Below, piece by piece: positions 1-64,000 of a DNA stretch of 64,000 bases. Location: assembly GCA_030604135.1 (NCBI GenBank), contig JAUVWL010000007.1:28279-92278 (forward strand), in the 5' to 3' direction. The stretch's first letter is position 1, and every line of letters starts with the position of its first letter. A program made the translations under genes and the position numbers. Source of the stretch: Burkholderiales bacterium (GTDB lineage Bacteria > Pseudomonadota > Gammaproteobacteria > Burkholderiales > Burkholderiaceae_C). A model generated the notes under the pieces. It was not told where the DNA came from. It did no database searches and worked only from the letters and a program-made list of their open reading frames with translations.

Positions 1-572
1 AAGGGGCTGGGCACGGTGTTGTCCACCACCAGTGGCAGACCGTGCGCGTGGGCCACGTCGGCCACGGCCTGGATGTCGAGCACCACCATGCTGGGGTTGC
101 CCAGGGTCTCGGCGAACAGGGCGCGGGTGTTGGGCCGGATGGCGGCGGCAAAGGCCTCGGGGTCGGTGGCGTCCACAAACGTGGTCTCAATGCCAAACTT
201 CTTGAGGTTGACCGCCAGCATGGTGACACTGCCGCCGTAGAGAGCGCCGGCCGCAACCACATGGTCGCCGGCCTGCAGCAAGGTGGTCAGCGCCAGCGCC
301 TCGGCCGCCATGCCACTGGCCGTGGCCACCGCGGCCCGGCCGTTTTCCAGTGCGGCGACGCGCTCTTCCAGCGCCGCCACCGTCGGGTTGGACAGGCGCG
401 AGTAGACGTTGCCGAAGGTCTGCAGGTTGAACAGGCTGGCCGCGTGGTCGGCGCTGTCGAACACAAAGCTGGTGGTCTGGTAGATGGGCAGGGCGCGCGC
501 GCCGGTGGCGGCGTCGGGGATCTGGCCGGCGTGGATGGCCAGGGTCTCGGGCTGGAACGTGCGGTCGGCCAT
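1..572 (-). CDS. metY: O-acetylhomoserine sulfhydrylase, N-terminal part (cut by window edge)
   Basis: PLP-dependent trans-sulfuration enzyme that makes homocysteine from O-acetylhomoserine and sulfide in methionine synthesis. About 190 N-terminal residues are present, starting MADRTFQPETLAIHAGQ. The family signatures PIYQTTSFVF, YSRLSNPT and ASGMAAEAL are readable. The gene runs off the left edge, so the PLP-binding lysine and the C-terminal domain (about 240 residues of a usual 430) are missing. ATG at 570-572. The CoA-binding protein gene ends only 5 bases upstream on the same strand, so the two are probably co-transcribed. Other Cys/Met-metabolism PLP enzymes share these motifs; the IHAGQ opening favours MetY. 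Confidence 0.85.
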   Translation of the reverse strand, partial: MADRTFQPETLAIHAGQIPDAATGARALPIYQTTSFVFDSADHAASLFNLQTFGNVYSRLSNPTVAALEERVAALENGRAAVATASGMAAEALALTTLLQAGDHVVAAGALYGGSVTMLAVNLKKFGIETTFVDATDPEAFAAAIRPNTRALFAETLGNPSMVVLDIQAVADVAHAHGLPLVVDNTVPSP

Positions 573-577
573 GGCGC

Positions 578-1045
578 TCACCCCTGTCTCGGCCGGTGGG
601 CCGAGATCACCTTGGTGTTGACACCGGCCCAGTTCAGGCCGCCGAACAGGCGCGCGTGTTCGATCTTCACGCAACGGTCCCAGACCGAATCCAGCCCGGC
701 CTCGGTGGCCGTGCGGTCGGCCTCCTCGCTCATCAGGCCCAGCTGCTGCCACAGCGTCTTGGCACCGATGGCGACCGCGCTTTTCGCAATCGCCGGTATC
801 TCCTCGACCTTGCGGAACACGTCCACCATGTCGACCGGAAAGGGAATGTCCTCCAGCCGGGCGTAGCTCTTCTCGCCCAGGATCTCGGGGTAGCGCGGGT
901 TGACCGGCACGATGCGGTAGCCGCGTTCCTGCATGTACTTGGCGGCAAAGTAGCTGGGCCGGTGCCATTCGGCCGACAGGCCGACCACGGCAATGGTGCG
1001 GTCGCGCGCAAGGATGCGGCGCAGGGTGGGGATGTCGTCTTGCAT
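578..1045 (-). CDS. YccU-type CoA-binding protein (155 aa)
   Basis: Small Rossmann-fold protein of the CoA_binding_2 family (YccU-like); the ligand role is known from structures but the biological role is unclear. The nucleotide-binding start RTIAVVGLSAEWHRPSYF lies near residues 14-31, followed by YRIVPVNPRYPEILGEKSYA, typical of the family. The frame stays open upstream to 1321, but those codons are antisense to the ferredoxin gene, so I start at the ATG at 1045 (MQDDIPTLRR). That start is 19 bases from the divergent ferredoxin ATG and has no Shine-Dalgarno sequence. A TATTGT box lies 8 bases upstream, which suggests a leaderless message. Confidence 0.85.
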   Translation of the reverse strand: MQDDIPTLRRILARDRTIAVVGLSAEWHRPSYFAAKYMQERGYRIVPVNPRYPEILGEKSYARLEDIPFPVDMVDVFRKVEEIPAIAKSAVAIGAKTLWQQLGLMSEEADRTATEAGLDSVWDRCVKIEHARLFGGLNWAGVNTKVISAHRPRQG

Positions 1046-1052
1046 GGACCGA

Positions 1053-1059
1053 CACAATA
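1053..1059. promoter_or_regulatory. Overlapping divergent -10 boxes between CoA-binding and ferredoxin genes
   Basis: Only 19 bases separate the two divergent ATGs (1045 and 1065). CACAAT (1053-1058) sits 6 bases before the plus-strand ATG, and TATTGT (1059-1054, minus) sits 8 bases before the minus-strand ATG. Both genes would therefore start transcription at or near their start codon. This is sequence inference; the -35 regions lie inside the opposite genes and are weak. Confidence 0.4.
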
Positions 1060-1064
1060 GCGCC

Positions 1065-1286
1065 ATGGCCACGGAGCGCAAGTCCCTGCCCGTCATTGAC
1101 ACGACACGCTGCACCGGCTGCGGCTGGTGCGTGGCCGTCTGCCCGCCCCATGTGCTGTCGCTGCAGACCCTGCCGGGCTGGCAGAAAAAGAGCACCCTGC
1201 ACGACCCGGCGGGCTGCACCGGGTGTGCGAAATGCGCGGTCCGGTGCCCGTTCGATGCGATTGCGATGCGCCGGGCTGCCGGCTGA
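1065..1286 (+). CDS. Small 2[4Fe-4S] ferredoxin-type protein (73 aa)
   Basis: Two complete iron-sulfur motifs, CTGCGWCVAVCP (about residues 16-27) and CTGCAKCAVRCP (about 52-63), mark a bacterial-type ferredoxin carrying two 4Fe-4S clusters, presumably a soluble electron carrier. The start is the ATG at 1065 (MATERKSLPV). The open frame extends back to 993, but those codons overlap the divergent gene. The partner enzyme is not evident from the neighbourhood. Confidence 0.85.
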   Translation: MATERKSLPVIDTTRCTGCGWCVAVCPPHVLSLQTLPGWQKKSTLHDPAGCTGCAKCAVRCPFDAIAMRRAAG

Positions 1287-1299
1287 GTGTGGGAATGCC

Positions 1300-1509
1300 C
1301 TACTTCTTGGACAGGAACCACGCCACCAGGGCATTGGCGTGGCCATGCCCCAGCCCGTGCTCGGCTTTCAGATGGCCGACCAGCTCCATGTGCTTGAGTG
1401 GGCCGGCCTTTTGCAGCACATCCATCCAGTGCGCAATGGGTTGGCCGTAGGTCTTCTCGATGGACGGGAAGTAGGAGGCCGGGCCTTTGACGGGGGTTTC
1501 AGCGGACAT
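1300..1509 (-). CDS. DUF4287 domain protein (69 aa)
   Basis: Short cytoplasmic protein beginning MSAETPVKGPASYFPSIEKT and ending VAWFLSKK. The pattern SIEKTYGQPIAHWMDVLQ followed by LKAEHGLGHGHANALVAW is characteristic of DUF4287, whose function is unknown to me. The start chosen is the ATG at 1507-1509, with AAGGAGATCACC upstream as a good ribosome site. The frame is open further upstream, but that part runs through the palindromic repeat at 1555-1650 and is not credible coding. Confidence 0.75.
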   Translation of the reverse strand: MSAETPVKGPASYFPSIEKTYGQPIAHWMDVLQKAGPLKHMELVGHLKAEHGLGHGHANALVAWFLSKK

Positions 1510-1554
1510 GGTGATCTCCTTCGGTGGCTGCATTTTCTTCATCACTGCCGCGGA

Positions 1555-1650
1555 AAGCCTACCTCCGGCGAAAGCGGGGGCGGGAGTCCGCGATGGTTCG
1601 CCTTTTTTCGCTTGACGGACGTGGATTCCCGCGTGCGCGGGAATGACGGT
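1555..1650. repeat. REP-like palindromic intergenic repeat pair
   Basis: ATTCCCGCG-TG-CGCGGGAAT (1625-1644) is a near-perfect palindrome. A degenerate partner, CCTCCGGCGAAAGCGGGGGCGG, begins near 1563. Together they resemble the CGTCATTCCCGCGNNNGCGGGAAT repeats common in proteobacterial intergenic DNA. A related pair occurs at 47911-47993. The rest of the 395-base gap 1510-1904 shows no gene. Confidence 0.7.
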
Positions 1651-1904
1651 GTTGACGGTATTGGCGGTGATGATGGGTAGTGACAGGGAATGGCGGGGAA
1701 TGGCGCGGGTGGAGTGGCAGGCGCCTGAAGCACGACGAACAAGGGTTTCGGATTTCGACAACCAGGGAAGGACACCCACACTGCGGCCCGGGCCGAAACG
1801 GGTGCTACCGCGCCGTGCCGCGCAGCGATGACGGGGGCCGTGCGAACTTCGCGGTGACGCTGCCGGGGCAGCAGGCCTTGGTGCCGTTGTTGGCGGCGCG
1901 GCGC

Positions 1905-2780
1905 CTACCCCGCGTGCGCGCGCAGCCAGGCCACGATGTCGGCCGTCACCTCGTCGCGGTTGGTCTCGTTCAGGATTTCGTGGCGGCCGCCCGGGTACAG
2001 CTTGACCGTCACGTCAGCCAGACCCGCCTCGCGGTAGCGCTGGCCCAGCAGCCCGATGAGCGCGCCGCCGCCGGCCAGCGGGTCGGCGTCGCCTGAGGCG
2101 ATCAGCACCGGCAGGTCGCGGCGGATGCCGGCCAGCCGCGCCGGGTCGGCCACCCGGGGCGCGGGCTCGAACAGCGCGGGAATCACGTCGGCCGGCACGT
2201 CCCAGCCGCACCAGGGGTTGGCCACGTAGGCGTCCACCTCGGTCGGGTCGCGGGACAGCCACTCGTAGCCGGTGCGGTGTTCGAACCCGGCGTTGAAGGC
2301 CTCCAGCCCGGCAGGCCCGTCCGCGGGGGCATTGGCCATGGCGGCGGCAAACGCGTCCAGCGCCGTCGAGCCGGACAGCACCACGCCCGACCAGGTGGCG
2401 GAGTGGTCGAGCATGGCCGCCTGCGCGGCAAAAGACCCCATCGAATGCGCGAACAGAAACACCGGCAGGCCGCCGTGCTGCGCCCGCAACGCGGCACCGA
2501 ACTGGGCCACGTCGGCAATCAGGCCGTCAAAGCCGGCCGCGCCGAAGTCGCCCAGGTGCCCGTTGGCGGTGCGACCGTGCCCGCGGTGGTCAACCGCGTG
2601 CACCACAAAGCCGGCCGCGTTGAGCGCCCGGGCAAAGCGGTCATAGCGCTCGCCGTGTTCGGCCAGCCCGTGCGCGATCTGCACCACACCGGTGGGCGGG
2701 CCGGACACGTCAGACCAGGTGTAGGTCACGACCCGGGTGCCGTCTGCGTTGGAGAGGAAGGAGGAGGTGGAGGTGCTCAT
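1905..2780 (-). CDS. Alpha/beta hydrolase, monoacylglycerol lipase/lysophospholipase type (291 aa)
   Basis: Serine hydrolase of the Hydrolase_4 (S33-like) family. The substrate is probably a lysophospholipid or monoacylglycerol, by family only. Seen: oxyanion region IAHGLAEHGERYDRFA (about residue 35-50), DHRGHGRT (about 64-71), nucleophile elbow AHSMGS with Ser113, acid candidate SGDADPLAGG and catalytic His in YPGGRHEILNE near the C terminus. No signal peptide. ATG at 2780. It is transcribed alone; the GST gene ends 66 bases beyond its start on the same strand. Confidence 0.85.
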   Translation of the reverse strand: MSTSTSSFLSNADGTRVVTYTWSDVSGPPTGVVQIAHGLAEHGERYDRFARALNAAGFVVHAVDHRGHGRTANGHLGDFGAAGFDGLIADVAQFGAALRAQHGGLPVFLFAHSMGSFAAQAAMLDHSATWSGVVLSGSTALDAFAAAMANAPADGPAGLEAFNAGFEHRTGYEWLSRDPTEVDAYVANPWCGWDVPADVIPALFEPAPRVADPARLAGIRRDLPVLIASGDADPLAGGGALIGLLGQRYREAGLADVTVKLYPGGRHEILNETNRDEVTADIVAWLRAHAG

Positions 2781-2846
2781 CGCTCCATTCTCACCCCGCA
2801 GACCCTGCGCCCGACCTAGTGAAAACGGCAGGGCGTTCCGATGTGC

Positions 2847-3452
2847 TCAGGCGTCGATCTGCATCGCCGGGCGCGCCTGCACCTTCTGCAGCCAGGCCAT
2901 CGTGGTCGGGTGCTTGTCCACCGGTGCGCCGAGGTAGACGCTGTAACCGATGACCGAGGCCACGATCAGGTCGACCAGGGTGTAGGCATCGCCGAGCAGC
3001 CAGGGCTGCTGGCTCAGGCGTCCGTCGAGCACGGTGAGCAGTTCGTCCAGGGCCTTGTGCGCCGCGGTGCCGTGGGCGTCGTCGGGTGTGCCCATGTCTT
3101 TTGCGGCCTGCAGCCGCACCAGCTGCGCGCCGTAGGTCACGTAGGACCAGGTGCTCCAGGCCATGGCCTGCAGGCGTTGGGGTGTGCCTTCGGCGGGCCA
3201 CAGACCGCTCTGCACGCCGTAGGTCTGGCCCAGCCACAGCTCGATGGCCAGCGCCTCGAACATCGGCGCGCCGTCCACCGTGAGGGTGGGCACCTTGCCG
3301 TTGGGGTTGAGGGCCAGGTAGTCGGGCCGGCGCTGCTCACCGGTGGTGATGTCGACCTTGACGCGCTCGTGCGGCACGCCGAGTTCGGCCAGAGCGCAGG
3401 CGACCGGGGTGGCGCTGGACATGGGATGCCAGTAGAGAACGATCTGGGACAT
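2847..3452 (-). CDS. Glutathione S-transferase (201 aa)
   Basis: Soluble GST. The N-terminal thioredoxin-like domain starts MSQIVLYWHPMSSATPVACAL and contains LNPNGKVPTLTVDG (the cis-Pro region) followed by EALAIELWL. The C-terminal helical domain carries GDAYTLVDLIVASVIGY, the typical GST C-domain motif. The start at 3452 is preceded by a purine-rich site (AAGGAGCCCACC). The longer open frame to 3524 lacks family similarity. It is divergent from the WYL regulator gene, with 113 bases between, so that regulator may control it. The electrophilic substrate is unknown. Confidence 0.85.
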   Translation of the reverse strand: MSQIVLYWHPMSSATPVACALAELGVPHERVKVDITTGEQRRPDYLALNPNGKVPTLTVDGAPMFEALAIELWLGQTYGVQSGLWPAEGTPQRLQAMAWSTWSYVTYGAQLVRLQAAKDMGTPDDAHGTAAHKALDELLTVLDGRLSQQPWLLGDAYTLVDLIVASVIGYSVYLGAPVDKHPTTMAWLQKVQARPAMQIDA

Positions 3453-3565
3453 GGTGGGCTCCTTGAAGGTGTGGACAGCGGGCCCGGCACCGCGCCGAAC
3501 CCGTGACTGCAATGTCGCGCCCATTGCGGACAGTTTCGGCCCTCAATAGAAGTTAGAGTGCGGCC

Positions 3566-4534
3566 ATGCTGTCGTCGTCCTCGCGCCTGCTGCGCGTCCT
3601 CTCGCTGCTGCAGACCCGCAGCCACTGGGCCGGCCCCGAGCTGGCCGAGCGGCTCGCCGTGCACCCGCGCACGCTGCGGCGCGACATCGACCGGCTGCGC
3701 CAGCTCGGCTACCCCATCCACGCCAGCAGCGGCGTGGCGGGCGGCTATGCGTTTCGCGCGGGGCAGTCGCTGCCGCCGCTGCTGCTGGACGACGAAGAGG
3801 CGCTGGCGGTGGCCATTGCCCTGCAGATCGCCGCGGCTGGCACCGTGAGCGGTGTGGAAGAAAGCTCGCTGCGCGCGCTGGTGAAACTGGAACAAGTGAT
3901 GCCCACCCGCCTGCGCCGCCGCACGGGCGCGCTGCGCTCGGCCATCGTGCCGGTGCAGCGCATGGGGCCCACCATCGACGCCAGCGTGCTCGCCACCCTG
4001 GCCACGGCCTGCCGCGACCAGCTGCAGGTGGGCTTCAGCTACCGCGACCTGCGCGGCCAGGCCAGCGTGCGCCAGGTGCAGCCGCACGGGCTGGTGCACA
4101 CCGGCCACCACTGGTACCTGGTGGCCTGGGACCCGGCGCGCGACGACTGGCGCACCTTCCGCATCGACCGCGTGCAGGGCACACCCCGCACCGGCGCGCA
4201 CTTCGCGCCACGCCCGCCGCCCGCGGGCGACCTGCGCGCCTACGTCACCGGGGCCATGGCCGGCGTGCACCCGCAGGGCGAGCAGGCGCGCGTGGTGCTG
4301 CACCAGCCGCGCGAGGTGATGGCGAAAACCATCCCCCCATCCGCCGCCACGCTGGAAGCGATCGACGACGCGCACTGCCTCATGCTCTGCGGCACCGGCC
4401 AGCTGGACTCGCTGGTCTACTGGCTGATGGCGCTGGACGTCGAGTTTGATGTGCTGGAGCCGCCCGTGCTCAAGGAGCGGCTGCGTCGGGCGTGTGAGCG
4501 GGTGGGAAGGAGTCTGGCGCGGGGTGGTGGGTGA
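3566..4534 (+). CDS. HTH/WYL-domain transcriptional regulator (YafY type, 322 aa)
   Basis: N-terminal winged HTH of the HTH_11/DeoR-like class (LAERLAVHPRTLRRDIDRL, about residues 26-44), then a WYL ligand-binding domain (VRQVQPHGLVHTGHHWYLVAWD, with WYL near residues 178-180, followed by FRIDRVQ). Such proteins usually repress a neighbouring operon and respond to small ligands; the divergent GST gene is the obvious target. ATG at 3566, with a TAGAGT -10-like box 6 bases upstream and no Shine-Dalgarno, so the transcript may be leaderless. It lies just left of the restriction island but is not part of that minus-strand operon. Confidence 0.85.
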   Translation: MLSSSSRLLRVLSLLQTRSHWAGPELAERLAVHPRTLRRDIDRLRQLGYPIHASSGVAGGYAFRAGQSLPPLLLDDEEALAVAIALQIAAAGTVSGVEESSLRALVKLEQVMPTRLRRRTGALRSAIVPVQRMGPTIDASVLATLATACRDQLQVGFSYRDLRGQASVRQVQPHGLVHTGHHWYLVAWDPARDDWRTFRIDRVQGTPRTGAHFAPRPPPAGDLRAYVTGAMAGVHPQGEQARVVLHQPREVMAKTIPPSAATLEAIDDAHCLMLCGTGQLDSLVYWLMALDVEFDVLEPPVLKERLRRACERVGRSLARGGG

Positions 4535-4813
4535 GCCTCGATGGCCTTGGCGAAGATTGAGAGGTTCATATGAAGACCGGCATAGGCTGTATCGACTCAT
4601 TCAGAGCTCTGTGCCTGAGCCACTGCAAGCGGGCGGGTTCAGACTGCTGATTTCCTGCAAGCTGACTCTTCGAGCACTTCGAGGCACGGGGATAGTGGTA
4701 GCAATACAGCCAACCAGACAGCATCTCGTTGGTCCGCCTTGGCCGGCTTGTCTCGACCACACCTTGCTTCAATCTACGTTTTCGATCAGGCCTCCGTCTC
4801 TGGCTTGGCAAGC

Positions 4814-6412
4814 TCAAACAGCCTGGAAAGACACGACAAAACCTCTTCTCACCAACTCTCCAACCAGTCGTGAGATGCCGCATTTCGCAAAGAACGGCAA
4901 ATCACTGAGTTGCTTGCCCATCAGAACCATGCAGAGATTCCATTCATGCCGCTTCGGCTGGGTTGTGAGCCAAGTGGTATCCCAGCCATTTCCGACAGCG
5001 GTTACTCTGGCTGCAAGCTTTTGGCGGTAGGTCGGGTCGGTGTCAAAGAACGTCTCCGCCGTTCGACGAACTTGCTCACACAGGTGACTTACTCCTGCTG
5101 AACCTGTCGGGTGTTTGACGAAGTACAGCGTCTTCGACGGCAGGTGCATGAGGTCACAGAACTCGAAGCGCGACGATCCTCCTCCAAACTGGACAAGCTC
5201 CTTGTCAAAGAGCCAAAGGTCGGGATCGGCGTTTGCAGCTTTCTCGTTGTAGGGCCCTTCATGGTCTACCGAGTCCCAAGCCAGTAGGTTCAGTGTCGGT
5301 GCGCCAATGGTCCCCAAGATTTGGTTCGTACTGGTGATGAACTGGTGATCTGCTGCGTACCAAGAACCGGACGACAGGACATGCGTGATGCCCCCATGGG
5401 TGACTTCAACACCCATGCAGGCATACATTGAACAAGAGTCGATCTCCTCCTTGTCAGCATCCAACAAATGAATTCGCGTGGCCTTCGCCGCTTCGAGGTT
5501 GGCCGTCTCGCCTCTTGACTGAACATGACTCTTCCAACTTGCATAGGTCAAGTATGGAGATGTAGTTGGATTGGCCCGCATACGACCGATAACAAAATGC
5601 TGCGGATAGGGCTTGTCACCGCTGCGCTCTGTCGGGGCCGCAAATGTGATCGAGTTCTCCGGATGTGGCCCTCCAAGGACTCCATCCAACAGCGCATCCA
5701 GTTGATCGACCACGGCTTCGTCACGCACCGGAACAAGGTTGTTCGCTTGAGGCCAACGAGTACGGTGCTCGTTCGAGTCAAAACGCTCAGTGATTTTGTC
5801 CAGCGTCTCAAGTAGCTTGGCTACATCCAGGTCGAACTTGAAAGAAACCCCGCCACGTACTTTCTTGCCGAGAAGCGGCCAGTACAAGATCTCCGGGATA
5901 CCTTCCACGGCAGTCACCAGGTCACGGTCAGGTTCAAAACCGAATTCGCGGACAGAGGACGCGGCTGGCGCGCGCTCGTTCGCGATGTGACGCTTAGCGA
6001 AAACCTGCTCTGCACGGACTTCGCACACCTGTACCTGTGGAACGATGGCCAACGCAACGGTCTTTCCGAACTCCGGATCCACCCACTCATCCTTGACCTT
6101 CGAATGGCCATACCCGAATGTGAATGCAAAGGTCTTCCCATTCCGGGGTACCCAGAGAATGCCTCCAGGAGATTGGCTCTCCAGCTGTAGATTTGAGCCA
6201 GCCGGGATTAAGGACGAAATCGGATCAAGCCATTTGGGAGGTGATGGATCAGAAGGCAGGGCTAAAAACTTGCCCTCTGGAATCGATTCGATCAGTGTCG
6301 AGCTGGATGCGCTAGCTGCCTCCAGTTGTTGAAGCGCCTCTGAGACCTTGGATGCTCTCAAAAGGTACAAGCTGACGGTAAGCCGAGTTGGTTCTCCAGT
6401 GGCAGTTGCCAT
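4814..6412 (-). CDS. DUF6119 / TIGR04141-family sporadically distributed protein (532 aa)
   Basis: I recognise this as the DUF6119 (TIGR04141) family, from the opening LTVSLYLLRAS, the central RWPQANNLVPVRDE and the C-terminal WNLCMVLMGKQLSDLPFFAKC. The biochemical activity is not established to my knowledge. The patchy distribution and frequent position beside restriction systems suggest a defence accessory. No membrane segments, HExxH or Walker motif are visible. It is the last gene of the restriction operon, 35 bases after the YgjP-like gene. Base composition is visibly more AT-rich than the flanks, a sign of transfer. The 279 bases between it and the WYL gene show no convincing gene. Confidence 0.75.
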   Translation of the reverse strand: MATATGEPTRLTVSLYLLRASKVSEALQQLEAASASSSTLIESIPEGKFLALPSDPSPPKWLDPISSLIPAGSNLQLESQSPGGILWVPRNGKTFAFTFGYGHSKVKDEWVDPEFGKTVALAIVPQVQVCEVRAEQVFAKRHIANERAPAASSVREFGFEPDRDLVTAVEGIPEILYWPLLGKKVRGGVSFKFDLDVAKLLETLDKITERFDSNEHRTRWPQANNLVPVRDEAVVDQLDALLDGVLGGPHPENSITFAAPTERSGDKPYPQHFVIGRMRANPTTSPYLTYASWKSHVQSRGETANLEAAKATRIHLLDADKEEIDSCSMYACMGVEVTHGGITHVLSSGSWYAADHQFITSTNQILGTIGAPTLNLLAWDSVDHEGPYNEKAANADPDLWLFDKELVQFGGGSSRFEFCDLMHLPSKTLYFVKHPTGSAGVSHLCEQVRRTAETFFDTDPTYRQKLAARVTAVGNGWDTTWLTTQPKRHEWNLCMVLMGKQLSDLPFFAKCGISRLVGELVRRGFVVSFQAV

Positions 6413-6447
6413 TCATCCTCCCTGTTGTCGGTTTTGATTTGATGTTG

Positions 6448-7197
6448 TTAGACGCGGAACACCACTTCCGCCATGTTGTCGAGCTTCTCCTTCACCGCTC
6501 GCCAGTTCGGCATGTGCCGATCCAAGGTGCGATAGAACTTGGGGCTGTGGTTGTGGTGCAGCAGGTGGCACAGTTCATGGAGCAGCACGTAGTCGATGCA
6601 CTCACGTGGCGCCTTCACCAGCAACGGGTTCAGCGTGATGCGGCCCGAGGGTGAGCAACTACCCCATTGCACCGTCATGAACTGCAGGCGTGTTGGTGGA
6701 AGCTGCTTCACCCATCGCAAGGGGGCCTCCACGGCGGCAAGGCGATCCGCGAAAACTTCCCGTGCTCGCTGCCGATACCAAGCATCCAAGGCCATCTTGA
6801 TCGGGGCCGAAGCTTGTTCAGGCGTCGTCACGGTGATGAAAGCGCCGCGCATCCGAGCCTCTGCCCTGGCCCCTGCGTCGATGACGACCTTCAAGCGGTA
6901 GCGGCGCCCCAGATAGTGCAGTGATTCGCCGCTCACATACTCGCGGGGCAGCACATGGGCCAGCCGTGCCCTAGCTGCTTGCACATGCTGGCTGATCCAG
7001 CGTGCCCGCTTTTTCACGGCAGTCAACACATCAACCAAGGGCGCTGCATCGGGTGCATCCACCAGCACGCGTGCGTCTGGCTCCACATGAATGGCAACGC
7101 GCGTCACAGTGCGCGATGGTTGGCGGCGCAGACTGAAGACAATGACTTCATCGCCATAGGCGATGCGGTGCTGCGAGACGCGTTCAGTGACCTGCAT
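6448..7197 (-). CDS. YgjP/SprT-like zinc metalloprotease (DUF45, 249 aa)
   Basis: M48-type, DUF45/YgjP family protein. The zinc site is HELCHLLHHNHSPKFY, with HExxH at about residues 207-211. MTVQWGSCSPSGRITLNPLL upstream is the family hallmark. These genes are repeatedly linked with type I restriction operons, but their role there is unclear. The ATG at 7197 is 2 bases after the HsdR stop codon. A TTG at 7203 would overlap that stop by 4 bases and add only two residues; I prefer the ATG. Downstream is the DUF6119 gene. Confidence 0.85.
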   Translation of the reverse strand: MQVTERVSQHRIAYGDEVIVFSLRRQPSRTVTRVAIHVEPDARVLVDAPDAAPLVDVLTAVKKRARWISQHVQAARARLAHVLPREYVSGESLHYLGRRYRLKVVIDAGARAEARMRGAFITVTTPEQASAPIKMALDAWYRQRAREVFADRLAAVEAPLRWVKQLPPTRLQFMTVQWGSCSPSGRITLNPLLVKAPRECIDYVLLHELCHLLHHNHSPKFYRTLDRHMPNWRAVKEKLDNMAEVVFRV

Positions 7198-7199
7198 GC

Positions 7200-10100
7200 T
7201 CAAGACTTGCTCAACCCGACACGCGTGATCTGGATGACTTGCTCGACCACCAGCTTGGCGTTGTCCAAACCCAGCATGCCAAACAACAGCGGCAGCAGAC
7301 CCTTGCGAATGGCAGCCTCGATGTTCTGAGGGTTAAGCGAGTTCTCCGCGACGGCGTCGCGCACCACGGTGTCCATGGCAATTGCTTGCTGCACCAGCTT
7401 GTCCGTGGCATCGCCACTCAGCGCGGCAAAGGCCTCATCCCCCAGCACCAGGCGCATGGCGCCAAAGTAGGCCTTGGCATGCGGCTTGTCTGCCAGTGCA
7501 TCCGGCATATCCGGGGTGGCACGGGCATCCAGCTTTTCCTCAAAGGACTTGAACAGGGCGTACTGCTTCAACGGATGGTCGAACATGGCTTCCGCTTCCG
7601 CGATGGCCTGACGCAGCAGTTCGCCAAACACCTTCTGCGCATAGGGGTCGGCCGCCAGTTCCTGCTCGATTGTCTTGCGCAGCCGGGTGCGGATCATGTC
7701 CGTCTCGTTGCGCGTTTTCTCTTCCGACCAGTCCTTCGGATCTTCTGCTTGCCCCAATTGGTGCACCAGATAGACACCCTCGGGTTCGCGCACTGCTGTA
7801 CCGATGACCTGCTTGTCCACCAGCTTGCGGATTTGCTCTTCGTAGACGCTGTAGTCCACCGTCTCCATGGCATCGCGACGGGCGGTCTGGCGCAGTTCGG
7901 TGAAGAAGCGAAGATCGGCCTTGTACTGGGCAATCTGTGCCTCGGAGAAGCTCTTGTCCTCAAAGAAGCTGCGTGATGAAAGTGCGGTCTGCAAGCACAA
8001 GCCGAAAGCGGTCAGGGCCTCGTAGAAGTCGTCTCGCAGCTTCTGCCGCTCGTCATACTCCTCGCCATCACTGCCCTTCACGAATTTCGGTGCCAGCACC
8101 TGCCGGTACTGCTCGCGGTCGAGCTTGTTGGTCACCGACTTGAAGAACGACCACAATTCATCGTGCAAAGCAGGCAGGCGCTTGTACTCCGTGCTGAACT
8201 GGTGATACAGGCCCTCCAGGTCGCTGATGTCAAAGCCGCCTTGCGTACGGGCTTCCAGGTCCTGGTAGGCACGGATGGCGGTGTCGAGTTCCTTCAAGAT
8301 GCCTCGGTAGTCCACCAACACCCCGTACCGCTTGGCGTCATGCAGCCGGTTGACGCGCGCCACGGCCTGAATCAGGTTGTGCCCTTTCAGTGGCTTGTCG
8401 ATGTACAGCACCGTGTTGCGCGGCTCGTCGAAACCCGTCAGCAACTTGTCCACGACGATCAGCAAGTCGGGCGCGCCATCCGTGCCAAAGTCATTGACCA
8501 CCTGTTTCTCATAGGTCTCGGCATCATTGCCGCAGGTGGCCATGGCCTGTTTCCACCATTTCTGCACCTCGGGCAGCGTGTCCTCGTCCACATCGGAGTT
8601 GCCTTCGCGCGTGTCCGGGGCCGAGATCACCACCGCACTGGTCACCAAGCCGGTGTCGTCAAACGCCTTTTTGTAGCGGATGGCGTCGAGCTTGCTGTCG
8701 GTGGCCACCTGCCCCTTCAGGCCAAGCTCCAGTTTCTTGATGTTCTCGTTGAAGTGGGTGGCAATGTCCCAGGCGATCAGCTCGATGCGATTGGCTGCAC
8801 CGTAGATGGCACCCTTCTTGGCGAACTTCTTTTTCAGGTCGGTGCGCTGGGCATCGCTGAGGTTGCTGGTGATCTTCTCGAACCAGCGGTTCACCGCCTC
8901 TTCGTTGATGTCCAGCTCGGGCACACGCTCTTCGTACAGCAGCGGAGCCACGGTTTCATCCTCCACCGCGCGCTGCATGGTGTAGGCGTGCACGATGGGG
9001 CCGAACTTGTTGGCGGTCTTTTCATCCTTGAGCAAAGGGGTGCCGGTGAAGGCGATGTAGGCCGCCTTGGGCAGGGCCTTCTTCATGCGTTCATGGGTCT
9101 CGCCGCCGTGGCTGCGGTGGCCTTCGTCCACCAGCACGATCATGTCGGCCGAGTCGTTGCGGCACTCCGGCAACTTGGAGGCCGTGTTGAACTTGTGCAC
9201 CAGCGTGAAGGTGATGCGCTCCATGCCCTTGCCGATGCGCTGGGCCAGGTCACGACCAGACAGAGTGCGGCTCTTCTCGCCATCCTTCTGCGTGGCGATA
9301 CTGGAGCCAAAGGCGCCGCCGGTCATGAAGTTGCGGGCGAGCTGGGTTTCCAGGTCAATGCGGTCGGTCACCACCACCACGCGGCATTCCTTCAAGGCGT
9401 CTACCAACAGAAGAGCCTTGGTCAGGAACACCATGGTGAAGCTCTTGCCAGACCCCGTGGTATGCCACACCACGCCACCCTCGCGGCCACCACCTTGCGA
9501 TTCGGGTTTCTTCTGACTGATACGCGCCAGCAGCGCACGGATGCCGAAGAACTGCTGGTAGCGGGCCACGATCTTGCCCACCTTGCGGTCGAACAGCACA
9601 TAGCCGCGCAGGAATTCAAGCAACCGTGCCGGGGTCAACAGGCTCACCAGCAAGCGGTCCTGTTCGGTAGCCTGCATGGGGGCACTCCAGAGCGTGTCGA
9701 AGTACGCCGCCAGCGCGGCAGGCTTGCCGTCGAACAGCGCCGCACGCACATCTGGCTTGAGTGCCTTGTTCTTGAGCGCCTGCATGTGGGCTTCGTCGAA
9801 CTCCTCTTCCCGCCACTTGGCCCAAAACTTGGCCGCCGTGTGCGTGGTGCCGTAGCGCCCCTCAGTCTGGCTGATGGACAGCAGCAGTTGGGCATAGGCA
9901 AACAGATTGGGAATCTCGTCTGGCCGCTGGTTGCGCAGGTGTTGGCTGATGCCCTCCGTCACCATCGCCTTGGCGGGGTGGCTGCCGCCGCCCGACTCGG
10001 GCCGCTTGGCCTCGATGACGACCAACGGGATACCGTTCACATACGCCACCACGTCCGGCGTGCGATGGTGCGTACCCTGCGCGGCCAGCACCTCCAGCTC

Positions 10101-10511
10101 TTCGGTCACATCCCAACGGTTGGCGGTGGCATCCGTCCAATCGATCACGTGGATGGTGGGCTGGTGCTTCTTGCCATCGGGCATGAACTCCGTCACCGTG
10201 ATACCCAGCGCCAGCTTGCCGTACAGCCGCTCGTTGGCGGGCATCAGCCCTTCGGCCAGGCTGAGTGCCGACAACTCCCGCACGATCTGGTCGATGCCGC
10301 CGGGCGACAACGGGTACCACTGGCCCTTGTATTCGTAGCGCCGGGTTTGCAGCACTTCGATCAGCCGGGGCTTGAGCAGCACTTCGCGTGTGCTGCCACG
10401 CAGGGTCAGCGCCTGCGCGGTGGTGAGGAAGTTCCAGCCCAGGTTGCACAGCAGGTGCAGCGCGGGCAAGTGGGCGCTGTATTGCTCGCGGGAGTTGGGC
10501 GTGGTGTTCAT
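7200..10511 (-). CDS. hsdR: Type I restriction enzyme, R subunit (1103 aa)
   Basis: Motor and nuclease subunit of the type I complex; translocates DNA and cleaves unmodified DNA. The PD-(D/E)xK nuclease lies near the N terminus (Asp in TPDVVAYVNG about 153, then VVIEAKRP about 165-172). The SF2 helicase motor follows: Walker A TTGSGKSFTM (about 351-360), DEGHRSHGG (about 462), FTGTPL (about 488) and QAVARVNRLHD as motif VI. A C-terminal helical domain of about 350 residues should bind HsdM. Full family length, no frameshift. The start ATG overlaps the hsdS stop (ATGA, 10508-10511), so translation is coupled. Confidence 0.95.
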   Translation of the reverse strand: MNTTPNSREQYSAHLPALHLLCNLGWNFLTTAQALTLRGSTREVLLKPRLIEVLQTRRYEYKGQWYPLSPGGIDQIVRELSALSLAEGLMPANERLYGKLALGITVTEFMPDGKKHQPTIHVIDWTDATANRWDVTEELEVLAAQGTHHRTPDVVAYVNGIPLVVIEAKRPESGGGSHPAKAMVTEGISQHLRNQRPDEIPNLFAYAQLLLSISQTEGRYGTTHTAAKFWAKWREEEFDEAHMQALKNKALKPDVRAALFDGKPAALAAYFDTLWSAPMQATEQDRLLVSLLTPARLLEFLRGYVLFDRKVGKIVARYQQFFGIRALLARISQKKPESQGGGREGGVVWHTTGSGKSFTMVFLTKALLLVDALKECRVVVVTDRIDLETQLARNFMTGGAFGSSIATQKDGEKSRTLSGRDLAQRIGKGMERITFTLVHKFNTASKLPECRNDSADMIVLVDEGHRSHGGETHERMKKALPKAAYIAFTGTPLLKDEKTANKFGPIVHAYTMQRAVEDETVAPLLYEERVPELDINEEAVNRWFEKITSNLSDAQRTDLKKKFAKKGAIYGAANRIELIAWDIATHFNENIKKLELGLKGQVATDSKLDAIRYKKAFDDTGLVTSAVVISAPDTREGNSDVDEDTLPEVQKWWKQAMATCGNDAETYEKQVVNDFGTDGAPDLLIVVDKLLTGFDEPRNTVLYIDKPLKGHNLIQAVARVNRLHDAKRYGVLVDYRGILKELDTAIRAYQDLEARTQGGFDISDLEGLYHQFSTEYKRLPALHDELWSFFKSVTNKLDREQYRQVLAPKFVKGSDGEEYDERQKLRDDFYEALTAFGLCLQTALSSRSFFEDKSFSEAQIAQYKADLRFFTELRQTARRDAMETVDYSVYEEQIRKLVDKQVIGTAVREPEGVYLVHQLGQAEDPKDWSEEKTRNETDMIRTRLRKTIEQELAADPYAQKVFGELLRQAIAEAEAMFDHPLKQYALFKSFEEKLDARATPDMPDALADKPHAKAYFGAMRLVLGDEAFAALSGDATDKLVQQAIAMDTVVRDAVAENSLNPQNIEAAIRKGLLPLLFGMLGLDNAKLVVEQVIQITRVGLSKS

Positions 10512-11746
10512 GCCTGCACCTCTGTTTCGGCGTCCGGCAGCTTGACGCGGCGCTTGCCAGTCAGGAGCTGGGACATGAGGGCAGCTTTTTCTTGCCGCAA
10601 TGCCTGCACCTGAGCCTGCAGCCGCGCTTCCTCTGCCCTGGCGATATTGACGACCTCGGCAATGCGCCGCTGTTCTGGCGCGGTGGGAATGTGGAGCTGC
10701 AGCTTGAAGAAGTCTGTCACGCTCACGTTCAGCAGGCCGTGGTTTCGCGCACCTTCCTGTGCGATGCCCTCAATCTCCTGATTCAGCAGGCCGGCCTCGA
10801 AGTAGTGGCGGAAGAAGTCGAAGTCGGCGTCCACGTCGTCGCGCAGTTTGAAGCACAGGTAGAGGCTTGAAACCACACCCGCGTCATAGGCCAACAGCGG
10901 CTTGATTGCCCCCATCGGGTACCCTGCCGAGTAGCTCTTGTTGTAGGCAAAGTCATGCCGATGCAGTAGCGTGTAACCGCTAAGGTTGGCACTGGCGACG
11001 GACTTGTTGAAGTAGTCGCGTTGACTGATGAGGCCATGCTCCCCCGAGATCGTCAGCACATTGGTGTTTTGCGTGCTGTTCTTGCGCGTAACCCGTTCAA
11101 AGACGGTATCGAAATCCACGAAACGCCACTTATCCGAGAACCCGGGAAAACGGCGGCGACCTGACAACATCGACGCCATCAGGTCACGGGTGCACCGCTG
11201 GCTGTTCGCCAATAGCCGCTCAGCAGTGGCGATGGCTTGATCCCAAGCGGAGAGAATCTCGGCGATGCGTTGCTGCTCCTGAATAGTTGGAAGTTGCAGT
11301 TGCAGCTTCTCTAGTTCGCCTGCGTTCAGATTTTTCTGTGCTCCACCAGCTTCTGCTGCAGCCGACAGACGTTCTCCAAAGGCAGAGTTCATGTACTGGC
11401 AGAAGTATTCCGCTGACAACTCGGCCTTCTTGGGGCGAACAATAAGAGACGTGAAGCATTGCGCCCCGTCATATTTCTCAGGCACAACAGCTGACACGCC
11501 TGGATAGCCCGTCCGGACGACCAACACGTCACCGGTCTTCAAACGTTTGTTTCTATGAGCAAGTTCGTACTCGGAGTCAATCTGCAAGACGTCTTGCTCA
11601 TCGATGTATCCCGGTCGAATGTTCAAGTTACGAAGCATCGGAATACCGGAGCTGCAGTAGGCGTGCGTTGCCGCACTGGCAATGCCGACCATGATCTTTT
11701 CTGTCACATCGCTAAGCGTGCAGACTTTCCATTCAGTCGGATACAT
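10508..11746 (-). CDS. hsdS: Type I restriction-modification specificity subunit (412 aa)
   Basis: Two target-recognition domains separated by the conserved helical spacers: the first TRD spans roughly residues 1-150, then LQLPTIQEQQRIAEILSAWD; the second TRD spans about 200-340, then LHIPTAPEQRRIAEVVNIA and a C-terminal coiled coil. This is a complete two-TRD HsdS recognising a bipartite site. The ATG at 11746 is preceded by AAGGAGGGG at 7-base spacing. An in-frame GTG at 11752 lies within a base of that site and cannot use it, which decides the start. It begins 2 bases after rhuM. Confidence 0.93.
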   Translation of the reverse strand: MYPTEWKVCTLSDVTEKIMVGIASAATHAYCSSGIPMLRNLNIRPGYIDEQDVLQIDSEYELAHRNKRLKTGDVLVVRTGYPGVSAVVPEKYDGAQCFTSLIVRPKKAELSAEYFCQYMNSAFGERLSAAAEAGGAQKNLNAGELEKLQLQLPTIQEQQRIAEILSAWDQAIATAERLLANSQRCTRDLMASMLSGRRRFPGFSDKWRFVDFDTVFERVTRKNSTQNTNVLTISGEHGLISQRDYFNKSVASANLSGYTLLHRHDFAYNKSYSAGYPMGAIKPLLAYDAGVVSSLYLCFKLRDDVDADFDFFRHYFEAGLLNQEIEGIAQEGARNHGLLNVSVTDFFKLQLHIPTAPEQRRIAEVVNIARAEEARLQAQVQALRQEKAALMSQLLTGKRRVKLPDAETEVQA

Positions 11747-11748
11747 CT

Positions 11749-12906
11749 TCACCCCTCCTTTTTCTTATTCAGTCGCTTGGCCACCTTGCCCAAGGCTGCC
11801 ACGGCATCGTCGTCGGTAGAGTTCGAACCCAGCATGAGGACGGCATAAGCCTCGCCTTCCGCCTCCAGCGCCGCCCGCCGTTGCGCCGCGAACTGCTCAT
11901 ACTCACTCTGCGCATGGGCCACCGCCTGCTTGTGCGACACCTTGCCGGCACCCACCAGCACCTGCCGGTCATTGAAGCTGAGGAAGGCGTCGAGCTTTTC
12001 GGCCCAGTCTTTCAGGAACACCTCTTTGCGGCGCGTGGCCTGGTCTTCGGCAAAGTCCAGCCACATGGTGACGATGCGGTTCAACTCGCTGATTTCCTGC
12101 TCGTTCAGGTAGTTCTTGGCCACGCCCACGTCGGCCTTCTGCACCTGCCCTTTGCGGGTGGTGGTCAGGCCCATATGGGGCTGGGTGTGGTCGGCACGGC
12201 GGCGAATGATCTCGGCAGCCGTCTGGCCCGACACGGCGTAGTGCAGCTTGTTCTGGATGATGCGAAAGAAGGTAGTGGTCTCGGGCAGCGTGGGGGCGTA
12301 GTCAGCCGCCAGGGCGAAGATTTCGCGCACGCGCAGGTACATGCGGCGCTCGCTGGCGCGGATGTCGCGGATGCGCTCCAGCAACTCGCCGAAGCGGTCT
12401 GGCAATGCCGAGTCACCCACGGGTGGGTTCTTCAGGCGCTCATCGTCCATCACGAAGCCCTTGAGCAAGTATTCGCTCAGGTTCGCCGTGGCCCATTGGC
12501 GGAACTGGGTGCCTCGCGCCGAGCGCGCCCGGTAGCCGACGGCCAGGATGACGTCGAGGTTGTAGAAGCGCACATTGCGTCGGACGAGCCGACCACCCTC
12601 TTGGCGAACTTGTAAGCCGGACTTACAAGTTGCCTCGGGGTCGGCTTCACCCTCGGCATAGATGGCTTTCACATGCTGGGTGACGTTCTGTGGCGTGGTC
12701 TGGAACAGCGTGGCGATTTCGGCCTGGCTGAGCCACAGCGAGCCGCCTTCGGCCCGCATTTCCACGCGGGTGATGCCATCGTCGGTGGTGTAGAGAACAA
12801 ATTCGCCCTGGCTTTCGGCGCTGGCTGAAGCCTGCAACTCCACCGGCGTTTTCATCGCCTTGGCGGGCGTGCTGGCACGCTTGGTAGGCCTTGGCGCTTT
12901 ACTCAT
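11749..12906 (-). CDS. RhuM-family protein inserted between hsdM and hsdS (385 aa)
   Basis: RhuM family (first named in Salmonella pathogenicity island 3). The N-terminal part WLSQAEIATLFQTTPQNVTQHVKAIY (split here for length: helix-turn-helix-like region near residues 58-84) suggests DNA binding. RFYNLDVILAVGYRARSARG and FRQWATANLSEYLLKGF follow. The role is unknown; genes of this family often sit inside type I restriction operons. The first 40 residues are Ala/Pro/Lys-rich and may be disordered. The ATG at 12906 overlaps the hsdM stop by 8 bases, and the gene ends 2 bases before hsdS, so it is embedded in the operon rather than adjacent to it. Confidence 0.85.
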   Translation of the reverse strand: MSKAPRPTKRASTPAKAMKTPVELQASASAESQGEFVLYTTDDGITRVEMRAEGGSLWLSQAEIATLFQTTPQNVTQHVKAIYAEGEADPEATCKSGLQVRQEGGRLVRRNVRFYNLDVILAVGYRARSARGTQFRQWATANLSEYLLKGFVMDDERLKNPPVGDSALPDRFGELLERIRDIRASERRMYLRVREIFALAADYAPTLPETTTFFRIIQNKLHYAVSGQTAAEIIRRRADHTQPHMGLTTTRKGQVQKADVGVAKNYLNEQEISELNRIVTMWLDFAEDQATRRKEVFLKDWAEKLDAFLSFNDRQVLVGAGKVSHKQAVAHAQSEYEQFAAQRRAALEAEGEAYAVLMLGSNSTDDDAVAALGKVAKRLNKKKEG

Positions 12907-14425
12907 AGCCCAGCTCCTTCAGGTAGACGGCCATCTGGGTTTCCAGGCTGGCCAGCTCGGCCTTGAGCTGTTCACGTTCCTTGCGCACGGCCATCAGGTC
13001 GATTTCGGCTTCTTCCTCAAAGGTGTCCACATAGCGCGGGATGTTCAGGTTGAAGTCGTTCTCGGCAATCTCGGCAGGCGTGGCGAGGTGGGCGTACTTC
13101 TCAACACCCTGCCGTGTGAAGGCAGTGTTCAGGATGCGCTGCAGGTCGGTTTCGCGCAGCAGGTTCTGGTTCTTGCCGGCTTCAAAGTCGCGGCTGGCGT
13201 CGATGAACAGCACCTTGTCGTCGGCCTTGTTCTTGCGGAACACCAGCACAGCGGCGGGGATGCCGGTGCCGTAGAACAGCTTTTCCGGCAGGCCAATCAC
13301 CACGTCGAGCAGGTTCTCTTCGATCAGCTTTTGGCGAATGCGGCCCTCGGCAGCGCCACGGAACAGCACGCCATGCGGCACGACCACCGCCATGCGGCCG
13401 GTGCCGGGTTTCATGGTCTCGATCATGTGCAGGATGAAGGCGTAGTCGCCCTTGGTTCGCGGCGGCACGCCCCGGCGGAAGCGGCTGAACTTGTCGGCAT
13501 CGGCGCCCTCGAAGCCCCACTTTTCCAGGCTGAACGGCGGGTTGGCCACCACGATGTCGAAGTGCTTGAGGCTGGCGGCACCGTCGAGCAGCTTGGGGTT
13601 GCGGATGGTGTCGCCCCACTCGATGCGGTGGTTGTCCTCGCCGTGCAGGAACATGTTCATCTTGGCCAGCGCCCAGGTGCTGCCGATGGCTTCTTGACCA
13701 TAGAGCGCGTACTTGCGGGAACCGGTGTTCTCACGAATCAGGCGGCCGCACTTCATCAGCAGCGACCCGGAACCGCAGGTGGGGTCGCAGATTTCGTCGC
13801 CCTCCTGCGGCGCCATCAGGTGAGCCATCAGTGCGGAGACTTCGGGCGGGGTGTAGAACTCGCCCGCCTTCTTGCCACTGGTGGAGGCGAAGTTCTTGAT
13901 GAGAAATTCGTAGGCGTTGCCGATCACGTCGAGTTGGCCAACGCGGCTGGGGCGCAAGTCCAACTCGGGCTTGGCGAAGTCTTCCAGCAGGTGGCGCAGG
14001 ATGTCGTTCTTCTGCTGCTCGTCGCCCAGCTTGTTGGAGTTGAAACTGATGTCCTGGAACACATCACGCAGTTTGGTGATGTTGGCCTCTTCGATGGCGT
14101 GCAAGGCCTTGTCGATGCGTTCGCCATTGCCGGGGCTGTGTCGCAGGGTGTGCAGGGCATAGAAGCTGGCGCTGGCAGGCAGCACGAAACGCTCGTTCTT
14201 GAGCATTTCCTCAATCAACTCGGGGTGGTCGCCGTACTGCTGCTTGTACGTGTCGTAGTGGTCTTGCCAGACATCGGACACGTACTTGAGGAAGAGCATG
14301 GTCAGGACGAAGTCCTTATAGATGCTGGGGTCCACGGTGCCGCGAAAGGTGTCGCAGGCGGCCCAGACGGCGGCGTTGATGTCGTCCTGGCTGACAGAGG
14401 TGATTTGGGTGGCGGTGTCGTTCAT
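12899..14425 (-). CDS. hsdM: Type I DNA methyltransferase subunit (508 aa)
   Basis: N6-adenine methyltransferase of the restriction-modification complex. The N-terminal HsdM_N helical domain (about 10-150) is followed by GEFYTPPEV (about 189), SAM-binding motif I DPTCGSGSLL (about 214-223) and catalytic motif IV NPPF (about 295-298), which marks adenine methylation. C-terminal coiled coil (EEEAEIDLMAVRKEREQL) for HsdS contact. Length normal. A half-HsdS gene ends 21 bases upstream of the ATG at 14425. The operon order M-RhuM-S-R differs from the enterobacterial R-M-S order. Confidence 0.95.
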   Translation of the reverse strand: MNDTATQITSVSQDDINAAVWAACDTFRGTVDPSIYKDFVLTMLFLKYVSDVWQDHYDTYKQQYGDHPELIEEMLKNERFVLPASASFYALHTLRHSPGNGERIDKALHAIEEANITKLRDVFQDISFNSNKLGDEQQKNDILRHLLEDFAKPELDLRPSRVGQLDVIGNAYEFLIKNFASTSGKKAGEFYTPPEVSALMAHLMAPQEGDEICDPTCGSGSLLMKCGRLIRENTGSRKYALYGQEAIGSTWALAKMNMFLHGEDNHRIEWGDTIRNPKLLDGAASLKHFDIVVANPPFSLEKWGFEGADADKFSRFRRGVPPRTKGDYAFILHMIETMKPGTGRMAVVVPHGVLFRGAAEGRIRQKLIEENLLDVVIGLPEKLFYGTGIPAAVLVFRKNKADDKVLFIDASRDFEAGKNQNLLRETDLQRILNTAFTRQGVEKYAHLATPAEIAENDFNLNIPRYVDTFEEEAEIDLMAVRKEREQLKAELASLETQMAVYLKELGYE

Positions 14426-14446
14426 GGTGTTGGGTCCCTGGGTTGT

Positions 14447-15052
14447 TCAGTGAGTGGCCTGTGCAGCATGCGCAAGACCTTCCGCAAGTGCTTGGAGTTG
14501 TTGCTCGCGGTTGTGAATGAGTTGTTGGAGGGTCTGTCGCTCCTGGCGCGCGAGGTCGGCCAGAGCAACGATGCGGTGCTGATCCGCCAGTGACGGCACG
14601 CTCAGCGTGAGCGATTCCAGTACGGGGCGACGGATGCTCAGCTGGCTGCTGCCTTCAGCGGCTTGCTGAAGCTGACGCTGGAACGGCGGCTGGTTGATCT
14701 GCCACGCCAAAAAGGCTGGCAGCAGCGCGGCCCGTGGCAACACTTGAAGCAGGAAGAAGTGCGGACTGCACACGGCCGCACTGGGCGGCTCGTCAATGCA
14801 GACCGCATAAAACCGGGCTCCTTTGGAGACGAACAGGACGTCACCAGCTTTGAGCCAGTCCGGGTGCTTGCGACCGGCGAGGGATGTGCGGATGACGCCA
14901 GACCAGTTCACCCCTTGGTCGGGGTCAACGTCCTTCATCTGGACAGCCAGGGTGCTGCCGTCAGCCGACTCCTCTATGGAGCCCCGAAAAGGGTAGCCAC
15001 CCTGCAGGGAGGCCAAGCTACCAACGGTGGAAATGTGTGCATCAATCGCCAT
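14447..15052 (-). CDS. Single-TRD (half-size) HsdS-like protein (201 aa)
   Basis: The sequence resembles one half of an HsdS: an N-terminal target-recognition-like region (SLASLQGGYPFRG near residues 13-25; then LKAGDVLFVSKGARFYAV), a region LTLSVPSLADQHRIVALADLA like the central spacer, and a C-terminal coiled coil rich in Gln. At 201 residues it has one TRD, whereas the downstream hsdS has two. It could dimerise to give an alternative palindromic specificity, or act as a regulator. First gene of the operon; its ATG at 15052 has no ribosome-binding site (see the promoter entry). Not a fragment by frameshift: the frame is intact. Confidence 0.75.
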   Translation of the reverse strand: MAIDAHISTVGSLASLQGGYPFRGSIEESADGSTLAVQMKDVDPDQGVNWSGVIRTSLAGRKHPDWLKAGDVLFVSKGARFYAVCIDEPPSAAVCSPHFFLLQVLPRAALLPAFLAWQINQPPFQRQLQQAAEGSSQLSIRRPVLESLTLSVPSLADQHRIVALADLARQERQTLQQLIHNREQQLQALAEGLAHAAQATH

Positions 15053-15059
15053 GACGCAA

Positions 15060-15087
15060 ATGATACGTGCATTTTCTGAGAATGCAA
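15060..15087 (-). promoter_or_regulatory. Predicted leaderless sigma70 promoter of the restriction operon with an operator-like palindrome
   Basis: On the minus strand: TTGCAT (15087-15082), 16-base spacer, TATCAT (15065-15060), then 7 bases to the ATG at 15052. Initiation would fall on the start codon and there is no Shine-Dalgarno. A 19-base palindrome with one mismatch, TGCATTTTCTGAGAATGCA (15068-15086), fills the spacer and overlaps the -35 box, where a repressor would act. A further half-site TTTGCAT lies just upstream. All read directly; function is inferred. Confidence 0.6.
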
Positions 15088-15243
15088 GAGAATTTGCATC
15101 ACGGCGATTGATGTTTATTTTTCGGGATGACCCTACCCTGGCCGAGGTGCTTCAACCGCAATGCGGTGATTCTTTCGACCAAGCCATCAGACATCTTCAA
15201 GTCGGAAGCTTCACTGGATCACGCCAAGAGCGAGCTCCGGACC

Positions 15244-17085
15244 TCAGCCCTGCCGCGCCAACCACGCCCGCCAGCTCCCCAGCGCAGTGATCTCGGTCCC
15301 CCCCTCCACCCCAACCGCCTCGCACACAAACCCGCTCACCCACGCCCCATCGGCCAGCTTGACCTTGCCGATGCCCAGCGGGGCGGGGATGCCGTCGACG
15401 AAGCTGCCGAAGTGTTCGGCGGGCAGTTCCCAGACTTCCATGTCGATGGCGGCGCCGCCTTCGTTGACGCGCACCATGCCGGGCCGCTGGACCGGGCCGC
15501 CGGCGAGGGCGTAGAACTTGTATTCGGGTGCGGACTGCACGGCGCCGAGCAGGCGCGCGCCGCGTTGGGTGAGTTGCCAGTTGAGCGGCAAACCGCTGAG
15601 GTGGGCGCCGCAGACGGCGACCTTGACGGTGCCGGCGGTGTTGCTGCCTTTGGGCAGCTCGGTGGTGGTGATGGCGGGGGTGTCGGCCAGCGTTGCGGCG
15701 GTGGCGCCGAGTGAGGGCGCGGCCTGTGCTCGGTGGAAGCGATCGGCCAGGCGCAGCAGGGGCACGTCCTTGAACGCGGGGGCGGCCAGGGTCACGCCCC
15801 AGGGCAGGCCTTGCGCGTCGCCGCTGGCCTGGAAGCCGGCGGGCACCGCGACGGCGGCGTAGTCCAGCAGGTTCATGAAGTTGGTGTAGTAGCCCAGGTT
15901 GCTGTTGAGGCGGATCGGGTCGGCCTGCATGTCGGCGATGCGGTAGATCGTTCCCGCCGTGGGCGTGAGCAGGCAGTCGATGTCCTTCCACACCGCGTCG
16001 CACACGCGCTTGAGCACCTTGAGGCGGTAGCTTGCGGCGAAGGCGTCGGCGGCGGTCTTGGCCTTACCGCCTTCGATGATGGTGCGCACGGGCGGGAACA
16101 CGGCCTCGGGCTGGGCGTCGATGAAGTCCTTGATGGCGACGTAGCGCTCGGCCACCCAGGGGCCTTCGTAGAGCAGGCGCGCGGCTTCGAGAAAGGGGGT
16201 GAGGTCCACTTCGACGGCGGTGCCGCCGAGGGCGTGCAGGCGCTCGATGCTCTGCGCGAACAGTTCGACGGCGGCCTCGTTGCCGAAGAAGTTGAGGTCC
16301 TGCGGGCGCGGCACGCCAAAGCGGAACGGGCCGGCCGAGAAATCCACACCAAAGGGCTTGGCGGCGCGGCTGAAGGCGTCGGTTTCGTCGGGCACCGCGG
16401 CCACAGCCAGCACGGCCTGCGCGTCGGCGGCGGTGAGGGCGAAGATGGACACGGTGTCCACCGACCGGCAGGCGGGCACCACGCCGGTGGCCGAGAGCAG
16501 GCCGATGCTGGGCTTGAGGCCGATGAGGTTGTTGAAGCTGGCGGGCACGCGGCCGGAGCCGGCCGTGTCGGTGCCCAGCGAGAAGCTGACCCAGCCTTTT
16601 GCCACGCTCACGGCCGAGCCGCTGCTGGAGCCGCCCGAGACGAAGTCGGGGTTGAAGGCGTTGCGGCACGCGCCGTAGGGCGAGCGCGTGCCGTTGAGGC
16701 CGGTGGCGAACTGGTCGAGGTTGACCTTGCCCAGCGGCACGGCGCCGGCCGCAATGAGCTGCTGCACGAGGAAGGCGCTCTCCGTGGGCGTGTACGCGTA
16801 TTCGGGGCAGCCCGCGGTGGTGGGGATGTGCGCGAGGTCGATGTTGTCCTTGATGGCGAAGGGCACACCGTACAGCGGCAGGCTGGCCGGGTCCACGCCG
16901 CCAGCACTTTCCAAACGGGCGACGTAGGGCTCGATCTCGGCGTCGGTCAGGCGGTGGATGAAGGCGTTGTTCGCGTCGCTGGCGCAGCGGCGCATGGCCT
17001 CGGCGATGACGGCGCGCACCGGGGTGCCGGTGGCGTAGGCGGCGCGCAGGCTGGCGAGGTCGAAACTGAGGGTGCTGAGGTCCAT
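15244..17085 (-). CDS. atzF: Allophanate hydrolase (613 aa)
   Basis: Amidase-signature enzyme that hydrolyses allophanate to two ammonia and two CO2, the last step of guanidine/urea carboxylase pathways. Catalytic triad by position: Lys79 (in FAIKDN), cis-Ser153 (in SGGSSSGSA) and nucleophile Ser177 (in DTAGSGR). The spacing 74 + 24 is that of known AtzF enzymes. The C-terminal allophanate_hydro domain (about 470-613, including LNWQLTQRGARL) is present. Start ATG 17085 (MDLSTLSFDL). Last gene of the riboswitch-1 operon, 169 bases after the carboxylase, with a dispersed repeat in the gap. The 158 bases between it and the restriction promoter show no convincing gene. Confidence 0.92.
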   Translation of the reverse strand: MDLSTLSFDLASLRAAYATGTPVRAVIAEAMRRCASDANNAFIHRLTDAEIEPYVARLESAGGVDPASLPLYGVPFAIKDNIDLAHIPTTAGCPEYAYTPTESAFLVQQLIAAGAVPLGKVNLDQFATGLNGTRSPYGACRNAFNPDFVSGGSSSGSAVSVAKGWVSFSLGTDTAGSGRVPASFNNLIGLKPSIGLLSATGVVPACRSVDTVSIFALTAADAQAVLAVAAVPDETDAFSRAAKPFGVDFSAGPFRFGVPRPQDLNFFGNEAAVELFAQSIERLHALGGTAVEVDLTPFLEAARLLYEGPWVAERYVAIKDFIDAQPEAVFPPVRTIIEGGKAKTAADAFAASYRLKVLKRVCDAVWKDIDCLLTPTAGTIYRIADMQADPIRLNSNLGYYTNFMNLLDYAAVAVPAGFQASGDAQGLPWGVTLAAPAFKDVPLLRLADRFHRAQAAPSLGATAATLADTPAITTTELPKGSNTAGTVKVAVCGAHLSGLPLNWQLTQRGARLLGAVQSAPEYKFYALAGGPVQRPGMVRVNEGGAAIDMEVWELPAEHFGSFVDGIPAPLGIGKVKLADGAWVSGFVCEAVGVEGGTEITALGSWRAWLARQG

Positions 17086-17174
17086 CGGGGGCTCCGTGAA
17101 AAGGATCTGAATGTGTTTCGGTTGTCCATGGCGCCGGAGCGTCACCCGCAACGCGTGAAGCGGTCCCATCCAGG

Positions 17175-17252
17175 GGCACCGAGGAACCGGCTCTGCCGGG
17201 CCTCTGGTGCCGCCCCCATTGAGGGGGGTGACGCGAAGCGGCGCGGGGGGTG
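17175..17252. repeat. Comamonadaceae-type intergenic element, copy A
   Basis: Contains GAGGAACCGGCTCTGCCGGG and later GTGACGCGAAGCGGCGCGGG in the order shared by copies at 20977, 23556 and 44404. It lies between the carboxylase and allophanate hydrolase genes. On the transcript strand the CCGGC-AGA-GCCGG core would fold into a short hairpin. Confidence 0.8.
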
Positions 17253-17254
17253 TT

Positions 17255-20200
17255 TCATTCCACTAGCACCAGCACGTCCTGGCCGGCGGCCACGGGCGCG
17301 CCTTCGCGGCACATGAGGCGGTGCACGGTGGCGTCCTGTGGCGAGAGCACGTTGAATTCCATCTTCATGGACTCGACCACCAGCAGCACGTCGCCGGCGG
17401 CCACGCGCTGGCCTTCGCTGACCAGCACCTTCCACACGCTGCCGGGCACGCTGCTGGCCAGCGGGCGGCCGCCGGGCGGCAGGTCCAGCTCGACGCTGGC
17501 GTCGGCCGCGGCCACGTCGGCGTCGCCCGCGTAGGCCAGTTGCCCGCTGGCGGCCCAGCGCTCGCGCTCGGCGTCGAAGGCGGCCTGCTGCTGCGCCTTG
17601 AAGGCGCCGATGCTGGCGGCGTTGTCGGCCAGGAAGCGGCGGTAGTCGCGCAGGCTGAAGGTCGTCTCTTCGACTTGCAGCGCGTAGCCGCCGTGCGGGA
17701 AGGCGGCGCGGATGCGCAGCAGCTCGTCCTGGTCCACCGGCACGAAGCGGATCTGGTCAAAGAAGCGCAGCAGCCAGGGCTGCTCGAACACCGAGCCCGG
17801 CTCGCCATGGCGCCAGCGGTTCCACATCTGCAGCGTGCGGCCGACGAACTGGTAGCCGCCGGGGCCTTCCATGCCGTAGACGCAGAGGTAGGCGCCGCCG
17901 ATGCCGACGGCGTTCTCGGGCGTCCAGGTGCGCGCAGGGTTGTACTTGGTGGTCACCAGGCGGTGGCGCGGGTCCACCGGCGTGGCCACCGGTGCGCCCA
18001 GGTACACGTCGCCCAGGCCGAGCACCAGGTAGCTGGCGTCGAAGACGACCTTGAACACGTCGTCGATGCTGCCCAGCCCGTTGATGCGGCGGATGAACTC
18101 GATGTTGCTCGGGCACCAGGGCGCGTCGGGCCGCACCGATTGCATGTACTTCTCGATGGCCAGTTTCGTCTGCGGGTCGTCCCAGGAGAGCGGCAGGTGC
18201 ACGATGCGGCTGGGCACCTGCATGTCGTCGACGGCGGGCAGCGCGGCTTCGGCTTCGACCAGCACCTTCAGCAGCGCGGCGCGCGAGACCTTGGCGGGGT
18301 CGAAGTGCAGCTGCAGAGAACGGATGCCCGGCGTCATGTCGACGATGCCGGGCAGGGTGCCCGCCTCGATGCGCGAACGCAGCGCCTGCATCAGCACGTG
18401 CACGCGCAGGCGCAGTTCGATGTCGAGCACCAGCGGGCCGAACTCGACCAGCAGGTAACGGTCGCCGGCCTGGCGCACCACCATGGCGGGCACGGCCTCG
18501 TCTTCGCGCGCCGGGTCGGCCAGGACAATGGGCGTGGGGTGGGCGGTGACGTCGTCGCTTGGCTTGGCGGCCAGTGGCTGGCTGAGCGAGATGAGCGCGG
18601 CGTCGAGCATCGCGCTGCGGTCCAGCGCCTGGTCCAGCGAGAGGCGGTGGAAGCGCACCGTGTCGCCGGGGCGCAGCTGGCCGAGCTTCCAGAGTTCGGC
18701 GTCGACCACCACGGCCGGGCAGACGAAGCCGCCGAGGCTGGGGCCGTCGGGGCCGAGGATGACCGGCATGTCGCCGGTGAAGTCGATGGCGCCAATGGCG
18801 TAGGCGTTGTCGTGGATGTTGGACGGGTGCAGGCCGGCCTCGCCACCGTCGGGGCGCGCCCACTGTGGCCGGGGACCGATCAGGCGCACGCCGGTGCGGC
18901 TGGAGTTGTAGTGCACCTCCCAGTCGGTGGCGAAGAAGGTGGCCACGTCATCGGGTGTGAAGAAGTCGGGCGCGCCGTGCGGGCCGTAGAGCACGCCCAC
19001 GTCCCAGTGGTGGTTGAAGGCGGGCACGGTGTCGGGGGATGCGCTCACGCCCGCCGTGCCGGCGCCGGGCGCGGCCAGGTGCAGCACGTCGCCGGTGCGC
19101 AGGTGGCGGCCGGCGTGGCCGCCGAACTGGCCGAGCGTGAAGGTGCTGCGGCTGCCCAGATACAGCGGCACGTCGAAGCCGCCGCCCACGGCCAGGCACA
19201 GGCGCGCGCCGCCCTCTGCACGGCCGATGGCGAGCACGCTGCCGGCGGCTACGCGGTGGCTCTGCCACATCTCCAGTGGCGCGCCGTCAAGTGTCACCTT
19301 CACCGGCGCGCCGGTCACGGCGATCACCGCGTCGGCGTTGAAGCGCAGCGTGGGGCCGGAGAGCGTGATCTCCAGCGCGGCCGCGTCGTCGGCGTTGCCC
19401 ACCAGGCGGTTGGCCATGCGGTGGGCGTAGGCGTCCATGGGGCCGCTGGGCGGCACGCCCACGTCCCAGTGACCGAGGCGCCCCGGCCAGTCCTGCACGC
19501 TGGTCTGCACGCCGGGCTCCACCACTTCGACGGTCGCGGGACGGAAGTGGAAGCTGTTGAGAAAGCGCGTGACCTGCCGGCCTGTGCGGAACACCGGGTC
19601 GCGCACCACCTGGCGCAGGTAGCCCAGGTTGGTTTCGATGCCGGCCAGGCGCGTGGCGGCCAGCGCGGCCTCGAGCTTGTGCAGCGCCTGCTCGCGGTCG
19701 GGCGCAGTGACGATGAGCTTGGCCAGCATGGGGTCGTACCAGGCGGGCACCTCGGTGCCGCGCTCGACCCAGCCGTCCACGCGAGCATCGCTTGGGAAAG
19801 CCACCTCGGTCAGCAGGCCGGCGCTGGGCTGGAAGTTTTTCGCCGGGTCTTCGGCGTACAGCCGCACCTGGATGGACGCACCCTGCGGGGTGGGTGCCAG
19901 CGTGGCCAACGGCGGCAGATCACCGGCGGCGAGTTGCACCATCCACGCGACCAGATCGACGCCAGTCACCTGCTCGGTCACGCCGTGTTCCACCTGCAGG
20001 CGGGTGTTGACTTCAAGGAAATAGAACTGGCCGGTGGCGGCGTCGTAGACGAATTCCACCGTGCCGGCCGAGCGGTAGTTGACCGCCTGCGCCAGACGCA
20101 CCGCGGTGGCGTGCAGTTCGCTGCGCTGCGCGTCGGTCAGGCCCGGCGCGGGCGTCTCTTCGATCACCTTCTGGTTGCGGCGTTGCACCGAGCAGTCGCG

Positions 20201-20875
20201 CTCGCCCAGCGCGAGCACCGTGCCCGCGCCGTCGCCGAAGACCTGCACCTCGATGTGGCGCGCCTGCTCGACGTACTTCTCCAGGAAGAGGCCGGCGTCT
20301 TTGAAGTTGGCGCTGGCCAGGCGCTGCACCGAGGCGAAGGCATCGCTGAGTTCGTCTTCGCTCCACACCAGGCGCATGCCGATGCCACCGCCGCCGGCCG
20401 TGCTCTTGAGCATGACCGGGTAGCCGATGCGCAGGGCCTCGGCGCGGGCCTGCGCGGCATCCTGCAGCAGACCGGTGCCGGGCAGCAGCGGCACGCCGCG
20501 CTGTTCGGCCAGGTCGCGTGCCGTGTGCTTGAGGCCGAAGGCGCGCATCTGATCGGGCGTGGGGCCGATGAAGGCGATGCCCGCGTCTTCGCAGGCCTGG
20601 GCAAAGCCCGGGTTTTCGGACAGGAAACCGTAGCCGGGGTGGATGGCCTGGGCGCCACAGTCTTTGGCAATCTGCAGGATGCGGTCGGCCCGGAGGTAAC
20701 TCTCGGCCGCGGGCGCGGGGCCGAGCAAATAGGCCTCGTCGGCCTCGCGCACGTGGCGGGCCTGCGCGTCGGCTTCGGAATATACGGCCACGCTCTGCAC
20801 GCCCAGCGCCTTGAGGGTGCGGATGATGCGGCAGGCGATGGCGCCTCGGTTGGCGATCAGGACCTTGCGGAACAT
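17255..20875 (-). CDS. uca: Guanidine carboxylase (annotated family: urea carboxylase), 1206 aa
   Basis: ATP- and biotin-dependent carboxylase. Biotin carboxylase domain residues 1-450 ([20 protein letters not shown]-grasp loop [22 protein letters not shown]); KipA/AHS2-like carboxyltransferase region about 470-760; KipI/AHS1 region about 840-1040; biotinyl domain at the C terminus with biotin lysine in VVESMKMEF. The architecture fits urea carboxylase, but the operon starts with a guanidine-I riboswitch and carries both DUF1989 genes. In that context the enzyme is known to carboxylate guanidine to carboxyguanidine. The substrate call is therefore contextual; residues separating the two specificities cannot be judged here without alignment. 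Confidence 0.88.
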
Positions 20876-20976
20876 GGGTTCTCCGGTGGCAGGCCGTCCT
20901 GCCGAGGCGATGACATCAGACGGGTCGTCCCGTCGTCAGATGGAAGAAACAGATGCGTGCACGGGCTGCTTCCAGC

Positions 20977-21055
20977 ACACACCGCGGAACCGGCTTCGCC
21001 GGGCCGCTGGTGTGGTCCCCCTGGGGGGAAGACGCGAAGCGGCGCAGGGGGGTGC
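20977..21055. repeat. Comamonadaceae-type intergenic element, copy B
   Basis: CACCGCGGAACCGGCTTCGC followed by CCCCCTGGGGGGAAGACGCG and AAGCGGCGCAGGGGGGTG. Fills the 180-base gap between the DUF1989 gene and the carboxylase gene. Same orientation as copies A, C and D. Confidence 0.85.
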
Positions 21056-21733
21056 TCATGTCTGGTCCCAGACCAGCAGTTGAATGGGGGTGGGGTTGTA
21101 GGCGTTGCAGGGGTTGTTCAGCTGGGGGCAGTTGCTGATCAGCACCCACAGGTCCATCTCGGCGCGCATCTCCACGTACTTGCCCGGGCCGGACACGCCG
21201 TCGGCGAACTGGAGGTCGCCGCTGTCGGTGACCGGCACGTTCATGAAGAAGTTGATGTTGGGCACCAGGTCGCGCTTGGTCAGGCCGATGTCGGCGTGCT
21301 GCATGGCGACAAGGTAGTTGTCGCGGCAGTTGTGCATGAACTTCTTCTGCAGCGCGTAGCGCACGGTGTTGCTCTCGGCCGCGCAGGCGCCGCCCAGGGT
21401 GTCGTGGCGGCCGCAGGTGTCGGCCACGATGGTGAGCATGGGGCGGCCGTCGTTGCTGCGGATGACCGAGCCGGTGGTCAGGTAGATGCCGCCCTGGTGC
21501 ACCATGGTGTCGATGGCGCTGTAGTGCTCGGCCAGGTCGTCGCGGTTGTAGAACAGCACGTCGGCGGCCTGGTTGCCCTCCAGGTCCACGATGCGCAGGG
21601 TCTGGCCCTTGTTGACCGCGAACAGAATGGGCTCGCCCGGCGGGTGGCGCTGGTCTAGAACGGCCTGGGCCGGGTCGAGCGCACTCTCCTGGATGCGGAT
21701 GTCGGTGGCCTGGTTTTCGGTGGTGGCGTTCAT
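21056..21733 (-). CDS. DUF1989 protein, carboxyguanidine deiminase subunit (225 aa)
   Basis: One of the two urea-carboxylase-associated DUF1989 proteins. The paired proteins are now known as CgdA and CgdB, which together deiminate carboxyguanidine to allophanate; I cannot assign which letter this is. Seen: TLRIVDLEGNQAADVLFYN (about 49-67), DTCGRHDTLGGACAAESN with His and Cys residues typical of the metal site, and FMHNCRDNY and NFFMNVPV. ATG 21733 has GGAGA 6 bases upstream; a GTG at 21751 would overlap the upstream stop by 4 bases. Cytoplasmic. Confidence 0.85.
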   Translation of the reverse strand: MNATTENQATDIRIQESALDPAQAVLDQRHPPGEPILFAVNKGQTLRIVDLEGNQAADVLFYNRDDLAEHYSAIDTMVHQGGIYLTTGSVIRSNDGRPMLTIVADTCGRHDTLGGACAAESNTVRYALQKKFMHNCRDNYLVAMQHADIGLTKRDLVPNINFFMNVPVTDSGDLQFADGVSGPGKYVEMRAEMDLWVLISNCPQLNNPCNAYNPTPIQLLVWDQT

Positions 21734-21747
21734 GAAGGTCTCCGCGT

Positions 21748-22602
21748 TCACAGGTACAGAACATCCGAGTTGTGCAGGGCGCGCGCGTTCTCCGGGCGGA
21801 AGGCGCGGCAGGCGTCGTTGGCCGGTGCGGCTCCGCAGCGCCAGGCCAGCAGGCCCACCTTCTTCGGCGCGTAGACCGGGTTCGGGTCCAGCGCGTGCGG
21901 CGCGGTGCTGATGGCCAGGATTACGTCCATGTCGAAGCGCAGCTCGACGTGGTCGCCGGCCCTGGCGTGGTCGGGCACGAACTGGAAGCGCCCCTGCGCG
22001 TCCACGCTGACCTTTGAAAACAGGTTGACTGGCGCAATCAGGTCACGCCGGGTCAGGCCGTACTTGCCGATCTCGATCAGCAACCCGTCCTTGCCGGAGC
22101 GGTACATGCCGTTGCGCGCGTCTTCGTAGCGGCGCTCGCCGTACCTGGCCGCCATGCGCTCGTTGTCCAGCAGGGCGCCCAGCGGGTCGTGCCAGCCCAG
22201 GCTGTCGGCAGTGACGCTGGCCAGGCTGCGGCCCATGTCACTCATCAGCACATGGCCGGCCCGGTAGTGCACGGTGTGCTGGGCCTTGAGGCTGTCGGGC
22301 ATGTTGTAGCGCTCCAGCTTTTCCAGGGCCGAATAGAGCACCACGCTGACGTTGGGTCCGTCCTCCAGGGCCACGAAGCGGATGGCGCTGCCACGCGGCA
22401 TGCGCCAACTCCAGTGGCCACCGCCGGGCACGATCTCGCTCCACATGGCGCGCGCGGTGTCCACACCGGCCAGCGCCGCCTGCGGAAAACGCTGCCACAG
22501 CGCGGGCGCGTCCACCGGGGCGGCCTGCGGCGGGTTGGCGGGCACCGGCACCTGCGGCTCGGTCCAGGGGGTGCTGGAGGTGGTGGGGGTGGTGTCGCTC
22601 AT
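21748..22602 (-). CDS. DUF1989 protein, second carboxyguanidine deiminase subunit (284 aa)
   Basis: Partner of the downstream DUF1989 protein in the CgdAB complex, which links guanidine carboxylase to allophanate hydrolase. It has a Pro-rich N-terminal extension of about 35 residues, then WSWRMPRGSAIRFVALEDGP (about 63-82), SDMGRSLASVTADSLGWHDP and LIAPVNLFSKVSVDAQG. The HDPLG segment corresponds to the HDTLGG segment of the partner, consistent with the two being paralogues. It starts 34 bases after the ABC ATPase gene and ends 14 bases before the partner's ATG, so co-translation is likely. Confidence 0.85.
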   Translation of the reverse strand: MSDTTPTTSSTPWTEPQVPVPANPPQAAPVDAPALWQRFPQAALAGVDTARAMWSEIVPGGGHWSWRMPRGSAIRFVALEDGPNVSVVLYSALEKLERYNMPDSLKAQHTVHYRAGHVLMSDMGRSLASVTADSLGWHDPLGALLDNERMAARYGERRYEDARNGMYRSGKDGLLIEIGKYGLTRRDLIAPVNLFSKVSVDAQGRFQFVPDHARAGDHVELRFDMDVILAISTAPHALDPNPVYAPKKVGLLAWRCGAAPANDACRAFRPENARALHNSDVLYL

Positions 22603-22636
22603 GGGCGGTCTCCGTTGATCGTGGGGTCGGGCCAGG

Positions 22637-23494
<858 letters not shown>

Positions 23495-23555
23495 GGCTGT
23501 TCAGCCTTTCATGTCAGAGGTCAGCACAGGTGCGACGAGGGCGGCTGCACCCTCC

Positions 23556-23657
23556 ACACGCACCGTGGAACCGGCTTTGCCGGGCCACAGGTGCGGTTCC
23601 CCCTCCAAGCCGAAGGCGCCAGAGAGGGGGGAAGACGCGAAGCGGCGCAGGGGGGTA
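23556..23657. repeat. Comamonadaceae-type intergenic element, copy C (long form)
   Basis: CACCGTGGAACCGGCTTTGC and GGGGAAGACGCGAAGCGGCG as in the other copies, with an extra segment CTCCAAGCCGAAGGCGCCAG near 23603-23622 that lengthens the middle. Lies between permease and ATPase genes. Confidence 0.85.
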
Positions 23658-23658
23658 T

Positions 23659-24519
23659 TCACTTGATATACAGCCAGGGGAAGGCGCGGCGGTGCGCCAG
23701 GCGGAACAGCTGGTCCGTCACCAGGCCAATGAGACCGATGACGATGATGCCGGCGAAGATGGTGTCGGTCTGCAGGAAGCGCTGTGCCCGCAGGATGGCG
23801 TAGCCCAGGCCCGAGTTGGCGGCCACCAGCTCGGCCACCACCAGGTAGGTCCAGGCCCAGCCCATGGTGATGCGCAGCGTGTCCAGCAGGGCCGGCTTGG
23901 CGCTGGGGAAGATGACCTTCTCGATCAGCTCACGCCGGTTGGCCCCCATGGTCTGCGCCGCCTCGACCTGCGCGGCCGGCACGCGGCGCACGTCTTCGGC
24001 CACCATCAGCACCATCTGGAAGAAGGTGCCAATGAAGATGATGGCGATCTTCGAGCCCTCGCCAATGCCGATCCACAGCATCACCAGCGGAATGAAGGCC
24101 ACCGCCGGCATGTAGCGGATGAAATCGGTCAGCGGTTCCAGCAGCGCCTGCACCGCCCGGTACGAGCCGATCAGCAGACCCAGCGGCAGCGCAATCACCG
24201 CCGACAGCAGAAAGCCCGCCACCACCCGGTAGACGCTGATGCCCATGTCGCCCATCAGCCCGGTCTCGGTGGCCCAGGTCCAGGTCCTGTCCAGCACCTG
24301 CAGCGGCGCCGGCAGAAAGGTCGCGTCCATGCCGCCCCAGGCGGCCAGCACGGTCCACAACAACAGCGGCGTGACCAGGCCGGTCAGGGCCAGCACCCAG
24401 TAGGCCCGGCGCGAAATGGGCGCACGCACCGTCCACAGGTTGGAACGTCGCCGCGGCACGGCCGGTGCGCGGGCCACCGGCACAATGGCCTGGGCGGCCG
24501 GAGGAAGGGTCTGGGACAT
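23659..24519 (-). CDS. ABC transporter permease, nitrate/taurine type (286 aa)
   Basis: Inner-membrane permease with the BPD_transp_1 fold. The first membrane segment follows RRAYWVLALTGLVTPLLLWT, and about five more are visible. The EAA cytoplasmic loop EAAQTMGANRRELIEKVIFP docks the ATPase. The ATG at 24519 (MSQTLPPAAQ) has AGGAG at 24525-24529 on the minus strand. First gene after riboswitch 1. I infer guanidine as the cargo from the riboswitch and downstream enzymes; the permease family itself covers nitrate, taurine, sulfonates and pyrimidines. Confidence 0.88.
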   Translation of the reverse strand: MSQTLPPAAQAIVPVARAPAVPRRRSNLWTVRAPISRRAYWVLALTGLVTPLLLWTVLAAWGGMDATFLPAPLQVLDRTWTWATETGLMGDMGISVYRVVAGFLLSAVIALPLGLLIGSYRAVQALLEPLTDFIRYMPAVAFIPLVMLWIGIGEGSKIAIIFIGTFFQMVLMVAEDVRRVPAAQVEAAQTMGANRRELIEKVIFPSAKPALLDTLRITMGWAWTYLVVAELVAANSGLGYAILRAQRFLQTDTIFAGIIVIGLIGLVTDQLFRLAHRRAFPWLYIK

Positions 24520-24534
24520 GCGGACTCCTGGACG

Positions 24535-24594
24535 GGGACAAAAGGCGGAGAGGCTCGTGCGCATGCAACGAAGCGTCTCCCGGGCTTTTGTCCC
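24535..24594 (-). promoter_or_regulatory. Expression platform of riboswitch 1
   Basis: The 3' conserved element of the aptamer (24594-24576, GGGACAAAAGCCCGGGAGA) is complementary to a segment just upstream of the ribosome site (24551-24535, TCTCCGCCTTTTGTCCC): GGGACAAAAG pairs perfectly with CTTTTGTCCC and GGAGA with TCTCC, loop about 24 bases. This helix cannot coexist with the aptamer fold. No U-tract follows, so it is not a standard intrinsic terminator. Confidence 0.65.
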
Positions 24595-24684
24595 TCCGTG
24601 GAGCCACGCGATGGTGGCCGACTGCTCTCGGACCAGACAGCGCCGCGCTCTGCATGAATGCAGAAGCAGCGCCCGGAACCCTAG
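24576..24684 (-). promoter_or_regulatory. Guanidine-I (ykkC) riboswitch 1
   Basis: The minus strand carries the invariant blocks of the ykkC/guanidine-I aptamer in order: CTAGGGTTCCGG at the 5' end (from 24684), CTGGTCCGAGAG in the middle and ACGGAGGGACAAAAGCCC with GGGAGA at the 3' end (to 24576). The variable P1a hairpin between the first two blocks is formed by CTGCATTCATGCAG. The class binds free guanidinium and turns expression on. It precedes the permease ATG by 56 bases. The call rests on exact match to the consensus I know; covariance scoring was not run. Confidence 0.95.
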
Positions 24685-24694
24685 CGGTCTTCAA

Positions 24695-24710
24695 GGCAAG
24701 CGGCGTGCAG
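24695..24710 (-). promoter_or_regulatory. Candidate sigma54 promoter before riboswitch 1
   Basis: Minus strand CTGCACG-CCGC-TTGCC has the exact spacing of the sigma54 consensus TGGCACG-N4-TTGCA, with the -12 GC intact but one G of the -24 GG changed. The predicted start would fall at the CTAGGG that opens the riboswitch. Nitrogen (NtrC) control would suit the pathway. Weak because of the -24 mismatch. Confidence 0.3.
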
Positions 24711-24882
24711 GGCACGGCGCCTCTCTGGTCAGGGTGTTAGCAAGAGCGGTGCCAGTGTGGCGGGGGGTGTTGGGGGGTGGATGGCGGGGGGCATGCACCA
24801 GGATGGTGTGGGGCGCCCCAAGTGGGGGCGGCCAGTGGCCCCTCTGAACCTCGGCCAGCCATGTTGTCCATCTCGATCTGTG

Positions 24883-24929
24883 TTGACAACAGCTACACAA
24901 TCACGGACAATTTGTCTATCTGTTGTGTA
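24883..24929 (+). promoter_or_regulatory. Promoter and nested operators of the toxin-antitoxin pair
   Basis: TTGACA (24883-24888), 17-base spacer, GACAAT (24906-24911). The -10 lies in the perfect palindrome GACAATTTGTC (24906-24916). Flanking it is an inverted repeat TACACAA (24894-24900) / TTGTGTA (24923-24929). Such sites are typical targets of antitoxin autorepression. The rest of the gap 24711-24882 is G-rich and without a recognisable gene. Confidence 0.65.
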
Positions 24930-24949
24930 TACGTCGGTAGGAGATTCCC

Positions 24950-25222
24950 ATGCGTGATGCCGCCATCAATTTGCGCGCCCTGCCCGAACAACGGGACCTG
25001 ATCGATCACGCCGCCAGCCTGCTGGGCAAGAACCGATCAGACTTCATGCTCGAAGCGGCATGCGAGCGGGCGCAGGCCGTGGTGCTGGACCAGGTCTTTT
25101 TCAGCTTGGACGCCGACAGATTCAAGCAGTTCACCGACCTGCTCGACGAGCCCGCCGGCCCCAACCCCGGGCTTGAACGCCTCATGGCAGTGAAAGCGCC
25201 CTGGAGCAAACGGTCGGCATGA
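24950..25222 (+). CDS. DUF1778 antitoxin (TacA family, 90 aa)
   Basis: Type II antitoxin. The N-terminal ribbon-helix-helix region INLRALPEQRDLIDHAASLL binds the operator; LGKNRSDFMLEAACERAQ is the DUF1778 signature; the C-terminal tail (about 50-90, LDEPAGPNPGLERLM) wraps the toxin. The ATG at 24950 has AGGAG 8 bases upstream. The stop overlaps the toxin start by 4 bases (ATGA). Dimeric, cytoplasmic, presumably autorepressing through the palindromes at 24894-24929. Confidence 0.88.
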   Translation: MRDAAINLRALPEQRDLIDHAASLLGKNRSDFMLEAACERAQAVVLDQVFFSLDADRFKQFTDLLDEPAGPNPGLERLMAVKAPWSKRSA

Positions 25223-25713
25223 GCCTTCAACTGAGTGAACCCGTTCCACTGGCAGCCAGCCATGTCCTGGGCCCCTTTGCATGTGGTGAAGCCAGTCTCG
25301 ATGAATGGCTCAAGCGCCGGGCGCTGGCCAACCAGCTGAGCGGCGCCAGCCGCACGTTCGTCGTGGCCGATCAGGACAGTCGCGTCTACGGGTACTACGC
25401 CATGGCCGCCGGAGCGGTTGCACACCAAGAGGCCACCAGCGGCGTGCGACGCAACATGCCCGACCCCGTTCCGGTGATGGTGCTGGCCCGTCTGGCCGTT
25501 GACCACCAGGCCCAAGGCCTCCAGCTGGGCGCCGCCTTGCTGCAGGACGCCGTCGCCCGCGCCGTGCACGTGTCGCAGAACGCCGGCGTCAGGGCACTGC
25601 TGGTCCACGCCCTGAACGAACGCGCAAAGGCGTTCTACGAGCACCACGGCTTTCAGCAGTCGCCGCTGCACCCGATGACACTGATGCTGCGGCTGGGCTC
25701 GGTCGGGGCCTGA
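25219..25713 (+). CDS. GNAT acetyltransferase toxin (TacT/AtaT-like, 164 aa)
   Basis: Toxins of this class block translation by acetylating aminoacyl-tRNA. The acetyl-CoA binding region is VLARLAVDHQAQGLQLGAAL (about 90-109), and the conserved Tyr lies in RAKAFYEHHGF near residue 139. The N terminus FACGEASLDEWLKRRAL is typical of DUF1778-paired GNATs. Full length with no frame break, so probably active. Translationally coupled to the antitoxin. It sits between the guanidine operon and the TRAP cluster, a plausible mobile cassette. Confidence 0.88.
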   Translation: MSLQLSEPVPLAASHVLGPFACGEASLDEWLKRRALANQLSGASRTFVVADQDSRVYGYYAMAAGAVAHQEATSGVRRNMPDPVPVMVLARLAVDHQAQGLQLGAALLQDAVARAVHVSQNAGVRALLVHALNERAKAFYEHHGFQQSPLHPMTLMLRLGSVGA

Positions 25714-26130
25714 TCAAATCAGCGTTGGTGGCTGGCTGTTAGAAGAGATGGTCGTCGGCTTTCCACCATGAACGACCCCTGATACCTAAAACTTGTGCGG
25801 CAGGTCAAGGCTGAGTTAAGTCCTTCGCCATTACAAATCCGAATGTCCGCTGCGACCAGAAACGGGCGCGCTATCCGATGCATGTTCAATGGCCCGATTT
25901 CTTCGGTACCCTGTAGATCAAACAGAACGCGCTGGTAGGACAGATCACTGCGCACAATGCCCGGTAATGGCAAAACCACGAATCGCTGTCATGTTTGTGC
26001 GCTTTGTCCACTTTATGCGTTTACGACACCTTCAGGAACGGTGTGTAGTTCTGGGTTGGGCCCGACACAGTCAAATGCGTTGGATTTGGCGTGTCCGTCC
26101 CGCCAGATAGCAACGCAGTGCGATGCTGAG
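25714..26130. other. 417-base gap, no gene recognised
   Basis: The stretch between the toxin gene and the convergent glycerate kinase gene is less GC-rich than its surroundings. Short frames exist on both strands (for example 25719-25979 minus), but none has a ribosome site or family resemblance. It may be a relic of an inserted element; I see no terminal repeats. Confidence 0.5.
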
Positions 26131-27453
26131 CTACACGATCAAGACTACTCGAAAGTCGTTCACATTGGTGTGGGTGGGCCCGGTGTACACCAGATCACCG
26201 AGCGGCTCGAAGAAGCCGTAGGCGTCGTTGCGCGCCAGGTGATCGGACAGTTTCAGGCCCAGCGCCGCGGCCCGCGCCAGCGTGTCGGGTGTGACCAACG
26301 CGCCGGCGTTGTCCTCCACCCCGTCAATGCCGTCGGTGTCGGCCGCCAGCGCCCAGACCTTCGGCTGGCCGTTCAGCGCCAGCGCCAGGCCCAGGCAGAA
26401 TTCGCCGGCACGCCCGCCCCTGCCCCTGGCCTGTCCCTCGGCTCTCGGGCGCACCGTCACCGTGGTCTCGCCGCCGCTGAGAATCACACACGGTGTCTCG
26501 AAGCTGCTGCGGCCCAGCGCGGTCGAGCGCGCCAGTGCCGCATGCACCTTGCCGACCTCGCGCGATTCGCCCTCGACCTCGTCGCTCAGGATGTAGGCCC
26601 TCAGGCCCAGCGCAAGGGCGGCTTCGGCCGCGGCCTCCAGGCTTTGCTGCGGCGTGGCGATCAGGTGCGTCTCGCAGCGCGCCAGCCTCGGGTCGCCGGG
26701 TTTGGGGGTTTCCAGGGCGCCGTTGTCCAGTTCGGCGCGCACCGCAGCAGGCACCTCGATCCGGTAGCGGGCCAGAATGTCGAGCGCGTCCGCGCAGCTG
26801 CTGGCATCGGCCACGGTGGGGCCGCTGGCGATCACGCTCACGTCGTCACCGGGCACGTCACTGATGGTCAGCGTGACCACGCGCGCTGGGGCACAGGCCC
26901 CCGCCAGGCGCCCGCCCTTGATGCGCGAGAGGTGCTTGCGCACGGTGTTCATCTCGCCGATGTGCGCGCCGCTTTCCAGCAGCTGGCGGTTGATGCGCTG
27001 CTTGTCGGCCAGCGTCAGTCCGTCGCAGGGCAGTGTCAGCAGCGCCGAGCCGCCGCCCGAGATCAGACATAGCACCAGATCGTCCGCCGTCAGGCCCTGG
27101 GTGAGCGCCAGGATGCGCTGAGCGGCGGCTAGTCCGGCCGCGTCGGGCACCGGGTGCGCGGCCTCGACGACCTCGATGCGCTGGGCCAGTCCGGCGGGCC
27201 GCGGCGGCGTGTGCCCGTAGCGCGTGACCACCAGGCCCGACAGCGGCGCGTCGGCTGGCCACAGGGCTTCGACCGCATGCGCCATCGCGCCACCGGCCTT
27301 GCCCGCGCCCAGCACCAGCGTGCGGCCACTCGGCGGCGGCGGCAGGTGCGCAGCCGTGTTGTGCAGCGGCAACGCACGTTGCACCGCCACGTCGTACAGG
27401 TGGCGCAGAAGGGCGCGAGGGTCGTCCAACGAGGCGGCGCAACCGGTGAGCAT
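26131..27453 (-). CDS. Glycerate 2-kinase, type II (DUF4147/MOFRL family, 440 aa)
   Basis: Phosphorylates D-glycerate to 2-phosphoglycerate; older annotations call the family hydroxypyruvate reductase TtuD. Seen: LVLGAGKAGGAMAHAVE (about 46-62), CLISGGGSALLTLPCDGLT (about 132-150), NTVRKHLSRIKGGRLA, SDVPGDDVSVIASGP and the C-terminal MOFRL part GRGGRAGEF and ALAADTDGIDGVEDNAGA. Complete length. It starts 4 bases after the transketolase C-subunit gene, so it is the end of the TRAP operon; the context says the pathway yields glycerate or hydroxypyruvate. Confidence 0.88.
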   Translation of the reverse strand: MLTGCAASLDDPRALLRHLYDVAVQRALPLHNTAAHLPPPPSGRTLVLGAGKAGGAMAHAVEALWPADAPLSGLVVTRYGHTPPRPAGLAQRIEVVEAAHPVPDAAGLAAAQRILALTQGLTADDLVLCLISGGGSALLTLPCDGLTLADKQRINRQLLESGAHIGEMNTVRKHLSRIKGGRLAGACAPARVVTLTISDVPGDDVSVIASGPTVADASSCADALDILARYRIEVPAAVRAELDNGALETPKPGDPRLARCETHLIATPQQSLEAAAEAALALGLRAYILSDEVEGESREVGKVHAALARSTALGRSSFETPCVILSGGETTVTVRPRAEGQARGRGGRAGEFCLGLALALNGQPKVWALAADTDGIDGVEDNAGALVTPDTLARAAALGLKLSDHLARNDAYGFFEPLGDLVYTGPTHTNVNDFRVVLIV

Positions 27454-27457
27454 CGTC

Positions 27458-28462
27458 TCAGGTCAGCCAGGCCTTGAGCGAGGCGATCATGCGATCGGCA
27501 GAAATGCCGTATCGCTCATGCAGAGTGGGCAGCGCGCCGGCGTCCAGGAATGCGTCAGGCAGCGCCAGCTGTCGAAAGCGGGTGGGGAACACGCCCTCGC
27601 GCAACAGCAGGGCTGCCACCGCCTCACCGAGGCCGCCCACGGTGGAATGGTTCTCGGCCACCACCACCAGGCGTCCAGGCTTGCGCACCTCTCGCAGGAT
27701 GGACTCTTCGTCCAGCGGCTTGATGGTGGGGCAATGCAGCACGGCCACCTTGACGTTGTCGGCTTCTAGCTGCTTGGCCACTTCCAGGCTACGCATGGTC
27801 ATGAAGCCGCTGGCGATCACCAAAACATCCGCTCCGTCGCGCAGCAACTTGGCTTTGCCCAGCTCGAAACGGTAGTCATACTCGTCCAGCAACAGAGGCA
27901 CGTTGCCACGCAACAGGCGCATGTAGACCGGCCCGTCATGGGCCGCAATCTGCGGCACGGCCTGCTCGATGTCCAGCGCATCGCATGGGTCAATCACGGT
28001 CAGCCCCGGAATGGCGCGCATCATCGCCAAATCCTCGGTGGCCTGATGGCTGGGGCCATAACCGGTGGTCAAGCCTGGCAGGGCGCAGCAGATCTTGACG
28101 TTGAGGTTCTCTTCGGCAATCACCTGGTGGATGAAGTCATAGGCGCGCCGCGTGCCAAACACCGCGTAGGTCGTCGCAAATGGCACCAGTCCCACCTTGG
28201 CCATGCCACCGGCAGCACCCATGAGCAACTGCTCGGCCATGCCCATCTGGAAAAAGCGCTCAGGGTATGCCTGCCCGAACAGGTGCAGGTCGGTGTACTT
28301 GGCCAGGTCCGCCGTCATGCCCACGATCTCGGGGTGGTTCGCAGCGTACTCCGTCAGCGCCTTGCCGAATGGCGCCGCCTTGACGCGGTGGCCCTCCGAT
28401 GCAATGGAAGCGATCATCGCCGACGTGGTCAGCCGGGGTTTCTTCTCGGTCACGGTGTTCAT
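27458..28462 (-). CDS. Transketolase, C-terminal subunit (334 aa)
   Basis: Second half of a two-subunit transketolase: the pyrimidine-binding domain (RFFQMGMAEQLLMGAAGGMA, containing the catalytic Glu of MAEQ, near residue 75) and the transketolase C domain (ADVLVIASGFMTMRSLEVA). FATTYAVFGTRRAYDFIHQ is typical. Start ATG 28462 (MNTVTEKKPR); the longer open frame is antisense or overlapping and not used. It lies 11 bases after the N-subunit gene and 4 bases before the glycerate kinase gene. Split transketolases of this kind serve special sugars in pathways such as apiose (AptAB) and sulfo-TK (SqwGH). Confidence 0.9.
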   Translation of the reverse strand: MNTVTEKKPRLTTSAMIASIASEGHRVKAAPFGKALTEYAANHPEIVGMTADLAKYTDLHLFGQAYPERFFQMGMAEQLLMGAAGGMAKVGLVPFATTYAVFGTRRAYDFIHQVIAEENLNVKICCALPGLTTGYGPSHQATEDLAMMRAIPGLTVIDPCDALDIEQAVPQIAAHDGPVYMRLLRGNVPLLLDEYDYRFELGKAKLLRDGADVLVIASGFMTMRSLEVAKQLEADNVKVAVLHCPTIKPLDEESILREVRKPGRLVVVAENHSTVGGLGEAVAALLLREGVFPTRFRQLALPDAFLDAGALPTLHERYGISADRMIASLKAWLT

Positions 28463-28473
28463 CTTCGGGTTCC

Positions 28474-29313
28474 TCACGGACGGTTGGCGTCCAGAATGTC
28501 CAGGGCCTGCTGCCATTCGGGCGGGTCGACACGGATGAAGTGGTTCTTGTCCCGGGTCTCCAGAAATGGCACCCCCTTGCCCATGAGCGTGTCGCACAAG
28601 ATGACACGTGGACGCGCTTCGGGCAGCTGGCGTGCCGTATCAAACGCGCGAACGACGGCCGGCAGGTGGTTGCCGTCAACACGTTGTACATGCCAACCGA
28701 ACGACGCGAACTTGTCGGTCAGCGGTTCGAATCCCATGACCTTTGTCGACGGTCCGTCGGCCTGCTGGTTGTTGATGTCGACCAGGCAGATCAGGTTACC
28801 CAGCCCGTGGTGACTGGCGGACATGGCGGCCTCCCAGGTGGAACCCTCGTCCAGTTCGCCGTCCGACATGGAGTTGTAGACAAAGGCCGGGTTGCCTCGG
28901 TGGCGAAGACCCAGGGCCATGCCCACGGCAATGGGTAAACCCTGACCCAGGGACCCGCCGGACATCTCCATGCCAGGCGTGTAGGTGGCCATGCCCGACA
29001 TGGGCAGGCGGCTGTCATCACTGCCATAGGTCTCCAGCTCGTCCTCGGGGATGACGCCGGCTTCGATCAGAGCCGCATAGTGCGCGATGGCGTAGTGGCC
29101 GTGTGACAGCAGGAAGCGATCACGGCCGTCCCAGTCAGGATCTTCAGGCCGAAACTTCAGCGCATGGCCGTAGGCCACGGCCAGCACGTCGGCATAGCCC
29201 AGGGCCTGACCGACATAGCCCTGCCCTTGCACTTCGCCCATGCGCAGGGCGTAGCGCCGAATCCTGTGGGCGCACGCCTCAAGCTCGGTCAAGGTGGATG
29301 CGGAACTGTTCAT
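28474..29313 (-). CDS. Transketolase, N-terminal subunit (279 aa)
   Basis: Thiamine-diphosphate-binding half of the split transketolase. LLSHGHYAIAHYAALIEAG, SGGSLGQGLPIAVGMALGL and the TPP/Mg motif NSMSDGELDEGSTWEAAM ending at LVDINNQQADG are seen; SDG replaces the usual GDG, which is common in split enzymes. It must associate with the downstream subunit for activity. ATG 29313 (MNSSASTLTE). It follows dctM by 99 bases on the same strand. Confidence 0.9.
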   Translation of the reverse strand: MNSSASTLTELEACAHRIRRYALRMGEVQGQGYVGQALGYADVLAVAYGHALKFRPEDPDWDGRDRFLLSHGHYAIAHYAALIEAGVIPEDELETYGSDDSRLPMSGMATYTPGMEMSGGSLGQGLPIAVGMALGLRHRGNPAFVYNSMSDGELDEGSTWEAAMSASHHGLGNLICLVDINNQQADGPSTKVMGFEPLTDKFASFGWHVQRVDGNHLPAVVRAFDTARQLPEARPRVILCDTLMGKGVPFLETRDKNHFIRVDPPEWQQALDILDANRP

Positions 29314-29412
29314 GAAATCTCCAGAAAGATGGCTGGGGAATGCTCGAAGCGCTGGTGGCAGCCACCAGGGGGACACACGCCCCAAGGCACTGCGAAGAGG
29401 GTTGGACAGATA

Positions 29413-30672
29413 TCAGCGCAGGATGCTGGCGGGTACGTATGACACCAGGGCCAGCACCAAAAACCCGATGGCGTAGAAGGGCAGCAACTCCTTGACCGTT
29501 TGCCCTACCTTGACGCGGGCCAACTCGCTGGTGATGAACAGGGTGGTGCCCACTGGGGGTGAGTACAGCCCGATCGCCAGGTTCACCACCATCATCACGC
29601 CCAGCTGAACCGGGTCCATACCAATGCTCTGCGCGAGCGGCAGGAACACCGGGGTCAGCAGCAGGACGGCGGCCGGCAGGTCGATGAACATGCCGATCGC
29701 GAGCATCACGATGTTCATGATTAGGATGACCATCCAGGCTTCACCTACGCTCTGGCCGATCCATTGGGTCACCATGGACGGAAGCTGATCGAAGGTCAGC
29801 AGCCAGCCGATGGAAGCCGATGCCATGATCACCAGCAAAACCACCCCAGTTGCGATGCCTGAGTCCACTACCGCTTCATGCAGTCGCCTAATACTCAGGT
29901 CGCGGTAGAACACCACCGAAATCAGCAAGGCGTACAGGGTGGAGATGATCGAGACCTCGGTCGGCGTCACAATACCAAGACGCAACAGGCTCACGATCAG
30001 TACTGGCAACATCAAGGCCGGCGCCGAGTGGCGAAGGTTCTTGCGGAACTCGGGCCAGTTGATCGGGGTGGTGTCCCGCGGGAAATTGCGGCTACGACCA
30101 GACCACCAACACACCAGCAGAAAGCCGGCACACAACAACAGCCCGGGAAGAACACCCGCCACGAACAAGGCGGCAACGGAAGCACCGGCCGTTTGCGCGT
30201 ACAAGATGAGCGGGATGGACGGTGGAATCAGGATCACGATGGTGGCCGAAGCGGCCAGGGTCGCAGCCGAGAACGCTGGCGGATAGCCCAGACTCTTCTG
30301 CCAGGGGATCATCAAGGACCCGATGGCCGATGCGTCAGCCACTGCGGACCCGGAGACACCCCCAAACACCGTGGAAGACATGACCCCAACCTGGGCTGGT
30401 CCCCCATGGAAACGGCCAATCAGCGCGGACAGCATGCCCACCAGGGCTGCCCCCAGCTTGCCGCCCATCATCAACGACCCGGTGAGCATGAAAAAAGGGA
30501 TCGCAATCAGGGGAAAGCTTTGCACCTGGGCCACCATCTGCTGCACCAGCAGGTCGGCGGGAATGCGGTCGTTGGTGGCCACGGCCGCCATGGAGGCGAT
30601 CAGCAACGCGTGGGCGATGGGTACGGCAAGAGTGGCCGCACCCAAGAACACCAGAAGAATGAGTGCGCTCAT
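29413..30672 (-). CDS. dctM: TRAP transporter large permease DctM (419 aa)
   Basis: Twelve-helix ion-coupled permease of a TRAP uptake system. Begins MSALILLVFLGAATLAVPIA; SSTVFGGVSGSAVADASAIG is the signature loop of the DctM family, with MFIDLPAAVLLLTPVFLP and NLAIGLYSPPVGTTLFIT in the second half. ATG 30672 overlaps the dctQ stop (ATGA, 30669-30672). The open frame extends antisense-wise through dctQ but is not used. Substrate inferred: an organic or sugar acid. Confidence 0.92.
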   Translation of the reverse strand: MSALILLVFLGAATLAVPIAHALLIASMAAVATNDRIPADLLVQQMVAQVQSFPLIAIPFFMLTGSLMMGGKLGAALVGMLSALIGRFHGGPAQVGVMSSTVFGGVSGSAVADASAIGSLMIPWQKSLGYPPAFSAATLAASATIVILIPPSIPLILYAQTAGASVAALFVAGVLPGLLLCAGFLLVCWWSGRSRNFPRDTTPINWPEFRKNLRHSAPALMLPVLIVSLLRLGIVTPTEVSIISTLYALLISVVFYRDLSIRRLHEAVVDSGIATGVVLLVIMASASIGWLLTFDQLPSMVTQWIGQSVGEAWMVILIMNIVMLAIGMFIDLPAAVLLLTPVFLPLAQSIGMDPVQLGVMMVVNLAIGLYSPPVGTTLFITSELARVKVGQTVKELLPFYAIGFLVLALVSYVPASILR

Positions 30673-31181
30673 ACCGCCCCCGATGACGTACCTGCGGGCG
30701 GCGTCGCCGCACGCAGGTTTTGCCAAGCCGACTGCAGAGCCAGCACACACAGCAGCGCCATGCCCACCATCACACAACCGTAGGTGACAGAGCCTGGGAC
30801 CTGCAAGATGGGCGACTTTTCGTCGTGCACGATTTCCAGCAGCATGTAGGTCGCCTTGACCAGATAGCCGTACAGACCCGCGACCAGCAGCCAGGCCGCC
30901 ACAGCCACCCGCCGCTGCCAGGCCGGCGAAAGTGCGCCCACCAGAAAGGTGGTGGTGATGTGAGCGCCCTTGGCCGCGGCCAGCACGATGCCCGACATCA
31001 CCAGCCAGGGGAACATCAGTTCGGGTACTTCGCTGGCCCACTGCAGACTACTGCCGGTGCTGTATCGCAGCAGGGTATTGGCGGTGAGGATGAAGAAGAT
31101 CACCGAGACGGTGATCCAGAGCACGACCTTGCAGATGGCGCACACCAGCCGCTCCAGCCAGCCCGTTTCGGCTTGGGACAT
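30669..31181 (-). CDS. dctQ: TRAP transporter small permease DctQ (170 aa)
   Basis: Four-helix membrane subunit: WITVSVIFFILTANTLLRY is helix 1, SEVPELMFPWLVMSGIVLAA with KGAHITTTFLV is the DctQ signature, and two further helices follow. Couples the binding protein to DctM. ATG 31181; ends inside the first codons of dctM. It lies 61 bases after dctP. Confidence 0.9.
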   Translation of the reverse strand: MSQAETGWLERLVCAICKVVLWITVSVIFFILTANTLLRYSTGSSLQWASEVPELMFPWLVMSGIVLAAAKGAHITTTFLVGALSPAWQRRVAVAAWLLVAGLYGYLVKATYMLLEIVHDEKSPILQVPGSVTYGCVMVGMALLCVLALQSAWQNLRAATPPAGTSSGAV

Positions 31182-31242
31182 ATCGGTCTCCAGAAGGAAC
31201 CCGACCCCAGCCAGGATCGGGTTGCTGACAGACAGGACAGCA

Positions 31243-32235
31243 TTACTGGGCGCGCGAAGCGGCCACCACCTGTTTCACGAAGGGCCCGATCGGGCTGGCT
31301 TCCCACTTGCTCACCACCGACGCGGTCGCCTTCTGGAAAGCGGACTTGTCCACCACGTCCACCTGGGTTCCCTTGGCCTTGAGTTCAGCCACCAGGCTAT
31401 CGTCGCTCTCCTTGGACAGCTTGCGCTGCAGTGCCGTGGCCACATTGGCAGCCTCCTGCACCGCCTTGCGATCGGCATCGGACAGGCGATCCCAGGTGCG
31501 CTTGCTCATGAGGAACGGGGTCATCTCGTACTTGTGGCCGGTCAGCGATACGTACTTTTGAACCTCATAGAGCTTGGCCGAGTGGATGTTGGTCAGCGGA
31601 TTCTCCTGACCATCCACCACACCCTGCTGCAGCGCCACGTACAGCTCGGAGAACTTGATTTGCTGGGCTTCGGCACCCAGCGCCTGCATGATGTCCACCG
31701 TGACAGCATCCGGCGGGGTACGCATCTTCAGGCCCTTGAGGTCTTCGGGCTTGAGCAGCGGTCGCTTGCTGTTGCTCATGTTCCGGATACCGTTGTCCCA
31801 GTAGCCCAGCACCACCATGCCCTTCTCCGCGGTCTTGGCGGCCAGCTCCTGACCCACTGCACCATCAAGGATCTTCCAGGCCTGCGGCAGATCGCTGAAC
31901 AGGAAAGGCAGACCGAAGGCGGCATATTCAGGCACGGTGTTGGCCAGCGCGCCTTGCGAGTTGGCCGAAATGTCCAGAGCGCCGGTGCGCAATGCGGTCA
32001 CCATGGCCGCGTCGTCGCCAAGCTGGGCCGAAGGTGCCACAGCCACCTCAATGCGTCCGCCGGAACGGGCCTTGAGCTCATCGGCGAATTTCACAGCCGC
32101 AGTGTGACGAGGGCTGCCAACCGGGTTGCCGTGCCCCAGTGTCAATTTGACGGCGGCCTGTGCAAAGGCAGCGCCGCTGAGAGTCAGTGCGGCAGCGGCG
32201 ATCAGGCTGCGGCGCAGCATCTTGGGAAATGTCAT
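31243..32235 (-). CDS. dctP: TRAP transporter substrate-binding protein DctP (330 aa)
   Basis: Periplasmic binding protein. Signal peptide MTFPKMLRRSLIAAAALTLS ending at AFAQA. Mature protein: LTLGHGNPVGSPRHTAAVKF, FLFSDLPQAWKILDG, the ligand-carboxylate Arg region GLKMRTPPDAVTVDIMQALGA and VVDGQENPLTNIH, all DctP/YiaO-like. Start ATG 32235; upstream codons to 32391 overlap the SDR gene. It lies 71 bases after the SDR. Confidence 0.92.
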   Translation of the reverse strand: MTFPKMLRRSLIAAAALTLSGAAFAQAAVKLTLGHGNPVGSPRHTAAVKFADELKARSGGRIEVAVAPSAQLGDDAAMVTALRTGALDISANSQGALANTVPEYAAFGLPFLFSDLPQAWKILDGAVGQELAAKTAEKGMVVLGYWDNGIRNMSNSKRPLLKPEDLKGLKMRTPPDAVTVDIMQALGAEAQQIKFSELYVALQQGVVDGQENPLTNIHSAKLYEVQKYVSLTGHKYEMTPFLMSKRTWDRLSDADRKAVQEAANVATALQRKLSKESDDSLVAELKAKGTQVDVVDKSAFQKATASVVSKWEASPIGPFVKQVVAASRAQ

Positions 32236-32306
32236 CTTTGTCTCCTGGTTATGGGGTGGCCGATGGGCCACGGTGGGTTGTGGCCTCAAGGGCCCGAACG
32301 ATGAAC

Positions 32307-33056
32307 TCAGTGAATCAGCATGCCGCCGTTGACATCCAGCGTGACGCCGGTGCAATACTTGGACAGGTCGCTGGCCAGAAACACCACGCAACCGGCCACG
32401 TCGTTGGGTTCGCCGATACGGCCCAGCGGAATGCCGTCCAGGATGGTCTGGCGCTTGTCCTCCGGAATCTTGCCCTTGTTGATGTCGGTGGCGATCAGGC
32501 CCGGCGTCACGCAGTTGACGCGGATGTTCTGGCCGCCGAACTCGCGGGCCATGGCGCGTGCCAGCCCCAGCACGCCCGCCTTGGCAGCGGAATAGTGGGG
32601 ACCGCCCAGGATGCCGCCTCCGCGCTGCGCGGACACAGACGAGATGCAGACGATGGATCCGCTGTTCTGGGCCTGCATGACCGGCAGAACCGCCTGGGAT
32701 GCGTAAAGCGTGCCGCGCAGGCTGACATCCAGAATTCGGTCGTAGTCGCCACCGGTGATGTCCAGGAACTTCACCGGTTGGGTGATACCGGCGTTATTGA
32801 CCAGCACATCGATGCGGCCGTACTTCGCCTTAATCTGCGCCACCGCGGCTTCGCACGAGCTTTTGTCGGTGACGTTCGCCACCAGACCCAGATGGTCCGT
32901 GCCCAGTTGGGCGGCGGCGGCTAGTGGGTTGGCGACCTCCAGGTCGAGGATCACGACCTTGGCCCCCTGGGCGGCCATCATGCGGGCGGTAGCGAAACCG
33001 AGGCCATTGAGGCCAGCCCCGCCCGTGATGACCGCAACCTTGTCCTTGAGCAGCAT
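32307..33056 (-). CDS. Short-chain dehydrogenase, first gene of the TRAP operon (249 aa)
   Basis: NAD(P)-dependent classical SDR. Cofactor loop VAVITGGAGLNGLGFATA (Gly-rich, about 8-25), NNAG (about 84-87), catalytic Ser in ISSVSAQ and YxxxK in HYSAAKAG (about 150). The first loop contains an extra residue relative to TGxxxGIG. Acidic residue LDLE after beta-2 suggests NAD. ATG 33056; the upstream open frame crosses the divergent promoter and is rejected. It probably oxidises the imported substrate or its keto-product. Confidence 0.85.
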   Translation of the reverse strand: MLLKDKVAVITGGAGLNGLGFATARMMAAQGAKVVILDLEVANPLAAAAQLGTDHLGLVANVTDKSSCEAAVAQIKAKYGRIDVLVNNAGITQPVKFLDITGGDYDRILDVSLRGTLYASQAVLPVMQAQNSGSIVCISSVSAQRGGGILGGPHYSAAKAGVLGLARAMAREFGGQNIRVNCVTPGLIATDINKGKIPEDKRQTILDGIPLGRIGEPNDVAGCVVFLASDLSKYCTGVTLDVNGGMLIH

Positions 33057-33146
33057 GTTGATGTCTCCTGAAGATTTGCTGTGTTGACGATGGGGCGGAT
33101 TCTGGGAGCCCTGTCGCCTGAAAACAAACGATATAAACTCATCCAT

Positions 33147-33171
33147 GATGCAATTCTGTTCATGTTGCATC
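33147..33171. promoter_or_regulatory. LysR-type operator in the divergent TRAP/LysR promoter
   Basis: GATGCAA (33147-33153), 11 bases, TTGCATC (33165-33171): a perfect 7-base inverted repeat with the T-N11-A core of LysR-type boxes, 25 bases before the LysR ATG and 90 bases before the SDR ATG. It fits autoregulation plus activation of the divergent operon. Confidence 0.75.
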
Positions 33172-33195
33172 GCAATAAATGAACAAATCTCAACC

Positions 33196-34083
33196 ATGAT
33201 CCCGCCGCTGAGTGCCCTACAGGCCTTTGAAGCCATTGCGCGCCGCCGAAGCTTTGCCCTCGCGGCCCAGGAGCTGCATCTCACACCTTCAGCTGTGAGC
33301 CACCAATTGGCCAAGTTGGAGGGTCTTCTGGGTGTACGGCTGTTCGAACGTTCGGCCCGCGGCGTTGAGCTGACGCCGGCCGGTCACAGCTATCTGCAAA
33401 GGGTGGCCAACGCGCTTGGCGCCATCAACACCGCCACCGAAGCCTTGCGCCACGGCATGCAAGACACGCTGCACCTGCACTGCAGCCCGAGTTTTGCCAG
33501 CTTGTGGCTCATGCCCCGCATCGCTCGTTTCCGTCGGTCCTATCCCCACGTCGCTCTGGCTTTGTCGGCCTCCCACGTGCATTCGGATTTCCAGCTCGGG
33601 CTCGTGGACATCGATATCCGCTATGGCTTGCCCAACTGGCCCCACCTGGAAGTGGAGCCGGTCTTCACGGAGAAGGTGATGCCCCTGGCCAGTCCCGCCT
33701 TCATCCGCGAGCACACACTGCACCGGGCCGAGGATCTGTTGCGCGCGCCGCTGATCCAGTCGGTGGTGAATGTGGCGCAATGGTCGGACTGGTTCGCGCG
33801 TTTTCATCCAGCCCAACGACCCGAGCAGATTGCCCTGCGCTTTGACCGCGCCATGATGAGTCTTGACGCAGCCGTTCAGTCACTGGGTGTTGCGCTGGAG
33901 AGCGCTACGCTGGGCCAGGCGCTGATCGCCACCGGCCGCTTGCAGCCGGTCTTTGGCAACGACATGATGCTTGAGGTGCAAGGGCATTTTCTGGTGTACC
34001 CAGCCCGGCACGCCGCCCGGCCCGAGGTCAAGGCGTTTCTCGAATGGATGCGCCAGGAAGCCCAGGGCAATGCGGGCAAGTGA
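33196..34083 (+). CDS. LysR-type regulator, GcvA-like (295 aa)
   Basis: HTH near the N terminus (LSALQAFEAIARRRSFALAA then LHLTPSAVSHQLAKLEGLLG, about residues 5-45) and a C-terminal periplasmic-binding-like effector domain (SFASLWLMPRIARFRRSYPH; DIDIRYGLPNWPHLEVEPVF). GcvA/AmpR-like pattern. ATG 33196 (MIPPLSALQAF); the open frame starts 51 bases earlier but overlaps the operator. Divergent to the SDR-TRAP-transketolase operon and upstream of tkt, so it is the likely regulator of both arms. Confidence 0.9.
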   Translation: MIPPLSALQAFEAIARRRSFALAAQELHLTPSAVSHQLAKLEGLLGVRLFERSARGVELTPAGHSYLQRVANALGAINTATEALRHGMQDTLHLHCSPSFASLWLMPRIARFRRSYPHVALALSASHVHSDFQLGLVDIDIRYGLPNWPHLEVEPVFTEKVMPLASPAFIREHTLHRAEDLLRAPLIQSVVNVAQWSDWFARFHPAQRPEQIALRFDRAMMSLDAAVQSLGVALESATLGQALIATGRLQPVFGNDMMLEVQGHFLVYPARHAARPEVKAFLEWMRQEAQGNAGK

Positions 34084-34227
34084 GGCTGAAGCTCAGCCCC
34101 AACATGAACCAACTTCATGTATGCCTGAATATTTGTCGCTTGTCTTCAACTGACAGCCCCTCGAAGAATCCGGGCTCAAGCAACAAATCGGAGACAAGCG
34201 CGGGCCTGCGGGTCAAGCGCCATCACC

Positions 34228-36210
34228 ATGCCAGACCATCCCCTGCAGCCCCTGGCGCACGCCATCCGCTTTCTGTCCATCGACGCAATCGTCAAGGCCG
34301 GCGAAGGCCATCAGGGCGTGCCCCTGGGTATGGCCGAAATCGCGACCGCGCTCTACGTCAAGCACCTCAAGTACAACCCAGCCGACCCCACGTGGTGGGA
34401 CCGCGACCGGGTGGTCCTGTCGAACGGGCACGGCTCCATGCTGCTGTATTCGCTGCTGCACCTCAGTGGCTATGAAGCTGTGCCGCTGACGGAAATTCAG
34501 CGCTTTCGCGAGTTGGGCGCGATTTGCGAAGGGCACCCGGAATACCACCCTTCAGCGGGCATCGAAATCACCACCGGCCCCCTCGGTCAGGGCATTGCCA
34601 ACGCGCTGGGCATGGCGGTGGCGGAGGCGTACCTCAACGCCCGTTTTGGCGCCGGTCTGGTGGACCACCACACCTACGCCTTCGTGGGCGACGGTTGCCT
34701 GCAGGAAGGCGTGGGGCAGGAGATGATTTCGCTGGCCGGTCATCTGCAACTGGGCAAGCTGGTGCTGCTGTGGGACGACAACCTGATCACCGACGACGGA
34801 CCCACCTCGCTGTCGATCAGCGAAGACGTCGCTGAACGTTTTCGCGTGGCGGGCTGGCATGTGCAGGAACTCGACGGCCACGACATCGACGCCGTTTCAG
34901 TCGCGCTGGCCAACGCCAGGAAAGACGCACGCCCCTCGCTGCTGGCGTGCCGAACGGTGATCGGCAAGGGCATCCCACGCGTGCAGGGTCAGCGGGGCGG
35001 CCACAGTGCGCGCCTGTTCGAACAGGACGCCCAAGAGGCTCGTGCCCTGCTGGACTGGCCGCACCCACCCTTCGAAGTGCCCACCGACATCCAGGCCACC
35101 TGGCGCGATGCCGGCCGACGCAGCCTCTCCGAACACCATGCATGGCAGGAGCGCCTGGCCGCCCTGCCCACGGCCGAGCGAGCCGAGTTTGAACGCGTCA
35201 TGCGCGGGGAACTGCCCGCCGGCTGGCACGATGTGCTGCTCGACTACAAGCGGCGAGCCCATGAGGCGCCAGCGGTGCCGAGCGGCATCTTTCTTTCTGG
35301 CGAGATCAACGACCTGCTCGCCCCGCTGCTGCCGGAGCGCATCGTCGGTTGCGCCGACCTGGAAGCCCCCACCAGCCACAAGCGCAGCCTGCAGGCCTTC
35401 ACCGCCACCGACCGCTCCGGCGCCTACGTGCATTGCGGAGTTCGTGAACACGTCATGGGTGCCATGGCCAATGGCATGGCCGCGCACGGCGGTGTCATCC
35501 CGCTGAGCGTGACCTACCTCGCTTTCTCTGACTATGAGCGCCCCGCCATGCGCATGGCTGCGCTGATGGGACTGCCGGTGAAGTTCGTCTTCAGCCACGA
35601 CTCGATCGGCATCGGCAAAAACGGCCCCACCCACCAGCCGGTGGAAATCCTGGCTTCGCTGCGCGCGATGCCCAATATGTGGGTCATGCGTCCGGCCGAC
35701 GCGGTCGAAGCGGCCGAATGCTGGGCACTGGCTCTGGCCCGTCGGGCGGGGCCGGTGAGCCTGGTGTTTGCACGCCAGAGCCTGCCGCTGGTCCGCCCGG
35801 TGCACACGAGCGAAAAGCACTGCGCGCGCGGCGGCTATGTGCTGTACGAAGCCGAGTCAGGACCACGTCTGGTGACGCTGCTGGCCACCGGCTCCGAGGT
35901 GGCACTGGCCGTCCAAGCGCGCGCCCTGCTCGAAAGCGAGGGCGTGGGTACTGCCGTGGTGTCGCTGCCCTGCTGGGAGCTGTTCGACGAACAGTCCACG
36001 GACTACCGCCAACAGGTGCTGGGCGACGGCGTGCGGGTCGCGGTGGAAGCCGCCGGGCGCTTCGGCTGGGATGCTTATCTCGGCGCATGCGGCGCCTTCG
36101 TGGGCATGAAGGGCTTTGGCGCTTCCGGTCCGGCCGACGCCCTCTACAAACTGTTCGGCATCACCGCAGAAGCGGTGGCCACCGAAGCACGGCGCCTGCT
36201 CCAGGCCTGA
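34228..36210 (+). CDS. tkt: Transketolase, single-chain (660 aa)
   Basis: Full-length thiamine-diphosphate transketolase: [19 protein letters not shown] (about 26-44), [18 protein letters not shown]/Mg motif [20 protein letters not shown] (about 152) ending in LLWDDN, pyrimidine domain [20 protein letters not shown] with the catalytic Glu, and the C domain ending TEARRLLQA. It lies beside a second, split transketolase, so the two presumably act on different substrates; this one may belong to the catabolic cluster rather than central metabolism. Separated from LysR by 144 bases; weak ribosome site. Confidence 0.92.
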
Positions 36211-36231
36211 CACCCCACGCAAACCATCATC

Positions 36232-37197
36232 ATGCACATCGTCTTTCTTGATCGCGAAACCCTTTCGCCTGAGACGCAGCTGCGCAGCCCGGACTTTGAC
36301 CACACCTGGGAGGCGCACGAACGCACCAGCGCCGAGCAGGTGGCCGAGCGCATCGCGCAGGCCGATATCGTCATCGTCAACAAGGTCAAGTTGCCCGCTG
36401 CCGTGCTGGCACAAGCCCCGCGCCTGAAGCTCATCGCCGTGGCCGCCACCGGCACCGACAACATCGACCTGGCCGCCTGTGCGGCCCACGGCATCGTGGT
36501 CAGCAATGTTCGCGGCTATGCCACCCGCACCGTACCCGAGCACACCTTTGCCCTGATCTTTGCCCTGCGGCGCAGCGTCTGCGCCTACCTCGATGCAGTG
36601 CGTGCCGGGCGCTGGCAGGCTGCCGGGCAGTTCTGCTTCTTCGACCACCCCATCCGCGACCTGGCGGGGTCCACCCTCGGCATCATCGGCGACGGCGATC
36701 TCGGGCAATCCGTTGCCGCGATTGGCCGCGCGCTGGGCATGCGCGTGCTGTTCTCAGGGCATAAGGGGCGCACAGGTCAGGGGCGCCTCTACACGCCATT
36801 CGAGCAGTTGCTGGGTGAGGCCGACGTGATCACGCTGCACTGCCCCCTCAACGAGCGCACGCGCCACATGATCTCCACACCCGAGTTTGCATTGATGAAG
36901 CGCTGTCCCCTGCTCATCAACACCGGCCGTGGCGGTTTGGTGGACGAGGCGGCCGTGGGCCCAGCGCTCAACGCCGGTCAGATCTCGGGAGCGGCCTTTG
37001 ACGTGACCTCGGTAGAGCCCCCCCCAGCCGACCACCCGTTCATGGCCTTGCTCGACCGTCCTGACTTCATTCTCACGCCCCACGTGGCGTGGGCCAGCCA
37101 AGAGGCCATCCAGGCACTGGCTGATCAGCTCATTGGAAATGTTGAGTCATTCGTGTCTGGCGAGCCTCGCAATGTTGTTCACCCCAAGGGCGCTTGA
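36232..37197 (+). CDS. D-2-hydroxyacid dehydrogenase, hydroxypyruvate/glycerate type (321 aa)
   Basis: NAD(P)-dependent D-isomer 2-hydroxyacid dehydrogenase. Rossmann loop LGIIGDGDLGQSVAAIGRAL (about 144-163), catalytic Arg in LLINTGRGGLVDE (about 235), Glu in VTSVEPPPADHP and His in TPHVAWAS (about 283). Close in pattern to glycerate dehydrogenases, which interconvert hydroxypyruvate and D-glycerate. This would feed the glycerate kinase encoded in the divergent arm. It starts 21 bases after tkt, in the same operon. Confidence 0.88.
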   Translation: MHIVFLDRETLSPETQLRSPDFDHTWEAHERTSAEQVAERIAQADIVIVNKVKLPAAVLAQAPRLKLIAVAATGTDNIDLAACAAHGIVVSNVRGYATRTVPEHTFALIFALRRSVCAYLDAVRAGRWQAAGQFCFFDHPIRDLAGSTLGIIGDGDLGQSVAAIGRALGMRVLFSGHKGRTGQGRLYTPFEQLLGEADVITLHCPLNERTRHMISTPEFALMKRCPLLINTGRGGLVDEAAVGPALNAGQISGAAFDVTSVEPPPADHPFMALLDRPDFILTPHVAWASQEAIQALADQLIGNVESFVSGEPRNVVHPKGA

Positions 37198-37432
37198 TCA
37201 GTGGAAAATCTGAGCCAACGACCCTACGTAGGTCTGCTGTTTCCCCAATAGGGGCCCGCCAGCGCCCGTAGATGAGCGGCAGCTTTCGCTGCACAGCGGC
37301 TGTTGGTGGCCAGGACATCCGAGCTGCATGGGGTCGAAACCGCCCATCCACATCTCGAACAGTGGTCGCGGTGAAACCGACTCCGCACCATGCCGTACCC
37401 TACACCCCATTCCCCAACCACCCAACCACCCC

Positions 37433-37858
37433 ATGCCCGACTGGAAACTCCAGCAAATGATCAAAGCCTCCGGCTGGCCGCTCGCCCCGGAGCTGCTGGC
37501 GCCCGGCGCTGACTTCAACGCCCGGCTCGATGGCGGGCTGGTGCCGCTGCACTGGGCCTGTGCGGGGGGCAAGGCAGGGGTGGTCAGGCACATGATCGGG
37601 CACGGCGCCAACGTGCTGGTTGCGGCGGACGACGGGCAGACGCCGTTGGCCATGGCGCTGGCGTCGGGGAGTTTTCAGACGGTGATGCTGGTGATGGACC
37701 GGCTCAAGGCGCTGCGGGCGCCGCCGCCGGATGCGGCGATACGCCAGCAGCTGGCCAGCGCCTTCGATCAGAGCCACACCGACGCGAAAAACCGCCTACT
37801 GCAGACCCTGCGGGACTGGGTCCGCATCTGCAAGAAGCAGAACACGCGGGCTACTTGA
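37433..37858 (+). CDS. Ankyrin-repeat protein (141 aa)
   Basis: Two ankyrin repeats are readable: GGLVPLHWACAGGKAGVVRHMIGHGANVL (split; residues about 35-63) and ADDGQTPLAMALASGSFQTVMLV. A C-terminal helical part (FDQSHTDAKNRLLQTLRDWV) follows. Protein-protein interaction is the family role; the partner is unknown. ATG 37433 (MPDWKLQQMI). Its last 8 bases overlap the convergent small secreted-protein gene. The 235 bases upstream (37198-37432) hold no gene. Confidence 0.75.
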   Translation: MPDWKLQQMIKASGWPLAPELLAPGADFNARLDGGLVPLHWACAGGKAGVVRHMIGHGANVLVAADDGQTPLAMALASGSFQTVMLVMDRLKALRAPPPDAAIRQQLASAFDQSHTDAKNRLLQTLRDWVRICKKQNTRAT

Positions 37859-38177
37859 GTTCGGGGCAGATGACGCGCCGCGCCGCGTACACGATGGCGG
37901 CGGACAGGTCGTCGCCAAAGAAGGCGGCCAGGTTCTCCTGGGTGGCAGCAAAGTCGGCCTTGCCGATGCGGACCCAGTTGCACACCTCTTCACCCCAGCG
38001 GGCGTATTCGGCGGGCGGCGTGTCGCGCACGGCCTCGATGGCTTCGGGTGTGTGCACCTGGGTCTTGAGCAGGGCGCTGAACTGTTCGACCTGCTCGGAT
38101 GTGGCGGCCTGGGCCGCGGTTGCCAGCAGCAGCTGGCAAAGCCCGATCAGCAGCGGGCGGGCATGGCGAGACGGCAT
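37851..38177 (-). CDS. Small secreted protein, DUF732-like (108 aa)
   Basis: Signal peptide ARPLLIGLCQLLLATAAQAA, cleaved after AQA (about residue 24). The mature part has two Cys (EVCNWVRIG and RVICPELK) and the pattern VCNWVRIGKADFAATQENLA, which resembles DUF732 (small secreted proteins of unknown function). ATG 38177 with AGGGAGAAC upstream. Convergent overlap with the ankyrin gene. Could be the last gene of the minus-strand operon from 46.6 kb, but 90 bases separate it from the YitT gene. Confidence 0.65.
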   Translation of the reverse strand: MPSRHARPLLIGLCQLLLATAAQAATSEQVEQFSALLKTQVHTPEAIEAVRDTPPAEYARWGEEVCNWVRIGKADFAATQENLAAFFGDDLSAAIVYAARRVICPELK

Positions 38178-38267
38178 GTTGTTCTCCCTTGAGGTGAGAC
38201 CTCTGCAAGAGTGTGACGCGGCCCAGCCAACGGGAGCCTGACAGCCGCTGCGCACCAGACAGACGGC

Positions 38268-38900
38268 TCAGACCCCCAGGTAACGCCCCGGCCGGTGGTT
38301 GAGCGCCAGGATGACGCCGATGGCCATGGCGCCCACCACCGACTGCGCCACCTGCAGCGGCGGCAGCACCCAGACGGCGGCCAGCACCACCACCACGTCC
38401 ACCGACATCTGCACCTTGCCGGCGCTCAGGCCCCGGGCCTGCTGCAGCCACTGCGCCAGGATGTTGACGCCACCCACGCTGGCCTGGTGGCGCAGCAGCG
38501 CAAGCAGGCCAAAGCCGATGAGAAAGCCGCCCAGCACCGAGGCCACCCAGGGGTTGAGCAGCTCGAAGCGCACCACCTTGGGCGCCAGTGTGGTGCAGGC
38601 GGACACCAGCGCGACGGCGCCGAAGCTCTTGTAGGTGAAGACCGGGCCCAGCCGGTACCAGGACAGCACGAAGAACGGCAGGCTGAAGAGGAAGAAAAAC
38701 ACACCAAAGGGCAGGCCACTGGCGTAGCTGGCCAGAAAGGCAACACCCGCCACGCCACCGGTCAGCAGCCCGGCGTGGCCGAACATGATCATGCCCAGCG
38801 CAACAAACAGCGAGCCGGCGATCAGGGCGTGGGTGTCATCGAACCAGGTGTGGGCGGCGGGCCTGGGCGGGTTTGGGGCCAGGGGAGCGGTGGGGTCCAT
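38268..38900 (-). CDS. YitT-family membrane protein (210 aa)
   Basis: DUF161/YitT integral membrane protein with about five helices: LIAGSLFVALGMIMFGHAGL, TGGVAGVAFLASYASGLPFG, PFFVLSWYRLGPVFTYKSFG, then VASVLGGFLIGFGLLALLRH and the conserved SVGGVNILAQWLQ. Transport role unproven. The ATG at 38900 lies 35 bases after the MBL hydrolase gene on the same strand, so it may be the distal gene of the riboswitch-2 operon. The frame is open antisense far upstream; that part is not used. Confidence 0.8.
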   Translation of the reverse strand: MDPTAPLAPNPPRPAAHTWFDDTHALIAGSLFVALGMIMFGHAGLLTGGVAGVAFLASYASGLPFGVFFFLFSLPFFVLSWYRLGPVFTYKSFGAVALVSACTTLAPKVVRFELLNPWVASVLGGFLIGFGLLALLRHQASVGGVNILAQWLQQARGLSAGKVQMSVDVVVVLAAVWVLPPLQVAQSVVGAMAIGVILALNHRPGRYLGV

Positions 38901-38935
38901 TCGCAGGGACAAGCATGGAGCATGCCGCCTGGCCC

Positions 38936-39706
38936 TCAGCCCGCACCGTCCTGCGCGGCCAGGTAGGCCCGCACCAGCTCCCGCAGCCGTTCGCGCCCGA
39001 AGCTGGGGTCGTGCCCGGCGTGCACCACGCTGACCGGCAGGGCCAGCAGGCGTTCCATGGTGCGGGCGTAGGCCACGCGGTCGGAGTGGTGCAGGTGGTC
39101 GATCAGCGGCCCGTCGTAGATGGCGTCGCCCGAAAACAGGGTGCCGGTGCGGGCCTCCCACAGGCCGATGCTGCCGGGTGAATGGCCGGGCAGGTGCAGC
39201 ACCTCGAAGTGGCGGTTGCCCAGGTCGATGACGTCGCCGTCTTCCAGCTCGCGCGTGACGCTGGCCTGCCGGATTTCCCAGGCCGAGAGGTCGTAGTCGG
39301 GCGTGGGCAGGGCGGTGATGGCGGGGCCGCCGGTCTGGTAGCCGGGCACGTCGATGCTGACGTCGCGCAGGTCGAAGTCGGCCAGGGTGTGCGCCGGGTC
39401 GGCGCCACGCAGGCCGGGGGCTTCGAGGCGGTGGCACCAGCATTCGCCGAACTCGTGGTGGCTGCCGATGTGGTCCAGGTGCACATGGGTGGCCAGCGCC
39501 GCCACGCGCTGGCCGAACAGGTGGCGCGAGGCGGCGTGCAGGCTGCTGACGCCCAGACCGGTGTCGACCACCAGGTCCAGCCCACGCCCGCGGATGTGCC
39601 AGATGTTGCAGCGCAGGAAGGGGATGACGTGGGGCTCGGTGATGAGGGTGAGGCTGTCACCGAGGTGGCGGAACTCGAACCAGTCGCCGTCAAGGACCTG
39701 CATCAT
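38936..39706 (-). CDS. Metallo-beta-lactamase-fold hydrolase (256 aa)
   Basis: MBL fold with metal motif THVHLDHIGSHHEFG (HxHxDH about residues 74-79), second-shell LPGHSPGSIGLWE (His about 174), LFSGDAIYDGP (Asp about 193) and VHAGHDPSFGRERL. Glyoxalase-II/lactonase-like; the substrate may be a thioester, lactone or cyclic amide. No signal peptide, so cytoplasmic. It overlaps the upstream unknown gene by 4 bases (ATGA, 39703-39706), so it belongs to the putative guanidine-compound operon. Confidence 0.88.
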   Translation of the reverse strand: MMQVLDGDWFEFRHLGDSLTLITEPHVIPFLRCNIWHIRGRGLDLVVDTGLGVSSLHAASRHLFGQRVAALATHVHLDHIGSHHEFGECWCHRLEAPGLRGADPAHTLADFDLRDVSIDVPGYQTGGPAITALPTPDYDLSAWEIRQASVTRELEDGDVIDLGNRHFEVLHLPGHSPGSIGLWEARTGTLFSGDAIYDGPLIDHLHHSDRVAYARTMERLLALPVSVVHAGHDPSFGRERLRELVRAYLAAQDGAG

Positions 39707-40410
39707 GGCGTCACGGGCTGGCCGGCGGTCGCCCAGGCGGGCGCCTCGCCGAACACCACCTCGAAGTCGAGCAAGGCTGCGGCCTGGTCGGGGTGGCGCT
39801 GCACCAGTTCGGCCAGGGTTTCGTCGGGCCGCAGGTCGGCCGGCCAGGGTGCGGTGCGCGGGCGCAGGGTGATGGCGTGGCGGCCGGCGATGAACAGGCG
39901 CTGGTCGCGGGGCTGGTCGGGCTGGTTGGACTGGCCGTGGGCCCTGACCGACTCCAGGGCCAGCAGCGGCCCGGTGGAGCCGGGCAGGCGTTCCCAGACC
40001 TCCAGGTACTGGCCGTGCACGCCGGTTTCAATGACGCGCTCGGGCGTCTCGAAGACCATGAAGCCGGCGTCGGGCGTGCTGCGCGGGGGCTGGATGTCCC
40101 ACAGGCGGTGCCAGGTGCAGACATCGGGCTGGCCGGCCTGGCCGGGCGTGATGCGGGTGTGCCCGCAAAAGCCCTGCAACTGCGCACGGCCGGCGGGGTT
40201 GGCGGGGTCCACACCGGCGGGCACGCGCAGGTCGGCGTGCCACAGCGCGGTCTGCAGCCAGTGCACGCGGGTGGTGGTGTCGCGGCCTTCGGGGGTCTCC
40301 AGCAGGGTGCGCACCCACACGCCACGGTAGGCCGCAGGCACGGCGCCGGCGGAGGCGGGTTCGGGCAGCGGGCGCCAGCCAGCGGGCAAGGTCGGGTGGT
40401 GCGGGTTCAT
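39703..40410 (-). CDS. Unrecognised protein, 235 aa, in the riboswitch-2 operon
   Basis: I do not recognise the family. Soluble; no membrane segment or signal peptide. Visible features: Trp-rich N-terminal half (GVWVRTLLETPEGRDTTTRVH, split; WLQTALWHADLRVP), VCTWHRLWDIQPPR, FMVFETPERVIETGVHGQYL and LEVWERLP, a layout like a lipocalin or heme-binding beta-barrel. That likeness is only impression. It starts 21 bases after the cysteine hydrolase gene and overlaps the MBL gene by 4 bases, so it is tightly embedded in the operon. Confidence 0.7.
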   Translation of the reverse strand: MNPHHPTLPAGWRPLPEPASAGAVPAAYRGVWVRTLLETPEGRDTTTRVHWLQTALWHADLRVPAGVDPANPAGRAQLQGFCGHTRITPGQAGQPDVCTWHRLWDIQPPRSTPDAGFMVFETPERVIETGVHGQYLEVWERLPGSTGPLLALESVRAHGQSNQPDQPRDQRLFIAGRHAITLRPRTAPWPADLRPDETLAELVQRHPDQAAALLDFEVVFGEAPAWATAGQPVTP

Positions 40411-40431
40411 GCGAGAGCGGGTGTGCGGGCT

Positions 40432-41115
40432 TCAGGAATGGGAGGTGACGGGGGTGACGGGTGTGAGTGTGGTCAGTGCGGCCACGGCCTCGTCGGTGCT
40501 GCAGACCTGGCCGAAGATGCCGCCCTCCACACCGATCATGGCCAGGGCCGGCGCCTGCAGCTCGGGCTGGCTGGCGGCGGTGGCGTCACCGACGGTGGTG
40601 CAGACAAACCCGCGGTCCACCGCTTCGCGCAGGGTGGAGTGCACACAGACCTCGGTGGTGACGCCGCAGACAATGAGCCGGCGGGTGCCGTGGCGTGCCA
40701 GCAGGCTGTCCAGCCGCGTCTGGTGAAAGGCGCCGTAGCCGGGCTTGTCGATCACCTCTTCACCGGGCATGGGGCGCAGCGCGTCGACGAAGTCGTGCCC
40801 CTGCTCGCCACGCACCAGCAGGCGACCGAGCGGGCCGGTGCTGCCAATGGGCGCACCCGCGGCCACGCTGCGCGCCAGCTTGGCGGGCGGACAGTCCGAC
40901 AGGTCAGGCAGGTGCCCTTCCCGCGTGTGCACCACTGGCAGGCCGGCGGCGCGCGCGGCCTTGAGCAGGCGCTGCACCTGGCCCACCACCGCCTGCATGC
41001 GCGAGATGTCGATGCCCGCTTGGTGCGCGTAGCCACCGGGGCTGCAGAAGTCGCGCTGCATGTCGATGACGACCAGCGCGGTGGTGTTGACATCCAGGCC
41101 GGGCACGGTGCTCAT
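40432..41115 (-). CDS. Isochorismatase-like cysteine hydrolase, biuret/guanylurea-hydrolase-like (227 aa)
   Basis: Catalytic triad by position: Asp18 (VVIDMQRDF), Lys124 (VIDKPGYGAF) and Cys157 (GVTTEVCVHSTLREA). The spacing (106, 33) equals that of biuret hydrolase as I recall its triad (D36-K142-C175). The loop MIGVEGGIFG carries Glu197 where biuret hydrolase, from memory, has a substrate-binding Gln; a Glu could hold a cationic guanidinium group. Guanylurea hydrolase and N-carbamoylsarcosine amidohydrolase belong to the same superfamily. ATG 41115 overlaps the creatininase stop (ATGA), so the two work in one pathway. Exact substrate unproven. Confidence 0.82.
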   Translation of the reverse strand: MSTVPGLDVNTTALVVIDMQRDFCSPGGYAHQAGIDISRMQAVVGQVQRLLKAARAAGLPVVHTREGHLPDLSDCPPAKLARSVAAGAPIGSTGPLGRLLVRGEQGHDFVDALRPMPGEEVIDKPGYGAFHQTRLDSLLARHGTRRLIVCGVTTEVCVHSTLREAVDRGFVCTTVGDATAASQPELQAPALAMIGVEGGIFGQVCSTDEAVAALTTLTPVTPVTSHS

Positions 41116-41915
41116 GGGGAGGGCCGGGTGAAGCCGGTGGTGATGGCGTCGGCCATGCGGCGCGCCACCTCGTCGGCCAGCAGGCGGCCCTTGGTGGCGT
41201 CCGAACCCTTGGCCGACGACAGCACGCCCGAGGGCGGCACCCAGTCGGTGCGGCTGGGGTACATGTCGTAGGGGGGGAAGTCGGCCGGGCCGTCGTCCGG
41301 CAGCAGGTCCATGCGCACCAGCGAGGGGTGGTGGTGCAGCATCATGGACGTCTCCAGCACGGCCGCGTGCTCCAGCGCGAAGCCGGGAAAGCCGTCGGGG
41401 AACACATGACCGAGGGTCTCGGGCGTCATGAAGTCCCAGTACTCCAGCCGCATGACCTGCAGCGCACAGGCCGGGTCGGCGGCCTTCGCGTCGCGCAGGC
41501 CCAGGTCGATGCCTTCGATCAGGAACCACTGGTTTTCGTAGTGGCCGTTGACGACGACGAGCTTGTCCACGCCGTGGCGGGCGAACTCGCGCACCGCGTC
41601 GCGCACCTGGCCGATCAGGGTGGCCGCATCGACGCTGGTGGTGCCGCAGAAGTGCTGGCCGCCACCGCACTTGGGCTGTGACTTGTAGCCGTAGCTCAGC
41701 GTGGGCGCGACCAGGCCACCCACGCGCGCGGCGGTGTCGGCGGCCACGGCGCTGGCCAGCAGGCCGTCGGTGCCCAGGGGCAGGTGCGGGCCGTGTTGCT
41801 CCAGCGCGCCCACCGGCAGCAGCACCGGCGGGTGTTCGGTGACGATGCGTTGCTGGTAGTCGACCCAGGAGAGCTGGTTCATCCAGACGGTGGGGGTGTC
41901 GGTTCGGGCGGTCAT
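41112..41915 (-). CDS. Creatininase-family amidohydrolase (267 aa)
   Basis: Close in pattern to creatinine amidohydrolase, which opens creatinine to creatine. Metal ligands by position: Glu39, His41, Asp50 (VGALEQHGPHLPLGTD), His125 and Glu127 (VNGHYENQWF). All sit at +5 relative to the Pseudomonas creatininase numbering I remember (34, 36, 45, 120, 122). His183 matches His178. The lid Trp174 position appears to be Phe179, so the ring substrate may differ. Length fits the family. The neighbouring cysteine hydrolase and guanidine riboswitch point to a creatinine- or guanidine-ring substrate. It starts 12 bases after the EamA gene. Confidence 0.85.
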   Translation of the reverse strand: MTARTDTPTVWMNQLSWVDYQQRIVTEHPPVLLPVGALEQHGPHLPLGTDGLLASAVAADTAARVGGLVAPTLSYGYKSQPKCGGGQHFCGTTSVDAATLIGQVRDAVREFARHGVDKLVVVNGHYENQWFLIEGIDLGLRDAKAADPACALQVMRLEYWDFMTPETLGHVFPDGFPGFALEHAAVLETSMMLHHHPSLVRMDLLPDDGPADFPPYDMYPSRTDWVPPSGVLSSAKGSDATKGRLLADEVARRMADAITTGFTRPSP

Positions 41916-41927
41916 GTGATGCTCCGG

Positions 41928-42839
41928 TCAGGTGGGCGCGGGTTGGGGCCTGGAGGAGGTCGAGCGCCCGCTGTCGAGCGCTTCCACCAGGGCGGCGATG
42001 GCAATCAGCGCCCCGCCGGCCCAGCCCATGGGGGTGAGGCTTTCGCTGCCGAACCAGACGGCGGTGAGCACGGCCACCACCAGCTCGGCCAGCAATATCA
42101 CGCCGGCCCGGCTGCTCTCCAGGTGGGTGACGCCAAATTGCCAGGTGGCGGTGGCCAGCAGCAGCCAGCCAAAGCCATAGGCCAGGATGCCCAGCCACAC
42201 CACGGTGCCCATGGGCGGCACGCCGTGCCCCAGCGCGCCGGTGGCGGCCAGCGAGATCAGCCCGCAGCCGGCAAACACGGCCAGTGTCTTGGTGCGCATG
42301 GGCACCGCCTGGGCGGCGCGCGCCAGGATGTTGTTGGCAGCAAACGCGAAGCCGGCCGACAGCGCCAGAAAATCCACCAGGGTGAGCGAGAAGCCGGTGG
42401 CCCCCGGTCCGCCCAGCACCATCCACAGACCGACGATGGCGGCCACCACCGCGGCCCAGCGCAGCGGCGGAATCTGCTCTTTCAGAAACAGCCAGCCGCC
42501 CAGCACCGACCACACCGGCGACAGGTAGAACAGGAACATCACCCGCACCACGTCGCCCATCATGAGGGCGTTGACGAACGAGGTGTTGGCCCAGCCCCCC
42601 ACCAGGGCCAGCGCCAGCACAAAGCCCCACTGCGCGCGCCATGCGCTGCGGTCGCGCCAGATGAAGGGCAACGCGCACAGGCCCACCAGCCCGTAGGACA
42701 GCAGCGAGACCACCGGGCCGCTCAGACCCTGGCCGATGAACCATTTGAGCGGTATCCACGATAGGCCCCACAGGCTGGCCGAGAACAGCAGCACGGCGGT
42801 GGCGACACGGTCGGAAGGGCGCGAGGGCAGGAAGGTCAT
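41928..42839 (-). CDS. EamA/DMT-family transporter (303 aa)
   Basis: About ten membrane helices in two EamA repeats: LLFSASLWGLSWIPLKWFIG opens the first, and LALSAGFAFAANNILARAAQ and GILAYGFGWLLLATATWQFG lie in the second. The DMT superfamily includes the small guanidinium exporters, although those are half-size; this one could import or export a guanidino compound. ATG 42839 overlaps the SDR stop by 4 bases. The frame extends open antisense upstream but is not used. Confidence 0.85.
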   Translation of the reverse strand: MTFLPSRPSDRVATAVLLFSASLWGLSWIPLKWFIGQGLSGPVVSLLSYGLVGLCALPFIWRDRSAWRAQWGFVLALALVGGWANTSFVNALMMGDVVRVMFLFYLSPVWSVLGGWLFLKEQIPPLRWAAVVAAIVGLWMVLGGPGATGFSLTLVDFLALSAGFAFAANNILARAAQAVPMRTKTLAVFAGCGLISLAATGALGHGVPPMGTVVWLGILAYGFGWLLLATATWQFGVTHLESSRAGVILLAELVVAVLTAVWFGSESLTPMGWAGGALIAIAALVEALDSGRSTSSRPQPAPT

Positions 42840-43597
42840 GGCATGACAGAGCCGCCGTTGGGGCCGAGCACCTGGCCGCAATAGAAGCGCGAGAGGTCGG
42901 AGCACAGGAACAGCACGCTGGCGGCGATTTCGGCCGGGTCGGCCAGTCGGTGTTGCGGGGTGGCGAGCTCCTTTTCCACCCACTCGGCGCTCATGTGTTC
43001 CAGCGACACCATGGCCGTGGCCACCGGGCCGGGGGCGATGGCGTTGACGCGGATCTGGTGCGGCGCGAACTCGCGCGCCAGCGAGCGGGTGAGCCCGATC
43101 ACGCCGGCCTTGGCGGCGCAATACGGCGCGTAGCGTTCGCGGCCCAGAATGCCCAGGTCAGACGCGATGTTGACCACCACCCCGCCGCCGCGCACCACCA
43201 TGCCCGGCAGCACGGCACGGCACATCAGGAACACGGACTTGAGGTCGGTGCCGAGCAGGCGGTCCCAGTCGGCCTCGGTGGTGTCCAGAAAGGCCTTCTC
43301 CTGGATGATGCCGGCGTTGTTGACCAGGATGTCGATGCCGCCAGTGACGGCCAGGGTCTGGTCCACCAGGCGCTGCACCTCGGCCGCCTGGCTCACGTCG
43401 GCCCCGATGGCAACGGCCTGCCCGCCAGCGGCCAAGATGCCGTCCACCAGCGCCTGCGCCGCTTCGGCCTGGTGCAGGTGGTTGACCACCACCCGGGCGC
43501 CCGCCTGCGCCAGCAACTGCGCGGTGGCGTGGCCGATGCCGGTGGCGGCGCCGGTGACCAGGGCGGTCCTGCCCTGCAGTGTGATGAGGTCGGTCAT
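42836..43597 (-). CDS. Short-chain dehydrogenase B of the riboswitch-2 operon (253 aa)
   Basis: Classical SDR: TGAATGIGHATAQLLAQAG (TGxxxGIG), NNAGIIQEKAFLDTT, catalytic Ser in NIASDLGILGRE and YCAAKAG. ATG 43597 (MTDLITLQGR), overlapping the upstream SDR stop (ATGA). Highly compact with EamA downstream (ATGA). Two SDRs in tandem suggest two successive oxidations (alcohol, then aldehyde or hemiaminal) after the oxygenase step; that order is inference. Confidence 0.87.
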   Translation of the reverse strand: MTDLITLQGRTALVTGAATGIGHATAQLLAQAGARVVVNHLHQAEAAQALVDGILAAGGQAVAIGADVSQAAEVQRLVDQTLAVTGGIDILVNNAGIIQEKAFLDTTEADWDRLLGTDLKSVFLMCRAVLPGMVVRGGGVVVNIASDLGILGRERYAPYCAAKAGVIGLTRSLAREFAPHQIRVNAIAPGPVATAMVSLEHMSAEWVEKELATPQHRLADPAEIAASVLFLCSDLSRFYCGQVLGPNGGSVMP

Positions 43598-44382
43598 GCC
43601 ATCACCTCGCCGTGGCTGGCCACCAGGCACTGGCCGGTCAGGGGCAAGGCGCCGTCGCTGGCCAGAAACAGGAACACGCCGGCCAGCTCATCGGGCGTGA
43701 GCATCTGCGCCATCGCCTGGCGCGACAGGATCTCGCGCTCTTCCTCGGCCTCGCTGCGGCCACTGGCGCGCGCCATGGCGCTGAGCGATCGCAGGGCCGC
43801 CTCGGTGCGCACCCAGCCGGGGCACACCGCATTGACGCGGATGCCGCGCGGGCCCAGCTCCAGCGCCCACGAACGCGTGAGGCCGACCACCGCATGTTTG
43901 CTGGCGCTGTAGGCCGAGAACCCCGCCACACCAATGCGGCCCCAGATGGAGCTCTGGTTGATGACACTGCCGCCGCTGGCCATGAGCGGCAGCAGCGCCT
44001 GCGTGAGCCGCACCATGCTGGTGACGTTGTTGTCGAGCAGGGCGACCCAGCGCAGCATGGCGTCGGGCGCCTGGCTGTCGATGGGTGTGGGGTATTCGAC
44101 GCCCGCATTGTTCACCAGCACATCCAGCCGGCCCCAGCGCTGGCCCACCTGCGCGGCCACGGCCGCCACCTGAGCGTTGCTGCCCAGGTCACACACGGCG
44201 CTGTGCACCTGGCTGTTGTGCAGCGAGGTGACCAGGGCATCCAGCGCCTCGGGCTGGCGGTCGAGCAGCAGCAGCTGCGCGCCCTGCGCCAGAAAGGCCC
44301 GTGCCAGTGCCTGGCCGATGCCGCCGGCAGCACCGGTGATCAATACGGTCTTGCCTTGCAGGCCATAGCTTTGCGTGGGCAT
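43594..44382 (-). CDS. Short-chain dehydrogenase A of the riboswitch-2 operon (262 aa)
   Basis: Classical SDR: TGAAGGIGQALARAFLAQGA, acidic LLDRQPE after beta-2 (NAD-type), NNAGVEYPTPIDSQ, Ser in NQSSIWGRIG and YSASKHAVVGL. PGWVRTEAALRS is the substrate loop. Complete. It begins 120 bases after the desaturase gene, a gap occupied by repeat copy D, and overlaps SDR B by 4 bases. Confidence 0.87.
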   Translation of the reverse strand: MPTQSYGLQGKTVLITGAAGGIGQALARAFLAQGAQLLLLDRQPEALDALVTSLHNSQVHSAVCDLGSNAQVAAVAAQVGQRWGRLDVLVNNAGVEYPTPIDSQAPDAMLRWVALLDNNVTSMVRLTQALLPLMASGGSVINQSSIWGRIGVAGFSAYSASKHAVVGLTRSWALELGPRGIRVNAVCPGWVRTEAALRSLSAMARASGRSEAEEEREILSRQAMAQMLTPDELAGVFLFLASDGALPLTGQCLVASHGEVMA

Positions 44383-44403
44383 TTCAGCCCTCCAGCGCGT
44401 GAG

Positions 44404-44493
44404 GGGCAGCCAGCCGGGAACACCGCCGGGCCGGCTTTGCCGGACGGCAGGTGTTGCCCCCTGGGGGGTAGCGCCGCAGGCGCTGCGGGGGGA
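44404..44493. repeat. Comamonadaceae-type intergenic element, copy D (divergent form)
   Basis: CCGGGCCGGCTTTGCCGGAC, then GTTGCCCCCTGGGGGGTAGC and GCCGCAGGCGCTGCGGGGGG. Same order of blocks as copies A-C with a changed right half. Lies between the desaturase and SDR A genes. Confidence 0.75.
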
Positions 44494-44502
44494 TCGTCAT
44501 AT

Positions 44503-45513
44503 CTATACGGCGGTCAGAAAAGACACACCCACGGCCCCGATGAAGCCGTCCGCACGGCGCGGAGTGCCCGGTGGCAGCACCTGCCCATAGTCGCTGGCGA
44601 GCACCCGGGTCACGCGGTGGCGGTGGTAGGCGCGCAGCAGCTCGCCCACCGTGACCACCTGGGCATTGCCCTCGGGGTAGAGCTCGCGGTGCAGGCGGGG
44701 CAGCTGGTACCAGGGCGCCACCGGGCGCTCGTGGTGGGCGTTGTGGAAGCCGAAGTTGAGCCAGATCAGGTTCAGCCACTTCGCGTCCACACTGACCACG
44801 TCGCTGTAGGTGTTGGCCTGTTCGTAGGCGCGGTCGCGCAGCTTGTCCTGCGGAATCGGCGCCTCGTCGAGGATGGGGTAGGCGTCGTAGGTGTGCTGGA
44901 AGCAGTCGGCAAATCGCAGCAGGTGCACGAACAGCAGGTAGGCCAGCGCGTACAGGGCCAGGGCCTTGAGCGACCACCAGGCCAGCAGCGCCCAGGCCGT
45001 CAGGCGCACCATGGCCACACCGATCACGCGGCCGCGCGCTTCCTTCTTGCGCTCGCCCATGAAGGGCATCGCCAGCACGAAGCCGCGCATGACGAACTCG
45101 ACCGCCGGGATGTGCAGCCACTCCAGCGCCAGCACCACGCGCCGCACCAGCGGGCGCGCGCGCAGGAAGCCCTGCAGGTCGAAGGTGATGACGTCGGCGC
45201 GCTCGATGTGGTGGCGCATGTGCTTGCGCCGCAGGTCGGCGAAGCTGGCATAGCAGCTGCCGTTGATCCAGCTCATGAGCTTGCCCCAGCGCTCGTTGGC
45301 CTCGGGCGTGCGAAAGATGGCGTGGTGCGCGAACTCGTGGATGAAGTAGGCCGACCAGGTGAGCGTGAGCGTCACCAGCAGCACACCGGCCAGGTTCAGC
45401 GCCCAGTGGGCCTGGCCGAGCAGGGCGATGCCCAGCGGCCAGCCGAGCACGGTGACGGTCAGGGCCAGGGTGTTGGGCCACACACCATCGGCGTGGCGGA
45501 AAACCGGTTTCAT
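44503..45513 (-). CDS. Membrane di-iron fatty-acid-desaturase-family oxygenase (336 aa)
   Basis: Three histidine boxes: HEFAHH (59-64), HMRHH (98-102) and HNAHH (257-261), which bind two irons. About four membrane segments (for example TLALTVTVLGWPLGIALLG near the N terminus). The family covers desaturases and hydroxylases such as AlkB-like enzymes; the FAD Pfam call does not fix the substrate. It lies 79 bases downstream of a binding protein under a guanidine-I riboswitch, so I infer C-H hydroxylation or N-dealkylation of a guanidino compound. An ordinary lipid desaturase remains possible. ATG 45513; the upstream open frame overlaps the binding-protein gene. Confidence 0.85.
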   Translation of the reverse strand: MKPVFRHADGVWPNTLALTVTVLGWPLGIALLGQAHWALNLAGVLLVTLTLTWSAYFIHEFAHHAIFRTPEANERWGKLMSWINGSCYASFADLRRKHMRHHIERADVITFDLQGFLRARPLVRRVVLALEWLHIPAVEFVMRGFVLAMPFMGERKKEARGRVIGVAMVRLTAWALLAWWSLKALALYALAYLLFVHLLRFADCFQHTYDAYPILDEAPIPQDKLRDRAYEQANTYSDVVSVDAKWLNLIWLNFGFHNAHHERPVAPWYQLPRLHRELYPEGNAQVVTVGELLRAYHRHRVTRVLASDYGQVLPPGTPRRADGFIGAVGVSFLTAV

Positions 45514-45548
45514 GTCGGGTTCCTTGATGGGCGACGCGCGGCCGGCCC

Positions 45549-45572
45549 GCACCCGGCCCACCGGGCGGGTGC
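45549..45572 (-). promoter_or_regulatory. GC-rich stem-loop between binding-protein and oxygenase genes
   Basis: On the minus strand GCACCCG (45572-45566), 10-base loop, CGGGTGC (45555-45549). No T-run follows, so more likely an mRNA-stabilising or attenuating hairpin that favours the binding-protein message than a terminator. Confidence 0.4.
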
Positions 45573-45592
45573 AGGTGGCGGCCACCAGGGGT

Positions 45593-46627
45593 TTACTTGA
45601 CCAGGGCCTTGACCAGACCGGCGTCGAAGGTCGCCTCGGTTGCCGGGATCTTGCTGATCTGGCCCTTGGCCTTGAGCAGCTCGGCGATGATTTCGCCGCT
45701 GGCGTAATACGAGGTGGTTTCCTTGGCCTTGACGAAGGCCTTGGGCATCTCGGCCAGCGGGATGTTGTAGACACCGCTGAGCTGCTCCTTGACCTCGGCG
45801 GCGGACACACCCATGAACTTGCCGATGATCTTCGCGGCGTCGTCCGGCTTGTCCTTCATGTAGGCCATGCCGTCGAGGTAGGCCCTCATGATGCCGGTGA
45901 TCTGCGCCGGCTTGGCCTTGATGACCTTGTCGTCGAACACCAGCACGTCGGCGATCAGGCCCGGCGCGTCCTTCGACGAGAACACCACCTTGAACTTGTT
46001 GCCACCGCCCTGGCCCAGGATCTGCGACAGGCTGGGCTCGTAGGTCACGCCAATGGGCAGCTGGCCGGAGGCCATGGCCGCGGGCACGGCTTCGGGGGTC
46101 ATGCTGACGGGACTGATGTCCTTCTCGCCCATGCCATTGATCTTCAGCGCATAGGACAGCAGGAAGTCGCTGGGCGAGAGCGGGTTGTAGCCCACCTTCT
46201 TGCCCTTGAAGTCCTTGACCGACTTGACCGATGCGTCGGCCACGATGGCGTCACCGCCATTGGAGTAGTCGATGGGCATGACCACCTTCATGCTGCGGCC
46301 GGCCGCCACCTGGCCGACCACCTGGTCGTAGGTGAGCATGCCGCCGTCGACCGCACCCGAGGCGATGGCCGAAGGAATCAGGGCCGGGTCGTTGAAGACC
46401 TGCAGCGAGACCTTCAGGTTGTACTTCTTGTAGAGATCGAGCGCGTCGGCCACGTAGAAGGGTCCATAGCCGATCCAGACCACGGTGGCCAGCTTCATGG
46501 ACGCCGGGGTCTGCGCCATCACGCCGGCGGTGGCCAGCGACAGGGCCAGGCCCAGGGCCGGCTTGAGGAACAGGTGGCGCCGCGAGGAAGAACCCAGGCT
46601 GCTGGCGGTGAGGGCGGTGTTTTTCAT
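45593..46627 (-). CDS. ABC substrate-binding protein, SsuA/NMT1-like, under guanidine riboswitch (344 aa)
   Basis: Periplasmic binding protein of the nitrate/sulfonate/taurine type. The N terminus has SSRRHLFLKPALGLALSLAT ending at GVMAQ, a signal peptide with a twin-arginine-like element. Mature part: VVWIGYGPFYVADALDLYKK, FNDPALIPSAIASGAVDGGM, GKKVGYNPLSPSDFLLSYAL, GVTYEPSLSQIL. ATG 46627 (MKNTALTASS). No permease or ATPase gene is adjacent; the matching pair lies 21 kb away at 22637-24519 under the other guanidine riboswitch, so I infer one split guanidine importer. Confidence 0.88.
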   Translation of the reverse strand: MKNTALTASSLGSSSRRHLFLKPALGLALSLATAGVMAQTPASMKLATVVWIGYGPFYVADALDLYKKYNLKVSLQVFNDPALIPSAIASGAVDGGMLTYDQVVGQVAAGRSMKVVMPIDYSNGGDAIVADASVKSVKDFKGKKVGYNPLSPSDFLLSYALKINGMGEKDISPVSMTPEAVPAAMASGQLPIGVTYEPSLSQILGQGGGNKFKVVFSSKDAPGLIADVLVFDDKVIKAKPAQITGIMRAYLDGMAYMKDKPDDAAKIIGKFMGVSAAEVKEQLSGVYNIPLAEMPKAFVKAKETTSYYASGEIIAELLKAKGQISKIPATEATFDAGLVKALVK

Positions 46628-46679
46628 CAGAGGACTCCAAGGGTTGGTGGGACGTGCAGAAGAACCGATCGGTGATCGT

Positions 46680-46768
46680 TCTCCCGGGCTTTTGTCCCTC
46701 CGTGGAGCCTGCGATGAGGCCGGCACACTCTCGGACCAGACATCACGAAACCGTGACCGGAACCCTAG
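46680..46768 (-). promoter_or_regulatory. Guanidine-I (ykkC) riboswitch 2
   Basis: Minus strand blocks in order: CTAGGGTTCCGG (from 46768), CTGGTCCGAGAG, then ACGGAGGGACAAAAGCCC and GGGAGA (to 46680). Each matches riboswitch 1 exactly, while the intervening hairpins differ, as expected for two true copies of the class. An imperfect hairpin AGAACGATC / GATCGGTTCT (46682-46661) overlaps the last three aptamer bases and may be its expression platform. The binding-protein ATG is 52 bases downstream. The other 256 bases of the divergent gap (46769-47024) hold no gene. Confidence 0.95.
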
Positions 46769-47024
46769 TGCACCTGTGCGGTCGAGGAAGTGTGCTTGCG
46801 CTCACAAATCGCTCTTCTTGCGAGAACAGAGTCAGCATGAAGCGTGCCAACCCGCAGAACCCGCCAGGATGACCCGCCAGGCCCCAGGTTGCACCAATGA
46901 GCGGCATGCACGGCCCCCGGACGCCCGCCGCGGGGCCGACCGCGGCTGAATTTGGTGCATAGCGTCCCGGTAATATCGGTGCTGGCCGACGGCTGGATCG
47001 GTCCCCGACACCAGGAGCTGCACC

Positions 47025-47846
47025 ATGCCCCGTCTGCCCACCTACTACGTCTCGCACGGCGGCGGCCCATGGCCCTGGATGCGCGAGCAGACCGGTGGCC
47101 GCTACGACCGGCTCGAAGCCTCGCTGCAGGCCATGGCCAAAGCCCACGAAGGCCAGGTGCGCGCGATCCTGATGGTCACCGCACACTGGGAAACGCCAGG
47201 CTTCGAACTGTCGTCCTCGCCCCAGCCGGGCATGATCTACGACTACTACGGATTTCCGGCACACACCTACGAAGTGCACTACCGCGCCCCCGGCTCACCC
47301 GAACTGGCCCAGCGCGCGCTCGACCTGCTGCAGGCCGGCGGCGTCGCGGCCAGCCTCGACCCCGAACGCGGCTTCGACCACGGCACCTTCTCCGCCCTGC
47401 AGGCTGCCTACCCCGAAGCGCAGATTCCGGTGGTGCAGCTGTCGGTGCTGCAAAGCTTCGATCCGGCCGCCCACATCGCCGCCGGCCGTCTGCTGGCGCC
47501 GCTGCGCGACGAAGGCGTGCTCATCATCGGTAGCGGCCTGAGCTACCACAACCTGCGGCTGCTCAATGCCGCCGGCACCGTGCCGTCCCAGCAGTTCGAC
47601 GCCTGGCTGCAGCAGACGCTGACGGCTTCGACGCCCGCCGAACGCGAGGCGCAACTGCTGCAATGGGAACGCGCCCCTGCGGCCCGCATCGCCCACGCAC
47701 GCGAAGACCACCTGATCCCGCTGATGGTGGCGGTGGGTGCGGCGCACAACGAGGTTGGCACCTGCGTCTACCACGAGGATCTGTTTATGGGTGTGGTGGC
47801 GGCGTCGAGTTTCCGGTTCGGGGAGGTGGTGGGCGCGGCGGCATGA
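47025..47846 (+). CDS. DODA-type class III extradiol dioxygenase (YgiD-like, 273 aa)
   Basis: Metal-dependent ring-cleavage dioxygenase family (4,5-DOPA dioxygenase). Ligands: His11 in YYVSHGGGPW, His in VTAHWETPGF (about 53) and His in RGFDHGTFSAL (about 118); LIIGSGLSYHNLR carries another conserved His. No signal peptide. ATG 47025 with CAGGAG 9 bases upstream. Divergent from the riboswitch-2 operon, with no visible link in function; catechol-type substrates are usual for the family. Confidence 0.88.
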   Translation: MPRLPTYYVSHGGGPWPWMREQTGGRYDRLEASLQAMAKAHEGQVRAILMVTAHWETPGFELSSSPQPGMIYDYYGFPAHTYEVHYRAPGSPELAQRALDLLQAGGVAASLDPERGFDHGTFSALQAAYPEAQIPVVQLSVLQSFDPAAHIAAGRLLAPLRDEGVLIIGSGLSYHNLRLLNAAGTVPSQQFDAWLQQTLTASTPAEREAQLLQWERAPAARIAHAREDHLIPLMVAVGAAHNEVGTCVYHEDLFMGVVAASSFRFGEVVGAAA

Positions 47847-47910
47847 CACGCACCGTCACACCGATTGGCCAGGACGCCTGCACCCCAGTCGCCTTTCGAT
47901 AGGGCCGTCT

Positions 47911-47993
47911 CCGTCACACCCGCGCACGCGGGTGTCCAAGGACCAACGAGATAGAAGATGCGCGTGGATGCCCGCGTTCGCGGGCATGACGGC
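47911..47993. repeat. REP-like palindrome pair
   Basis: ACACCCGCGCACGCGGGTGT (47916-47935) and ATGCCCGCGTTCGCGGGCAT (47968-47987), each with 9-base arms and a 2-base centre, separated by 32 bases. Same class as 1555-1650. Located between convergent genes, where they may help to end transcription. Confidence 0.75.
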
Positions 47994-48009
47994 GCTGGCT
48001 GGTATGCGC

Positions 48010-48957
48010 TCAAACCGCCGCGCGGCGCAGCTGGCCCAGCATCTCAGCCACCAGGGCCTGCAGGTCGAAGCGGGCCTGCCAGCCCCAGTCGCTGCGCGCC
48101 TGGCTGTCGTCGATGCGGCCGGGCCAACTGGCGGCAATGGCCTGACGGAAGTCCGGCGCGTAGCCGACCTCGAAGCCCGGGCACTGGCGGCCGATCTCGG
48201 CGGCGATTTCGGCCGGGGTGAAGCTCAGGCCGGCCAGGTTGTAGCTGCCGCGCTCGGCAATGCGCTCGGCCGGTGCGTCCATGAGTTCGAGCGTGGCGCG
48301 CACCGCGTCGTCCATGTACATCATGGGCAGGGCCTCGTCGGCCTGCAGGAAGCAGGTGTAGGGCTCGCCCTTGACCGCGGCGTGGAAGATCTCGACCGCG
48401 TAGTCGGTGGTGCCGCCACCGGGCGCGGTCTTCCACGAAATCAGGCCCGGGTAGCGCAGGCTGCGCACGTCGACGCCGTGGTTGGCGTGGTACCAACGGC
48501 ACCAGCCCTCGCCGGCCAGCTTGGAAATGCCGTACACCGTGGTCGGCTCCATGACGGTGTGCTGCGGCGTCAGGTCGGCCGGTGTGGTTGGGCCGAAGGC
48601 CGCAATCGAGCTGGGCCAGAACACCTTGTCGAGCCGGTGCTGGCGCGCCGCTTCCAGCACGTTGAGCAGGCCGGCCATGTTCAGGTGCCAGGCCCAGGTC
48701 GGCGCGCGTTCGCCGACCGCCGACAGGGCGGCCGCCAGGTGCCAGACTTGCGTGATGCCGTGGCGTTCGATGACCGCCTTGAGCGCGCCGGCGTCGGTGA
48801 TGTCCAGCGTCTCGTGCACCACGCCCTCAATGCGGCCACGCGGCACCACGTCGCTGGTGATGACGGCCTGCGCGCCATGCCGATCAACCAGGGCCTGCGC
48901 CAGCTCGGTGCCGAGCTGGCCGTTGGCACCGGTCAGCAGGATGCGGACTGCGCTCAT
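48010..48957 (-). CDS. L-threonine 3-dehydrogenase, SDR/epimerase type (315 aa)
   Basis: NAD-dependent extended SDR that oxidises threonine to 2-amino-3-ketobutyrate, the substrate of Kbl encoded just upstream. Seen: [18 protein letters not shown] (about 6-23), [12 protein letters not shown], catalytic YGISKLAGE (YxxxK) and [18 protein letters not shown], a signature of the bacterial GalE-like threonine dehydrogenases. Not the zinc MDR form (Tdh). Start ATG overlaps the kbl stop (ATGA, 48954-48957). The C-terminal half is complete. Confidence 0.9.
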
Positions 48958-50156
48958 TTCAGCACCCCCAGCTCGCGCCCGGCCTGGCCAAAGGCGTCCA
49001 GCGCCTTCTGCAGGTCGGCGCGGCTGTGCAGCGCACTCATCTGCACCCGGATGCGCGCCTTGCCGCGCGGCACCACCGGGAAGAAAAAGCCGACCACATA
49101 CACGCCCAGCTCCAGCAGGCGCGCGGCCAGCTTCTGCGCGGTCTCGGCCTCGTAGACCATGACCGGGATGATGGGGTGCTCTCCCGGACGGATGTCAAAG
49201 CCCAGGGCGGTGAGACCCTGCCGGAAGAAACGGGTGTTGTCCTCCAGCCGGTCGCGCAGCGTGGTGTCGGACTCGAGCAGGTCGAGCACCGCCAGGCTGG
49301 CGCTGACGATGGCCGGTGCCACCGTGTTGGAGAACAGGTAGGGGCGCGAGCGCTGGCGCAGCAGGGCCACCACGTCGCGGCTGGCGGCGGTGAAGCCGCC
49401 GCTGGCGCCGCCCAGGGCCTTGCCCAGGGTGCCGGTGATGATGTCGATGCGGCCGAACACACCGCGCAGTTCGTGGGTGCCGCGCCCGCGCGCGCCCAGG
49501 AAGCCGGTGGCGTGGCACTCGTCGATGCCCAGCAGGGCGCCGAACTCGTCGCACAGCTCGCGAATGGCGTCCAGCCGCGCGATGGTGCCGTCCATGGAGA
49601 ACACGCCGTCGGTGAACACCAGGATGTGGCGCGCGCCGGCCCCGGTGGCGGCCTGCAGCTGCCGGCGCAGGTCGGTCAGGTCGTTGTGGGCGTAGCGGTA
49701 GCGCTGCGCCTTGCACAGGCGGATGCCGTCGATGATGGAGGCGTGGTTGAGCTCGTCGCTGATGATGGCGTCCTGCTCGCCCAGCAGGGGCTCGAACAGG
49801 CCACCGTTGGCGTCAAAGGCCGAGCCGTAGAGGATGCAGTCCTCGGTGCCCAGGAAGGCGGCCAGCCGGGCCTCCAGCGCCTTGTGGATGTCCTGCGTGC
49901 CGCAGATGAAGCGCACCGAACTCAGGCCGAAGCCGCGCTCGTCCAGGCCCTTGTGCGCGGCCGCGATCACCGCCGGGTGGGCCGACAGGCCCAGGTAGTT
50001 GTTGGCGCACAGGTTGAGCACCTGGGCGCCGTCGCTGGTGCGGATCAGGCTGCCCTGGGGTGTGGTGATGACGCGCTCGTGCTTGTACAGGCCGGCCTGG
50101 CGCGTGGCCTCCAGCTCGGCGGCCACCCAGGCGTGGAAAGAAGCGGTCTTGGACAT
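48954..50156 (-). CDS. kbl: 2-amino-3-ketobutyrate CoA ligase (glycine C-acetyltransferase), 400 aa
   Basis: PLP enzyme that cleaves 2-amino-3-ketobutyrate with CoA to glycine and acetyl-CoA. Seen: [17 protein letters not shown] (about 46-62), [34 protein letters not shown] and the PLP lysine in [15 protein letters not shown] (about 244). Length is exactly that of the family. First gene of the threonine-degradation pair; the promoter lies in the 83-base divergent gap with the XRE-cupin regulator, which carries repeated operator sites. Confidence 0.95.
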
Positions 50157-50185
50157 GGCAGGTTCCTTCGGGGTATGATTCGTGA

Positions 50186-50231
50186 TATCGAACTTGTTCG
50201 TTTTATCGAACGAATTTTCATTTTATCGAAC
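50186..50231. promoter_or_regulatory. Triple TATCGAAC operator between kbl and its regulator
   Basis: TATCGAAC occurs at 50186-50193, 50204-50211 and 50224-50231 (spacing 18 and 20). The middle copy also forms an inverted repeat GTTCG (50196-50200) / CGAAC (50207-50211). Likely binding sites of the adjacent XRE-cupin protein, controlling both directions. Confidence 0.7.
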
Positions 50232-50239
50232 ACCTCCGG

Positions 50240-50839
50240 ATGTCGCAAGCCCCCGATGCCAGCCCACCCGCCGGCGGCCCCCCGGCCGTCGGTGCCACCT
50301 TGCAGCAATTGCGTCAGGCCCGCAAGCTGTCGCTGGACGAACTCTCGCGCCGCGCCGGGGTGTCCAAGTCCATGCTTTCGCAGATCGAGCGCAACCAGGC
50401 CAATCCCACGGTCGCCATCCTGTGGCGGCTGGCCAATGCGCTGGGCATCGAGCTGACCGAGTTCCTGGCCCCGGGCCAGTCGGCCAAAGTGGCCGCGCCG
50501 GTCACGCTGGTGCCGGCCCACGCGATTCCGGTCATCCGCAGCCCGGACGGCCTGTGCACCCTGCGCATCCTCGGCCCGATCGAGCTGGCCGGTCAGCTCG
50601 AGTGGTACGAGCTGAGCGTGGCGCCCGGCGGCGAGCTGGTGTCCGAAGCCCACGAGCGGGGTTCGCGCGAACACCTGTCGGTGCTGGGCGGCAACCTGCT
50701 GGTGGAGGCCGCCGGCGACATCCGCAAGCTGCGCAGCGGCGAGACCGCGCGCTACGCGGCCGATGTGCCGCATGCCATCCGCAACCCGGGCAAGTCGGCC
50801 GCCACCGCGCTGCTGGTGGTCGAACACGGCGCGGGCTGA
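50240..50839 (+). CDS. XRE-family regulator with C-terminal cupin (199 aa)
   Basis: HTH_3 domain residues about 20-73 (LQQLRQARKLSLDELSRRAG; VSKSMLSQIERNQANPTVAI) and a cupin ligand domain about 115-195 (YELSVAPGGELVSEAHERGS; REHLSVLGGNLLVEAAG). Divergent to kbl and the threonine dehydrogenase gene, so probably their regulator, sensing threonine, glycine or a derivative; inference from position and operators. The N-terminal 18 residues are Pro/Ala-rich. ATG 50240. Confidence 0.9.
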   Translation: MSQAPDASPPAGGPPAVGATLQQLRQARKLSLDELSRRAGVSKSMLSQIERNQANPTVAILWRLANALGIELTEFLAPGQSAKVAAPVTLVPAHAIPVIRSPDGLCTLRILGPIELAGQLEWYELSVAPGGELVSEAHERGSREHLSVLGGNLLVEAAGDIRKLRSGETARYAADVPHAIRNPGKSAATALLVVEHGAG

Positions 50840-50870
50840 GGCGGACGCGAAGGCGCCCGGCGCCGCTTCC

Positions 50871-50876
50871 TACAAT
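50871..50876 (+). promoter_or_regulatory. -10 box (TACAAT) of a probable leaderless promoter
   Basis: TACAAT lies 5 bases before the exonuclease ATG at 50882, which has no Shine-Dalgarno sequence. No clear -35. Confidence 0.45.
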
Positions 50877-50881
50877 CGGGC

Positions 50882-51523
50882 ATGCCTGCCCAAGACGCCA
50901 TCGCCGTCATCGACTTCGAAACCACCGGCACCTCGCCGGGCCAGGGCGACCGGGCCACCGAGGTCGCCATCGTCATGACCGAGGGCGGTCGGGTGGTCGA
51001 CCGCTTTCAGAGCCTGATGAAAACCGGGGTGCACATCCCGGCCTTCATCACGCAGCTGACCGGCATCACCAACGCCATGGTGGCCGCCGCGCCGCCGGCC
51101 GCCCAGGTCATGGCCGAAGCCGCCCGCTTTGTCGGATCGGCACCGATGGTGGCCCACAACGCAGGCTTCGACCGCCGCTTCTGGCAAGCCGAGCTGGCCC
51201 TGTGTGGCCTGCCCGCCCAGCAGCCTTTTGCCTGCACGGTCATGCTCTCTCGCCGTCTTTATCCGGATGCCCCCAGCCACAAGCTGGGCGCCCTGGTGGA
51301 CTGGTTCGGCCTGCCGCGCACCGGCGCCGCCCACCGCGCGCTGGCCGACGCCGAGATGGCGGCCGAATTGCTGGGTCGCATCCGCCACGACCTGATGCTG
51401 CGCCACGGCGTGGCCCGGCCCGACCACGCCCTCCTGTGTGCGCTGCAGGCCTGCAGCAAAAACCACCTGCCCCGGTTCTGGCAGGCACAGGCTGCGTCAC
51501 ACAAGATAGCCTCCGTGGCTTGA
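50882..51523 (+). CDS. DnaQ-like 3'-5' exonuclease domain protein (213 aa)
   Basis: DEDDh exonuclease fold: Exo I IAVIDFETTGTSPGQGD (Asp11, Glu13), Exo II VAHNAGFDRRFW (Asp about 98) and Exo III GAAHRALADAEMAAELL (His about 148, Asp about 153). Single-domain, like the epsilon-type exonucleases and PolC-like proofreaders, but without a polymerase-binding tail that I recognise. Role in repair or RNA processing not determined. Stands 42 bases after the XRE gene with its own likely leaderless promoter. Confidence 0.85.
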   Translation: MPAQDAIAVIDFETTGTSPGQGDRATEVAIVMTEGGRVVDRFQSLMKTGVHIPAFITQLTGITNAMVAAAPPAAQVMAEAARFVGSAPMVAHNAGFDRRFWQAELALCGLPAQQPFACTVMLSRRLYPDAPSHKLGALVDWFGLPRTGAAHRALADAEMAAELLGRIRHDLMLRHGVARPDHALLCALQACSKNHLPRFWQAQAASHKIASVA

Positions 51524-51547
51524 CCTGGACGGGTTTCGACGTATGCT
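51520..51547 (+). promoter_or_regulatory. Leaderless sigma70 promoter of the NlpC/P60 lipoprotein gene
   Basis: TTGACC (51520-51525), 16-base spacer, TATGCT (51542-51547), 7 bases, then ATG 51555. The -10 box covers the earlier in-frame ATG at 51543, which argues that translation starts at 51555. Confidence 0.65.
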
Positions 51548-51554
51548 GCCCCCC

Positions 51555-52034
51555 ATGTTGCGCACCCTGCCTGTCGTTCTCAGCCTGACCGCCGCGATGC
51601 TGTTGGCCGCCTGCGGCAGCACACCACCGGGACGGGCACCGGCCAGCGCCTTGCCGGCCCTGTCTCCTGACGCCGGCAAGGACCTGGCCATCCACGCCAT
51701 CGGTCTGGTGGGCACGCCCTACCGCTGGGGAGGCAATACCCCCGAGAGCGGCTTTGACTGCAGCGGCCTGATCGGCTACGTCTACACCCGGCAGGCAGGC
51801 ACAGCCCCGCCGCGCACGGTGGCGCAACTGGCCGGCTTCGGCCAGCCGGTCAATGCCAGCAGCCGGCGCACCGGCGACCTGGTGATTTTTGGGCGCGACC
51901 CGGCCTGGCATGCGGGCATTTATGTCGGTGAGGGTCGATTCGTGCACGCGCCCTCCAGCGGCGGCACGGTGCGCCTGGACCGCCTGGACAACCGCTACTG
52001 GGCCAGCCAACCGGTGCGCTTTCGCCGCCCCTGA
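51555..52034 (+). CDS. NlpC/P60 (C40) cell-wall peptidase lipoprotein (159 aa)
   Basis: Signal peptide MLRTLPVVLSLTAAML with lipobox LAACG, so an outer-membrane or periplasm-facing lipoprotein. NlpC/P60 domain: GTPYRWGGNTPESGFDCSGL (catalytic Cys in DCSG, about residue 75), RTGDLVIFGRDPAWHAGIYV (His about 124) and GRFVHAPSSGG. Cuts peptidoglycan stem peptides, by family. A start 4 codons earlier (51543) is possible, but the promoter layout favours 51555. Confidence 0.9.
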   Translation: MLRTLPVVLSLTAAMLLAACGSTPPGRAPASALPALSPDAGKDLAIHAIGLVGTPYRWGGNTPESGFDCSGLIGYVYTRQAGTAPPRTVAQLAGFGQPVNASSRRTGDLVIFGRDPAWHAGIYVGEGRFVHAPSSGGTVRLDRLDNRYWASQPVRFRRP

Positions 52035-52055
52035 AGCCGGCCTCACGCATGGCGC

Positions 52056-52061
52056 GACAAT
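52056..52061 (+). promoter_or_regulatory. -10-like box (GACAAT) before aroG
   Basis: GACAAT followed by 7 bases and the ATG at 52069; no ribosome site in between. Consistent with a leaderless aroG message. No convincing -35. Confidence 0.4.
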
Positions 52062-52068
52062 CGGGGCC

Positions 52069-53181
52069 ATGACCTCGCACGCCCAACGCACCGCCACCCC
52101 CCTGTCGACCCAGGACAGCACCCGCATCGACGACCTGCGCATCGGCGCTGTGCGCCCCCTGATCACACCCGCGCTGCTGCAGGAATGGCTGCCGGTGCCC
52201 CCGGCCGCGCAGTCCCTGGTCGAGAGCAGCCGCGCCGCGATCTCACGCGTGCTGCACGGCCAGGACGACCGCCTGATCGTGGTGGTCGGCCCCTGCTCCA
52301 TCCACGACCACGACCAGGCCATGGACTACGCGCGCCGGCTCAAGGCACAGGCCGACGCATTGGCCGGCGAGCTGCTCGTCGTCATGCGCGTCTATTTCGA
52401 GAAGCCGCGCACCACCGTGGGCTGGAAGGGCTACATCAACGACCCGCACCTGGACGGCAGCTTCGCCATCAACGAAGGCCTGGAGCTGGCGCGCCAGCTG
52501 CTGCTGGACATCGTCGACCTGGGGCTGCCGGTGGGCACCGAGTTCCTGGACCTGCTCTCGCCGCAATTCATCTCCGACCTGGTCAGCTGGGGCGCGATCG
52601 GCGCGCGCACGACGGAAAGCCAGAGCCACCGCCAGCTGGCCAGCGGCCTGAGTTGCCCTGTGGGCTTCAAGAACGGCACCGATGGCGGCATCAAGGTGGC
52701 CAGCGACGCCATCCTGGCGGCGCAGGCACCCCACGCCTTCATGGGCATGACCAAGATGGGCCAGGCCGCCATCTTCGAGACCCGCGGCAACGCCGACTGC
52801 CACGTCATCCTGCGCGGCGGCAAGGCACCCAACTACAGCGCGGCCGATGTGCAGGCCGCCTGCGATCTGCTCAAGGCCTCTGGCCTGCGCGAGCAAGTGA
52901 TGATCGACCTGTCACACGCCAACAGCAGCAAGCAGCACCGCAAGCAGATCGAGGTCGCCGCCGCGGTGGGCGAACAGATCGCCGCGGGCGACGCACGCAT
53001 CACCGGCGTGATGATCGAGAGCCACCTGAGCGAAGGCCGCCAGGACATCGTGCCCGGTCAACCGCTGCAGCGCGGTGTCAGCGTGACCGACGCCTGCATC
53101 GGCTGGGACCAGACGCTGCCGGTGCTGCAGGACCTGGCCCAGGCCGTGAAGGCGCGACGCACCGCTCAGACCGGGGCCTGA
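52069..53181 (+). CDS. aroG: 3-deoxy-7-phosphoheptulonate synthase, class I (370 aa)
   Basis: First enzyme of the shikimate pathway (PEP + erythrose 4-phosphate). AroFGH-type features: DLRIGAVRPLITPALLQEWL at the N terminus, VVVGPCSIHDHDQAMDYA, VYFEKPRTTVGWKGYINDP, VGFKNGTDGGIKVASDAI and IMIDLSHANSS-like MIDLSHANSSKQH. Length 370 is typical. Which aromatic amino acid inhibits it cannot be told here. ATG 52069 (MTSHAQRTAT); the open frame extends upstream into the lipoprotein gene. Its 3' end overlaps the convergent thioesterase gene by 16 bases. Confidence 0.93.
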   Translation: MTSHAQRTATPLSTQDSTRIDDLRIGAVRPLITPALLQEWLPVPPAAQSLVESSRAAISRVLHGQDDRLIVVVGPCSIHDHDQAMDYARRLKAQADALAGELLVVMRVYFEKPRTTVGWKGYINDPHLDGSFAINEGLELARQLLLDIVDLGLPVGTEFLDLLSPQFISDLVSWGAIGARTTESQSHRQLASGLSCPVGFKNGTDGGIKVASDAILAAQAPHAFMGMTKMGQAAIFETRGNADCHVILRGGKAPNYSAADVQAACDLLKASGLREQVMIDLSHANSSKQHRKQIEVAAAVGEQIAAGDARITGVMIESHLSEGRQDIVPGQPLQRGVSVTDACIGWDQTLPVLQDLAQAVKARRTAQTGA

Positions 53182-53624
53182 GACTTGAGCGCCGCTGGCA
53201 TCCGGTTGGTCGCGGTGGCCAGCAGGGTGGCGCACAGGGTTTCCTCGCCCATCGCGTCGATGCTGTAGACCTCCGAAGCGCAGACGGTCTGTGAACGTCC
53301 GACGCTGATGACCCTGCCGCGCGCACGCAGCAGACGCCCTTGCGCCGGTGCCACCAGCTTGAGCGTGGTGTCGGTGGTCGCGTTGGACCCGCCGACCGGC
53401 AAGGTGGTGGCCGCTGCCGACACCGCAGCGAAGTCGGCCATGGCGAACACCGGCGTGGCCTGCAGGATGCCGGGTGCAAAGCTGAACGCGTCGCTGTAGG
53501 GCATTTCCCAATCACTCTGGCCCGGCCTGAGGCCCAGGCAGCGCAGACCGAGCGTCTGCACCACGGGCATGGCAGCCAGGGCCTGACTGACCAGTCGCAA
53601 CTGGGTTGGGTGATCCGGGTCCAT
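53166..53624 (-). CDS. PaaI-like hotdog thioesterase (152 aa)
   Basis: Hotdog-fold acyl-CoA thioesterase family (4HBT/PaaI). LHPTQL-like N terminus (MDPDHPTQLRLVSQALAAMP), then FSFAPGILQATPVFAMADFA with the conserved Asp of the ADFA helix, and LKLVAPAQGRLLRARGRVIS. Two subunits would form the active site. 34 bases after the MerR gene on the same strand, so probably one transcript. Convergent overlap with aroG. Substrate unknown. Confidence 0.8.
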   Translation of the reverse strand: MDPDHPTQLRLVSQALAAMPVVQTLGLRCLGLRPGQSDWEMPYSDAFSFAPGILQATPVFAMADFAAVSAAATTLPVGGSNATTDTTLKLVAPAQGRLLRARGRVISVGRSQTVCASEVYSIDAMGEETLCATLLATATNRMPAALKSQAPV

Positions 53625-53658
53625 GCGGTGCTCCTGTCTGGGTGGGTAAAAGGGTGTG

Positions 53659-54057
53659 TCAACGCTGCCGCCTGGCCGGCGGCCAGGACGCAGCGGGCGG
53701 TGACATGGCTTTGGCCCGGGTTCTCAACCAGGCCGCGTGGTCGGCAATGCGCCGTCGCTGATCCTCAAGCCCTGCCATCTGCCGTTCGATGGCCTGCAGC
53801 ATGCGTTCCAGTTCCTCGACCATGTCAGACACCTTCATCCGCCCGGCGCGGTACGCCGGCAGATGGTCTGCCAACACCGGCAGCGACACGCCAACCTGAC
53901 GGGACATGGCGATGAAGACCGCCTCCCTGATTTGCTGCGGCGCATAGTCGCGCCAGCCATTGGGCAAGCGCGCAGGCACCAGCAAGCCCAGGGCTTCGTA
54001 GTGCCTCAGGGCGTGGACCGACAGGTGGCATCGCTTGGCGAATTCCCGGATCTTCAT
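53659..54057 (-). CDS. MerR-family regulator (132 aa)
   Basis: N-terminal winged helix of the MerR family: MKIREFAKRCHLSVHALRHY, then EALGLLVPARLPNGWRDYAP, followed by a dimerisation coiled coil (MVEELERMLQAIERQMAGLE). No Cys-rich metal site, so an organic signal is more likely than a metal. The C-terminal end is Pro/Arg-rich. Upstream of the thioesterase gene and divergent from the patatin gene. Confidence 0.85.
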   Translation of the reverse strand: MKIREFAKRCHLSVHALRHYEALGLLVPARLPNGWRDYAPQQIREAVFIAMSRQVGVSLPVLADHLPAYRAGRMKVSDMVEELERMLQAIERQMAGLEDQRRRIADHAAWLRTRAKAMSPPAASWPPARRQR

Positions 54058-54183
54058 GGTGGAGCCACCTTAGCAAGCTTCGCCCTGCACGAAGTTCACC
54101 GGTCAGACACACAGGCGACAATCGACACGGCGGCCAGGCAGGCCTCCGTCATCACAAGCACAAGGTCAGGAAGGATCCATGCC

Positions 54184-55215
54184 ATGCAACTGCCCTGGAG
54201 ACACGGAACAGCCACCGTGAACCTGGCGCTGCAGGGCGGCGGTGCCCATGGGGCCTTCACCTGGGGTGTGCTCGATGCGCTGCTGGAAGACGGCCGCCTG
54301 GCCCTTGATGGGGTCAGCGGTACCAGCGCCGGCGCCATGAACGCGGTGGTGCTGGCCCAGGGCCTGATGAGCGGTGGACGTGAGGGTGCGCGCCAGGCGC
54401 TGCGCCGCTTCTGGACCGCTGTGGCCGAAAGCCTGCCCTTCGAGGTGGCGCTGCCTGCGGCCGATGGCCAGGGCTTCCGGCTCAACCCGGCGATGCGGCT
54501 GGCGCTGCAATGGACGCAGCACTTCGCTCCCGGGCAGCTCAACCCCTTGAACGTCAACCCGCTGCGCGACATTCTGCAGACCCAGATCGACTTTGCGGCC
54601 CTGCGCAGCCGCTCACCACTGCGGCTGTATGTGGCGGCGACCGAGGCCAACACCGGGCGGCTGCGGCTGTTTCATGGTGACCAGGTCAGTCTGGAGGCCA
54701 CACTGGCCTCGGCCTGTCTGCCCAGTCTGCACCGCAGCGTGCTGATCGATGGTGAGCCCCACTGGGACGGCGGCTATGCGGCCAACCCGGCCATCTACCC
54801 GCTGCTTCTGGACGGCCCGGTGCGCGACCTGCTGCTGGTGCTGCTGGCACCGCTGCGGCACACGGCCACACCCGAGTCGGCCCAGGACATCCGCCACCGT
54901 TCCATGGAGCTGGCCTTCAACGCCACCTTCCTGCGCGAGATGCGCCTGTTCGGTCACCTGCAGGAACGCGCCCGCGCCCTGGCCTGGTGGCGCCGGGGAC
55001 CGCTGGAACGGCGGCTGGCCGCTGCGCGCTTCCACCTGGTCGAGGGTGGCCAGGATTTGCGGGATCTGGGGGAGGGCCTGCAGGCGGCCGCCGGCCTGCG
55101 CTATTTCGAAGCGCTGTTCGAACTGGGCCGGGAACACGGTCAGACCTGGCTGCAAAAGCACCTGGGCGCTGTGGGCCAGCGCAGCACGGTCGAGCCGCTG
55201 GACTTGTTCGGCTGA
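54184..55215 (+). CDS. Patatin-like phospholipase (343 aa)
   Basis: Ser-Asp dyad acyl hydrolase. Oxyanion motif LALQGGGAHGAFTWG (18-28), nucleophile elbow GVSGTSAGAMNA with Ser48, and the Asp in EPHWDGGYAANP. RssA/YchK-like in size, with a longer C-terminal helical part. No signal peptide; cytoplasmic or peripheral. ATG 54184 with AGGAAGG 8 bases upstream. The frame is open 149 codons further back, but that stretch is antisense to the MerR gene. Followed by a strong stem-loop, then an SDR gene. Confidence 0.88.
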   Translation: MQLPWRHGTATVNLALQGGGAHGAFTWGVLDALLEDGRLALDGVSGTSAGAMNAVVLAQGLMSGGREGARQALRRFWTAVAESLPFEVALPAADGQGFRLNPAMRLALQWTQHFAPGQLNPLNVNPLRDILQTQIDFAALRSRSPLRLYVAATEANTGRLRLFHGDQVSLEATLASACLPSLHRSVLIDGEPHWDGGYAANPAIYPLLLDGPVRDLLLVLLAPLRHTATPESAQDIRHRSMELAFNATFLREMRLFGHLQERARALAWWRRGPLERRLAAARFHLVEGGQDLRDLGEGLQAAAGLRYFEALFELGREHGQTWLQKHLGAVGQRSTVEPLDLFG

Positions 55216-55224
55216 ACCAGGGCG

Positions 55225-55248
55225 CCCCCTGTCAATTCCGACAGGGGG
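55225..55248 (+). terminator. Perfect stem-loop after the patatin gene
   Basis: CCCCCTGTC (55225-55233), loop AATTCC, GACAGGGGG (55240-55248). Nine perfect pairs but no T-run follows on the plus strand, so termination is possible but not assured. The SDR start is 57 bases downstream. Confidence 0.45.
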
Positions 55249-55304
55249 TGCCACCGCCCGTGCCATCCCTGCCGGCACCATGGCAAACGCAAGGAGAAAC
55301 CACC

Positions 55305-56108
55305 ATGAACACCCAAAGACTGCAGGGCCGCACCGCCCTGCTAACCGGTGCTGCGCGCGGACTGGGGGCCGGCATGGCCGAGGCCCTGGCACGCGCCGGC
55401 GCCTCGGTGATGATCGCCGACGTGCTGGAGAACACGGGTCTGGCCACTGCCACCGCTTTGGCCAGCGAGGGGCTGCCGGTCGATTTTGTGAGCCTGGACG
55501 TGTGCGACGAGGCCCAGTGGCTGGCTGCCATCAGCTTCACCCAGGAGCGCTATGGCGGGCTGGACATTCTGGTCAACAACGCCGGCGTCGAGGAAACCGC
55601 GCTGTTGACCGAGCTGGACCCGGATGCCCTGCGCCGCATGCTCGACGTCAATGTGGTGGGCACGGCCCTCGGCCTCAAGCACGGCCTGCGGGCCATGCGG
55701 CCGGGCGGTCTGGCCGGCCGGGGCGGGGCCATCGTGAACATCGCCTCGGTGGCGGCCACCATTGCGTTCCCGGCCATCGCCGGTTATTCGGCCACCAAAT
55801 CGGCGGTCGATCGCCTGACACGGGTGGCAGCCATGGAGTCGGGGCGGCTGGGCTACGGTGTGCGTGTGAACTGCCTGTACCCAGGCCTGGTGCCCACCGA
55901 CATGGGCATGAAACTGGCCACCGACGTGGTGCAGGCCGGCCTGTTCGAGTCCACCGACGCGGCGGTCGCGGCCATTGTCGGCCAGACCCCGCTGGCCCGC
56001 CTGGGCACGGTGCGCGACGTGGCCGATGCGGTGGTGTTTCTGTGTTCGGACGAGGCCGGCTTCATCACCGGAGCCGGCCTGCCGGTGGACGGTGGCATGG
56101 GCATGTGA
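55305..56108 (+). CDS. Short-chain dehydrogenase/reductase (267 aa)
   Basis: Classical NAD-dependent SDR: TGAARGLGAGMAEALARAGA (TGxxxGxG), Asp after beta-2 in MIADVLEN (NAD preference), NNAGVEETALLTELD, Ser in NIASVAATIAFP and GYSATKSAVDRL (YxxxK). PGLVPTDMGMKLATD is the substrate loop. Resembles 3-alpha/20-beta-hydroxysteroid and cyclohexanol-type dehydrogenases, but the substrate is not fixed. ATG 55305 with AAGGAG upstream. Follows the patatin gene in the same direction. Confidence 0.85.
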   Translation: MNTQRLQGRTALLTGAARGLGAGMAEALARAGASVMIADVLENTGLATATALASEGLPVDFVSLDVCDEAQWLAAISFTQERYGGLDILVNNAGVEETALLTELDPDALRRMLDVNVVGTALGLKHGLRAMRPGGLAGRGGAIVNIASVAATIAFPAIAGYSATKSAVDRLTRVAAMESGRLGYGVRVNCLYPGLVPTDMGMKLATDVVQAGLFESTDAAVAAIVGQTPLARLGTVRDVADAVVFLCSDEAGFITGAGLPVDGGMGM

Positions 56109-56135
56109 GCCCGTGTCCACCACCCTGCTGGGCGA

Positions 56136-56396
56136 TCAGCGCGGGCGACGGGGTGCCGAAGAGGCCGGACCACGGCCTTCCAGGTGGCGGAAGTTGATGC
56201 GGCCCTTGGTCAGGTCGTAGGGCGAGAGTTCGAGCGAGACGCGGTCACCCGCGAGGATGCGGATGTGGTGCTTCTTCATTTTGCCGGCGGCGTAGGCCAC
56301 CAGCTGGTGCCCGTTGTCCAGCGTGACGCGGTAACGCGAGTCGGGCAACACCTCGTTGACGATGCCCGACATGTCGATAAGTTCTTCCTTGGCCAT
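56136..56396 (-). CDS. infA: Translation initiation factor IF-1, probable second copy (86 aa)
   Basis: S1-fold IF-1: [67 protein letters not shown]. The core is complete (about 72 residues), followed by an Arg/Pro-rich tail [14 protein letters not shown] not found in the usual IF-1. Stand-alone location away from the ribosomal protein operon suggests this is the additional infA that many Burkholderiales carry. Convergent with the SDR gene. The leader is about 345 bases long. Confidence 0.9.
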
Positions 56397-56753
56397 GTTT
56401 CGATTCCTCTAGCTTGCAATGATCGGTTTCGGGCTGCTCGGGCGAATGCCGGGTGCAGCCTGACGGACGGGCACGGTCTGCTTCCGGTTGACGCCCTGGC
56501 GGACAGCCCAGGCTCATCCGACGCGCCGGCAGGCGGACCGTCGGCCGGCGTCTCGGGCCGGGGATCGGAAGCAGGGTGCCCGCGCAGGCCATGATGGCCC
56601 TCGGTCGGTGTCAGCGGCAGCGGACACGGCGCAAGCACACGGGAAGCCCTCAAGGGAGACAGCCCCGCTCTCCGATGCCAACCGGTGCGGGCGTTCAGGG
56701 CCTGGTGCCTTGATGACCCCAATGCGGTCAGGCCATCAAAACCTTCGATTTTA
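56397..56753 (-). promoter_or_regulatory. Long infA leader with a -10 box at its far end
   Basis: The gap between infA and the next gene (56397-56799) has no gene. TAAAAT on the minus strand (56753-56748) is a good -10 box; initiation there would give a 5' leader of about 345 bases ending in AGGAATCGAAAC before the ATG. Long structured leaders on small translation or cold-shock genes often mediate post-transcriptional control; that is inference. Confidence 0.4.
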
Positions 56754-56799
56754 GCAGGGTAGCGAAAAACGTGCCAGCCATTGTGTTGCCCGCAACGGA

Positions 56800-57693
56800 C
56801 TAAGGGCAGCGCAGTGTGAACTGCTCATCGCGCAGGGCCCGGCGCTCTGCGCGCAACTGGTCCTGCCTCGGTCCGCTCTGGGGTAGCCGCGTCAGGCTGT
56901 CGACCCGGGCAATCTGCTGTTCAATCAGCTCGCAGCGGGACGGCATACCCCGTGCCCCTGACGGTCCCTGAGTCACCCGCACACGTGGCGCCGGCGGCGG
57001 GTTGGCCAGTGCCTGGGACTGCAGCCGCCGCTGTTCGGCCAGGCGCGTCTGCTGGACCAGCGACAACTCAGCCGGCACCTCGGCCATGCGGTCTACCCTT
57101 GACCCCTGGCGGTGGCAATGCGTGCGCGTCCAGAAGAAGCCCCCGTCGTGGCTTCGACAACGGTACAAGGTCACGGTACCGGGTGCGCCTTCGGTGCGTG
57201 CGGCGACGGTCAGGTCCAGGGCTTCGTCGCGCGCACCGTCCGGACAGGGCACGTCGGTGAAGGTGGTGTGGCCGTTGCGGACACATTTGCGGACCACGGG
57301 GCGCGGAGCCGGCGCCGATGGAGCGACATCGGTTTCGGCCTCGGTGGCCAAGGGCCTGGATACCGGTGCCTGGTGGGGCGAGCTGGCCAGGTCGACTCCC
57401 GGATCTGGCGGGTCCTGCACAGGCAAAGTCGACATGTCATGGGAACCGATGGAGGTCCGAACCACGGTCACCAGGGAGCTGGCGGCCGAGCCCAGGGCAT
57501 CGACCGTTGCAAGGGGCCCCCAGACAGACGCACCAATGAGCCCGGCACCACCCAGGCTGAGCAGCGCCACCAGCCATGGCCAGGCCCCGGGGGACGGAGG
57601 GGTGAACGGGCGCTCATCGGGCCCGTCCAGCCCATGCTCGGCCCAGTCGGCGGCGTCGCCAGGTTCGGCTGGGAAGCGGGTGCTGTCGTTCAT
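56800..57693 (-). CDS. Membrane-anchored hypothetical protein with a DUF4124-like segment (297 aa)
   Basis: Cytoplasmic N terminus of about 35 acidic residues, one membrane helix (WPWLVALLSLGGAGLIGASV, about 38-57), then a periplasmic linker rich in Pro/Ala and a Cys-containing domain: KCVRNGHTTFTDVPCPDGAR and YRCRSHDGGFFWTRTHCH, similar to the DUF4124 repeat (K-C-x-x-x-G-x-x-x-Y/F-x-x-x-P-C). The C-terminal part is helical (CELIEQQIARVDSLTRLPQS). Function unknown; cell-envelope role likely. ATG 57693. It ends 47 bases upstream of the infA -10 box. Confidence 0.75.
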   Translation of the reverse strand: MNDSTRFPAEPGDAADWAEHGLDGPDERPFTPPSPGAWPWLVALLSLGGAGLIGASVWGPLATVDALGSAASSLVTVVRTSIGSHDMSTLPVQDPPDPGVDLASSPHQAPVSRPLATEAETDVAPSAPAPRPVVRKCVRNGHTTFTDVPCPDGARDEALDLTVAARTEGAPGTVTLYRCRSHDGGFFWTRTHCHRQGSRVDRMAEVPAELSLVQQTRLAEQRRLQSQALANPPPAPRVRVTQGPSGARGMPSRCELIEQQIARVDSLTRLPQSGPRQDQLRAERRALRDEQFTLRCP

Positions 57694-57786
57694 GCGCAGG
57701 GATTCGGTCCGAAGCCGAACAGTCTGCCCGACCACCGTCGCCCGTCGCCACGCACCCCTGACAGATCTGACAGGGCTCAACGGCCG

Positions 57787-59490
57787 TCAGTCGTTCTGTC
57801 CGTGGTCGCTCTGGTGGCTGCTGCGCCAGATGGCGCGGATCAGCCAGAGGCCGCAGACCACCGCCGCAGAGAAGCCCAGAAAGCCAAAGGCCGGCAAACC
57901 GAACAGGGTGGGGCCGCCCTCGACCGTCATGACGATCGATGAGCCGACCACCAGCGCCGCGATGATCAGCGCCATCGCCAGCCGATTCGCCGCGCGGTCC
58001 AGCTGGTTGCCCACGCGCCGCAGGTGCGACACCTCAATGCCCACATGCACCCGGCCCCGGCGCGCGTTGCGCAGCAAGCGCGAAATGTCGTGGGGCAGTT
58101 GCTCGGCCACCGCCAGTGTGCGGCGCAAGGTCTGCCAGCTGCGCTGGGCCAGCTCGCGCGGCTGGTAGCGGGCGCGCAGCGTCTCGCGCAACAGGGGCAG
58201 CGCCTCGGAGGTCATGTGGAAGTCCGGGTCGAGGTTGCGCCCCATGCCCTCCAGGGTGATGAAGGCCTTGATCAGCAGCGCCATGTCGGCAGGCAGCGCC
58301 AGCCTGTGCTCGCGCAGAATGGCGGTCACGTCGGCCAGCATGCGCCCCAGGTCGAGCTGGGCCAGCGGCGTGCCGTGGTACTGGTCGACAAAGGCCTCGA
58401 TCTCGCCTTCGAGCACGGTCAGGTTGACGCTGTGGTCGTCGCCCGTCCAGTCCAGCAGCACATCGGCCACGGTCTGGGGGTTGCGCTCGACCAGGCCCAG
58501 CAGCAGGTGCAGCAGTTCTTCACGGCGGCGCACCGGCAGCCGGCCGACCATGCCGAAGTCGATGAAGGCAATGCGGTTGTCCGGCAGGTAGAACACGTTG
58601 CCCGGGTGGGGGTCGGCATGGAAGACGCCGTCCTGCACGATCATCTTGAGCACCGCCTGAGCGCCACGCTGGGCCAGCAGCCGGCGGTCCAGCCCTTGGG
58701 CGGCCAGACGCTCCAGCTCGTGGCCAGGCACACCGGTGATGCGCTCCTGCACATTGACACGTTCGCGGGTGTGCGTCCAGTGCACCTTGGGCACCACGAT
58801 CCAGGGCAGTTCGGCCAGGTGCGTGCCGATGCGCTCGGCGTTGCGGCATTCGCTGGCCAGGTCAAGCTCGCGGCGCAGCGAACGCGCCAGCTCGCGCACC
58901 AGTTGCACCGGGCGGTAGGGTCGCAGTGTCGGGATCTCGGCCTCGGCCACCGCCGCCAGCCGTCCCAGCAGGCGCAGGTCGGCGTCGATGGTGTCGGCAA
59001 TGCCCGGCCGGCGGATCTTGACCACCACCTCGCTGCCGTCCTGCAGGCGAGCGCCGTGCACCTGGGCAATGGACCCGGCCGCCAGTGGCTCGGCTTCGAA
59101 ATGGGCAAACACCACCTCGGGCTCACCGCCCAGGTCCTCTCGAAGCTGTTCGCGCAGGGCCTCCAGCGGCACCGCAGGCACGTGGCTGTGCAGCTTTTCA
59201 AACTCGGCGATGTACTCTGGCCCGAACAGGTCGGCCCGGCCGGCCAGCACCTGACCGAACTTGACGAAGGTCGGCCCCAGCTCCTCCAGCACCAGGCGCA
59301 GCTGCACCGGAGGCTCCAGGCGCGCCAGGTCGGCCGCATGGTCCCAGCGCAGCGCATGACCGGCCTTGTCGAGCTGCTCGGTCAGCCCCAGGCGGCGCAC
59401 GCTGTCGCCAAAGCCGTGCCGAATGAGCACGCCCAGAATCTGGTTGAGGCGCCCCATGTCACGGGCGGCGCCCAGGGTTTCGATCAGCAT
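57787..59490 (-). CDS. ABC1/UbiB-family atypical kinase (567 aa)
   Basis: Atypical protein-kinase-like family needed for ubiquinone synthesis or quinone handling. KxGQ motif in FVKFGQVLAGRADLFGPEY (about 75), AAGSIAQVHGARLQDG (Ala-rich nucleotide loop), VVVKIRRPG and VFHADPHPGNVFYLPDNRIA with FIDFGMVGRL (catalytic loop and DFG). Two C-terminal membrane helices (LAMALIIAALVVGSSIVM and FLGFSAAVVCGLWLIR) anchor it. ATG 59490 (MLIETLGAAR). Paralogues exist in many genomes, so I do not assign ubiB. Divergent from the SdiA-regulated gene. Confidence 0.9.
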   Translation of the reverse strand: MLIETLGAARDMGRLNQILGVLIRHGFGDSVRRLGLTEQLDKAGHALRWDHAADLARLEPPVQLRLVLEELGPTFVKFGQVLAGRADLFGPEYIAEFEKLHSHVPAVPLEALREQLREDLGGEPEVVFAHFEAEPLAAGSIAQVHGARLQDGSEVVVKIRRPGIADTIDADLRLLGRLAAVAEAEIPTLRPYRPVQLVRELARSLRRELDLASECRNAERIGTHLAELPWIVVPKVHWTHTRERVNVQERITGVPGHELERLAAQGLDRRLLAQRGAQAVLKMIVQDGVFHADPHPGNVFYLPDNRIAFIDFGMVGRLPVRRREELLHLLLGLVERNPQTVADVLLDWTGDDHSVNLTVLEGEIEAFVDQYHGTPLAQLDLGRMLADVTAILREHRLALPADMALLIKAFITLEGMGRNLDPDFHMTSEALPLLRETLRARYQPRELAQRSWQTLRRTLAVAEQLPHDISRLLRNARRGRVHVGIEVSHLRRVGNQLDRAANRLAMALIIAALVVGSSIVMTVEGGPTLFGLPAFGFLGFSAAVVCGLWLIRAIWRSSHQSDHGQND

Positions 59491-59560
59491 GGCCAGATGA
59501 TAGTGCCACGGTTCGGCGTTACATTCACGTACATTCGATCCAGAACCTGAACGGAGACCC

Positions 59561-60499
59561 ATGCGCAGCCAGAGCCTGTCGACACGTGCGCGCGCCACCC
59601 GGCGCACGGCCCGGGTCATGGGCCTGCTGACGCTCTCCTTCTTTGCCGTGGTGGTCTGGCAGTTGCAGCTGCTGCCGCTGGCCTGGCAGGTACTTCAACT
59701 GCGAAGCGACGATGCCAGGTCAAGACATGCGCCCCTGCCGCTGTCCGACTACCGGGTCGACATCGAAGCCAGACCCATCGAGGGCATTGCCAGCAACACC
59801 TCCGGTCTGACCTATCACACGGGCACGGGCACCCTGTTCGCGGTCATCAACCGCCCACCGACGGTGGCCGAGATCAGCACCCAGGGTGAACTTCTGCGCC
59901 TGCTGCCCATCGACGGACTGCGCGACCCCGAAGGCATTGCCCATGTGCAGGGCAACCTGTTCGTGATCGGTGAGGAGCGCGAGAACCGCCTGCACTGGGT
60001 CCGCATCGGCCCCAGCACGACACGCGTATCGGTGAACGGTCAACCCAGCCTTCAGCTGGCCATGGCACCCCTGAAGAACCAGGGCATCGAAGGCGTGTCG
60101 TGGGACCACGCGGGTCAGCGGCTCTTTGTGAGCCAGGAGATCTGGCCACGCAAGGTCTGGGTGATCGAGGGCCTGGCCACCCTGGCACGGTCCGACTTCC
60201 AGCTGTCGATCAGGGAATGGCGCCCCGCCGGGGGCGGCATGGTGCCGCTGGGCGACTACTCGTCGCTGACCCTGCACGAGCCCAGCGGCCACTTGCTGCT
60301 GCTGAGCAAGCTCACCGGCATGGTGCTGGCCTACGCACCCGATGGTTCCCTGGCCGGCACCTTGCCGCTGTGGCCAGGCTTTCGGGGGCTGAGCCGGCGC
60401 GTGCCGCAGGCCGAGGGCATTGCGCTGGCACCGGGAGGTGAGGTGTACCTGGTGTCGGAACCCAATCTGTTCTACCGGTTCTCCCCTGGTAAACGCTGA
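59561..60499 (+). CDS. SdiA-regulated (YjiK-like) beta-propeller protein (312 aa)
   Basis: One N-terminal membrane helix (VMGLLTLSFFAVVVWQLQLL, about 19-38), then a periplasmic NHL/beta-propeller-type domain: IEGIASNTSGLTYHTGTGTL, LRDPEGIAHVQGNLFVIGEE, NQGIEGVSWDHAGQRLFVSQ and QAEGIALAPGGEVYLVSEPN. The spaced EG(I/V)xW/A repeats mark the SdiA-regulated family, role unknown. ATG 59561 with GGAG 6 bases upstream. The acyl-CoA ligase gene starts 58 bases downstream. Confidence 0.82.
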   Translation: MRSQSLSTRARATRRTARVMGLLTLSFFAVVVWQLQLLPLAWQVLQLRSDDARSRHAPLPLSDYRVDIEARPIEGIASNTSGLTYHTGTGTLFAVINRPPTVAEISTQGELLRLLPIDGLRDPEGIAHVQGNLFVIGEERENRLHWVRIGPSTTRVSVNGQPSLQLAMAPLKNQGIEGVSWDHAGQRLFVSQEIWPRKVWVIEGLATLARSDFQLSIREWRPAGGGMVPLGDYSSLTLHEPSGHLLLLSKLTGMVLAYAPDGSLAGTLPLWPGFRGLSRRVPQAEGIALAPGGEVYLVSEPNLFYRFSPGKR

Positions 60500-60557
60500 A
60501 CACGTGCTGTCGCCAGCGGACGCGGCACGCACCACGTCCTGGCTTAGCATTGGTGGC

Positions 60558-62141
60558 ATGAGTGCCTTGCCCGTGCTGACTCCGCCTTCCCGATCCCTGG
60601 GTGAGGAGCTGCGCGCTGCCGCCCGCGAAGCCCCGGACCGACCCTTTCTGCGGATGCCCGGCGTCGAGCTCAGCTACCGCGAGGTCGACCGCCTGTCCGA
60701 CACGCTGGCGGGTGCGTTGGCCGCTCGCGGCGTGACCCGTGCCGACCGGGTCAGCCTGATGCTGCCCAACTGCCCCGAGTTTGTCGTGATCTGGTTCGCG
60801 CTGGCCAAACTGGGGGCGGTGATGGCGCCGGTGAACACCGCCTTCCGGGGTGCCGTGCTGTGCGATGCCATCAACCTGGTCGAAAGCCGCTGGCTGTTCG
60901 CGCACAGCTCGCTGGCCGAGCAGTGGCAGCCGGTGCTGCCGCAGCTGGCCACGGTGCGCGAGCAGGTGCTGGTGGGCCCGGCGCTGCCCGGCACAGATGC
61001 CCTGCCCGATGCCCTGCCTTATGCCACGCTGCTCGAAGGGTCAACTGCGCCCCTGCCGGTGGTCGATGTGGCCCCGTCGGACCTGTGCCTGCTGCTCTAC
61101 ACCTCGGGCACAACCGGGCGATCCAAGGCCGCCATGCACAGCCACCGCTTCGTGCTGTCGCAGGCCGACGGGGTGATTGCCGGCCTGGGCTTGCGAAACG
61201 ACGACGTGCTGTACTGCCCCTACCCGCTGTACCACCTGGATGCCGCCGTGATGACGGTGGCGCCAGCGCTGCGCCTGCGGGCGGTGGCGGCCATTGGCGA
61301 ACGCTTCAGTGTTTCGCGCTACTGGGATGAGGTGCGCACCCTGGGCGCCACGGTGTTCGACTTCATGGGGGCGACCCTCACCATGCTGTGGAAGCAGCCG
61401 CCCGACCCGCGCGACCGCGACCACCGCGCCCGCCTGGGCTGGGGTGTGCCGCTGCCGGGCTGGGCGCCCGACTTCGAAGCCCGCTTCGGCTGCCGGCTGG
61501 TGGAACTCTATGGCTCGACCGAGCTCGGCACCAACATCTACACCCCTCTGGACCAGCCGCGCCGCCCAGGCTCGTGCGGCGTGGTCGGCCCCTTGTGGGA
61601 GGCCCAGCTGCACGACGCGGAGGGGTTTGCCGTGCCCACAGGGGCCATCGGCGAGCTGGTGGTTCGGCCACGGACCCCGGACGCCATCATGCGCGGCTAC
61701 TGGGGCATGCCCGAGGCCACGCTGACGGCCTTTCGCCAGCAGTGGTTCCACACCGGCGATCTGATGCGCCAGGACGCCGACGGCCACTTCTACTTTGTCG
61801 GCCGCAACCGCGACGTGGTGCGGCGCCGCGGCGAGAACATCTCGGCCGCCGAGGTGGAAATGGGGCTGGAGACCCACCCCGAGGTGCTGGAGGCCGCCGT
61901 CTATGGCGTGCCCAGCGAGATGACCGAGGACGAGGTGATGGCCTGCGTGGTGCGCCGCCCGGGCAGCACGCTCGACGCACCCGCGCTGGCCGACCACGCG
62001 GCGCAGCAGATGGCCCGCTTCATGGTGCCGCGCTACATCCGTTTTGCCGACAGCCTGCCCAAGACACCGACCGACAAGGTGGAGAAATTCCGCCTCATCG
62101 TGAACAGGAGAGAGATAAATCCACGGTCGGCCGTTGGATAA
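60558..62141 (+). CDS. Acyl-CoA ligase / AMP-binding protein, 3' end apparently replaced by prophage DNA (527 aa)
   Basis: ANL-superfamily enzyme that activates a carboxylic acid to its CoA ester. P-loop motif LLYTSGTTGRSKAAMHS (about 175), A5-like VELYGSTELGTN, A7 HTGDLMRQDADGHFYFVGR, A8 VVRRRGENISAAEVE and A10 LPKTPTDKVEKF with the catalytic Lys. After VEKFRL the sequence turns into IVNRREINPRSAVG, which is not family-like, and the gene then meets phage-like DNA. I infer loss of the last 10-25 residues; all catalytic motifs remain. ATG 60558; TAGCAT 7 bases upstream suggests a leaderless message. Confidence 0.85.
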   Translation: MSALPVLTPPSRSLGEELRAAAREAPDRPFLRMPGVELSYREVDRLSDTLAGALAARGVTRADRVSLMLPNCPEFVVIWFALAKLGAVMAPVNTAFRGAVLCDAINLVESRWLFAHSSLAEQWQPVLPQLATVREQVLVGPALPGTDALPDALPYATLLEGSTAPLPVVDVAPSDLCLLLYTSGTTGRSKAAMHSHRFVLSQADGVIAGLGLRNDDVLYCPYPLYHLDAAVMTVAPALRLRAVAAIGERFSVSRYWDEVRTLGATVFDFMGATLTMLWKQPPDPRDRDHRARLGWGVPLPGWAPDFEARFGCRLVELYGSTELGTNIYTPLDQPRRPGSCGVVGPLWEAQLHDAEGFAVPTGAIGELVVRPRTPDAIMRGYWGMPEATLTAFRQQWFHTGDLMRQDADGHFYFVGRNRDVVRRRGENISAAEVEMGLETHPEVLEAAVYGVPSEMTEDEVMACVVRRPGSTLDAPALADHAAQQMARFMVPRYIRFADSLPKTPTDKVEKFRLIVNRREINPRSAVG

Positions 62142-62212
62142 ATCGGGATATGGCGGGACCAGATGGGAGATTCTGGGACGCTGGCTTGTAAGAGCGTTAC
62201 GCCAAGTGAAAC

Positions 62213-62246
62213 GAGCCGCCCGGGTATTTTGCACCCGTTGCGGCTC
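62213..62246 (-). terminator. Terminator-like hairpin after the mor gene
   Basis: Minus strand GAGCCGC (62246-62240) pairs with GCGGCTC (62219-62213), with an inner CGGGT/ACCCG stem and a small loop, followed by GTTTCACTT. It is 20 bases after the mor stop codon at 62267 and would end the leftward phage transcript before host DNA. Confidence 0.7.
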
Positions 62247-62266
62247 GCTGTGCGGATGACCTGGCG

Positions 62267-62632
62267 TCAGGAAGTTTCGAACAACTGGGGGTGCCCCTGG
62301 GCGTTCCGGCGAAGGCGCTCACGGACGCGCTTGAGAACCTTGTACACGCTGCGCTCGGTCATCCCGAACTGGCGGGCAAGCTCGCCGTGGTTGTGACCTG
62401 TGAACGCCTGGTAGAGCTCCAACTCACGAGCGGCCAGCTTGCGCTGGTAGTCCTTCGGGATGTTGATGTTTTGGCCACCCCAGGTGTCGGCCAAGTGATC
62501 TGCCAGAGAGTTGGCCACGATGTTGGCCGCCTTCTCGTTGACGTCGTGCGCGCGCAAGAACTCAGCGGTCACCGCGACCAGGTCGTCAAACAGCTCAGCC
62601 CGCTTGATCTCGAACCGCTCGGTGTGCTTCAT
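62267..62632 (-). CDS. mor: Mor-family phage transcription activator (121 aa)
   Basis: Middle-operon-regulator family of Mu-like phages. The C-terminal HTH is clear: HNHGELARQFGMTERSVYKV (about 86-105), ending in LKRVRERLRRNAQG; the N-terminal dimerisation part contains ELFDDLVAVTAEFLRAHDVN and NIVANSLADHLADTWGGQNI. ATG 62632 (MKHTERFEIK) overlaps the gemA stop by 4 bases (ATGA). Last gene before the hairpin at 62213-62246. Confidence 0.88.
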   Translation of the reverse strand: MKHTERFEIKRAELFDDLVAVTAEFLRAHDVNEKAANIVANSLADHLADTWGGQNINIPKDYQRKLAARELELYQAFTGHNHGELARQFGMTERSVYKVLKRVRERLRRNAQGHPQLFETS

Positions 62633-63300
62633 GCCGACCTCCTCTGCAGCGATGCGAGGATGATCAGGTCGTACAAGGCCAGCCATTGGTCCAGGATCTG
62701 TGAATACCCCTCAGTCTGGGCTACCCACAGTTGCATGCGAGCCGCTGCCCATTGCTTCTTCCAGGACTCTGGCATGTGACCAGACCACTCCTCGAGGTTG
62801 AAGTCGTGAGCCAGATACGGATTAACCACATTAGGCAATGAGCGAAGCAGCCAGGCCTTGAGCGACTCGATGAGCGGAACGAAGTCAGACACCCACTCGA
62901 GCCTGTCCACTTTGCACTGGCGCCTGGCGTAGGCCAGAAGCGCAGTCTCACTCGGGTCCCTGACCTGCCCGATGGCGTGCAGGGTCAGCCACATGGCCCT
63001 GGCCTTCTTTGACTGCTGATCGGAGGCCAGCACGCGGGGGCGATCGGCCGCTGAGCCGCTGGCCTTTTTGCTCTTGACCTTGAAACCCGTCTTCTTGAGG
63101 TAGTCCAGGACGCGCTGCAGCTGCGCTATGTTCATGGCGGCCGCTGAAGAGGAACCACCCCGTTCCAGGAGAACTGTGCGGTAGCCTTCCTCGTCCAGAT
63201 TGAGATCACGGCGGGCGACATGAATGAGCCGAATCAGGCGGCTACGCTGATCGGCCTGCCGATTGGCAGGGATCTTGGCTTGTCTGGCTGGCGTTGTCAT
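62629..63300 (-). CDS. gemA: GemA/gp16-family phage regulatory protein (DUF1018, 223 aa)
   Basis: DUF1018 signatures: RSRLIRLIHVARRDLNLDEE, GYRTVLLERGGSSSAAAMN, LQRVLDYLKKTGFKVKS, then ALLAYARRQCKVDRLEWVSD. In Mu, GemA affects host gene expression and DNA topology. ATG 63300 with AAGGAG at about 7-base spacing. Strongly coupled to mor. A structured leader precedes it. Confidence 0.9.
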   Translation of the reverse strand: MTTPARQAKIPANRQADQRSRLIRLIHVARRDLNLDEEGYRTVLLERGGSSSAAAMNIAQLQRVLDYLKKTGFKVKSKKASGSAADRPRVLASDQQSKKARAMWLTLHAIGQVRDPSETALLAYARRQCKVDRLEWVSDFVPLIESLKAWLLRSLPNVVNPYLAHDFNLEEWSGHMPESWKKQWAAARMQLWVAQTEGYSQILDQWLALYDLIILASLQRRSA

Positions 63301-63314
63301 GGTGGGCTCCTTGG

Positions 63315-63377
63315 CTTACCGAAGATCACCTGCAGGTGGAGATGAGCTTCGGTAAGTCCGGTGGTATCGCCCACCGG
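63315..63377 (-). promoter_or_regulatory. Structured leader with nested inverted repeats before gemA
   Basis: CTTACCGAAG (63315-63324) and CTTCGGTAAG (63347-63356) form a perfect 10-pair stem whose loop contains the palindrome CACCTGCAGGTG (63327-63338). Next to it CCGGTGG (63358-63364) pairs with CCACCGG (63371-63377). The long stem ends 2 bases from the AAGGAG ribosome site of gemA. The rest of 63301-63515 shows no convincing gene. Confidence 0.55.
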
Positions 63378-63515
63378 AAAGCGGTCTGCTCAGCACCTGC
63401 CCCGCCAGGGGTGGAGGACCTGGGAGGGGAAAGGTACCCTTACCAGGCGGTGCCACAGGCTGCGGTAGTTGGCGTGGCCGGGGGCACCCACCGCTTATCC
63501 CCTGGAGCGCTGCTG

Positions 63516-63758
63516 CTAAGCTCCGGCTGCTGCCCATCCTTTGGTTCTGTCCCAGGTCTTGAGCACGTCATGTGAGGCGACCGATCGGCCCCGACCATTC
63601 GGGTGGCTGATCACGATTCGCATGGTCATGCCCCCGCACAACCTGGCCATACCGTCGAGGTGCTCCAAGAACTCGTCTGGCATGCCATTGGCGTCAAAGT
63701 CGATGGCGCGCCTCCAGGAGCCGCTCTGGTTGATCTGAAGCTGGCATGGCTTGTCCAT
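63516..63758 (-). CDS. Small phage protein, unknown function (80 aa)
   Basis: Begins MDKPCQLQINQSGSWRRAID and has TMRIVISHPNGRGRSVASHD. I do not recognise a family, but the amino-acid mix is normal for a real protein. Its ATG overlaps the stop of the upstream partial gene by one base (TGATG), typical of coupled phage genes. Same direction as gemA and mor. Confidence 0.6.
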   Translation of the reverse strand: MDKPCQLQINQSGSWRRAIDFDANGMPDEFLEHLDGMARLCGGMTMRIVISHPNGRGRSVASHDVLKTWDRTKGWAAAGA

Positions 63759-64000
63759 CAGTCCACTCCTTCGGCAAGACCTTGATCCGCAGGTGCCCCG
63801 GCCCAGCGAGCCACGTGCGGCGGCATTGGCGGAACGTCGACATCTTCGTTGTCACTCGCGTGGAAATGAACCGCGTGGGCCCAGCGCTCAGCGTCGATGC
63901 ACTGCTGGTCAGTCCAGCCTCGGACGGCGGACTCTGGCACGTGGTGGCCACCGACCAGACAGAGCGACAGATAGGTTGCCTGGTCGTCCCGGATCCATGG
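63758..64000 (-). CDS. Partial phage protein, unknown function (cut by window edge)
   Basis: The minus-strand frame stays open from the right edge to the stop at 63758-63760. It reads LSLCLVGGHHVPESAVRGWT, then DQQCIDAERWAHAVHFHASD and DVPPMPPHVARWAG. A GTG at 63940 could be an internal start, but the frame continues without a stop to 64000, so the true start is probably outside. Coupled by one base to the next small gene. Confidence 0.5.
   Translation of the reverse strand, partial: PWIRDDQATYLSLCLVGGHHVPESAVRGWTDQQCIDAERWAHAVHFHASDNEDVDVPPMPPHVARWAGAPADQGLAEGVD

What the first reader, a model, noticed from the sequence alone, without database searches (positions are those of the whole stretch)
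38268..46768. Guanidine-riboswitch-led operon that looks like an undescribed pathway for a substituted guanidine
Seen: a guanidine-I aptamer (46680-46768) followed on the same strand by a binding protein, membrane di-iron oxygenase, two SDRs, EamA transporter, creatininase homologue, cysteine hydrolase, unknown protein, MBL hydrolase and YitT protein. From SDR A to the MBL gene every junction is an ATGA overlap or a gap of 12-21 bases. Known: this aptamer senses free guanidinium; creatininase opens a guanidine-containing ring; biuret and guanylurea hydrolases belong to the isochorismatase superfamily. Inference: the oxygenase and SDRs oxidise and strip an alkyl group, and the two amidohydrolases release guanidine or urea-type products from a creatinine-, guanylurea- or alkylguanidine-like substrate. 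The guanidine then feeds the first operon. I know of no described pathway with this gene set.
Basis: partly seen in the sequence, partly recalled or inferred. Interest (0 to 1): 0.93.

Follow-up and report, generated by a model that had tools for sequence, protein, structure and literature searches.

The report
Riboswitch-led methylguanidine demethylation operon, new oxygenase
Next to its genes for eating guanidine, this Hydrogenophaga-like bacterium carries a guanidine-riboswitch-led gene row, kept in nearly the same order in relatives as far as Pseudomonas, that is predicted to strip the methyl group from methylguanidine with a membrane oxygenase of a kind not found described for this job and a likely relative of a recently described lyase, so that the freed guanidine would serve as nitrogen source.

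Summary
In detail: a Guanidine-I aptamer (82.9 bits) heads a same-strand gene row SBP-FAD-SDRa-SDRb-EamA-CRN-ICH-HYP-MBL. The row is not local. In 64 related loci with enough upstream DNA, SBP, FAD and SDRb are present in 64 and the aptamer precedes SBP in 59; in 65 with enough downstream DNA, HYP is present in 63. It has MgdL's catalytic Asp and Arg (47 of 47 aligned) and a predicted beta-barrel. A Halomonas operon with the published layout places this family beside a 2OG dioxygenase (MgdH); here a PF00487 membrane di-iron protein (AlkB-like fold) takes that place. Distant relatives of this oxygenase lie directly behind Guanidine-II aptamers (6 of 18 scanned), the class shown in Vreelandella to accept methylguanidine. 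Best explanation: methylguanidine to guanidine, feeding the gca/atzF operon 22 kb away. The creatininase homologue keeps the metal site but lacks creatininase's Trp174, Asp175 and (91 of 92) Ser78, so plain creatinine hydrolysis is doubtful; with SDRb it may form a formate-releasing side branch. No activity was testable here.

The parts
46679..46779 (-). Guanidine-I riboswitch aptamer heading the operon; a hairpin that starts at its 3' end is terminator-like
   Evidence: Rfam RF00442 82.9 bits; stem 46678-46666 in terminator scan, where 4 sites were found against 2.9 expected, so weak
45593..46627 (-). [quoted passage not shown]
   Evidence: PF09084 87.6 bits; present in 64 of 64 loci; split-transporter pattern
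44503..45513 (-). FAD: membrane di-iron oxygenase (FA_desaturase/AlkB-like), predicted methylguanidine hydroxylase in place of MgdH
43594..44382 (-). SDRa: short-chain dehydrogenase, role open
   Evidence: PF13561; in 58 of 64 loci
42836..43597 (-). SDRb: short-chain dehydrogenase, core gene; predicted oxidation of the hydroxylated intermediate
   Evidence: PF13561; in 64 of 64 loci
41928..42839 (-). EamA-family transporter
   Evidence: PF00892 75.8 bits; in 58 of 64 loci
41112..41915 (-). CRN: creatininase-family amidohydrolase with an altered substrate pocket
   Evidence: TIGR04448 355 bits over cut-off 235; residue table
40432..41115 (-). ICH: isochorismatase-fold cysteine hydrolase, biuret-hydrolase-like
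   Evidence: PF00857; NF050097 249 bits below cut-off 370; nearest solved chain 6xjm biuret hydrolase
39703..40410 (-). HYP: MgdL homologue, predicted N-(hydroxymethyl)guanidine lyase (catalytic D60, R62)
   Evidence: 32% identity to V. boliviensis protein P0254; D/R invariant in 47 of 47; beta-barrel model pLDDT 90
38936..39706 (-). MBL: GloB-like metallo-hydrolase; more relatives carry a different, AiiA/4-pyridoxolactonase-like MBL instead
   Evidence: PF00753; TIGR03413 44 bits below cut-off; AiiA-like MBL in L030; 11 against 39 of 65 loci, neither in 15
38268..38900 (-). YitT membrane protein, probably a neighbour and not a member
   Evidence: PF02588; seen near the operon in few relatives
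24575..24695 (-). Guanidine-I aptamer of the guanidine carboxylase operon
   Evidence: Rfam 82.7 bits
22637..24564 (-). ABC permease (24564-23659) and ATPase (23494-22637) of the guanidine operon, without an own binding protein
   Evidence: NCBIfam; the only binding-protein match in the window is the SBP of the finding
21065..22602 (-). cgd-type genes (urea amidolyase-associated proteins): 22602-21748 and a second, related frame about 21619-21065
   Evidence: TIGR03425 324.8 bits for 22602-21748; second frame 136 bits to the session profile CGDA
20889..20936 (-). Guanidine-II aptamer before gca
   Evidence: Rfam RF01068 36.2 bits
15244..20875 (-). gca-type carboxylase (20875-17255) and allophanate hydrolase atzF (17169-15244)
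   Evidence: TIGR02712 1896.6 bits; TIGR02713 788.2 bits

Best explanation
[quoted passage not shown] Shown: the aptamer, the gene order and its conservation, the homology of HYP to MgdL with its catalytic Asp and Arg, and the link of the FAD family to guanidine aptamers and guanidine-use genes. Inferred: the substrate, both reactions, co-transcription, uptake through SBP with the permease and ATPase of the neighbouring guanidine operon, and use of the freed guanidine by Gca, CgdAB and AtzF. Also inferred, and less sure: SDRb and CRN form a second exit in which the hydroxymethyl compound is oxidised to N-formylguanidine and hydrolysed to guanidine and formate. SDRa, ICH and MBL have no assigned step.
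Against: No enzyme assay or expression data. HYP is only about a third identical to P0254, and that P0254 is MgdL rests on species, residue numbering and operon layout, not on the accession. The Guanidine-I aptamer at the head bound guanidine and not methylguanidine in V. boliviensis (PMC12508155), so induction by the substrate would need some guanidine first. Five more enzymes in the row are not needed for two-step demethylation. Genomes G984 and G263 have FAD, SDRb and CRN but no HYP homologue. G084 has an HYP homologue but neither FAD nor MgdH. Of the 30 FAD loci, nine have only a related binding-protein gene as guanidine link, and L101 and L103 have none. No electron donor for FAD is in the operon.
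Confidence: 0.68

Rival explanations
1. The substrate is creatinine or an oxidised creatinine. FAD hydroxylates it, an SDR oxidises the alcohol, CRN and ICH hydrolyse the acylguanidine, and methylguanidine is an intermediate that HYP and FAD then process.
For: CRN scores 355 bits to the creatininase equivalog, over its cut-off, and keeps all five metal ligands, Trp154 and His178 in 92 of 92. Creatinine is the one natural source of methylguanidine named in PMC12508155 (passage). It would use SDRa, SDRb, CRN and ICH.
Against: Ser78 is Cys in 91 of 92, Trp174 is Phe or Tyr in 92 of 92 and Asp175 is Ala in 92 of 92. Distant FAD loci (such as L098, L102) lack CRN and SDRb nearby but keep FAD behind a guanidine aptamer.
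Confidence: 0.15
2. The substrate is a longer N-alkylguanidine. FAD hydroxylates the carbon next to the guanidine nitrogen, and the lyase, SDR and amidohydrolases cut off an aldehyde or acid.
For: Two SDRs, two amidohydrolases and an MBL that is lactonase-like in many relatives suit a chain of more than one carbon; AlkB-like fold.
Against: MgdL is reported as narrow for N-(hydroxymethyl)guanidine and did not act on the hydroxylated dimethyl species (PMC12508155); its catalytic Asp and Arg are kept in HYP.
Confidence: 0.12
3. An ordinary creatinine-use operon that shares only the binding-protein gene with the guanidine riboswitch; downstream genes are separately controlled.
For: 79 and 120 nt gaps separate SBP, FAD and SDRa, so an internal promoter or terminator is possible; database label 'creatininase'.
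Against: The order aptamer-SBP-FAD-SDRb is kept in 59 of 64 loci over many genera; FAD without SBP has its own guanidine aptamer elsewhere. No promoter-like site was found in the region, though that scan is weak.
Confidence: 0.05

Closest known systems
MgdH/MgdL methylguanidine demethylation operon of Vreelandella boliviensis (PMC12508155)
   Same: Guanidine-I leader, link to the gca/cgd/atzF guanidine pathway, an oxygenase paired with an MgdL-family protein with the catalytic Asp and Arg
   Different: Oxygenase is a membrane FA_desaturase-superfamily protein and not a 2OG/Fe(II) dioxygenase; separate operon with two SDRs, creatininase homologue, cysteine hydrolase, MBL and EamA transporter
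Guanidine carboxylase (gca/cgdAB/atzF) operons
   Same: Guanidine-I and -II aptamers, ABC transporter; one is present in the same window
   Different: These degrade free guanidine; the finding's operon would make it
Creatininase of Pseudomonas putida (1j2t, TIGR04448)
   Same: 47% identical over 255 aligned positions, all five metal ligands kept
   Different: Ser78, Trp174 and Asp175 replaced in the riboswitch-linked group
AlkB alkane monooxygenase (8sbb, 8f6t)
   Different: No sequence relative found in PDB at E 0.1 apart from one unrelated weak hit; no rubredoxin among the operon's ten genes
Biuret and guanylurea hydrolases (isochorismatase superfamily)
   Same: ICH is nearest to biuret hydrolase 6xjm among solved chains
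   Different: Below the family cut-off; substrate unknown

Membership tests
Guanidine-I riboswitch (RF00442) | Aptamer sequence and structure above the curated score | tested here: met
   82.9 bits, cut-off 63
Guanidine-I riboswitch (RF00442) | Binds guanidine and switches expression | not testable with these tools
   Terminator-like hairpin at 46678-46666 is weak
MgdL, N-(hydroxymethyl)guanidine lyase | Sequence homology to the V. boliviensis protein | tested here: met
   P0254 (taken to be MgdL), 57 of 180 columns identical, E 1e-19; profile searches
MgdL, N-(hydroxymethyl)guanidine lyase | Catalytic Asp49 and Arg51 | tested here: met
   Aligned D60 and R62, 47 of 47; 72 of 72 motif
MgdL, N-(hydroxymethyl)guanidine lyase | Beta-barrel fold | tested here: met
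   [not shown]
MgdL, N-(hydroxymethyl)guanidine lyase | Lyase activity | not testable with these tools
   needs an assay
MgdH-type methylguanidine hydroxylase | 2OG/Fe(II) dioxygenase | tested here: not met
   FAD is PF00487; the MgdH candidate in L115 is PF14226/PF03171
FA_desaturase superfamily (PF00487) | Profile score and histidine boxes | tested here: met
   117.8 bits, cut-off 29.7; H59, H63, H98, H101, H102, H207, H257, H260, H261, H275 invariant in the 21 aligned sequences, window included and one protein entered twice
Creatininase (TIGR04448) | Equivalog score | tested here: met
   355.3 bits, cut-off 235
Creatininase (TIGR04448) | Metal ligands Glu34, His36, Asp45, His120, Glu122 (roles recalled) | tested here: met
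   92 of 92 loci, not all independent genomes
Creatininase (TIGR04448) | Substrate-pocket residues Ser78, Trp174, Asp175 (roles recalled) | tested here: not met
   Cys 91 of 92, Phe/Tyr 92 of 92, Ala 92 of 92
Biuret amidohydrolase (NF050097) | Equivalog score | tested here: not met
   249 bits, cut-off 370
Guanylurea hydrolase | Homology to and activity like GuuH | not tested
   no GuuH sequence was at hand

The most novel reading that the evidence does not exclude
A formaldehyde-free demethylation: the membrane di-iron oxygenase makes N-(hydroxymethyl)guanidine, SDRb oxidises it to N-formylguanidine, and the creatininase homologue hydrolyses that to guanidine and formate, with MgdL as a parallel exit. 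Genomes G984 and G263 would run on this branch alone, and in many gammaproteobacteria a TIM-barrel protein would be a third exit.
Probability: 0.25. Interest if true: 0.87.

Novelty: new variant of a known kind. Interest (0 to 1): 0.73.

Why it matters
If true, methylguanidine use is spread over many betaproteobacteria and Pseudomonas and not only halophiles. A membrane di-iron oxygenase would have taken over the job of a soluble 2OG dioxygenase beside the same lyase. Several genes labelled fatty acid desaturase, creatininase and hypothetical protein would be misnamed. It also names ready candidates (SDRb with CRN, and a TIM-barrel protein) for other ways to finish the reaction, and suggests a guanidine importer split over two riboswitch operons.

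Tried and rejected
Creatinine use by the textbook route: rejected as first choice because CRN differs from creatininase at pocket residues in the whole group examined. Whether the host has a creatinase was not tested.

YitT as a member: not conserved in place.

A match of FAD to a solved structure by sequence: only an unrelated weak hit at E 0.03. A sequence match of the HYP family in PDB: none at E up to 1. Foldseek had no match at E 0.001 or better for HYP or FAD; the second look by VIA-align gave 3rby for HYP and, for FAD, two chloroplast complex subunits and AlkB.

A first co-occurrence table was faulty, because overlapping frames hid CRN in 19 loci. It was replaced by trimmed profiles, and only one search is used for those counts. 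A first motif test missed 20 of 74 HYP sequences because it allowed only L or I in W-x-Q; one search widened it and found 72 of 72 in L001-L080. The session profile named CGDB was built on a wrong frame (20916-21764) and is not used. The count '26 of 30 with guanidine context' includes loci with only a binding-protein gene; one search gives the stricter 15, to which four Rfam aptamer hits are added.

Literature: only search listings were seen. Read: passages and the whole of section 8 of PMC12508155, passages of PMC12186494, and a term search of PMC7736828 with no hits for desaturase, creatin, isochorismatase, amidohydrolase, oxidoreductase or dehydrogenase. Sinn 2021 and Nelson 2017 are not held, so gene lists in them were not seen.
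Full report
What is there. The window comes from a Hydrogenophaga-like genome (nearest loci are Hydrogenophaga; own genome G000, 3.98 Mb). It holds three guanidine aptamers: Guanidine-I at 46679-46779, Guanidine-I at 24575-24695 and Guanidine-II at 20889-20936, all on the - strand. The two Guanidine-I copies are the only ones found in the genome. The second leads permease, ATPase, cgd-type genes, gca and atzF, a standard guanidine carboxylase operon with Guanidine-II before gca.

Conservation. I searched the species-genome collection with CRN alone; 223 stretches encode a relative and the best 80 were kept. With trimmed family profiles, all 80 loci have CRN. In the 64 with at least 5.2 kb upstream, SBP, FAD and SDRb are in 64, SDRa in 58, EamA in 58, and a Guanidine-I motif lies within 450 nt upstream of SBP in 59; it was not seen in L025, L034, L037, L061 and L062. 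L025 has a partial motif. In the 65 with at least 4.2 kb downstream, HYP is in 63, ICH in 60, an AiiA-like MBL in 39, the window's GloB-like MBL in 11, and neither MBL in 15. The smallest version is L062 (Tepidimonas sediminis): gca, atzF, SBP, FAD, SDRb, CRN (G984 shows the same). The 80 loci were picked by similarity to CRN and are mostly Burkholderiales and Pseudomonas, so they are not independent trials. Guanidine-I itself was found in 16 of 200 genomes of the family, own genome counted, with filters that lose weak matches.

Exit modules. In the 30 FAD loci, an MgdL homologue is in 5 and a TIM-barrel protein (PF01261) in 21, never both; one has only SDRb with CRN; three have none nearby (L101, L103, L171). 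L101's genome has the MgdL homologue on another contig, and L171's genome has the TIM protein beside its other FAD copy (L170). Whole-genome search found no MgdL homologue in G984 and G263 among nine genomes searched and no TIM protein in either among eleven searched, yet both have FAD, SDRb and CRN. G415 has a TIM protein far from its operon and an MgdL homologue, so the two can share a genome. This pattern is why I think SDRb with CRN may be another way to deal with the hydroxymethyl compound. It follows clades and is not proof.

CRN. It is 47% identical to P. putida creatininase over 255 aligned positions. All five metal ligands, Trp154 and His178 are kept in 92 of 92 sequences (some are the same genome twice), but Ser78 is Cys in 91, Trp174 is Phe or Tyr in 92 and Asp175 is Ala in 92. 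Roles of these residues are recalled. The creatininase family also has a formamide hydrolase (ArfB, weak match), which fits an N-formylguanidine step; that step is inference.

Transport. In the family sample seven of the 16 Guanidine-I genomes show the FAD operon, own genome counted. In five of them (G000, G107, G956, G913, G899) the guanidine operon starts with permease and ATPase and shows no binding-protein gene; in two (G873, G984) it has one. Of the nine whose aptamer stretches show no FAD (these genomes were not searched for FAD elsewhere), seven have the binding protein, G992 shows no transporter and G923 shows no such operon (own window). So SBP likely serves the permease and ATPase of the other operon.

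Verdict. The gene row is real, conserved and guanidine-linked. It most likely turns methylguanidine into guanidine with a new kind of oxygenase for this reaction and a known kind of lyase. The roles of SDRa, ICH and MBL are open. No paper in the searched library holds the words guanidine, riboswitch and creatininase together; one, unrelated by its title, holds guanidine, riboswitch and fatty acid desaturase; none holds formylguanidine. Two key earlier papers are not held.

Noticed in passing
L099 11800-12639, L102, L160-L168 and others: A TIM-barrel protein (PF01261) replaces the MgdL homologue beside distant FAD genes, 21 of 30 loci, never together with it in one locus; possible further N-(hydroxymethyl)guanidine enzyme.
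   Followed up: partly
L099 13763-15944; L102, L112, L160-L163, L165, L166, L169, L171: A second creatininase-family gene (CRN2, Ser or Thr where creatininase has Glu122, 11 of 11) sits near a type III glutamine synthetase beside FAD or guanidine genes.
   Followed up: partly
[not shown]
   Followed up: no
window 22637-24564 and 45593-46627: Guanidine ABC transporter apparently split: permease and ATPase in one riboswitch operon, binding protein in the other.
   Followed up: partly
L116 (G365:C1:4002000-4021900): A second dioxygenase plus MgdL-like pair in a Halomonas genome (named through P0241), beside ABC transporter genes and without gca in the stretch.
   Followed up: no
window 12899-14425: A type I restriction-modification HsdM gene (TIGR00497) lies just beyond the guanidine operon.
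   Followed up: no
window 44383-44502: A G+C-rich palindromic stretch between FAD and SDRa looks like a dispersed repeat; not tested.
   Followed up: no
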